DNA of 38,547 nucleotides from Candidatus Parcubacteria bacterium (GTDB lineage: Bacteria; Patescibacteriota; Minisyncoccia; UBA6257; HR35): assembly GCA_026004535.1 (NCBI GenBank), contig BPJI01000003.1, positions 1 through 38,547 of the forward strand, read 5' to 3'. How positions within the stretch are numbered: position 1 is the first letter of the stretch; every line of letters begins with the position of its first letter. Positions 1 through 38,547 of the stretch are shown here, piece by piece. A model generated the notes under the pieces. The model did no database searches. It was not told where the DNA came from and saw nothing but the letters and a program-made list of their open reading frames with translations. The position numbers and the translations under genes are program-made.

Positions 1-859
1 TTTAAGAGAATTGTTGAACTCAGCATATAAACAAGGAACCTTAGTTAAACGTATGAAAAAAGTTAAAACCTTAAAGGGTGAGGATCAAGTTGTTGAGACC
101 TTTGAAGTTTATAGACCTATTGTAATGGCTAATATATGGGGTATGGAAGATGTTCTTGGAGATAGGTGTATAACCCTTATTTTAGAAAAGTCAAACAAAC
201 CAGACATAGTAAATCTTATTGAGATCTTTCGTGACGATTCTACTGTTAAAAAGGTAATTGAGGATTTAAAAGAGATTTCTGAGGGTAGTTTGTGCCGTTT
301 TTTCCGTTTGTGTCGTAAGGAAAATATATATAATATATACAAAGAATGGAATAATTTTATTAAAGAAAACGTCACTAACGTTACTAACATCACTAACACC
401 ACTAACGTCACTAACAGCACTAGATATATTAAAGAACCAGATACTCTATTTAAAGTAATAAAAGAAATGAAGGTTATGGGTAGAGATTTAGAATTATGTT
501 TTCCTTTACTTTTAATTGCTAATGAAATATCTGAAGATCTACTTGAAGAGACAGCTAATATTTTATCAGATATAATCTTAAAAAAAAGAGAAGAAGAATT
601 TATAGAGAACAAAGATATAAATTTAATTGATTTTGTTTCTCAAAAAGAAGAATCTGAATCTTTTGTTTCTATTAAAACACTAACTTATGAATTCAAAAAT
701 TGGTTATCTAGTGAAGAAGAATGGATAAATGAAAAGTGGATGGGACGTGCTTTAAAAAGATTAAATCTTATAAAATATAAAAGAAAAATAGGAAATAGAG
801 GTAGAGAAGTTATTTTAGATGTTAAGAAGGCTAAAGAAAAAATAAAGATGTTTAAATAA
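1..859 (+). CDS. C-terminal part of replicative helicase-like P-loop ATPase (completed by 38150-38547 if circular)
   Basis: Identical to C-terminal part of 18864-20120 ORF; truncated by window start. Confidence 0.85.
   Translation, partial: LRELLNSAYKQGTLVKRMKKVKTLKGEDQVVETFEVYRPIVMANIWGMEDVLGDRCITLILEKSNKPDIVNLIEIFRDDSTVKKVIEDLKEISEGSLCRFFRLCRKENIYNIYKEWNNFIKENVTNVTNITNTTNVTNSTRYIKEPDTLFKVIKEMKVMGRDLELCFPLLLIANEISEDLLEETANILSDIILKKREEEFIENKDINLIDFVSQKEESESFVSIKTLTYEFKNWLSSEEEWINEKWMGRALKRLNLIKYKRKIGNRGREVILDVKKAKEKIKMFK
368..422 (+). repeat. Six 9-bp units (consensus NNNACTAAC) inside the helicase gene, encoding NVTNVTNITNTTNVTNST
   Basis: gtcactaac gttactaac atcactaac accactaac gtcactaac agcacta; also 19629-19683. 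Confidence 0.9.
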
Positions 860-922
860 AAAAAGTAACCACCCTAGAAAAATTAAAAAAATATTTAAAT
901 AATAGCTTTTTAGTATTTTAAC

Positions 923-1014
923 AAGAAAGAGGAAAGAAAAAAGATAGGTTTTTCCTAAACCTCTTTTTTCCTATCTTTTTTCAAAGGTTGCTTCAGCCCC
1001 TTTTCCTCTTTCTT
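923..1014 (+). other. Nested 13+13 bp inverted repeat / structured intergenic element, terminator- or origin-like
   Basis: aagaaagaggaaa/tttcctctttctt (923-935/1002-1014) and gaaaaaagatagg/cctatcttttttc (936-948/970-982), followed by T-rich tract; copy at 20184-20275. Confidence 0.75.
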
Positions 1015-1042
1015 CTTTTTTACTACTTCTTTTTAATCTTTT

Positions 1043-1072
1043 ACTTATTTTTAACTATAAAATAGTTACTAA
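1043..1072 (+). promoter_or_regulatory. Candidate operator/promoter element shared with 18564-18595
   Basis: acttatttttaactataaaatagttactaa vs acttatttttattattataaaataatcactaa; contains palindrome AACTATaaaATAGTT. Confidence 0.55.
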
Positions 1073-1091
1073 TAATACTAATAAAAATAGA

Positions 1092-1105
1092 AATATTTAT
1101 AAACC
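1092..1105 (+). promoter_or_regulatory. Archaeal-type TATA box candidate upstream of AbrB-like gene
   Basis: aaatatttataaacc ~25-30 bp before ATG at 1125; copy near 20353-20366. Confidence 0.45.
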
Positions 1106-1124
1106 TATTTTTCTTATATTAATC

Positions 1125-1322
1125 ATGCGAAGAATAAGAAAAGTGAGGAAATTTGGTAACTCGTGGGTTATTTCTTTATATAAATTTGATATATTAGACT
1201 TTGGGATTGAAGAGGGTTCTCTTGTTGATATTTCTGATATAGTTGTTTTAAATGGAAATAAAAAAGAATCAAGAAATAATAAAAGTAAGGAGGATAAAGG
1301 TAATAAAGAAAATGAACAATGA
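1125..1322 (+). CDS. AbrB/MazE-like (SpoVT-AbrB fold) DNA-binding protein
   Basis: RKVRKFGNSWVISLYKFDILDFGIEEGSLVDISDIVVLN swapped-hairpin pattern. Confidence 0.7.
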   Translation: MRRIRKVRKFGNSWVISLYKFDILDFGIEEGSLVDISDIVVLNGNKKESRNNKSKEDKGNKENEQ

Positions 1323-1540
1323 CTCTATCAGATTTTTTAATACAAACAATAGTACAAACAATTTCAAATCTTATTTCAAACTCTGCTTGGTTCATTTTGT
1401 TTTATTTGGGGTTTAAAATGATAACGAAAGAAATTAAAAAATTTTCAAAGGAAATCCCTTTGTGGATAGAAAATTATCATAAAAAACAATTAGAGAGGAT
1501 AAGAATACAAGAAGCTTTAAATATGAGGAGAATGAGATGA
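1319..1540 (+). CDS. Small membrane protein
   Basis: ORF 73 aa with one hydrophobic segment; 4-bp overlap with upstream gene. Confidence 0.6.
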   Translation: MTLSDFLIQTIVQTISNLISNSAWFILFYLGFKMITKEIKKFSKEIPLWIENYHKKQLERIRIQEALNMRRMR

Positions 1541-1770
1541 AAACAAAAAATGAAAGACTAAAAGGTTTAATTAACTTTTTAAACGAAAGAAACGAGAAAA
1601 TGAATAAACCATTTGCCGAAAGAGTAGTTGAAGATCTAAAAGAAGGTGTTGTTTTCTTTTGCCCTAATTGTAAAAAAAGAAAAGAAATGAGTTATAGACC
1701 AGTAGTTGTTTTATGTTCTTGTGGTTATTATATGCAGGAAATGAAAGGAGGTATTAAAAAATGGCAGTAA
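1537..1770 (+). CDS. Zinc-ribbon-like small protein
   Basis: FFCPNCKKRKEM...VVVLCSCGYY (CxxC/CxC). Confidence 0.65.
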   Translation: MKTKNERLKGLINFLNERNEKMNKPFAERVVEDLKEGVVFFCPNCKKRKEMSYRPVVVLCSCGYYMQEMKGGIKKWQ

Positions 1771-1970
1771 AAAAGATTGGGCGAGTCTGGCGAACAAAAA
1801 AAAGGAGCACTGATGTTGTTATGAGTGGTCAGTTGATAGATGGCGCTAAAATAGGTATTATAAGAGCTAAAGATAAAAATAAAAGGCTTATCCCAGACAC
1901 GTATGATGTTATTGCTTTCGTTGAACCGCCAGTAATTAAAATAAAAAACACCCAAGAAGAAAATTTTTAA
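1761..1970 (+). CDS. Hypothetical protein (69 aa)
   Basis: ORF preceded by aaaggagg SD-like site; gene-dense operon. Confidence 0.6.
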   Translation: MAVKKIGRVWRTKKRSTDVVMSGQLIDGAKIGIIRAKDKNKRLIPDTYDVIAFVEPPVIKIKNTQEENF

Positions 1971-1986
1971 AATAAAAAATTAAAGA

Positions 1987-2106
1987 ATGGAAAATAAAGA
2001 AGAGTGGGATTGTCCTTTACATGATGAATTTGAAAAAGGATGTCATCATTGTTGGGAATGTTTAAAGATAAAAATAATAAAAGATGGGGGCGATGATTTC
2101 GACTGA
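1987..2106 (+). CDS. 39-aa Cys/His-rich microprotein (not in supplied ORF track)
   Basis: MENKEEWDCPLHDEFEKGCHHCWECLKIKIIKDGGDDFD; fills the 1970-2109 gap. Confidence 0.55.
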   Translation: MENKEEWDCPLHDEFEKGCHHCWECLKIKIIKDGGDDFD

Positions 2107-2108
2107 AG

Positions 2109-2801
2109 ATGGTTAACATATTTGGTTATAATTTAAATATAAATGTTCAAAGTATATTTGGAACGGGGTTTTTTGTAGTTTTATTAGTCATTTTTATTGG
2201 TATTATTTTAATTGGTTTAATTTTTATTTTAATGTTTTTTAAAACTTACAAATATAGGGTTGTTTTATTTGAAAATGTTTCTAATCAAGGCATCCAGCCA
2301 GTAGCTAGAACAAGAGCAAAAAAAATAAGAATTGGTCAGGGTGGAGCCGAAATACTAAAAACATGGGCTGGCAAACTTTATTTACCTGCTACAAAAATGG
2401 TTGGGAAAAATGTTTATTGGTTTTATAAAGCTAATGATGGTTATTTTTATAATGTTGGGTTAGGTGATTTTGATACTAGATTAAAAAACTTAAAACTTGA
2501 ACCAATTGAAAGAGATATGAAATTGTTTTATTTAAATATTGAAAGAATAGCCCAAGATTCGTATAATAAACCTAAATTTTTAGAGAGGTATGGGGTTCAT
2601 TTATTATTATTTGTTTTTTTATTAGTTTTTATTCTCGGTATGTGGTTTATTATAGGAAAAATAGGTGATGTAACGAAAACACTATCAAATACACAACAAG
2701 CTAATAAAGAAGTTGTTGAAGCATTAAGAGACATTTCTCTCTCACTTGAAAGAATAAGAGGGACACAACCAGTAGGATTAGTTTCCGTTCAAGGAGGATA
2801 A
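2109..2801 (+). CDS. Membrane protein, two TM segments plus C-terminal helix
   Basis: ORF 230 aa; hydrophobic stretches at aa ~18-45 and ~165-187. Confidence 0.7.
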   Translation: MVNIFGYNLNINVQSIFGTGFFVVLLVIFIGIILIGLIFILMFFKTYKYRVVLFENVSNQGIQPVARTRAKKIRIGQGGAEILKTWAGKLYLPATKMVGKNVYWFYKANDGYFYNVGLGDFDTRLKNLKLEPIERDMKLFYLNIERIAQDSYNKPKFLERYGVHLLLFVFLLVFILGMWFIIGKIGDVTKTLSNTQQANKEVVEALRDISLSLERIRGTQPVGLVSVQGG

Positions 2802-2802
2802 A

Positions 2803-2976
2803 ATGGTTTATATAGAAATTATTATTTTGATAGCAATTCTTTTATTTATAATTATATTTATGATATTAAGAGAAATTTTTAATAAAATAGATGAAAGGAG
2901 GTTTATAAAGAAATATGGAGAAGAAGGAATTGGAGCAGCTAGAGAAGGAGCTCTCAAAACTGAAAGAAGAAAATGA
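2803..2976 (+). CDS. 57-aa single-TM protein overlapping next gene (not in supplied ORF track)
   Basis: MVYIEIIILIAILLFIIIFMILREIFNKIDERRFIKKYGEEGIGAAREGALKTERRK; SD aaggagg just upstream. Confidence 0.55.
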   Translation: MVYIEIIILIAILLFIIIFMILREIFNKIDERRFIKKYGEEGIGAAREGALKTERRK

Positions 2977-3118
2977 ATTTTTAAAACAACAGATTTTATT
3001 TTTTAACGAAGTTGAAAAGTTAGAAAATAAAAGTTATTTTAGGTTTAGGTTGTTAGAGGTACTTGAGTTAATTCACGAGAGTCTTGAAAAAATTGAAAAT
3101 AAAATAGAAAAAAAGTAG
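2915..3118 (+). CDS. Coiled-coil small protein
   Basis: MEKKELEQLEKELSKLKEENEFLKQQ heptad-like. Confidence 0.6.
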   Translation: MEKKELEQLEKELSKLKEENEFLKQQILFFNEVEKLENKSYFRFRLLEVLELIHESLEKIENKIEKK

Positions 3119-3121
3119 AAA

Positions 3122-3508
3122 ATGGAAAAAGGAATAGTTGATAAAGGAAGTAGTGATATAATGGATATAATAATTACAAAAGGAATGTTTTTTTTAATGG
3201 TTTTTATTGTACTACTTGTGGTTATTCTTCCTTTATTTGTTTTACCCCTTTTTGAAATTGTTAAAGAGAAAAATGAGTATTATTGGTTTTGTTATTTGAA
3301 TGGAAAAGAAGCTTATCAGTATAAGCCTCTTATTACATTACCCATAATAAACTTTGGCTATCCTAAATACTATTGTTTAGAAAAAAACACAGAGGTTGTT
3401 AATAGCAATACTGGTGTTTATGATGATTACGAAATAGTTAAAACAAAATATAATATTGTTGTTTACAAGAATGATTATGAAAAATACTTTAAACCAAAAG
3501 GATTATAA
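3122..3508 (+). CDS. Single-TM protein with extracellular-type Cys domain (paralogue A)
   Basis: ORF 128 aa; TM then FCYLNG...YYCLEKN...IVKTKYNIVVYKNDYEKYF. Confidence 0.65.
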   Translation: MEKGIVDKGSSDIMDIIITKGMFFLMVFIVLLVVILPLFVLPLFEIVKEKNEYYWFCYLNGKEAYQYKPLITLPIINFGYPKYYCLEKNTEVVNSNTGVYDDYEIVKTKYNIVVYKNDYEKYFKPKGL

Positions 3509-3767
3509 AAAAATAGATTTTATTTTTAGAGTGGGTATTGCTTCAATTTTATTTAGTGGTTTAATACTTTTCTTTATTTCTCTTAATGATTTTAAAAATT
3601 TGTCTTTATTTTGTCATAGTAATAATGAAACCAGCAAAATAAATATTTTTAAAAATAAAATGTATTGTAAAGATAATGAAGGAAATTTAAGAGAAGTAAT
3701 TAAAACAAATTTTGGGTTTTTTTATAAAGAAGATTTTGAGAAGTATTTTCAAAATAAAAAACCTTAG
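3456..3767 (+). CDS. Single-TM protein, paralogue B of the upstream gene (start probably 3471 or 3477)
   Basis: TM then FCHSNN...MYCKDN...VIKTNFGFFYKEDFEKYF. Confidence 0.65.
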   Translation: MLFTRMIMKNTLNQKDYKKIDFIFRVGIASILFSGLILFFISLNDFKNLSLFCHSNNETSKINIFKNKMYCKDNEGNLREVIKTNFGFFYKEDFEKYFQNKKP

Positions 3768-3770
3768 GTA

Positions 3771-4205
3771 ATGAAAATGACAGACTATCTAGGAGATTCC
3801 TCATCATTAGTAGAATCTCAGTTTAATATGATTTTGAAGACTCTCTATGATCTAAGAGAGATAGCTTCACATATTGAAAGATTGTATGCTCAAATAAATA
3901 TTTCAGATGAAATTAAACAGAAAATTAAAATACATCTTGTTAAATCTTTTTTTGTTAATTCCTCACCACTTTTAAATGAAAATTTTGTTAATTCATTAAA
4001 AGATCAAATATTATCTTTAAGACCTAAAACAATAAAAGTATTAGATAAAGATAATCCAACATCAGAACCTACATTTAAATTAATTTTTGATTATGAGTTA
4101 GAGAAGGAGTTAGATGAAATGCTTATAAAAATCCATAGACAACTACAAAAAGAAGGATATTATGGTTCAAAGAGAGATCTAGGTAGAATTATCGGGAGGT
4201 TCTAA
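3771..4205 (+). CDS. Hypothetical helical protein (144 aa)
   Basis: ORF between small membrane genes and ATPase. Confidence 0.65.
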   Translation: MKMTDYLGDSSSLVESQFNMILKTLYDLREIASHIERLYAQINISDEIKQKIKIHLVKSFFVNSSPLLNENFVNSLKDQILSLRPKTIKVLDKDNPTSEPTFKLIFDYELEKELDEMLIKIHRQLQKEGYYGSKRDLGRIIGRF

Positions 4206-4209
4206 GAAG

Positions 4210-5079
4210 ATGGCTTTTTACAAAACATTACATCCTGAATTTGATGGTAAAACTGAAAGATATATAGATGATGCTTTATTTGAAAACCTAAAAGTAATGG
4301 CTAAAAAAATAGTAAATGATATGACTTTTCTTGGAATTGTTTTCTCCTCAACATTAGAAGTAAGAACTGGCAAATCCACATTTGCAAGTCAGATTGGTGA
4401 GTGCTACACTTCATTAATGAAAGAGCTTCATGGAATAGAATTGCCTTGGGGGATTAATAATTTAGTGTTTAGACCAGTTGATTTAATCTACAGAAGTTTA
4501 GAAATGCCTCAATATTCCTGTATCATTTGTGATGAATGGGAAAACCCTAAGTATTGGACAGAACTTTATGATTCATTATCTCAATTCTTTCAAAAGCATG
4601 GTATAAAAAACCAATTTGTTTTGATATTAACACCTAATTTTTTTAAATTACCAGATACTATAGCAATTAATAGATCGGTTTTTGCAGTAGATATAAGGTT
4701 CGGAGATGATTTTGAAAGAGGATTTTTTAAGTTTTATGGCTTCCAAAAGAAAAAAATGCTTTATCTTTTAGGAAAAAAGAAACAGGATTATAATGCGGTT
4801 AAAGAAGATTTTAGAGGTAGGTTTGTTAAAGGATATGGTGGGCTTAATACTGAAGAATATATCAAAAAGAAGATTGAAGATTTAGAAAGATTTAAAGGTG
4901 ATAGATTCAAAAAACTTCGTTATGTTGATAAATACGGCACACCACCAGAACTTATTAGAAAATTATATTTGTCTTTACTCAAAAATAAAGGAATTACACA
5001 AAAAGAAATAGCAGATGTTTTAGGTGTTGAACAAACAACCATTAGTGAATGGGTTTTAGGTAATTTTAGTCTTTCATGA
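4210..5079 (+). CDS. P-loop ATPase (Zot/packaging-like) with C-terminal HTH
   Basis: VRTGKSTFAS Walker A, CIICDEWEN Walker B-like, C-term GITQKEIADVLGVEQTTISEWVLGN. Confidence 0.65.
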   Translation: MAFYKTLHPEFDGKTERYIDDALFENLKVMAKKIVNDMTFLGIVFSSTLEVRTGKSTFASQIGECYTSLMKELHGIELPWGINNLVFRPVDLIYRSLEMPQYSCIICDEWENPKYWTELYDSLSQFFQKHGIKNQFVLILTPNFFKLPDTIAINRSVFAVDIRFGDDFERGFFKFYGFQKKKMLYLLGKKKQDYNAVKEDFRGRFVKGYGGLNTEEYIKKKIEDLERFKGDRFKKLRYVDKYGTPPELIRKLYLSLLKNKGITQKEIADVLGVEQTTISEWVLGNFSLS

Positions 5080-5141
5080 ACTAAGGTGACCTTAGTGCAA
5101 AGGGTAATAAGTTGTGAACTAAGGTCACCTTAGTGCAAAGG
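5077..5141. promoter_or_regulatory. Two 27-bp direct repeats each containing a 15-bp palindrome; candidate res/operator site
   Basis: TGAA-CTAAGGTGACCTTAG-TGCAAAGG (5077-5103) and TGAA-CTAAGGTCACCTTAG-TGCAAAGG (5115-5141). Confidence 0.7.
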
Positions 5142-5192
5142 CATTAATTAAGTGAAAAGTAAAGAGATTTAAAAAATTAACGTAAAGAAAAA

Positions 5193-5744
5193 ATGAATGG
5201 AGAAAAACCAAAGAAGAAAGTAGCAATTTATATTAGAATATCTACAGACATTGAGAAACAAAATTTAAATACCCAATTAGATCCATTAGTGGAGTATTGT
5301 AATAAAAATAACTATCAATATGAGATATTTCAAGATATAGCTTCTGGAGCAAAAGAATCAAGACCTAATTTAGATAAGCTTATGAGAATGATTAGAGAGC
5401 AAAAGTTTGATGCTTTGTTGGTCTGGAAAGTTGATAGGTTAGGTAGGAGCTTAAGACATTTATTACAAATATTACAAGAGCTAGAAAAGAATAAATGTGA
5501 CTTTATTTCTTTAACTGAAGGCTATGATACCTCCACACCACAAGGCAAATTAATATTTTCAATTGTTGGAGCCTTTGCTGAATTTGAAAGAGCAATAATA
5601 AGAGAAAGAGTTAAAGCAGGCATTATTAGAGCAATTAAAGAAGGAAAGAGGGTAGGTAGACCTGTTGGTTCTAAAGATAAGAAAAGAAGAAGGGTTTCTG
5701 GATACTTTTTAAGATGGCAGAATACACAACAAAAGACCTTATAA
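5193..5744 (+). CDS. Serine recombinase (resolvase/invertase family), short C-terminus
   Basis: YIRISTD, LLVWKVDRLGRSLRHL, GAFAEFERAIIRERVKAG, GRPVGSKDKKRRR. Confidence 0.93.
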   Translation: MNGEKPKKKVAIYIRISTDIEKQNLNTQLDPLVEYCNKNNYQYEIFQDIASGAKESRPNLDKLMRMIREQKFDALLVWKVDRLGRSLRHLLQILQELEKNKCDFISLTEGYDTSTPQGKLIFSIVGAFAEFERAIIRERVKAGIIRAIKEGKRVGRPVGSKDKKRRRVSGYFLRWQNTQQKTL

Positions 5745-6118
5745 GATTAGTTTTGAAAAGAGATGAATTATTAATTTTAACGTTATTATTTTCATTTTTA
5801 ATAGGCGCAAATTTAAATTTATATGCTGTTGTTAGCAATGATTGTAAGATGCCTTATTTAATAAAACACAGGCCTATAATGGATTTTGATTACGATAGTA
5901 ACAAACATAAACCTATAGCTGATTTTAGAGAAGCAAAAGTTTATTTTTTAACAGACTTTATGTCTATACCAACTCTTTCAAAAAGGATATATTTTTCATT
6001 AGGTGATTTGTTTCTTTATCTTTCTATTATTTTAATTTTTATTTATTCAGCTAAAGAGATTAAGAAAATAGTTAAAAAAAAGAAAAATAAAAAAACCTCC
6101 CCTCTAAAAACCACCTAA
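5714..6118 (+). CDS. Two-TM membrane protein
   Basis: ORF 134 aa; hydrophobic segments at both ends, 31-bp overlap with recombinase gene. Confidence 0.6.
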   Translation: MAEYTTKDLIRLVLKRDELLILTLLFSFLIGANLNLYAVVSNDCKMPYLIKHRPIMDFDYDSNKHKPIADFREAKVYFLTDFMSIPTLSKRIYFSLGDLFLYLSIILIFIYSAKEIKKIVKKKKNKKTSPLKTT

Positions 6119-6197
6119 TTTTCCTTATAAAAAATCAAAATAAAAAAACAAGTCTTTTTTTACTCTTTTTATTAAAAAAATAAAAAAAAGAAAAAGG

Positions 6198-6219
6198 GGG
6201 GCTGTTTTTTAACAACCCC
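6198..6219. terminator. Hairpin between convergent gene blocks
   Basis: GGGG-C-TGTT-TTTT-AACA-A-CCCC in an A/T-rich tract; copy at 25459-25480. Confidence 0.6.
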
Positions 6220-6234
6220 AAAATTAAAGTTTAT

Positions 6235-6762
6235 TTATAGTGGTGATCCGCCACCACCTCTACCGCCAAATCCAAACCCACCTGTTTGCCATATTCTTAC
6301 AAGGATTACAAGAACCCCTAGAATAAGAACAATAGCTGCTACAGAAAAGATTATAGGTAGTTTACTTGCTACTGTACTAACTCCAGAAGTCAAGTTGCCC
6401 GTTAAAGCCTTTGTTGCATTATCTTCAGCGCTTCCTGATGTAAGCAAACCAGAACCAGTTAATGTTGAAACAATCACAAAGGCTATAATAACACCTATAA
6501 CCAAAGCAACAACACCAAAGATAAGACTAGAAACAAGACCACCCGAAACACCTCTCTTATCTTTTTTAAGAGATTTTTGAAGAGGTATCAAAACAGCCAT
6601 AAACAAAATAGCAACACTAAAGATAGGATTAGAAACATCTTTTTCAAGGGACATCAAAACAACCATAAACAAGGCAACAACACCAAAGATAAGACTAGAA
6701 ACAAGACCACCCGAAACACCTCTCTTATCTTTTTTAAGAGACGTTGTTTGTTGAAGTTGCAT
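6235..6762 (-). CDS. Candidate major capsid / pilin-like membrane protein with duplicated N-terminal module
   Basis: KKDKRGVSGGLVSSLIFGVVAL occurs twice; hydrophobic helices; Gly-rich tail GFGFGGRGGGGSPL; own promoter. Confidence 0.5.
   Translation of the reverse strand: MQLQQTTSLKKDKRGVSGGLVSSLIFGVVALFMVVLMSLEKDVSNPIFSVAILFMAVLIPLQKSLKKDKRGVSGGLVSSLIFGVVALVIGVIIAFVIVSTLTGSGLLTSGSAEDNATKALTGNLTSGVSTVASKLPIIFSVAAIVLILGVLVILVRIWQTGGFGFGGRGGGGSPL
6506..6741 (-). repeat. 68-bp perfect direct repeat, period 168 bp (6506-6573 and 6674-6741)
   Basis: gcaacaacaccaaagataag...cttttttaagaga present twice; copies at +19261. Confidence 0.9.
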
Positions 6763-6824
6763 TTTTTCTATACCTATACCTCCTTTCAGCTCTATAAAAA
6801 CTTAATTAAACTAAAGAAAAAACG

Positions 6825-6834
6825 ATTTATAAAT
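6825..6834 (-). promoter_or_regulatory. TATA-box candidate for the 6235-6762 gene
   Basis: atttataaat about 65 bp upstream of ATG; SD-like GGAGG at ~6780. Confidence 0.45.
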
Positions 6835-6855
6835 ATATGTTTGAATGTTACGTTG

Positions 6856-7188
6856 TTACACTTCAGTAACTCTTCTGTCTAAAAATAACCATATAGCACA
6901 TAATAAATTAACCACAACAAGAATAGACAGCCAATCTATATTTATAAACCCAGATGTTAAGGATAAAATGAGACTGACTATAAGTGTAGATAATGAAGCC
7001 ATTAAAGCCCAAAAAGGATAATCAGCCTGACCTAATCTAGAAGACTGTCTATTTACCCCACTAAAAAATATAAAGAACCATATAAAAAAAAGAGTTAAAG
7101 GCACTAAAAAAGGCATGTTCGAGACTATTCCACCAATTAATGCGTCTGGTGTTGATACGTTTGTTGGTATTTCATATATATATGGCAT
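6856..7188 (-). CDS. Multi-TM membrane protein (110 aa)
   Basis: Three hydrophobic segments. Confidence 0.65.
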   Translation of the reverse strand: MPYIYEIPTNVSTPDALIGGIVSNMPFLVPLTLFFIWFFIFFSGVNRQSSRLGQADYPFWALMASLSTLIVSLILSLTSGFINIDWLSILVVVNLLCAIWLFLDRRVTEV

Positions 7189-7189
7189 T

Positions 7190-7621
7190 TTAATCAGGGA
7201 ACCCTCTTAAAGTTTTGTATAGGTATAAACCGATAACAAATATAATTAAAGATATAAAAACACCTGTAAAAATTTGAAATTCTGGTTTTCCACCAAATAT
7301 TTTTGTGTTTATGGTTGAAAATATATTTTCTAGTATATTAAACAAAGTAGGTGGCGTTGGTGAAAAGGCGCCTGTACTTGGAACCGTTTGGGATCCTTGT
7401 TCTATATTTGATTTTATTATTGATTCATATGTAGATTCTGATGTTGTTTTTAGCTCTGAAGAATTTCCTATTTGTTTAGAATACAAATCTATTATTTCTT
7501 GGTCTTGTGTTATACTTACTGCAGGGTTGTTGTCATTAGAAAAGTTTATTAAAAATCCTATTAAGGCTACTGAAAAAAGTAGTAACATTACAATTCCGAT
7601 TGTTATTTGTATTTGCCCCAT
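7190..7621 (-). CDS. Membrane protein with N- and C-terminal TM (143 aa)
   Basis: ORF; hydrophobic termini. Confidence 0.65.
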   Translation of the reverse strand: MGQIQITIGIVMLLLFSVALIGFLINFSNDNNPAVSITQDQEIIDLYSKQIGNSSELKTTSESTYESIIKSNIEQGSQTVPSTGAFSPTPPTLFNILENIFSTINTKIFGGKPEFQIFTGVFISLIIFVIGLYLYKTLRGFPD

Positions 7622-7622
7622 T

Positions 7623-10600
7623 TCACCTATTTGATATTTTTACTAGTATTATTATGATTGCTAAGACCAACCAAACTATTGTTGCTCCATAAACATAACC
7701 TGTAGCATTTGAGAATATATTAAGGAAAAACAAACCAAATACTCCGACCATAAAAGATGCTACTGTTAATACTGGGCTATGTGATATGCCCGCACCTAAT
7801 ATTGATAGGAAAATTAATAAACCAAAAATAATAAGAGCTCCACTGTAAATTTCACTAGGTTTACTATTTATTCCAATGGCTCCAGAACCAACCAAATAAT
7901 CATCTTTATAAAGTTTTACTTTTATTGTTGAGTTTCCTATAGAAGAGTTTAAATTACATATTAATGTTCCTGTAGTTGCAACTACTTCTTTTGTACATAA
8001 GCTTGTTCCTAGAATATCTTCTTTTGAAACAACAAGAGTAACTTTCGATTGGTTATTGCTTAATATAGTAAAGTCAGCCTTTACACTGTTTGTTTGATTA
8101 TCATAAGAAATTGTGAAATTTATATCTTTTTCTTTAGTGAAATCGGGTGCTTTTATTTGCGAGCCCAAAAGATTTATTTCAATCAAACACTGGAATAGAG
8201 AGGGATTTTGACATATAGCTTTTGAGTCTGTTATTTCTTTTAAGTTTTGCCCATATTTCCTTATTATTATCTTATAAATAACACTATCAGGGGTCATACT
8301 AGCTGTTGTTTCTCCTTTTACATCTGTTTTTGGTCTTTCAACTAAAAGATACTGACCAGTTTCTGTATACTTTCTATAAACTTCAACAAGAGCATCTTCT
8401 AAAGGTAAAAATGAGGTGTCTTTAATTGAGAATTTAAAAGAAACAGCATCAGTTGTTGGTAAATCATAAAGACTTATATTTTGGTATAGAGTACTTTTAT
8501 TTAGAGTTTCGTTTTGTAAAAAATAAAATTCATTCACAAATTGATCTGCTTTATATTCAACAAGCCCATCAACATTATAAAATTCATTATTACTTAGATT
8601 ATTATTTAAACAAACCCTAAATGGATTAATCTTATCATAAGATTTATTGAAAGATTCAATAGTATTTCCAGTGGTACTTTTTATTTTAATATCGACCTTT
8701 CCAGTTGTATTATCACCAGTACCACTTAATTGTGACCTATTCTTTTCATTATAAATAGTAAAGTTGTATAAAGTATAAGTGAAAGAGCTACAATTATCAA
8801 TACCTAAATTTAAGATTGTTTGATTAATTGAAGAGGTATTATATTGTAGGGTGTCTTGATTTATTACCCAGAACCAACTTACATTCACATCATTTGTTAC
8901 ACTAGGCGTTTCAAAAGTTGTTTTTAAAGTGAAATTATTATTGCTATTTTTTGTTATAACAGAGCCTTTAAGTGAACCATTGTAAGAGATAAAAGAGGAT
9001 GTTATATCAGAACCATTTGTTAAGAATAAAGATGTGAAAACGTTTGATCCACCTTCAAGTATTTGTTTTTGGTATTGCTCATCATCATGGAACAGCCTAT
9101 AACCCCAATATGTTGTTGAATAATTTAAATTACCAGCACTATCATTTACATAAATTGTTAAATTTTTCCACGTCCCATCAGTCACATTGAAAGAGGTGGA
9201 TGTAGCCGAACAATTTAAAGTGATATTTTGGTTTTTCCAAGAAAGCCAACAAGAATTTAAATTAAAGTTATCTGAAATTGAATAATTAACTGTTAAATTT
9301 GTATTTTTTCTATGATAAGTTATGTTACCTGTTGGGTACGTTATTAAAATGCTTGGGGCAGTTGCATCAACCAATAAACTTCTATTTGAAGAATTAGTAA
9401 TAAGACCATCTACATCTACAGCACCTATACTCCAATTATAATTGCCCTCGTAAAGATCTTTAATGAAAAGATATGTACCATTGACTCCAGATGAATTAGT
9501 TTCGTTTACTTCTCCATTAAGAAATAGAGTGACATTTTTTATTCCTACTGGTGATGTAACCGACACATTAAAAATTATAGGGTATGGTGAACTATTATAA
9601 ACTGCATTATTATTTGGAGAATTTAGAGTAATGTTTGGTAGTGATGGACCCCATAAATACATCTCCCATAGACTAATTACTGTTGCACCATAATTAGCAC
9701 TTGGAACTAATTTATAATACCTATATTTTATAGTATTATTTGTAAAATTATAAGTAAAGTTTCCCGCACTATTTGGTTGTGAAGTGATACTAATTATATT
9801 AGTATAAGTAGAATTATCATTACTACCCATAAATTGTGCGTCTTTAATAAGTGATGTTCCTGAAACATCATTATGTAAAGTTAAATTTGTTACGAGTTTC
9901 TCTGAACCCAAATCTATTCCAAAAAACCAGGGGGTAGTTGTTGATGTCTGAGCAAAAGAACTTTCGTTTCCATCAAATAACTTATATGGTTCCATACCAC
10001 CACCAACCCCACTAGAAAAAGCTCGATAAGGTGGTGGGTAACTATTATTAATCATATTATGTGGAGAAACTTTAAGGTAAGTAACATATGATGCAAATTC
10101 ATTTATATTAAGACCAAAAAAATTTGGTATCCACTCAACATAATCTCCTTCATTAACATTAGTGAATATACCAATAGTAAAATTCGTATTTTTATAAAAG
10201 TATTCTTGATTTAAATCTCTCCAAATTTTTTTTCTTTCATAATGAGAACCTACTTTTTTTTGATAACAATCACCAATACCTTCTAGTGTTGGTATACAAA
10301 TTGTTTCATAATCATCAACCAAAACGTTTTCATAATCTAAAATTTTAAAGTCAAAATTTTTATTAATTTTCAAATTATTTTTATTTAAATCATAAAAAGT
10401 TATTGATTTAAATGGTTTTTTATAGTCTGAATAAAAAGTAATATTAAATTCAGCTATTTTTGAATAACCAGGAGTTACTCTATAAACTAAAGGGGTTAAA
10501 AGAGTAATATCAGCTATTTTTGTCGTTGGTATACCTAAAAAAGAGTTTTTTATTGTTATTGTTTTTGTTTTATCTTCATATTGTTTTATATTGTCAAATT

Positions 10601-10664
10601 CTAAAGCACTTACGGTTCCAACTAACAAAATTCCAAAAAACAATAAAATCAAAAGCTTCTTCAT
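7623..10664 (-). CDS. Large surface protein: signal peptide, discoidin (F5/8C)-like and Ig-like domains, C-terminal TM bundle
   Basis: MKKLLILLFFGILLVGTVSA; AFSSGVGGGMEPYKLFDGNESSFAQTSTTTPWFFGIDLGS...YRYYKLVPS...SLWEMYLWG; many NxS/T; four C-term hydrophobic segments. Confidence 0.75.
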   Translation of the reverse strand: MKKLLILLFFGILLVGTVSALEFDNIKQYEDKTKTITIKNSFLGIPTTKIADITLLTPLVYRVTPGYSKIAEFNITFYSDYKKPFKSITFYDLNKNNLKINKNFDFKILDYENVLVDDYETICIPTLEGIGDCYQKKVGSHYERKKIWRDLNQEYFYKNTNFTIGIFTNVNEGDYVEWIPNFFGLNINEFASYVTYLKVSPHNMINNSYPPPYRAFSSGVGGGMEPYKLFDGNESSFAQTSTTTPWFFGIDLGSEKLVTNLTLHNDVSGTSLIKDAQFMGSNDNSTYTNIISITSQPNSAGNFTYNFTNNTIKYRYYKLVPSANYGATVISLWEMYLWGPSLPNITLNSPNNNAVYNSSPYPIIFNVSVTSPVGIKNVTLFLNGEVNETNSSGVNGTYLFIKDLYEGNYNWSIGAVDVDGLITNSSNRSLLVDATAPSILITYPTGNITYHRKNTNLTVNYSISDNFNLNSCWLSWKNQNITLNCSATSTSFNVTDGTWKNLTIYVNDSAGNLNYSTTYWGYRLFHDDEQYQKQILEGGSNVFTSLFLTNGSDITSSFISYNGSLKGSVITKNSNNNFTLKTTFETPSVTNDVNVSWFWVINQDTLQYNTSSINQTILNLGIDNCSSFTYTLYNFTIYNEKNRSQLSGTGDNTTGKVDIKIKSTTGNTIESFNKSYDKINPFRVCLNNNLSNNEFYNVDGLVEYKADQFVNEFYFLQNETLNKSTLYQNISLYDLPTTDAVSFKFSIKDTSFLPLEDALVEVYRKYTETGQYLLVERPKTDVKGETTASMTPDSVIYKIIIRKYGQNLKEITDSKAICQNPSLFQCLIEINLLGSQIKAPDFTKEKDINFTISYDNQTNSVKADFTILSNNQSKVTLVVSKEDILGTSLCTKEVVATTGTLICNLNSSIGNSTIKVKLYKDDYLVGSGAIGINSKPSEIYSGALIIFGLLIFLSILGAGISHSPVLTVASFMVGVFGLFFLNIFSNATGYVYGATIVWLVLAIIIILVKISNR

Positions 10665-11200
10665 GGTAAATCCTCGCCTGTATCTTTTGTAAACATGAAA
10701 ATTCCAGTAATTAACCCTATAACAGCTAAAATATATGGTGAGTATAATATCAAATAATTAGATAAACTCTGCTCTTTAAGGTCTAAAGTGTTCTCTTGTG
10801 AAAGAAAATCTTGATAGGTGTTTGAAATAAATGCTGAAAGCACAATAAGGAAAATCATAAAAGCTAAATAAAAGAACAATAAATATCTTCTTTCAGAGGA
10901 ATAAAAACCAAAAATAACTATTGAAAAGATTAAACCACCTATATAAAATAAAGGAACAAGCCATTTTGTTGTATTTACTATTGTTTGGGCAGGTGTAAAC
11001 ACATAATTTGCCTTTTCAGTTAGATTAATTGGTGTGTCTGTTATTGAAATATTACCCAAATCATTGATTATTGGTGAAATTTCATTAAAACCTAAACGTA
11101 CTATTGAAGACACAAACAAAACAATTAATAGTACTATTAAAAAGGTTATAAGTAAAATACCGAACGCTAAAATCATCCCCATCCCTTTTTTATTTCTCAT
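10661..11200 (-). CDS. Multi-TM membrane protein (179 aa)
   Basis: ORF with N-terminal and C-terminal TM segments; 4-bp overlap with downstream gene. Confidence 0.65.
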   Translation of the reverse strand: MRNKKGMGMILAFGILLITFLIVLLIVLFVSSIVRLGFNEISPIINDLGNISITDTPINLTEKANYVFTPAQTIVNTTKWLVPLFYIGGLIFSIVIFGFYSSERRYLLFFYLAFMIFLIVLSAFISNTYQDFLSQENTLDLKEQSLSNYLILYSPYILAVIGLITGIFMFTKDTGEDLP

Positions 11201-11408
11201 TTTCTCTTCTCTTTGGTCTTGTTTTTAATTCTTCTAAACTTATTCTGTATCCATTCGTTCTTCTTAATAACCTAGTCATTTCAGGAAAACTCAACTCTCT
11301 TATGTTAAAATTTGCTAAACCTTTTTCTAATCTAATTTGCGCTATCTTTTTTAAATCCTCAAAAAAGTCAGGATCTACTCTAACTGGTGGTGTATTTTTT
11401 CTTTTCAT
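11190..11408 (-). CDS. Ribbon-helix-helix-like small protein
   Basis: PPVRVDPDFFEDLKKIAQIRLEKGLANFNIRELSFPEMTRLLRRTNGY pattern. Confidence 0.5.
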   Translation of the reverse strand: MKRKNTPPVRVDPDFFEDLKKIAQIRLEKGLANFNIRELSFPEMTRLLRRTNGYRISLEELKTRPKRRENEK

Positions 11409-12151
11409 ATTCTTTGATTAAATAACCCCCTTTCAATCATTTTTTTCAATTCTCTATCTTCTTTAATTTTTATAAAAATTAAAATAAACCACATAATAAC
11501 CCCTAAAGGTAAAAATCCTAAAAAGATTCTAAATAAAGCAAATAAAAACTTACCCATAAGCTGATCATTAAGATAAGCAAACGAAACATTACTAGAGATA
11601 TAAAGTAAAGCAATAACAAAAAGATATTCAACAAAAATTAAAACCTGCCTAACATATTTTAAATAAGAAATCCCTAAAAATTCGCCATCTTTGTAATTAC
11701 TTGAAGGTAACTTCAAAATATAGAACAAATTCAGAACAAACAAAAATAAAATAACAAAAAAACCAATACTATAAATTATTGCTTGAGATGTTTTAAGCTC
11801 TTGACCAAAATAAGAAACTTCAAAAGTGTAACTCCATACTTCATTTACACCTGCTGGGTCACCAATACCCGTAACTTTATAAGTACCTATTTGTTTTGTT
11901 AATGAGCCATCTAAAGTATAATTAAAAACACTCCCATCTTTAGTCATTGGAACATTGCCAACTAATTTTGTGCCATTTGGAGCGATTATAGAAGTAATAT
12001 TAATGTATGTACAATCAGAACATGTTTGGACTAAATTTATATTTTGTCCTTGTTTGTAAACACCTATCGATGCGTAAATAAAATTAATAAAAAATACCAA
12101 GACTATTGGAATTATTATTTTCTTTTTCATTTTATCTGAACAGAGCACCAA
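11405..12151 (-). CDS. Signal peptide + beta ectodomain + multi-TM protein
   Basis: IYASIGVYKQGQNINLVQTCSDCTYINITSI...GTYKVTGIGDP then TM segments. Confidence 0.65.
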   Translation of the reverse strand: MVLCSDKMKKKIIIPIVLVFFINFIYASIGVYKQGQNINLVQTCSDCTYINITSIIAPNGTKLVGNVPMTKDGSVFNYTLDGSLTKQIGTYKVTGIGDPAGVNEVWSYTFEVSYFGQELKTSQAIIYSIGFFVILFLFVLNLFYILKLPSSNYKDGEFLGISYLKYVRQVLIFVEYLFVIALLYISSNVSFAYLNDQLMGKFLFALFRIFLGFLPLGVIMWFILIFIKIKEDRELKKMIERGLFNQRI

Positions 12152-15150
12152 CTATATGTTGGATCTTTTAAACATAATTCTCCTTTAAGGAGTGATATTT
12201 GTGTTTGTAGTTGATTTATTTGTTTTTGTTGTTCTTGATTTTGTTTCCATAATTCAATAATCCAGTTTATACCATATATAACTCTTTTAAAACCAAATTC
12301 GTCTGTTTCAACCCATTCAGGATACATACTAGCTACATCATCAGCTAAGAAACCTTTTTGAATACCGCTTGGAAATGTATAATAAATATTTTCTGTTTTG
12401 TTTGTGCAGGTGCCTTTACTTAGAAGAGAACCATTTTCATCAAAAGTATCCTCTGTACATTCTAAATAACTTTTAACGCCCGCTAAAATTGAGGTGTTCT
12501 TATATTCAAATCTTTTTGGTGATAACAATAATAGTTTATTTAAGCTAACATTATATTCTTGAATATTCTTCTTTGTAGTTATATCAGAAACACAGCTCCC
12601 GCCGACAATTGTTCCATTTGATAGAGTATAACAACCCGTAATGTTAACATCACCAACAACAGTTAATTTAGCTGTTGGTGTTGTCGTCCCGATGCCGACG
12701 TTGCCTGTGTTCGTAATTCTAAACACCTCTGAATAAGAACCAGCCGGAGGTCTTCTGCGAATTGTGAAAGTATCTCCATTTGAATAAGTAAGGTGGTCGC
12801 TTCCTCCTATATCTACTGCCCAGCTTGACAAACCTGTATTTCCTTGGGATCCATCTGATTTTGTATTAGATTCTAGCGCCAAACCATTGTAGTTTGAGCT
12901 AACGCCAGAGTTAGAAATAATTCTAGAAAATCTGTTTGAAGCTACATTATGCGCTAATGTAAAAACTGGATCGCCAGAACCGTTAATCAAAATATTCCCA
13001 GCAACCTCTAACTTCGCCTGCGGGGTCGAGGTCCCGATGCCGACGTTGCCGCCAAGATAGATATTTGTAGTCCCACCAGGGATTGCTATGAGATCAACAC
13101 CATTTCTGTTTGTTATATCAACATCGTAAGTCGTACCGTTACCAGCAATCACAAGACCAGAACCAGAATTGTAATACATCACTCCTCCACTAAAAGCCCC
13201 GGGCCAACCTTGAGACGATGAAATTTTTAATCTTCCCGCAACTTCAAGTTTTTCATTCGGACTCGTCGTTCCAATGCCGACGTTGCCTGTGTTCGTAATT
13301 CTAAACACCTCTGAATAAGAACCAGCCGGAGGTCTTCTGCGAATTGTGAAAGTATCTCCATTTGAATAAGTAAGGTGGTCGCTTCCTCCTATATCTACTG
13401 CCCAGCTTGACAAACCTGTATTTCCTTGGGATCCATCTGATTTTGTATTAGATTCTAGCGCCAAACCATTGTAGTTTGAGCTAACGCCAGAGTTAGAAAT
13501 AATTCTAGAAAATCTGTTTGAAGCTACATTATGCGCTAATGTAAAAACTGGATCGCCAGAACCGTTAATCAAAATATTCCCAGCAACCTCTAACTTCGCC
13601 TGCGGGGTCGAGGTCCCGATGCCGACGTTGCCGCCAAGATAGATATTTGTAGTCCCACCAGGGATTGCTATGAGATCAACACCATTTCTGTTTGTTATAT
13701 CAACATCGTAAGTCGTACCGTTACCAGCAATCACAAGACCAGAACCAGAATTGTAATACATCACTCCTCCACTAAAAGCCCCGGGCCAACCTTGAGACGA
13801 TGAAATTTTTAATCTTCCCGCAACTTCAAGTTTTTCATTCGGACTCGTCGTTCCAATGCCGACTCTATCTGTATTGCTGTTCACAAAAAGCGTATTTGTG
13901 TCAACTGTGAAATTCTGTCCAACAACAACACTATTATTAAATGTCTTAGCTCCTGCAAAAGTCTGCGTTCCTGTAGAAACAACTCCTGATTGTGTTGCAG
14001 AAGCATCTCTTATTGTAACATTACTTGCGCTTGTAATTCTTCCTTGATTATCAACTGTGAATCTTCCCACTACAATATCTCCGCCATAAGTTCCTGCTGT
14101 TACTCCTGTGTTTGAAAGAGAGAAAGTTACATTTCCGCTGCCAACAAGTCTATCTGTCAGTGTTCCTGAAATTGACATGCCTGTTCCTTGGACAATAGAT
14201 CCTTTAACAAAACCAGCGCTTGTGTTAACTTCCTGAAGCTGACTTAATGTTACAGCATCCTGAGGGTTTGTTGCATTAGCAAGGTTGATGATTTTGTTAT
14301 TGTCCATGTTTATTGTTCCGTTGAAAACAGCAGAACCATTTACATGGAGTTTTTGTTGTGGTGTTGTCGTCCCGATGCCGACGTTACCTGTGTTTGAATT
14401 TACAAACAAGACATTAGAGCCTACTGTGAAATTCTGGCTAAAAACATAGTTTCCTGTAGTGATCGTGTCGCCACCTCTCAAAATATAATAAGTATCACCC
14501 TGTGTTTTATTTATGAAATTTAATGGGTTGGTTTTTGAATAATAAAGAGTATCAGCATAGGTTTTGTTAAAAGTAGCATAGGTGTCATTCCAAAAACCTA
14601 AATTATTTGTAAAGTTGCTTAAATGTGTATAGCCTCTATTACCTAAATCATCTATAAAGAAACTTAAATTAGTCGGTCTATCTGTAATATTTAACCACTT
14701 AGAAAGGACTAAATAATTTAAATTTTGAGCAGAAGTTGTATTCACATAACTATAAGGATTAGACTTAAGATAGTAATCATTTATATTAAAACTTGAAAGA
14801 TTATAGTAGCCAAAACTTAAAATTTCTGATTTTGTAAAATAATTCACTAGATTATTAACGGTATTGGTGATCCATTTGTCATAATTATTGTTTAAAGCAT
14901 TATAAGGTAATTGTTTGAGGTGGTAATATTCACCAACATCTCCACCCTGCAAACCTGTTAAATTATTATGAGCAACTTCTGTTGCATTTATTGTATAGTT
15001 ATTGTAATTAATAATTTTTAGAGCGTTTTTTGTAGATTCATCAAACCCAAACTGAGCTGAGACCGCCTGTAAAAGAAATAAAAATAAGAATAATAAAACA
15101 AGAATATAAAGAATAATGATTATTGTTTTCTTTTTTAGTTCCATTTTCAA
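12127..15150 (-). CDS. Membrane-anchored tail-fibre-like protein with C-terminal S74 (intramolecular chaperone) domain
   Basis: N-term TM; repeated GNVGIGTTTPxxKLxVxG; C-term SDITTKKNIQEYN...LSPKRFEYK...GFLADDVASMYPEWV...YGINWIIELWKQNQEQQ. Confidence 0.85.
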   Translation of the reverse strand: MKMELKKKTIIIILYILVLLFLFLFLLQAVSAQFGFDESTKNALKIINYNNYTINATEVAHNNLTGLQGGDVGEYYHLKQLPYNALNNNYDKWITNTVNNLVNYFTKSEILSFGYYNLSSFNINDYYLKSNPYSYVNTTSAQNLNYLVLSKWLNITDRPTNLSFFIDDLGNRGYTHLSNFTNNLGFWNDTYATFNKTYADTLYYSKTNPLNFINKTQGDTYYILRGGDTITTGNYVFSQNFTVGSNVLFVNSNTGNVGIGTTTPQQKLHVNGSAVFNGTINMDNNKIINLANATNPQDAVTLSQLQEVNTSAGFVKGSIVQGTGMSISGTLTDRLVGSGNVTFSLSNTGVTAGTYGGDIVVGRFTVDNQGRITSASNVTIRDASATQSGVVSTGTQTFAGAKTFNNSVVVGQNFTVDTNTLFVNSNTDRVGIGTTSPNEKLEVAGRLKISSSQGWPGAFSGGVMYYNSGSGLVIAGNGTTYDVDITNRNGVDLIAIPGGTTNIYLGGNVGIGTSTPQAKLEVAGNILINGSGDPVFTLAHNVASNRFSRIISNSGVSSNYNGLALESNTKSDGSQGNTGLSSWAVDIGGSDHLTYSNGDTFTIRRRPPAGSYSEVFRITNTGNVGIGTTSPNEKLEVAGRLKISSSQGWPGAFSGGVMYYNSGSGLVIAGNGTTYDVDITNRNGVDLIAIPGGTTNIYLGGNVGIGTSTPQAKLEVAGNILINGSGDPVFTLAHNVASNRFSRIISNSGVSSNYNGLALESNTKSDGSQGNTGLSSWAVDIGGSDHLTYSNGDTFTIRRRPPAGSYSEVFRITNTGNVGIGTTTPTAKLTVVGDVNITGCYTLSNGTIVGGSCVSDITTKKNIQEYNVSLNKLLLLSPKRFEYKNTSILAGVKSYLECTEDTFDENGSLLSKGTCTNKTENIYYTFPSGIQKGFLADDVASMYPEWVETDEFGFKRVIYGINWIIELWKQNQEQQKQINQLQTQISLLKGELCLKDPTYSWCSVQIK
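12692..13863 (-). repeat. Perfect 582-bp (194-aa) tandem duplication inside fibre gene
   Basis: 12692-13281 matches 13274-13863; copy at 31953-33124. Confidence 0.95.
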
Positions 15151-15878
15151 CTAAACATTTTAAATAATCCACTTTGTTTTTTTACATTATTAATATCAAG
15201 ATTTCTATTTCCCATAAATTCAGCAACCATTGAGTGTCTTCTTATAGAGCCCCTTTCTTCACCCCTCCATGCTCTACTTAATGTTGTATAAACAATAACC
15301 TCTAATTTAGCCACCAACATTCCAGCTTCGTAAAGTTTTTCTCTAAATAATTCATAAAAAAGATTTCTCCTTATAATCTCTCTTTCTTCTTCATTTACTT
15401 GTTTTTTTGAAAATAGTCTATTAAATTCTTTATCGATCTCTTCTTCTGTTGGTAAAGGAAACATAATATGATATTTTAAAAATAGTAAATCATTAAGTTC
15501 AGTCATAAACCGATACATTAATTTGTTAATCTTCTCATCTTCTAGATTACTCAAAAGATTATTTTTATTAATATAAAATCTTAATATTTGCATTATTGAG
15601 TCAACACCCTCATCAGTAAGAACCCTTTTTTCTCTTTCAATTTCTTTCCATTCAATATTTCCAGTTTTTGAATTAATTGTAAAAATATCTTGTCTTAAAA
15701 GATGGAAACATTGATTTAGTATTGAATCTACATCTAATTGTAATTCAACAAGACCTTTCTCTTTTTCTTCTAAAGAAACAGCTAAATCTTGCATTTGAGC
15801 AACAGAAAGAGCGGACCTACTAGAAGAATCCATTGATTGAGATTCTGCTAGTATCCTTGCATATTCTTCTTCATTCAT
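15147..15878 (-). CDS. Helical cytoplasmic-type protein (243 aa)
   Basis: ORF; no TM; 4-bp overlaps on both sides. Confidence 0.65.
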   Translation of the reverse strand: MNEEEYARILAESQSMDSSSRSALSVAQMQDLAVSLEEKEKGLVELQLDVDSILNQCFHLLRQDIFTINSKTGNIEWKEIEREKRVLTDEGVDSIMQILRFYINKNNLLSNLEDEKINKLMYRFMTELNDLLFLKYHIMFPLPTEEEIDKEFNRLFSKKQVNEEEREIIRRNLFYELFREKLYEAGMLVAKLEVIVYTTLSRAWRGEERGSIRRHSMVAEFMGNRNLDINNVKKQSGLFKMFS

Positions 15879-18379
15879 TTTCTTCTTGCTGATTGGATTT
15901 CAAATATTTCAGATAGTGTTGAAAGCCTATATTTTGGTTTTTCAATAAATATTACTCCAGATGTTGTTGTTTTTGTCTTAAATCCTTTTAACCTTAAATA
16001 TTTATTTATAGAAGGTATCTTAAAAGAGGCAGCTAATGTTTTTGAGGTTACTGATTTTCCAATTTGCAATGCTTCTTTAAATGTTTTCCCAGAACCAACA
16101 ACTTTAAAAACTCCTCCTCTCCTTACTAAAACAGGTATTGATGGAGTAATCTTTGTTGATTGTTTTATCTGTTTGAAAGAAAAGGTAAATCGTAGTTGGT
16201 TATCTATAGATGGAACGGGGATTCTTAGCGGCTGCGGTATTCTTGGGGTTTTAATTAATATTGTTCTTAAAAAGTTTCTTTGTTTTTGTTGCTGACTAAG
16301 TTTAGGGATTTGTAGTTGTATTGTTTTTTGTGTTTGATCTTGTAAATTTTGTTGTTGTGGTATTTGTATTTGTCTTGTTGTGAAATTAATTTTCTGTTTA
16401 GATGTTAAATTTTGACGCAAATTTTGTTGTTGAATGTTTATTTGATCAATCTTTTGATTTTGTTTTATTGGTTGTTTATAAGAAGGAATTTCAAAAACAC
16501 TAATTCTTTGCATAGAAATTTGTTTTGGTTGTGTTTTTTGTGTCGTTGTTGGCTCTGTTGTTATTGGTTTGATTGATATTGTTGTTTTTGTTTGCGCCTT
16601 ATAAACAGACTTGGCAGGTATTTCTTTTATAACACTTTGTAAAACATTTGTTGTTAATGATGATATTTGATTTTTATTTAATGATTTGAATTGATTTGGT
16701 GATTTCTCTGTTGTCTTTTCAAAATAAATTTTTCTTTTAAATAATCCTCTTAAATCAAGAGCAAAAACTGCAAAATTTGAACTCTTTACTGGTTTTGTTT
16801 GTTTACCTCTTTTTAAAATAGAGGTTTTAGAAGAACCAAAACTTAAAGATAATCTTTTGTATAAAGGAATATTAAATCCACCCGAGATAAATTCAGATGT
16901 TGTTGTTTTTGTCTGTCTTCTAATAATCCTACCTGTTGGGAACTCTAAACCATACCTAAAGTATGGCGTTTCAAAACTTTTTATTTTTCCACGAGAAACA
17001 GCCCCCTGTACTCTAACTATTCTTGAACCTTGAGGAAATCTAGCTAAAAAATTATTAAACATAACATCGGCTCTACCAACAAAACCAACTTTCCCACCTT
17101 TAGGTTCACTTATTTTTCCAATAAAGGTGGTTTTTGCTTGATTTTTTTGTATGTCTGTGACAATTTCTGATATTCGACCACTTCTTCCTAGATTAGTCTC
17201 AAAGGCTGTTTCAACCTTTATACCCCTCGCAGTTCTTGTCTCTCTAATAGTAGAAAAACCAGAAATACTTTCCTCCTTTATCATTGGTGTTCTTTTTGGA
17301 ATTAAAGGACCAACTACACGACCGCCTATTTTTCCAACACCCTTAAAGAAAACAATATCACCAGTAATTTTTCCTGCTGTGTATGAAGGATTAAGTCTTA
17401 CATCTCTTGAGAACTGACCACTTGCAAAATATTCGAGTTGAGAGGTAATTAAACCTGAAAATCTAGGGGGTATCGTTGGAATTGTTTGTCTTGGATTTGT
17501 TACTAACTCCTTTCCAAAAGTATAATAAGATTCACCTCTCATTGTGAATGAACCAACAAAACCAGCGGTGAATTGACTAACACTTGGAACAAAACCTCTT
17601 GATGTTGAGAACCTGGTTTTTGAGACTTCTGTATTTATTTTATTAAAAACCTGTTGAACGGGATCACCTTTAAATTCTACTACTTCTAAAGTTGGTCTAA
17701 CTTGAGAACGATAAAACTCCTTTTCCTCTGGAGTAGCTTCTCTAATAACTTGACCAGACTCACTTACTACAAAAACATTAGTAATTGGAACCTTCTTTTG
17801 ACCAACTTTAACTTCTTCTCCAAAGAATCTAAATAATGTCCTACCGCCAAATTTTTCTTCACTTATTACCCTCTCCTGAAGATAAACCTCTTGATTTGCT
17901 AATTTTCTATTTAAAAGAGACATTCTTAATTTTTGTTCTGTTGTTGTCGGTATTTCTTGATTTTGTTGTTGTAATGATCTTGCTAGAGCAATTTGCTGTA
18001 AATTATTAGGGACTGGAGTTTGTCTAGGATTAATATTTGGTGACATAGGAACTTCTCTAACACCACTAGGTGAAGAAGGATCAACTACTAATGTTCCACC
18101 ACCAACGCCTGTTCCAACTGGTGTTCCTGATCTTAATGATGAACCACCAGCTCGAGAAGGGGCAGATGGTCTAGGATTAATATTTGGTGACATAGGAACT
18201 TCTCTAACACCACTAGGTGAAGAAGGATCAACTACTAATGTTCCACCACCAACGCCTGTTCCAACTGGTGTTCCTGGTGGTAAAGAAGAAGATGGTTGTT
18301 TTGTTGGTTGAGATGGTTGTGTCGGTTGTTTTTGTGGTTTTCTTCTAAAAATTCTTCTTAATGTATCACCTATACCCAT
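15875..18379 (-). CDS. Pro/Gln-rich structural-like protein (834 aa)
   Basis: Long intact ORF; N-term basic then PQQPTQPSQPT linkers; Q-rich C-terminal half. Confidence 0.65.
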   Translation of the reverse strand: MGIGDTLRRIFRRKPQKQPTQPSQPTKQPSSSLPPGTPVGTGVGGGTLVVDPSSPSGVREVPMSPNINPRPSAPSRAGGSSLRSGTPVGTGVGGGTLVVDPSSPSGVREVPMSPNINPRQTPVPNNLQQIALARSLQQQNQEIPTTTEQKLRMSLLNRKLANQEVYLQERVISEEKFGGRTLFRFFGEEVKVGQKKVPITNVFVVSESGQVIREATPEEKEFYRSQVRPTLEVVEFKGDPVQQVFNKINTEVSKTRFSTSRGFVPSVSQFTAGFVGSFTMRGESYYTFGKELVTNPRQTIPTIPPRFSGLITSQLEYFASGQFSRDVRLNPSYTAGKITGDIVFFKGVGKIGGRVVGPLIPKRTPMIKEESISGFSTIRETRTARGIKVETAFETNLGRSGRISEIVTDIQKNQAKTTFIGKISEPKGGKVGFVGRADVMFNNFLARFPQGSRIVRVQGAVSRGKIKSFETPYFRYGLEFPTGRIIRRQTKTTTSEFISGGFNIPLYKRLSLSFGSSKTSILKRGKQTKPVKSSNFAVFALDLRGLFKRKIYFEKTTEKSPNQFKSLNKNQISSLTTNVLQSVIKEIPAKSVYKAQTKTTISIKPITTEPTTTQKTQPKQISMQRISVFEIPSYKQPIKQNQKIDQINIQQQNLRQNLTSKQKINFTTRQIQIPQQQNLQDQTQKTIQLQIPKLSQQQKQRNFLRTILIKTPRIPQPLRIPVPSIDNQLRFTFSFKQIKQSTKITPSIPVLVRRGGVFKVVGSGKTFKEALQIGKSVTSKTLAASFKIPSINKYLRLKGFKTKTTTSGVIFIEKPKYRLSTLSEIFEIQSARRK
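18022..18276 (-). repeat. 108-bp direct repeat, period 147 bp
   Basis: gtctaggattaatatttggtgacataggaactt...ggtgttcctg at 18022-18129 and 18169-18276; encodes GTPVGTGVGGGTLVVDPSSPSGVREVPMSPNINPR. Confidence 0.93.
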
Positions 18380-18563
18380 TTAACTCTCTTTCACTTCCAC
18401 CCCCTTTAAAAAGTAACTATGTAACTTATATGTCTTTCAAGTATATATATTTTTCTATTTTTGTTTTTTTGATTTTTTCTTTTTCTTCTCTTCTTTTTTC
18501 ACAAAGAGGGGCGTATCTGTATAAGATTCTCTTCTTCGTTCCCAATATGTTTTCATTTTAAAA

Positions 18564-18595
18564 ACTTATTTTTATTATTATAAAATAATCACTAA
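18564..18595 (+). promoter_or_regulatory. Second copy of shared operator/promoter element
   Basis: See 1043-1072; next to TATA-like aaatttataaat at 18595-18605. Confidence 0.55.
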
Positions 18596-18604
18596 AATTT
18601 ATAA

Positions 18605-18862
18605 ATGTTTTTCTTTTTATATTACTTAATTTTTTTAATGATAAGAATGACAAAAACGAATAACACAATCAAAAAAGTTGAATTCTATCACAAAAATAAA
18701 AGTTTTGTCTTCATAAAAACTACTTTTGGAAGATTTTATAACGGAACAATTATCAGCTATACAAAAGAGTATATAATTCTTTCAGATAGAGTTTTAAATG
18801 AAATTCTAATCCCAATCGAAGAAATTGAAATAATTGAAAGACATAAAGAAAAACAAAGTTAA
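18605..18862 (+). CDS. Sm/LSm-like small beta-barrel protein (start probably 18638 or 18647)
   Basis: SFVFIKTTFGRFYNGTIISYTKEYIILSDRVLNEILIPIEEIEIIE resembles Sm1/Sm2 pattern. Confidence 0.45.
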   Translation: MFFFLYYLIFLMIRMTKTNNTIKKVEFYHKNKSFVFIKTTFGRFYNGTIISYTKEYIILSDRVLNEILIPIEEIEIIERHKEKQS

Positions 18863-18863
18863 A

Positions 18864-20120
18864 ATGCTAAATGAAATTAACGAAGAAAAGATTAAGTTAA
18901 TTTATGAAAATCCTTTTATTAATTTAGAAGAAGAGGAGGAAAAAGCAAAACAAAAATTAAAAGATATTTTTTTCACAATTAAAGATATTTTCCAGTATTA
19001 TTGTGATTTAAATGAAGAGTACTACACAATAATACCTTTGTGGGTGATTGGAACTTATTTTCATAAAAATTTTCCAAGTTATCCATACTTATTCCTTAAC
19101 GCTACTAAAGGCTCAGGTAAAAGTAGGACAGTTAACTTAATAGTTACTCTCTCAAAAGAAGGTATAATGTTAAATTCCTTAACAGAAGCGGTATTGTTTA
19201 GAACTAATGGAACTTTAGGAATTGATGAGTTTGAAAGTGTTGAGAGAAAGGGAAAAGAGGGTTTAAGAGAATTGTTGAACTCAGCATATAAACAAGGAAC
19301 CTTAGTTAAACGTATGAAAAAAGTTAAAACCTTAAAGGGTGAGGATCAAGTTGTTGAGACCTTTGAAGTTTATAGACCTATTGTAATGGCTAATATATGG
19401 GGTATGGAAGATGTTCTTGGAGATAGGTGTATAACCCTTATTTTAGAAAAGTCAAACAAACCAGACATAGTAAATCTTATTGAGATCTTTCGTGACGATT
19501 CTACTGTTAAAAAGGTAATTGAGGATTTAAAAGAGATTTCTGAGGGTAGTTTGTGCCGTTTTTTCCGTTTGTGTCGTAAGGAAAATATATATAATATATA
19601 CAAAGAATGGAATAATTTTATTAAAGAAAACGTCACTAACGTTACTAACATCACTAACACCACTAACGTCACTAACAGCACTAGATATATTAAAGAACCA
19701 GATACTCTATTTAAAGTAATAAAAGAAATGAAGGTTATGGGTAGAGATTTAGAATTATGTTTTCCTTTACTTTTAATTGCTAATGAAATATCTGAAGATC
19801 TACTTGAAGAGACAGCTAATATTTTATCAGATATAATCTTAAAAAAAAGAGAAGAAGAATTTATAGAGAACAAAGATATAAATTTAATTGATTTTGTTTC
19901 TCAAAAAGAAGAATCTGAATCTTTTGTTTCTATTAAAACACTAACTTATGAATTCAAAAATTGGTTATCTAGTGAAGAAGAATGGATAAATGAAAAGTGG
20001 ATGGGACGTGCTTTAAAAAGATTAAATCTTATAAAATATAAAAGAAAAATAGGAAATAGAGGTAGAGAAGTTATTTTAGATGTTAAGAAGGCTAAAGAAA
20101 AAATAAAGATGTTTAAATAA
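18864..20120 (+). CDS. Replicative helicase-like P-loop/AAA+ ATPase, complete copy (ORF opens at 18834)
   Basis: PYLFLNATKGSGKSRTVNLI Walker A; GTLGIDEFES Walker B; VLGDRCITLIL arginine-containing motif. Confidence 0.72.
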   Translation: MLNEINEEKIKLIYENPFINLEEEEEKAKQKLKDIFFTIKDIFQYYCDLNEEYYTIIPLWVIGTYFHKNFPSYPYLFLNATKGSGKSRTVNLIVTLSKEGIMLNSLTEAVLFRTNGTLGIDEFESVERKGKEGLRELLNSAYKQGTLVKRMKKVKTLKGEDQVVETFEVYRPIVMANIWGMEDVLGDRCITLILEKSNKPDIVNLIEIFRDDSTVKKVIEDLKEISEGSLCRFFRLCRKENIYNIYKEWNNFIKENVTNVTNITNTTNVTNSTRYIKEPDTLFKVIKEMKVMGRDLELCFPLLLIANEISEDLLEETANILSDIILKKREEEFIENKDINLIDFVSQKEESESFVSIKTLTYEFKNWLSSEEEWINEKWMGRALKRLNLIKYKRKIGNRGREVILDVKKAKEKIKMFK

Positions 20121-20385
20121 AAAAAGTAACCACCCTAGAAAAATTAAAAAAATATTTAAATAATAGCTTTTTAGTATTTTAACAAGAAAGAGGAAAGAAA
20201 AAAGATAGGTTTTTCCTAAACCTCTTTTTTCCTATCTTTTTTCAAAGGTTGCTTCAGCCCCTTTTCCTCTTTCTTCTTTTTTACTACTTCTTTTTAATCT
20301 TTTACTTATTTTTAACTATAAAATAGTTACTAATAATACTAATAAAAATAGAAATATTTATAAACCTATTTTTCTTATATTAATC

Positions 20386-20583
20386 ATGCGAAGAATAAGA
20401 AAAGTGAGGAAATTTGGTAACTCGTGGGTTATTTCTTTATATAAATTTGATATATTAGACTTTGGGATTGAAGAGGGTTCTCTTGTTGATATTTCTGATA
20501 TAGTTGTTTTAAATGGAAATAAAAAAGAATCAAGAAATAATAAAAGTAAGGAGGATAAAGGTAATAAAGAAAATGAACAATGA
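20386..20583 (+). CDS. AbrB/MazE-like protein (copy 2)
   Basis: Identical to 1125-1322. Confidence 0.7.
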   Translation: MRRIRKVRKFGNSWVISLYKFDILDFGIEEGSLVDISDIVVLNGNKKESRNNKSKEDKGNKENEQ

Positions 20584-20801
20584 CTCTATCAGATTTTTTA
20601 ATACAAACAATAGTACAAACAATTTCAAATCTTATTTCAAACTCTGCTTGGTTCATTTTGTTTTATTTGGGGTTTAAAATGATAACGAAAGAAATTAAAA
20701 AATTTTCAAAGGAAATCCCTTTGTGGATAGAAAATTATCATAAAAAACAATTAGAGAGGATAAGAATACAAGAAGCTTTAAATATGAGGAGAATGAGATG
20801 A
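20580..20801 (+). CDS. Small membrane protein (copy 2)
   Basis: Identical to 1319-1540. Confidence 0.6.
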   Translation: MTLSDFLIQTIVQTISNLISNSAWFILFYLGFKMITKEIKKFSKEIPLWIENYHKKQLERIRIQEALNMRRMR

Positions 20802-21031
20802 AAACAAAAAATGAAAGACTAAAAGGTTTAATTAACTTTTTAAACGAAAGAAACGAGAAAATGAATAAACCATTTGCCGAAAGAGTAGTTGAAGATCTAA
20901 AAGAAGGTGTTGTTTTCTTTTGCCCTAATTGTAAAAAAAGAAAAGAAATGAGTTATAGACCAGTAGTTGTTTTATGTTCTTGTGGTTATTATATGCAGGA
21001 AATGAAAGGAGGTATTAAAAAATGGCAGTAA
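20798..21031 (+). CDS. Zinc-ribbon-like protein (copy 2)
   Basis: Identical to 1537-1770. Confidence 0.65.
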   Translation: MKTKNERLKGLINFLNERNEKMNKPFAERVVEDLKEGVVFFCPNCKKRKEMSYRPVVVLCSCGYYMQEMKGGIKKWQ

Positions 21032-21231
21032 AAAAGATTGGGCGAGTCTGGCGAACAAAAAAAAGGAGCACTGATGTTGTTATGAGTGGTCAGTTGATAG
21101 ATGGCGCTAAAATAGGTATTATAAGAGCTAAAGATAAAAATAAAAGGCTTATCCCAGACACGTATGATGTTATTGCTTTCGTTGAACCGCCAGTAATTAA
21201 AATAAAAAACACCCAAGAAGAAAATTTTTAA
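21022..21231 (+). CDS. Hypothetical protein (copy 2)
   Basis: Identical to 1761-1970. Confidence 0.6.
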   Translation: MAVKKIGRVWRTKKRSTDVVMSGQLIDGAKIGIIRAKDKNKRLIPDTYDVIAFVEPPVIKIKNTQEENF

Positions 21232-21247
21232 AATAAAAAATTAAAGA

Positions 21248-21367
21248 ATGGAAAATAAAGAAGAGTGGGATTGTCCTTTACATGATGAATTTGAAAAAGG
21301 ATGTCATCATTGTTGGGAATGTTTAAAGATAAAAATAATAAAAGATGGGGGCGATGATTTCGACTGA
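21248..21367 (+). CDS. 39-aa Cys/His microprotein (copy 2)
   Basis: Identical to 1987-2106. Confidence 0.55.
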   Translation: MENKEEWDCPLHDEFEKGCHHCWECLKIKIIKDGGDDFD

Positions 21368-21369
21368 AG

Positions 21370-22062
21370 ATGGTTAACATATTTGGTTATAATTTAAATA
21401 TAAATGTTCAAAGTATATTTGGAACGGGGTTTTTTGTAGTTTTATTAGTCATTTTTATTGGTATTATTTTAATTGGTTTAATTTTTATTTTAATGTTTTT
21501 TAAAACTTACAAATATAGGGTTGTTTTATTTGAAAATGTTTCTAATCAAGGCATCCAGCCAGTAGCTAGAACAAGAGCAAAAAAAATAAGAATTGGTCAG
21601 GGTGGAGCCGAAATACTAAAAACATGGGCTGGCAAACTTTATTTACCTGCTACAAAAATGGTTGGGAAAAATGTTTATTGGTTTTATAAAGCTAATGATG
21701 GTTATTTTTATAATGTTGGGTTAGGTGATTTTGATACTAGATTAAAAAACTTAAAACTTGAACCAATTGAAAGAGATATGAAATTGTTTTATTTAAATAT
21801 TGAAAGAATAGCCCAAGATTCGTATAATAAACCTAAATTTTTAGAGAGGTATGGGGTTCATTTATTATTATTTGTTTTTTTATTAGTTTTTATTCTCGGT
21901 ATGTGGTTTATTATAGGAAAAATAGGTGATGTAACGAAAACACTATCAAATACACAACAAGCTAATAAAGAAGTTGTTGAAGCATTAAGAGACATTTCTC
22001 TCTCACTTGAAAGAATAAGAGGGACACAACCAGTAGGATTAGTTTCCGTTCAAGGAGGATAA
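21370..22062 (+). CDS. Two-TM membrane protein (copy 2)
   Basis: Identical to 2109-2801. Confidence 0.7.
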   Translation: MVNIFGYNLNINVQSIFGTGFFVVLLVIFIGIILIGLIFILMFFKTYKYRVVLFENVSNQGIQPVARTRAKKIRIGQGGAEILKTWAGKLYLPATKMVGKNVYWFYKANDGYFYNVGLGDFDTRLKNLKLEPIERDMKLFYLNIERIAQDSYNKPKFLERYGVHLLLFVFLLVFILGMWFIIGKIGDVTKTLSNTQQANKEVVEALRDISLSLERIRGTQPVGLVSVQGG

Positions 22063-22063
22063 A

Positions 22064-22237
22064 ATGGTTTATATAGAAATTATTATTTTGATAGCAATTC
22101 TTTTATTTATAATTATATTTATGATATTAAGAGAAATTTTTAATAAAATAGATGAAAGGAGGTTTATAAAGAAATATGGAGAAGAAGGAATTGGAGCAGC
22201 TAGAGAAGGAGCTCTCAAAACTGAAAGAAGAAAATGA
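22064..22237 (+). CDS. 57-aa single-TM protein (copy 2)
   Basis: Identical to 2803-2976. Confidence 0.55.
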   Translation: MVYIEIIILIAILLFIIIFMILREIFNKIDERRFIKKYGEEGIGAAREGALKTERRK

Positions 22238-22379
22238 ATTTTTAAAACAACAGATTTTATTTTTTAACGAAGTTGAAAAGTTAGAAAATAAAAGTTATTT
22301 TAGGTTTAGGTTGTTAGAGGTACTTGAGTTAATTCACGAGAGTCTTGAAAAAATTGAAAATAAAATAGAAAAAAAGTAG
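22176..22379 (+). CDS. Coiled-coil small protein (copy 2)
   Basis: Identical to 2915-3118. Confidence 0.6.
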   Translation: MEKKELEQLEKELSKLKEENEFLKQQILFFNEVEKLENKSYFRFRLLEVLELIHESLEKIENKIEKK

Positions 22380-22382
22380 AAA

Positions 22383-22769
22383 ATGGAAAAAGGAATAGTT
22401 GATAAAGGAAGTAGTGATATAATGGATATAATAATTACAAAAGGAATGTTTTTTTTAATGGTTTTTATTGTACTACTTGTGGTTATTCTTCCTTTATTTG
22501 TTTTACCCCTTTTTGAAATTGTTAAAGAGAAAAATGAGTATTATTGGTTTTGTTATTTGAATGGAAAAGAAGCTTATCAGTATAAGCCTCTTATTACATT
22601 ACCCATAATAAACTTTGGCTATCCTAAATACTATTGTTTAGAAAAAAACACAGAGGTTGTTAATAGCAATACTGGTGTTTATGATGATTACGAAATAGTT
22701 AAAACAAAATATAATATTGTTGTTTACAAGAATGATTATGAAAAATACTTTAAACCAAAAGGATTATAA
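22383..22769 (+). CDS. Single-TM paralogue A (copy 2)
   Basis: Identical to 3122-3508. Confidence 0.65.
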   Translation: MEKGIVDKGSSDIMDIIITKGMFFLMVFIVLLVVILPLFVLPLFEIVKEKNEYYWFCYLNGKEAYQYKPLITLPIINFGYPKYYCLEKNTEVVNSNTGVYDDYEIVKTKYNIVVYKNDYEKYFKPKGL

Positions 22770-23028
22770 AAAAATAGATTTTATTTTTAGAGTGGGTATT
22801 GCTTCAATTTTATTTAGTGGTTTAATACTTTTCTTTATTTCTCTTAATGATTTTAAAAATTTGTCTTTATTTTGTCATAGTAATAATGAAACCAGCAAAA
22901 TAAATATTTTTAAAAATAAAATGTATTGTAAAGATAATGAAGGAAATTTAAGAGAAGTAATTAAAACAAATTTTGGGTTTTTTTATAAAGAAGATTTTGA
23001 GAAGTATTTTCAAAATAAAAAACCTTAG
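22717..23028 (+). CDS. Single-TM paralogue B (copy 2)
   Basis: Identical to 3456-3767. Confidence 0.65.
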   Translation: MLFTRMIMKNTLNQKDYKKIDFIFRVGIASILFSGLILFFISLNDFKNLSLFCHSNNETSKINIFKNKMYCKDNEGNLREVIKTNFGFFYKEDFEKYFQNKKP

Positions 23029-23031
23029 GTA

Positions 23032-23466
23032 ATGAAAATGACAGACTATCTAGGAGATTCCTCATCATTAGTAGAATCTCAGTTTAATATGATTTTGAAG
23101 ACTCTCTATGATCTAAGAGAGATAGCTTCACATATTGAAAGATTGTATGCTCAAATAAATATTTCAGATGAAATTAAACAGAAAATTAAAATACATCTTG
23201 TTAAATCTTTTTTTGTTAATTCCTCACCACTTTTAAATGAAAATTTTGTTAATTCATTAAAAGATCAAATATTATCTTTAAGACCTAAAACAATAAAAGT
23301 ATTAGATAAAGATAATCCAACATCAGAACCTACATTTAAATTAATTTTTGATTATGAGTTAGAGAAGGAGTTAGATGAAATGCTTATAAAAATCCATAGA
23401 CAACTACAAAAAGAAGGATATTATGGTTCAAAGAGAGATCTAGGTAGAATTATCGGGAGGTTCTAA
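23032..23466 (+). CDS. Hypothetical helical protein (copy 2)
   Basis: Identical to 3771-4205. Confidence 0.65.
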   Translation: MKMTDYLGDSSSLVESQFNMILKTLYDLREIASHIERLYAQINISDEIKQKIKIHLVKSFFVNSSPLLNENFVNSLKDQILSLRPKTIKVLDKDNPTSEPTFKLIFDYELEKELDEMLIKIHRQLQKEGYYGSKRDLGRIIGRF

Positions 23467-23470
23467 GAAG

Positions 23471-24340
23471 ATGGCTTTTTACAAAACATTACATCCTGAA
23501 TTTGATGGTAAAACTGAAAGATATATAGATGATGCTTTATTTGAAAACCTAAAAGTAATGGCTAAAAAAATAGTAAATGATATGACTTTTCTTGGAATTG
23601 TTTTCTCCTCAACATTAGAAGTAAGAACTGGCAAATCCACATTTGCAAGTCAGATTGGTGAGTGCTACACTTCATTAATGAAAGAGCTTCATGGAATAGA
23701 ATTGCCTTGGGGGATTAATAATTTAGTGTTTAGACCAGTTGATTTAATCTACAGAAGTTTAGAAATGCCTCAATATTCCTGTATCATTTGTGATGAATGG
23801 GAAAACCCTAAGTATTGGACAGAACTTTATGATTCATTATCTCAATTCTTTCAAAAGCATGGTATAAAAAACCAATTTGTTTTGATATTAACACCTAATT
23901 TTTTTAAATTACCAGATACTATAGCAATTAATAGATCGGTTTTTGCAGTAGATATAAGGTTCGGAGATGATTTTGAAAGAGGATTTTTTAAGTTTTATGG
24001 CTTCCAAAAGAAAAAAATGCTTTATCTTTTAGGAAAAAAGAAACAGGATTATAATGCGGTTAAAGAAGATTTTAGAGGTAGGTTTGTTAAAGGATATGGT
24101 GGGCTTAATACTGAAGAATATATCAAAAAGAAGATTGAAGATTTAGAAAGATTTAAAGGTGATAGATTCAAAAAACTTCGTTATGTTGATAAATACGGCA
24201 CACCACCAGAACTTATTAGAAAATTATATTTGTCTTTACTCAAAAATAAAGGAATTACACAAAAAGAAATAGCAGATGTTTTAGGTGTTGAACAAACAAC
24301 CATTAGTGAATGGGTTTTAGGTAATTTTAGTCTTTCATGA
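23471..24340 (+). CDS. P-loop ATPase with C-terminal HTH (copy 2)
   Basis: Identical to 4210-5079. Confidence 0.65.
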   Translation: MAFYKTLHPEFDGKTERYIDDALFENLKVMAKKIVNDMTFLGIVFSSTLEVRTGKSTFASQIGECYTSLMKELHGIELPWGINNLVFRPVDLIYRSLEMPQYSCIICDEWENPKYWTELYDSLSQFFQKHGIKNQFVLILTPNFFKLPDTIAINRSVFAVDIRFGDDFERGFFKFYGFQKKKMLYLLGKKKQDYNAVKEDFRGRFVKGYGGLNTEEYIKKKIEDLERFKGDRFKKLRYVDKYGTPPELIRKLYLSLLKNKGITQKEIADVLGVEQTTISEWVLGNFSLS

Positions 24341-24402
24341 ACTAAGGTGACCTTAGTGCAAAGGGTAATAAGTTGTGAACTAAGGTCACCTTAGTGCAAA
24401 GG
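24338..24402. promoter_or_regulatory. Paired palindromic repeats (copy 2)
   Basis: Identical to 5077-5141. Confidence 0.7.
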
Positions 24403-24453
24403 CATTAATTAAGTGAAAAGTAAAGAGATTTAAAAAATTAACGTAAAGAAAAA

Positions 24454-25005
24454 ATGAATGGAGAAAAACCAAAGAAGAAAGTAGCAATTTATATTAGAAT
24501 ATCTACAGACATTGAGAAACAAAATTTAAATACCCAATTAGATCCATTAGTGGAGTATTGTAATAAAAATAACTATCAATATGAGATATTTCAAGATATA
24601 GCTTCTGGAGCAAAAGAATCAAGACCCAATTTAGATAAGCTTATGAGAATGATTAGAGAGCAAAAGTTTGATGCTTTGTTGGTCTGGAAAGTTGATAGGT
24701 TAGGTAGGAGCTTAAGACATTTATTACAAATATTACAAGAGCTAGAAAAGAATAAATGTGACTTTATTTCTTTAACTGAAGGCTATGATACCTCCACACC
24801 ACAAGGCAAATTAATATTTTCAATTGTTGGAGCCTTTGCTGAATTTGAAAGAGCAATAATAAGAGAAAGAGTTAAAGCAGGCATTATTAGAGCAATTAAA
24901 GAAGGAAAGAGGGTAGGTAGACCTGTTGGTTCTAAAGATAAGAAAAGAAGAAGGGTTTCTGGATACTTTTTAAGATGGCAGAATACACAACAAAAGACCT
25001 TATAA
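24454..25005 (+). CDS. Serine recombinase (copy 2)
   Basis: Same protein as 5193-5744; one silent T-to-C at 24627. Confidence 0.93.
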   Translation: MNGEKPKKKVAIYIRISTDIEKQNLNTQLDPLVEYCNKNNYQYEIFQDIASGAKESRPNLDKLMRMIREQKFDALLVWKVDRLGRSLRHLLQILQELEKNKCDFISLTEGYDTSTPQGKLIFSIVGAFAEFERAIIRERVKAGIIRAIKEGKRVGRPVGSKDKKRRRVSGYFLRWQNTQQKTL

Positions 25006-25379
25006 GATTAGTTTTGAAAAGAGATGAATTATTAATTTTAACGTTATTATTTTCATTTTTAATAGGCGCAAATTTAAATTTATATGCTGTTGTTAGCAAT
25101 GATTGTAAGATGCCTTATTTAATAAAACACAGGCCTATAATGGATTTTGATTACGATAGTAACAAACATAAACCTATAGCTGATTTTAGAGAAGCAAAAG
25201 TTTATTTTTTAACAGACTTTATGTCTATACCAACTCTTTCAAAAAGGATATATTTTTCATTAGGTGATTTGTTTCTTTATCTTTCTATTATTTTAATTTT
25301 TATTTATTCAGCTAAAGAGATTAAGAAAATAGTTAAAAAAAAGAAAAATAAAAAAACCTCCCCTCTAAAAACCACCTAA
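24975..25379 (+). CDS. Two-TM membrane protein (copy 2)
   Basis: Identical to 5714-6118. Confidence 0.6.
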   Translation: MAEYTTKDLIRLVLKRDELLILTLLFSFLIGANLNLYAVVSNDCKMPYLIKHRPIMDFDYDSNKHKPIADFREAKVYFLTDFMSIPTLSKRIYFSLGDLFLYLSIILIFIYSAKEIKKIVKKKKNKKTSPLKTT

Positions 25380-25495
25380 TTTTCCTTATAAAAAATCAAA
25401 ATAAAAAAACAAGTCTTTTTTTACTCTTTTTATTAAAAAAATAAAAAAAAGAAAAAGGGGGGCTGTTTTTTAACAACCCCAAAATTAAAGTTTAT

Positions 25496-26023
25496 TTATA
25501 GTGGTGATCCGCCACCACCTCTACCGCCAAATCCAAACCCACCTGTTTGCCATATTCTTACAAGGATTACAAGAACCCCTAGAATAAGAACAATAGCTGC
25601 TACAGAAAAGATTATAGGTAGTTTACTTGCTACTGTACTAACTCCAGAAGTCAAGTTGCCCGTTAAAGCCTTTGTTGCATTATCTTCAGCGCTTCCTGAT
25701 GTAAGCAAACCAGAACCAGTTAATGTTGAAACAATCACAAAGGCTATAATAACACCTATAACCAAAGCAACAACACCAAAGATAAGACTAGAAACAAGAC
25801 CACCCGAAACACCTCTCTTATCTTTTTTAAGAGATTTTTGAAGAGGTATCAAAACAGCCATAAACAAAATAGCAACACTAAAGATAGGATTAGAAACATC
25901 TTTTTCAAGGGACATCAAAACAACCATAAACAAGGCAACAACACCAAAGATAAGACTAGAAACAAGACCACCCGAAACACCTCTCTTATCTTTTTTAAGA
26001 GACGTTGTTTGTTGAAGTTGCAT
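25496..26023 (-). CDS. Candidate capsid/pilin-like protein (copy 2)
   Basis: Identical to 6235-6762. Confidence 0.5.
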   Translation of the reverse strand: MQLQQTTSLKKDKRGVSGGLVSSLIFGVVALFMVVLMSLEKDVSNPIFSVAILFMAVLIPLQKSLKKDKRGVSGGLVSSLIFGVVALVIGVIIAFVIVSTLTGSGLLTSGSAEDNATKALTGNLTSGVSTVASKLPIIFSVAAIVLILGVLVILVRIWQTGGFGFGGRGGGGSPL

Positions 26024-26116
26024 TTTTTCTATACCTATACCTCCTTTCAGCTCTATAAAAACTTAATTAAACTAAAGAAAAAACGATTTATAAATATATG
26101 TTTGAATGTTACGTTG

Positions 26117-26449
26117 TTACACTTCAGTAACTCTTCTGTCTAAAAATAACCATATAGCACATAATAAATTAACCACAACAAGAATAGACAGCCAATCTAT
26201 ATTTATAAACCCAGATGTTAAGGATAAAATGAGACTGACTATAAGTGTAGATAATGAAGCCATTAAAGCCCAAAAAGGATAATCAGCCTGACCTAATCTA
26301 GAAGACTGTCTATTTACCCCACTAAAAAATATAAAGAACCATATAAAAAAAAGAGTTAAAGGCACTAAAAAAGGCATGTTCGAGACTATTCCACCAATTA
26401 ATGCGTCTGGTGTTGATACGTTTGTTGGTATTTCATATATATATGGCAT
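26117..26449 (-). CDS. Multi-TM protein (copy 2)
   Basis: Identical to 6856-7188. Confidence 0.65.
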   Translation of the reverse strand: MPYIYEIPTNVSTPDALIGGIVSNMPFLVPLTLFFIWFFIFFSGVNRQSSRLGQADYPFWALMASLSTLIVSLILSLTSGFINIDWLSILVVVNLLCAIWLFLDRRVTEV

Positions 26450-26450
26450 T

Positions 26451-26882
26451 TTAATCAGGGAACCCTCTTAAAGTTTTGTATAGGTATAAACCGATAACAA
26501 ATATAATTAAAGATATAAAAACACCTGTAAAAATTTGAAATTCTGGTTTTCCACCAAATATTTTTGTGTTTATGGTTGAAAATATATTTTCTAGTATATT
26601 AAACAAAGTAGGTGGCGTTGGTGAAAAGGCGCCTGTACTTGGAACCGTTTGGGATCCTTGTTCTATATTTGATTTTATTATTGATTCATATGTAGATTCT
26701 GATGTTGTTTTTAGCTCTGAAGAATTTCCTATTTGTTTAGAATACAAATCTATTATTTCTTGGTCTTGTGTTATACTTACTGCAGGGTTGTTGTCATTAG
26801 AAAAGTTTATTAAAAATCCTATTAAGGCTACTGAAAAAAGTAGTAACATTACAATTCCGATTGTTATTTGTATTTGCCCCAT
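26451..26882 (-). CDS. Membrane protein (copy 2)
   Basis: Identical to 7190-7621. Confidence 0.65.
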   Translation of the reverse strand: MGQIQITIGIVMLLLFSVALIGFLINFSNDNNPAVSITQDQEIIDLYSKQIGNSSELKTTSESTYESIIKSNIEQGSQTVPSTGAFSPTPPTLFNILENIFSTINTKIFGGKPEFQIFTGVFISLIIFVIGLYLYKTLRGFPD

Positions 26883-26883
26883 T

Positions 26884-29800
26884 TCACCTATTTGATATTT
26901 TTACTAGTATTATTATGATTGCTAAGACCAACCAAACTATTGTTGCTCCATAAACATAACCTGTAGCATTTGAGAATATATTAAGGAAAAACAAACCAAA
27001 TACTCCGACCATAAAAGATGCTACTGTTAATACTGGGCTATGTGATATGCCCGCACCTAATATTGATAGGAAAATTAATAAACCAAAAATAATAAGAGCT
27101 CCACTGTAAATTTCACTAGGTTTACTATTTATTCCAATGGCTCCAGAACCAACCAAATAATCATCTTTATAAAGTTTTACTTTTATTGTTGAGTTTCCTA
27201 TAGAAGAGTTTAAATTACATATTAATGTTCCTGTAGTTGCAACTACTTCTTTTGTACATAAGCTTGTTCCTAGAATATCTTCTTTTGAAACAACAAGAGT
27301 AACTTTCGATTGGTTATTGCTTAATATAGTAAAGTCAGCCTTTACACTGTTTGTTTGATTATCATAAGAAATTGTGAAATTTATATCTTTTTCTTTAGTG
27401 AAATCGGGTGCTTTTATTTGCGAGCCCAAAAGATTTATTTCAATCAAACACTGGAATAGAGAGGGATTTTGACATATAGCTTTTGAGTCTGTTATTTCTT
27501 TTAAGTTTTGCCCATATTTCCTTATTATTATCTTATAAATAACACTATCAGGGGTCATACTAGCTGTTGTTTCTCCTTTTACATCTGTTTTTGGTCTTTC
27601 AACTAAAAGATACTGACCAGTTTCTGTATACTTTCTATAAACTTCAACAAGAGCATCTTCTAAAGGTAAAAATGAGGTGTCTTTAATTGAGAATTTAAAA
27701 GAAACAGCATCAGTTGTTGGTAAATCATAAAGACTTATATTTTGGTATAGAGTACTTTTATTTAGAGTTTCGTTTTGTAAAAAATAAAATTCATTCACAA
27801 ATTGATCTGCTTTATATTCAACAAGCCCATCAACATTATAAAATTCATTATTACTTAGATTATTATTTAAACAAACCCTAAATGGATTAATCTTATCATA
27901 AGATTTATTGAAAGATTCAATAGTATTTCCAGTGGTACTTTTTATTTTAATATCGACCTTTCCAGTTGTATTATCACCAGTACCACTTAATTGTGACCTA
28001 TTCTTTTCATTATAAATAGTAAAGTTGTATAAAGTATAAGTGAAAGAGCTACAATTATCAATACCTAAATTTAAGATTGTTTGATTAATTGAAGAGGTAT
28101 TATATTGTAGGGTGTCTTGATTTATTACCCAGAACCAACTTACATTCACATCATTTGTTACACTAGGCGTTTCAAAAGTTGTTTTTAAAGTGAAATTATT
28201 ATTGCTATTTTTTGTTATAACAGAGCCTTTAAGTGAACCATTGTAAGAGATAAAAGAGGATGTTATATCAGAACCATTTGTTAAGAATAAAGATGTGAAA
28301 ACGTTTGATCCACCTTCAAGTATTTGTTTTTGGTATTGCTCATCATCATGGAACAGCCTATAACCCCAATATGTTGTTGAATAATTTAAATTACCAGCAC
28401 TATCATTTACATAAATTGTTAAATTTTTCCACGTCCCATCAGTCACATTGAAAGAGGTGGATGTAGCCGAACAATTTAAAGTGATATTTTGGTTTTTCCA
28501 AGAAAGCCAACAAGAATTTAAATTAAAGTTATCTGAAATTGAATAATTAACTGTTAAATTTGTATTTTTTCTATGATAAGTTATGTTACCTGTTGGGTAC
28601 GTTATTAAAATGCTTGGGGCAGTTGCATCAACCAATAAACTTCTATTTGAAGAATTAGTAATAAGACCATCTACATCTACAGCACCTATACTCCAATTAT
28701 AATTGCCCTCGTAAAGATCTTTAATGAAAAGATATGTACCATTGACTCCAGATGAATTAGTTTCGTTTACTTCTCCATTAAGAAATAGAGTGACATTTTT
28801 TATTCCTACTGGTGATGTAACCGACACATTAAAAATTATAGGGTATGGTGAACTATTATAAACTGCATTATTATTTGGAGAATTTAGAGTAATGTTTGGT
28901 AGTGATGGACCCCATAAATACATCTCCCATAGACTAATTACTGTTGCACCATAATTAGCACTTGGAACTAATTTATAATACCTATATTTTATAGTATTAT
29001 TTGTAAAATTATAAGTAAAGTTTCCCGCACTATTTGGTTGTGAAGTGATACTAATTATATTAGTATAAGTAGAATTATCATTACTACCCATAAATTGTGC
29101 GTCTTTAATAAGTGATGTTCCTGAAACATCATTATGTAAAGTTAAATTTGTTACGAGTTTCTCTGAACCCAAATCTATTCCAAAAAACCAGGGGGTAGTT
29201 GTTGATGTCTGAGCAAAAGAACTTTCGTTTCCATCAAATAACTTATATGGTTCCATACCACCACCAACCCCACTAGAAAAAGCTCGATAAGGTGGTGGGT
29301 AACTATTATTAATCATATTATGTGGAGAAACTTTAAGGTAAGTAACATATGATGCAAATTCATTTATATTAAGACCAAAAAAATTTGGTATCCACTCAAC
29401 ATAATCTCCTTCATTAACATTAGTGAATATACCAATAGTAAAATTCGTATTTTTATAAAAGTATTCTTGATTTAAATCTCTCCAAATTTTTTTTCTTTCA
29501 TAATGAGAACCTACTTTTTTTTGATAACAATCACCAATACCTTCTAGTGTTGGTATACAAATTGTTTCATAATCATCAACCAAAACGTTTTCATAATCTA
29601 AAATTTTAAAGTCAAAATTTTTATTAATTTTCAAATTATTTTTATTTAAATCATAAAAAGTTATTGATTTAAATGGTTTTTTATAGTCTGAATAAAAAGT
29701 AATATTAAATTCAGCTATTTTTGAATAACCAGGAGTTACTCTATAAACTAAAGGGGTTAAAAGAGTAATATCAGCTATTTTTGTCGTTGGTATACCTAAA

Positions 29801-29925
29801 AAAGAGTTTTTTATTGTTATTGTTTTTGTTTTATCTTCATATTGTTTTATATTGTCAAATTCTAAAGCACTTACGGTTCCAACTAACAAAATTCCAAAAA
29901 ACAATAAAATCAAAAGCTTCTTCAT
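26884..29925 (-). CDS. Large discoidin/Ig-like surface protein (copy 2)
   Basis: Identical protein to 7623-10664. Confidence 0.75.
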   Translation of the reverse strand: MKKLLILLFFGILLVGTVSALEFDNIKQYEDKTKTITIKNSFLGIPTTKIADITLLTPLVYRVTPGYSKIAEFNITFYSDYKKPFKSITFYDLNKNNLKINKNFDFKILDYENVLVDDYETICIPTLEGIGDCYQKKVGSHYERKKIWRDLNQEYFYKNTNFTIGIFTNVNEGDYVEWIPNFFGLNINEFASYVTYLKVSPHNMINNSYPPPYRAFSSGVGGGMEPYKLFDGNESSFAQTSTTTPWFFGIDLGSEKLVTNLTLHNDVSGTSLIKDAQFMGSNDNSTYTNIISITSQPNSAGNFTYNFTNNTIKYRYYKLVPSANYGATVISLWEMYLWGPSLPNITLNSPNNNAVYNSSPYPIIFNVSVTSPVGIKNVTLFLNGEVNETNSSGVNGTYLFIKDLYEGNYNWSIGAVDVDGLITNSSNRSLLVDATAPSILITYPTGNITYHRKNTNLTVNYSISDNFNLNSCWLSWKNQNITLNCSATSTSFNVTDGTWKNLTIYVNDSAGNLNYSTTYWGYRLFHDDEQYQKQILEGGSNVFTSLFLTNGSDITSSFISYNGSLKGSVITKNSNNNFTLKTTFETPSVTNDVNVSWFWVINQDTLQYNTSSINQTILNLGIDNCSSFTYTLYNFTIYNEKNRSQLSGTGDNTTGKVDIKIKSTTGNTIESFNKSYDKINPFRVCLNNNLSNNEFYNVDGLVEYKADQFVNEFYFLQNETLNKSTLYQNISLYDLPTTDAVSFKFSIKDTSFLPLEDALVEVYRKYTETGQYLLVERPKTDVKGETTASMTPDSVIYKIIIRKYGQNLKEITDSKAICQNPSLFQCLIEINLLGSQIKAPDFTKEKDINFTISYDNQTNSVKADFTILSNNQSKVTLVVSKEDILGTSLCTKEVVATTGTLICNLNSSIGNSTIKVKLYKDDYLVGSGAIGINSKPSEIYSGALIIFGLLIFLSILGAGISHSPVLTVASFMVGVFGLFFLNIFSNATGYVYGATIVWLVLAIIIILVKISNR

Positions 29926-30461
29926 GGTAAATCCTCGCCTGTATCTTTTGTAAACATGAAAATTCCAGTAATTAACCCTATAACAGCTAAAATATATGGT
30001 GAGTATAATATCAAATAATTAGATAAACTCTGCTCTTTAAGGTCTAAAGTGTTCTCTTGTGAAAGAAAATCTTGATAGGTGTTTGAAATAAATGCTGAAA
30101 GCACAATAAGGAAAATCATAAAAGCTAAATAAAAGAACAATAAATATCTTCTTTCAGAGGAATAAAAACCAAAAATAACTATTGAAAAAATTAAACCACC
30201 TATATAAAATAAAGGAACAAGCCATTTTGTTGTATTTACTATTGTTTGGGCAGGTGTAAACACATAATTTGCCTTTTCAGTTAAATTAATTGGTGTGTCT
30301 GTTATTGAAATATTACCCAAATCATTAATTATTGGTGAAATTTCATTAAAACCTAAACGTACTATTGAAGACACAAATAAAACAATTAATAGTACTATTA
30401 AAAAAGTTATAAGTAAAATACCGAACGCTAAAATCATCCCTATCCCTTTTTTATTTCTCAT
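29922..30461 (-). CDS. Multi-TM protein (copy 2, one M-to-I change)
   Basis: Six transitions relative to 10661-11200. Confidence 0.65.
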   Translation of the reverse strand: MRNKKGIGMILAFGILLITFLIVLLIVLFVSSIVRLGFNEISPIINDLGNISITDTPINLTEKANYVFTPAQTIVNTTKWLVPLFYIGGLIFSIVIFGFYSSERRYLLFFYLAFMIFLIVLSAFISNTYQDFLSQENTLDLKEQSLSNYLILYSPYILAVIGLITGIFMFTKDTGEDLP

Positions 30462-30669
30462 TTTCTCTTCTCTTTGGTCTTGTTTTTAATTCTTCTAAAC
30501 TTATTCTGTATCCATTCGTTCTTCTTAATAACCTAGTCATTTCAGGAAAACTCAACTCTCTTATGTTAAAATTTGCTAAACCTTTTTCTAATCTAATTTG
30601 CGCTATCTTTTTTAAATCCTCAAAAAAGTCAGGATCTACTCTAACTGGTGGTGTATTTTTTCTTTTCAT
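30451..30669 (-). CDS. RHH-like protein (copy 2)
   Basis: Identical protein to 11190-11408. Confidence 0.5.
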   Translation of the reverse strand: MKRKNTPPVRVDPDFFEDLKKIAQIRLEKGLANFNIRELSFPEMTRLLRRTNGYRISLEELKTRPKRRENEK

Positions 30670-31412
30670 ATTCTTTGATTAAATAACCCCCTTTCAATCA
30701 TTTTTTTCAATTCTCTATCTTCTTTAATTTTTATAAAAATTAAAATAAACCACATAATAACCCCTAAAGGTAAAAATCCTAAAAAGATTCTAAATAAAGT
30801 AAATAAAAACTTACCCATAAGCTGATCATTAAGATAAGCAAACGAAACATTACTAGAGATATAAAGTAAAGCAATAACAAAAAGATATTCAACAAAAATT
30901 AAAACCTGCCTAACATATTTTAAATAAGAAATCCCTAAAAATTCGCCATCTTTGTAATTACTTGAAGGTAACTTCAAAATATAGAACAAATTCAGAACAA
31001 ACAAAAATAAAATAACAAAAAAACCAATACTATAAATTATTGCTTGAGATGTTTTAAGCTCTTGACCAAAATAAGAAACTTCAAAAGTGTAACTCCATAC
31101 TTCATTTACACCTGCTGGGTCACCAATACCCGTAACTTTATAAGTACCTATTTGTTTTGTTAATGAGCCATCTAAAGTATAATTAAAAACACTCCCATCT
31201 TTAGTCATTGGAACATTGCCAACTAATTTTGTGCCATTTGGAGCGATTATAGAAGTAATATTAATGTATGTACAATCAGAACATGTTTGGACTAAATTTA
31301 TATTTTGTCCTTGTTTGTAAACACCTATCGATGCGTAAATAAAATTAATAAAAAATACCAAGACTATTGGAATTATTATTTTCTTTTTCATTTTATCTGA
31401 ACAGAGCACCAA
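30666..31412 (-). CDS. Ectodomain + multi-TM protein (copy 2, one A-to-T change)
   Basis: As 11405-12151; C to T at 30800. Confidence 0.65.
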   Translation of the reverse strand: MVLCSDKMKKKIIIPIVLVFFINFIYASIGVYKQGQNINLVQTCSDCTYINITSIIAPNGTKLVGNVPMTKDGSVFNYTLDGSLTKQIGTYKVTGIGDPAGVNEVWSYTFEVSYFGQELKTSQAIIYSIGFFVILFLFVLNLFYILKLPSSNYKDGEFLGISYLKYVRQVLIFVEYLFVIALLYISSNVSFAYLNDQLMGKFLFTLFRIFLGFLPLGVIMWFILIFIKIKEDRELKKMIERGLFNQRI

Positions 31413-34411
31413 CTATATGTTGGATCTTTTAAACATAATTCTCCTTTAAGGAGTGATATTTGTGTTTGTAGTTGATTTATTTGTTTTTGTTGTTCTTGAT
31501 TTTGTTTCCATAATTCAATAATCCAGTTTATACCATATATAACTCTTTTAAAACCAAATTCGTCTGTTTCAACCCATTCAGGATACATACTAGCTACATC
31601 ATCAGCTAAGAAACCTTTTTGAATACCGCTTGGAAATGTATAATAAATATTTTCTGTTTTGTTTGTGCAGGTGCCTTTACTTAGAAGAGAACCATTTTCA
31701 TCAAAAGTATCCTCTGTACATTCTAAATAACTTTTAACGCCCGCTAAAATTGAGGTGTTCTTATATTCAAATCTTTTTGGTGATAACAATAATAGTTTAT
31801 TTAAGCTAACATTATATTCTTGAATATTCTTCTTTGTAGTTATATCAGAAACACAGCTCCCGCCGACAATTGTTCCATTTGATAGAGTATAACAACCCGT
31901 AATGTTAACATCACCAACAACATTTAATTTAGCTGTTGGTGTTGTCGTCCCGATGCCGACGTTGCCTGTGTTCGTAATTCTAAACACCTCTGAATAAGAA
32001 CCAGCCGGAGGTCTTCTGCGAATTGTGAAAGTATCTCCATTTGAATAAGTAAGGTGGTCGCTTCCTCCTATATCTACTGCCCAGCTTGACAAACCTGTAT
32101 TTCCTTGGGATCCATCTGATTTTGTATTAGATTCTAGCGCCAAACCATTGTAGTTTGAGCTAACGCCAGAGTTAGAAATAATTCTAGAAAATCTGTTTGA
32201 AGCTACATTATGCGCTAATGTAAAAACTGGATCGCCAGAACCGTTAATCAAAATATTCCCAGCAACCTCTAACTTCGCCTGCGGGGTCGAGGTCCCGATG
32301 CCGACGTTGCCGCCAAGATAGATATTTGTAGTCCCACCAGGGATTGCTATGAGATCAACACCATTTCTGTTTGTTATATCAACATCGTAAGTCGTACCGT
32401 TACCAGCAATCACAAGACCAGAACCAGAATTGTAATACATCACTCCTCCACTAAAAGCCCCGGGCCAACCTTGAGACGATGAAATTTTTAATCTTCCCGC
32501 AACTTCAAGTTTTTCATTCGGACTCGTCGTTCCAATGCCGACGTTGCCTGTGTTCGTAATTCTAAACACCTCTGAATAAGAACCAGCCGGAGGTCTTCTG
32601 CGAATTGTGAAAGTATCTCCATTTGAATAAGTAAGGTGGTCGCTTCCTCCTATATCTACTGCCCAGCTTGACAAACCTGTATTTCCTTGGGATCCATCTG
32701 ATTTTGTATTAGATTCTAGCGCCAAACCATTGTAGTTTGAGCTAACGCCAGAGTTAGAAATAATTCTAGAAAATCTGTTTGAAGCTACATTATGCGCTAA
32801 TGTAAAAACTGGATCGCCAGAACCGTTAATCAAAATATTCCCAGCAACCTCTAACTTCGCCTGCGGGGTCGAGGTCCCGATGCCGACGTTGCCGCCAAGA
32901 TAGATATTTGTAGTCCCACCAGGGATTGCTATGAGATCAACACCATTTCTGTTTGTTATATCAACATCGTAAGTCGTACCGTTACCAGCAATCACAAGAC
33001 CAGAACCAGAATTGTAATACATCACTCCTCCACTAAAAGCCCCGGGCCAACCTTGAGACGATGAAATTTTTAATCTTCCCGCAACTTCAAGTTTTTCATT
33101 CGGACTCGTCGTTCCAATGCCGACTCTATCTGTATTGCTGTTCACAAAAAGCGTATTTGTGTCAACTGTGAAATTCTGTCCAACAACAACACTATTATTA
33201 AATGTCTTAGCTCCTGCAAAAGTCTGCGTTCCTGTAGAAACAACTCCTGATTGTGTTGCAGAAGCATCTCTTATTGTAACATTACTTGCGCTTGTAATTC
33301 TTCCTTGATTATCAACTGTGAATCTTCCCACTACAATATCTCCGCCATAAGTTCCTGCTGTTACTCCTGTGTTTGAAAGAGAGAAAGTTACATTTCCGCT
33401 GCCAACAAGTCTATCTGTCAGTGTTCCTGAAATTGACATGCCTGTTCCTTGGACAATAGATCCTTTAACAAAACCAGCGCTTGTGTTAACTTCCTGAAGC
33501 TGACTTAATGTTACAGCATCCTGAGGGTTTGTTGCATTAGCAAGGTTGATGATTTTGTTATTGTCCATGTTTATTGTTCCGTTGAAAACAGCAGAACCAT
33601 TTACATGGAGTTTTTGTTGTGGTGTTGTCGTCCCGATGCCGACGTTACCTGTGTTTGAATTTACAAACAAGACATTAGAGCCTACTGTGAAATTCTGGCT
33701 AAAAACATAGTTTCCTGTAGTGATCGTGTCGCCACCTCTCAAAATATAATAAGTATCACCCTGTGTTTTATTTATGAAATTTAATGGGTTGGTTTTTGAA
33801 TAATAAAGAGTATCAGCATAGGTTTTGTTAAAAGTAGCATAGGTGTCATTCCAAAAACCTAAATTATTTGTAAAGTTGCTTAAATGTGTATAGCCTCTAT
33901 TACCTAAATCATCTATAAAGAAACTTAAATTAGTCGGTCTATCTGTAATATTTAACCACTTAGAAAGGACTAAATAATTTAAATTTTGAGCAGAAGTTGT
34001 ATTCACATAACTATAAGGATTAGACTTAAGATAGTAATCATTTATATTAAAACTTGAAAGATTATAGTAGCCAAAACTTAAAATTTCTGATTTTGTAAAA
34101 TAATTCACTAGATTATTAACGGTATTGGTGATCCATTTGTCATAATTATTGTTTAAAGCATTATAAGGTAATTGTTTGAGGTGGTAATATTCACCAACAT
34201 CTCCACCCTGCAAACCTGTTAAATTATTATGAGCAACTTCTGTTGCATTTATTGTATAGTTATTGTAATTAATAATTTTTAGAGCGTTTTTTGTAGATTC
34301 ATCAAACCCAAACTGAGCTGAGACCGCCTGTAAAAGAAATAAAAATAAGAATAATAAAACAAGAATATAAAGAATAATGATTATTGTTTTCTTTTTTAGT
34401 TCCATTTTCAA
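31388..34411 (-). CDS. Tail-fibre-like S74 protein (copy 2, one T-to-N change)
   Basis: As 12127-15150; G to T at 31923. Confidence 0.85.
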   Translation of the reverse strand: MKMELKKKTIIIILYILVLLFLFLFLLQAVSAQFGFDESTKNALKIINYNNYTINATEVAHNNLTGLQGGDVGEYYHLKQLPYNALNNNYDKWITNTVNNLVNYFTKSEILSFGYYNLSSFNINDYYLKSNPYSYVNTTSAQNLNYLVLSKWLNITDRPTNLSFFIDDLGNRGYTHLSNFTNNLGFWNDTYATFNKTYADTLYYSKTNPLNFINKTQGDTYYILRGGDTITTGNYVFSQNFTVGSNVLFVNSNTGNVGIGTTTPQQKLHVNGSAVFNGTINMDNNKIINLANATNPQDAVTLSQLQEVNTSAGFVKGSIVQGTGMSISGTLTDRLVGSGNVTFSLSNTGVTAGTYGGDIVVGRFTVDNQGRITSASNVTIRDASATQSGVVSTGTQTFAGAKTFNNSVVVGQNFTVDTNTLFVNSNTDRVGIGTTSPNEKLEVAGRLKISSSQGWPGAFSGGVMYYNSGSGLVIAGNGTTYDVDITNRNGVDLIAIPGGTTNIYLGGNVGIGTSTPQAKLEVAGNILINGSGDPVFTLAHNVASNRFSRIISNSGVSSNYNGLALESNTKSDGSQGNTGLSSWAVDIGGSDHLTYSNGDTFTIRRRPPAGSYSEVFRITNTGNVGIGTTSPNEKLEVAGRLKISSSQGWPGAFSGGVMYYNSGSGLVIAGNGTTYDVDITNRNGVDLIAIPGGTTNIYLGGNVGIGTSTPQAKLEVAGNILINGSGDPVFTLAHNVASNRFSRIISNSGVSSNYNGLALESNTKSDGSQGNTGLSSWAVDIGGSDHLTYSNGDTFTIRRRPPAGSYSEVFRITNTGNVGIGTTTPTAKLNVVGDVNITGCYTLSNGTIVGGSCVSDITTKKNIQEYNVSLNKLLLLSPKRFEYKNTSILAGVKSYLECTEDTFDENGSLLSKGTCTNKTENIYYTFPSGIQKGFLADDVASMYPEWVETDEFGFKRVIYGINWIIELWKQNQEQQKQINQLQTQISLLKGELCLKDPTYSWCSVQIK

Positions 34412-35139
34412 CTAAACATTTTAAATAATCCACTTTGTTTTTTTACATTATTAATATCAAGATTTCTATTTCCCATAAATTCAGCAACCATTGAGTGTCT
34501 TCTTATAGAGCCCCTTTCTTCACCCCTCCATGCTCTACTTAATGTTGTATAAACAATAACCTCTAATTTAGCCACCAACATTCCAGCTTCGTAAAGTTTT
34601 TCTCTAAATAATTCATAAAAAAGATTTCTCCTTATAATCTCTCTTTCTTCTTCATTTACTTGTTTTTTTGAAAATAGTCTATTAAATTCTTTATCGATCT
34701 CTTCTTCTGTTGGTAAAGGAAACATAATATGATATTTTAAAAATAGTAAATCATTAAGTTCAGTCATAAACCGATACATTAATTTGTTAATCTTCTCATC
34801 TTCTAGATTACTCAAAAGATTATTTTTATTAATATAAAATCTTAATATTTGCATTATTGAGTCAACACCCTCATCAGTAAGAACCCTTTTTTCTCTTTCA
34901 ATTTCTTTCCATTCAATATTTCCAGTTTTTGAATTAATTGTAAAAATATCTTGTCTTAAAAGATGGAAACATTGATTTAGTATTGAATCTACATCTAATT
35001 GTAATTCAACAAGACCTTTCTCTTTTTCTTCTAAAGAAACAGCTAAATCTTGCATTTGAGCAACAGAAAGAGCGGACCTACTAGAAGAATCCATTGATTG
35101 AGATTCTGCTAGTATCCTTGCATATTCTTCTTCATTCAT
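34408..35139 (-). CDS. Helical protein (copy 2)
   Basis: Identical to 15147-15878. Confidence 0.65.
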   Translation of the reverse strand: MNEEEYARILAESQSMDSSSRSALSVAQMQDLAVSLEEKEKGLVELQLDVDSILNQCFHLLRQDIFTINSKTGNIEWKEIEREKRVLTDEGVDSIMQILRFYINKNNLLSNLEDEKINKLMYRFMTELNDLLFLKYHIMFPLPTEEEIDKEFNRLFSKKQVNEEEREIIRRNLFYELFREKLYEAGMLVAKLEVIVYTTLSRAWRGEERGSIRRHSMVAEFMGNRNLDINNVKKQSGLFKMFS

Positions 35140-37665
35140 TTTCTTCTTGCTGATTGGATTTCAAATATTTCAGATAGTGTTGAAAGCCTATATTTTGGTT
35201 TTTCAATAAATATTACTCCAGATGTTGTTGTTTTTGTCTTAAATCCTTTTAACCTTAAATATTTATTTATAGAAGGTATCTTAAAAGAGGCAGCTAATGT
35301 TTTTGAGGTTACTGATTTTCCAATTTGCAATGCTTCTTTAAATGTTTTCCCAGAACCAACAACTTTAAAAACTCCTCCTCTCCTTACTAAAACAGGTATT
35401 GATGGAGTAATCTTTGTTGATTGTTTTATCTGTTTGAAAGAAAAGGTAAATCGTAGTTGGTTATCTATAGATGGAACGGGGATTCTTAGCGGCTGCGGTA
35501 TTCTTGGGGTTTTAATTAATATTGTTCTTAAAAAGTTTCTTTGTTTTTGTTGCTGACTAAGTTTAGGGATTTGCAGTTGTATTGTTTTTTGTGTTTGATC
35601 TTGTAAATTTTGTTGTTGTGGTATTTGTATTTGTCTTGTTGTGAAATTAATTTTCTGTTTAGATGTTAAATTTTGACGCAAATTTTGTTGTTGAATGTTT
35701 ATTTGATCAATCTTTTGATTTTGTTTTATTGGTTGTTTATAAGAAGGAATTTCAAAAACACTAATTCTTTGCATAGAAATTTGTTTTGGTTGTGTTTTTT
35801 GTGTCGTTGTTGGCTCTGTTGTTATTGGTTTGATTGATATTGTTGTTTTTGTTTGCGCCTTATAAACAGACTTGGCAGGTATTTCTTTTATAACACTTTG
35901 TAAAACATTTGTTGTTAATGATGATATTTGATTTTTATTTAATGATTTGAATTGATTTGGTGATTTCTCTGTTGTCTTTTCAAAATAAATTTTTCTTTTA
36001 AATAATCCTCTTAAATCAAGAGCAAAAACTGCAAAATTTGAACTCTTTACTGGTTTTGTTTGTTTACCTCTTTTTAAAATAGAGGTTTTAGAAGAACCAA
36101 AACTTAAAGATAATCTTTTGTATAAAGGAATATTAAATCCACCCGAGATAAATTCAGATGTTGTTGTTTTTGTCTGTCTTCTAATAATCCTACCTGTTGG
36201 GAACTCTAAACCATACCTAAAGTATGGCGTTTCAAAACTTTTTATTTTTCCACGAGAAACAGCCCCCTGTACTCTAACTATTCTTGAACCTTGAGGAAAT
36301 CTAGCTAAAAAATTATTAAACATAACATCGGCTCTACCAACAAAACCAACTTTCCCACCTTTAGGTTCACTTATTTTTCCAATAAAGGTGGTTTTTGCTT
36401 GATTTTTTTGTATGTCTGTGACAATTTCTGATATTCGACCACTTCTTCCTAGATTAGTCTCAAAGGCTGTTTCAACCTTTATACCCCTCGCAGTTCTTGT
36501 CTCTCTAATAGTAGAAAAACCAGAAATACTTTCCTCCTTTATCATTGGTGTTCTTTTTGGAATTAAAGGACCAACTACACGACCGCCTATTTTTCCAACA
36601 CCCTTAAAGAAAACAATATCACCAGTAATTTTTCCTGCCGTGTATGAAGGATTAAGTCTTACATCTCTTGAGAACTGACCACTTGCAAAATATTCGAGTT
36701 GAGAGGTAATTAAACCTGAAAATCTAGGGGGTATCGTTGGAATTGTTTGTCTTGGATTTGTTACTAACTCCTTTCCAAAAGTATAATAAGATTCACCTCT
36801 CATTGTGAATGAACCAACAAAACCAGCGGTGAATTGACTAACACTTGGAACAAAACCTCTTGATGTTGAGAACCTGGTTTTTGAGACTTCTGTATTTATT
36901 TTATTAAAAACCTGTTGAACGGGATCACCTTTAAATTCTACTACTTCTAAAGTTGGTCTAACTTGAGAACGATAAAACTCCTTTTCCTCTGGAGTAGCTT
37001 CTCTAATAACTTGACCAGACTCACTTACTACAAAAACATTAGTAATTGGAACCTTCTTTTGACCAACTTTAACTTCTTCTCCAAAGAATCTAAATAATGT
37101 CCTACCGCCAAATTTTTCTTCACTTATTACCCTCTCCTGAAGATAAACCTCTTGATTTGCTAATTTTCTATTTAAAAGAGACATTCTTAATTTTTGTTCT
37201 GTTGTTGTCGGTATTTCTTGATTTTGTTGTTGTAATGATCTTGCTAGAGCAATTTGCTGTAAATTATTAGGGACTGGAGTTTGTCTAGGATTAATATTTG
37301 GTGACATAGCTAGGATTAATATTTGGTGACATAGGAACTTCTCTAACACCACTAGGTGAAGAAGGATCAACTACTAATGTTCCACCACCAACGCCTGTTC
37401 CAACTGGTGTTCCTGATCTTAATGATGAACCACCAGCTCGAGAAGGGGCAGATGGTCTAGGATTAATATTTGGTGACATAGGAACTTCTCTAACACCACT
37501 AGGTGAAGAAGGATCAACTACTAATGTTCCACCACCAACGCCTGTTCCAACTGGTGTTCCTGGTGGTAAAGAAGAAGATGGTTGTTTTGTTGGTTGAGAT
37601 GGTTGTGTCGGTTGTTTTTGTGGTTTTCTTCTAAAAATTCTTCTTAATGTATCACCTATACCCAT
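35136..37665 (-). pseudogene. Frameshifted copy of the 834-aa gene (split into 124-aa and 744-aa ORFs)
   Basis: 25-bp tandem duplication ctaggattaatatttggtgacatag near 37285-37334; ORFs 37291-37665 and 35136-37370. Confidence 0.85.
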
Positions 37666-37849
37666 TTAACTCTCTTTCACTTCCACCCCCTTTAAAAAGT
37701 AACTATGTAACTTATATGTCTTTCAAGTATATATATTTTTCTATTTTTGTTTTTTTGATTTTTTCTTTTTCTTCTCTTCTTTTTTCACAAAGAGGGGCGT
37801 ATCTGTATAAGATTCTCTTCTTCGTTCCCAATATGTTTTCATTTTAAAA

Positions 37850-37881
37850 ACTTATTTTTATTATTATAAAATAATCACTAA
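37850..37881 (+). promoter_or_regulatory. Shared operator/promoter element (copy 2)
   Basis: Identical to 18564-18595. Confidence 0.55.
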
Positions 37882-37890
37882 AATTTATAA

Positions 37891-38148
37891 ATGTTTTTCT
37901 TTTTATATTACTTAATTTTTTTAATGATAAGAATGACAAAAACGAATAACACAATCAAAAAAGTTGAATTCTATCACAAAAATAAAAGTTTTGTCTTCAT
38001 AAAAACTACTTTTGGAAGATTTTATAACGGAACAATTATCAGCTATACAAAAGAGTATATAATTCTTTCAGATAGAGTTTTAAATGAAATTCTAATCCCA
38101 ATCGAAGAAATTGAAATAATTGAAAGACATAAAGAAAAACAAAGTTAA
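37891..38148 (+). CDS. Sm/LSm-like small protein (copy 2)
   Basis: Identical to 18605-18862. Confidence 0.45.
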   Translation: MFFFLYYLIFLMIRMTKTNNTIKKVEFYHKNKSFVFIKTTFGRFYNGTIISYTKEYIILSDRVLNEILIPIEEIEIIERHKEKQS

Positions 38149-38149
38149 A

Positions 38150-38547
38150 ATGCTAAATGAAATTAACGAAGAAAAGATTAAGTTAATTTATGAAAATCCT
38201 TTTATTAATTTAGAAGAAGAGGAGGAAAAAGCAAAACAAAAATTAAAAGATATTTTTTTCACAATTAAAGATATTTTCCAGTATTATTGTGATTTAAATG
38301 AAGAGTACTACACAATAATACCTTTGTGGGTGATTGGAACTTATTTTCATAAAAATTTTCCAAGTTATCCATACTTATTCCTTAACGCTACTAAAGGCTC
38401 AGGTAAAAGTAGGACAGTTAACTTAATAGTTACTCTCTCAAAAGAAGGTATAATGTTAAATTCCTTAACAGAAGCGGTATTGTTTAGAACTAATGGAACT
38501 TTAGGAATTGATGAGTTTGAAAGTGTTGAGAGAAAGGGAAAAGAGGG
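38150..38547 (+). CDS. N-terminal part of helicase-like ATPase, continuing at base 1 if circular
   Basis: 398 nt + 859 nt = 1257 nt, the exact length of 18864-20120, in frame. Confidence 0.85.
   Translation, partial: MLNEINEEKIKLIYENPFINLEEEEEKAKQKLKDIFFTIKDIFQYYCDLNEEYYTIIPLWVIGTYFHKNFPSYPYLFLNATKGSGKSRTVNLIVTLSKEGIMLNSLTEAVLFRTNGTLGIDEFESVERKGKE

Follow-up and report, generated by a model that had tools for sequence, protein, structure and literature searches.

The window, the whole 38,547-nucleotide stretch of DNA analysed here, is best explained as a doubled assembly of one circular mobile element of ~19.26 kb, plasmid or virus-like, with at least two population haplotypes. Its second unit carries a 25-bp tandem duplication that frameshifts an 834-aa gene and that is probably a private, non-programmed change. 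We give all parts of this reading together, as drawn from sequence, a probability of about 0.7. As a regulatory switch the duplication is unsupported; most likely it is either an assembly artefact or an ordinary mutation, within a contig that is itself doubled. Where the second copy in a dimeric contig is broken, the reads need to be checked before any biological meaning is attached to the break.

Two units of one circular element

The window is an entire contig, and its computed length is exactly 2 x 19,261 bp + 25 bp. Copy 1 of the element occupies 1-19261 (19,261 bp) and copy 2 occupies 19262-38547 (19,261 + 25 bp, with 11 substitutions relative to copy 1). The junction of the contig ends (1 and 38547) is exact and falls inside a 428-aa ORF, and copy 2 stops where the unit of copy 1 starts. 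Thus, both marks of a doubled contig are present, an integer number of units and seamless joining of the ends. Doubled circular plasmids have been reported in long-read assemblies, with contiguity near 200% (PMC6966772), and under metaMDBG the duplicated share of circular plasmids had a median of 71-79% (PMC12424758). As in those cases, a small circular replicon is here written about twice per contig; in contrast to them, the two passes carry distinguishable haplotypes (the 11 substitutions) and a 25-bp difference.

The substitutions lie at 5366, 10928, 11023, 11066, 11117, 11144, 11180, 11539, 12662, 16313 and 17378 in copy 1, all within genes. The copies have no other indel beside the 25 bp, including none of 1-2 bases, and identical tracts of several kb lie between the variant sites. 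We considered whether the same consensus had simply been written twice and rejected this, because the copies are not identical. Transitions account for 10/11 of the substitutions (p = 1.3e-4 against an expected 1/3). Eight of these 10 are synonymous (p = 0.003 against an expected 0.33). This pattern of mostly synonymous transitions without indels points to population haplotypes rather than sequencing noise, and we read the 11 differences, from their sequence signature, as natural haplotypes under purifying selection. In this sense the two copies sample, on a small scale, the variation of a mobile element that is otherwise without match, and they make purifying selection on its genes visible.

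Because the length is exactly two units and the substitutions resemble those between haplotypes, we infer that the apparent dimer is most simply two concatenated variants. The assembler would have passed through both variants serially and then closed the circle, yielding two units. Specifically, a graph of two monomer circles that share identical tracts of several kb may have been read as one two-unit circle, and tracts of this length between variant sites are compatible with long reads.

The substitutions are unevenly spread: 7/11 fall within 612 bp (10928-11539 in copy 1, 30189-30800 in copy 2), a clustering reached in none of 20,000 random placements. Six of the clustered substitutions sit in a 179-aa gene, and at all seven sites copy 1 has G/C where copy 2 has A/T. 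The cluster looks like a recombined tract.

A private duplication in an orphan gene

By exact unit search, the sequence CTAGGATTAATATTTGGTGACATAG occurs once at the equivalent place in copy 1 (18024-18048) and twice, back to back, in copy 2 (37285-37309 and 37310-37334, with a 100% match between the units by TRF). This bears out what an earlier note on this DNA had claimed of the unit numbers, and also its start of the tandem at 37285; the end it gave, 37335, is one base too far. Exact copies of the 25-mer are found at 18024, 18171, 37285, 37310 and 37457, that at 18171 belonging to the second 147-bp repeat described below, and none is found in viral_contigs. The duplication is the sole perfect tandem of period 10-400 bp within the window, and the likelihood of meeting a perfect 25-bp tandem by coincidence is negligible. 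Identity at period 25 spans exactly 25 bases and extends on neither side, so that border homology is 0. The direct repeat that replication slippage would be expected to show at the border of the duplicated 25-bp template is absent, and the nearest direct repeat, TAGGA, is spaced 21 bp. The site had been placed exactly at the edge of a 108-bp exact repeat, but the unit begins 2 bp inside it (18024 as against 18022).

In copy 1, the 834-aa gene is intact (15875-18379, minus strand). In copy 2, the ORF is broken into 124 and 744 aa, just as the earlier note had it. The N-terminal fragment of 124 aa lies at 37291-37665 (minus strand), and the 744-aa ORF (35136-37370, minus strand) begins at a TTG in out-of-frame sequence. 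Its first in-frame ATG is at 37307-37305, inside the duplication, so the gene remainder (35136-37307, minus strand) comprises 723 aa, corresponding to residues 112-834. Both the 147-bp repeat and the 25-bp duplication lie in the Pro/Gly-rich N-terminal part of the protein.

The 834-aa gene is an orphan of low complexity. The protein has no match in Pfam or PHROG, no homologue in viral_contigs or genome_contigs, and no relative in phages (DNA or protein), in plasmids (DNA) or in the 60 nearest genomes. A search of 380 genomes of the phylum returned one weak match with in-frame stops and otherwise none. As the protein has no relative, there is no independent assembly by which one unit could be told from two. 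An AlphaFold model made without an alignment was uninformative (pLDDT 34).

The element holds further tandem duplications. In the 834-aa gene itself, a 147-bp (49-aa) in-frame repeat of 1.8 copies, exact over 108 bp, lies at 18022-18290 in copy 1 and 37310-37576 in copy 2 (both minus strand). A fibre-like 1007-aa gene contains a perfect in-frame duplication of 582 bp (12692-13863, minus strand, in copy 1; identical at 31953-33124 in copy 2), whose identity run of 590 bp implies an 8-bp border repeat. A 175-aa membrane-protein gene has an in-frame repeat spaced by 168 bp (6506-6741, minus strand), also present in copy 2. Thus, the 147-, 168- and 582-bp duplications are in frame and common to both copies, whereas the 25-bp duplication is out of frame and private. 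In 220 kb of sampled contigs from the same genome, we found zero full duplications with a unit of at least 20 bp and one partial one; by comparison, the element is enriched in tandem duplications (p about 0.002).

These observations bear on how the 25 bp arose. We lean slightly towards an error of the consensus, made at the repeat close to where the contig ends, and put only a little under even odds on a real, young null allele carried by some molecules. The distance from the duplication to the contig end is 1.26 kb; such closeness to either end is expected by chance in ~6.6% of cases and is a weak pointer to artefact. Reads crossing the end of a doubled linear contig would align preferentially to the internal copy, and the end of copy 2 may consequently be thinly supported. 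On the other side, a lone 25-bp consensus error is less expected in a clean consensus with no other indel, and the richness of the element in tandem duplications makes a real one more plausible.

Other explanations for the broken copy

Two plasmid variants could instead have recombined in the cell into a real 38.5-kb circle, in which copy 1 supplies the protein and a broken copy 2 is tolerated. We consider this unlikely, though the exact head-to-tail arrangement with distinct haplotypes is what it predicts, and multimers of circular plasmids have been found in reads (PMC12424758). A true cellular heterodimer and an assembly concatenation have the same appearance in sequence; the form of the assembly alone does not demonstrate the former, and doubled contigs are a common artefact. 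Moreover, the element encodes a serine recombinase with a Resolvase domain (5193-5744, plus strand). Serine recombinases resolve dimers in many plasmids, and this one is a candidate for that role. The null allele in a dimer that had been proposed is still conceivable but presupposes a physical dimer, and the substitutions and the two-unit length favour assembly concatenation.

An untrimmed 25-bp overlap at an original contig end, followed by rotation of the contig, is very unlikely. Two ends joined unmerged would leave an exact duplication with no microhomology, as is seen here, but the two contig ends already meet exactly at 38547|1, 1.26 kb away. This closure point falls within the 428-aa ORF, indicating that the contig had not been rotated to begin at a gene, and an overlap of 25 bp would be of unusual length. 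The literal form of the overlap, which the earlier note had listed, is rejected on these grounds; the broader idea of an artefact keeps its plausibility from the doubled contig, the repeat context and the nearness of the contig end.

We give little credence to phase variation in which the 834-aa gene is turned on and off as the 25-bp unit is lost and gained. Slippage or recombination could restore the single unit from a perfect 25-bp tandem, but a chance mutation that reverts does not amount to regulation. Phase-variable tracts normally consist of many short units. Here, one unit and two units were each observed once, at a site with no simple-repeat tract, and the two-unit form lacks the direct repeat that slippage has at its border. 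The gene also has no relative in which variation could be compared. Repeat number would set the reading frame, as in phase variation at simple sequence repeats, but two 25-bp units without a tract are a different arrangement, and the proposed slippage switch is unsupported. Another likeness is offered by the de novo tandem duplications of the penA beta-lactamase gene, which are short, perfect and intragenic, and revert at about 1e-6 to 4e-5 (PMC4169377). Those duplications keep the frame and were selected, and slippage duplications typically run from a direct repeat up to, but not into, its second copy (PMC4169377); the one described here is out of frame, has no border repeat and is under no known selection. 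Equally improbable, in our estimate, is a variant in which the element duplicates sequence in tandem at a high rate in genes for exposed or structural proteins, the out-of-frame 25 bp being a freshly caught case beside the shared 147-, 168- and 582-bp ones, and in which the 834-aa protein would be reversibly on or off among copies in one population.

Least probable is a functional split, in which overlapping frames would yield two coupled products, one the disordered N-terminus and the other the 723-aa body: the ATG at 37307-37305 lies just upstream of the new stop at 37293-37291 and the body retains residues 112-834, but no ribosome-binding site is evident ahead of the ATG (AATATTAATCCTAGCT) and no relative has a split form. 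For the preferred reading, a doubled assembly of two haplotypes, we infer no function of the duplication.

Gene content and host of the element

Besides the genes described above, the element encodes several small membrane proteins. The 428-aa protein is P-loop-like and has distant relatives in plasmids and in related genomes; matches of this gene and of a 289-aa gene are weak and at the level of domains only. Immediately upstream of the serine recombinase gene lies a 38-bp imperfect tandem repeat (5077-5156 and 24338-24417) whose units are partly self-complementary, possibly a recombination or control site.

The contig (C3) belongs to an 844-kb genome of 16 contigs, the largest seen being 556,583 bp, and the 16S rRNA of this genome scores bacterial. 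Assignment of the element to this host is uncertain, as its tetranucleotide usage correlates with that of the main contig at only 0.48-0.72, compared to 0.86-0.95 within the main contig. Contig C2 (L035, L045; G000:C2) departs from the main contig even more than the element does, and may be another foreign element.

A 1013-aa secreted, Asn-rich protein (7623-10664), with 49 N-x-S/T sites and Ig-like parts, adjoins small membrane proteins. Its style is reminiscent of archaeal surface proteins and raises the possibility that binning with the bacterium is wrong. A relative (E about 1e-40) is encoded in another genome of the order (L051, 5568-8684, minus strand), where it likewise adjoins small membrane proteins. 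The shared neighbourhood suggests that the two proteins belong to a family of mobile elements.
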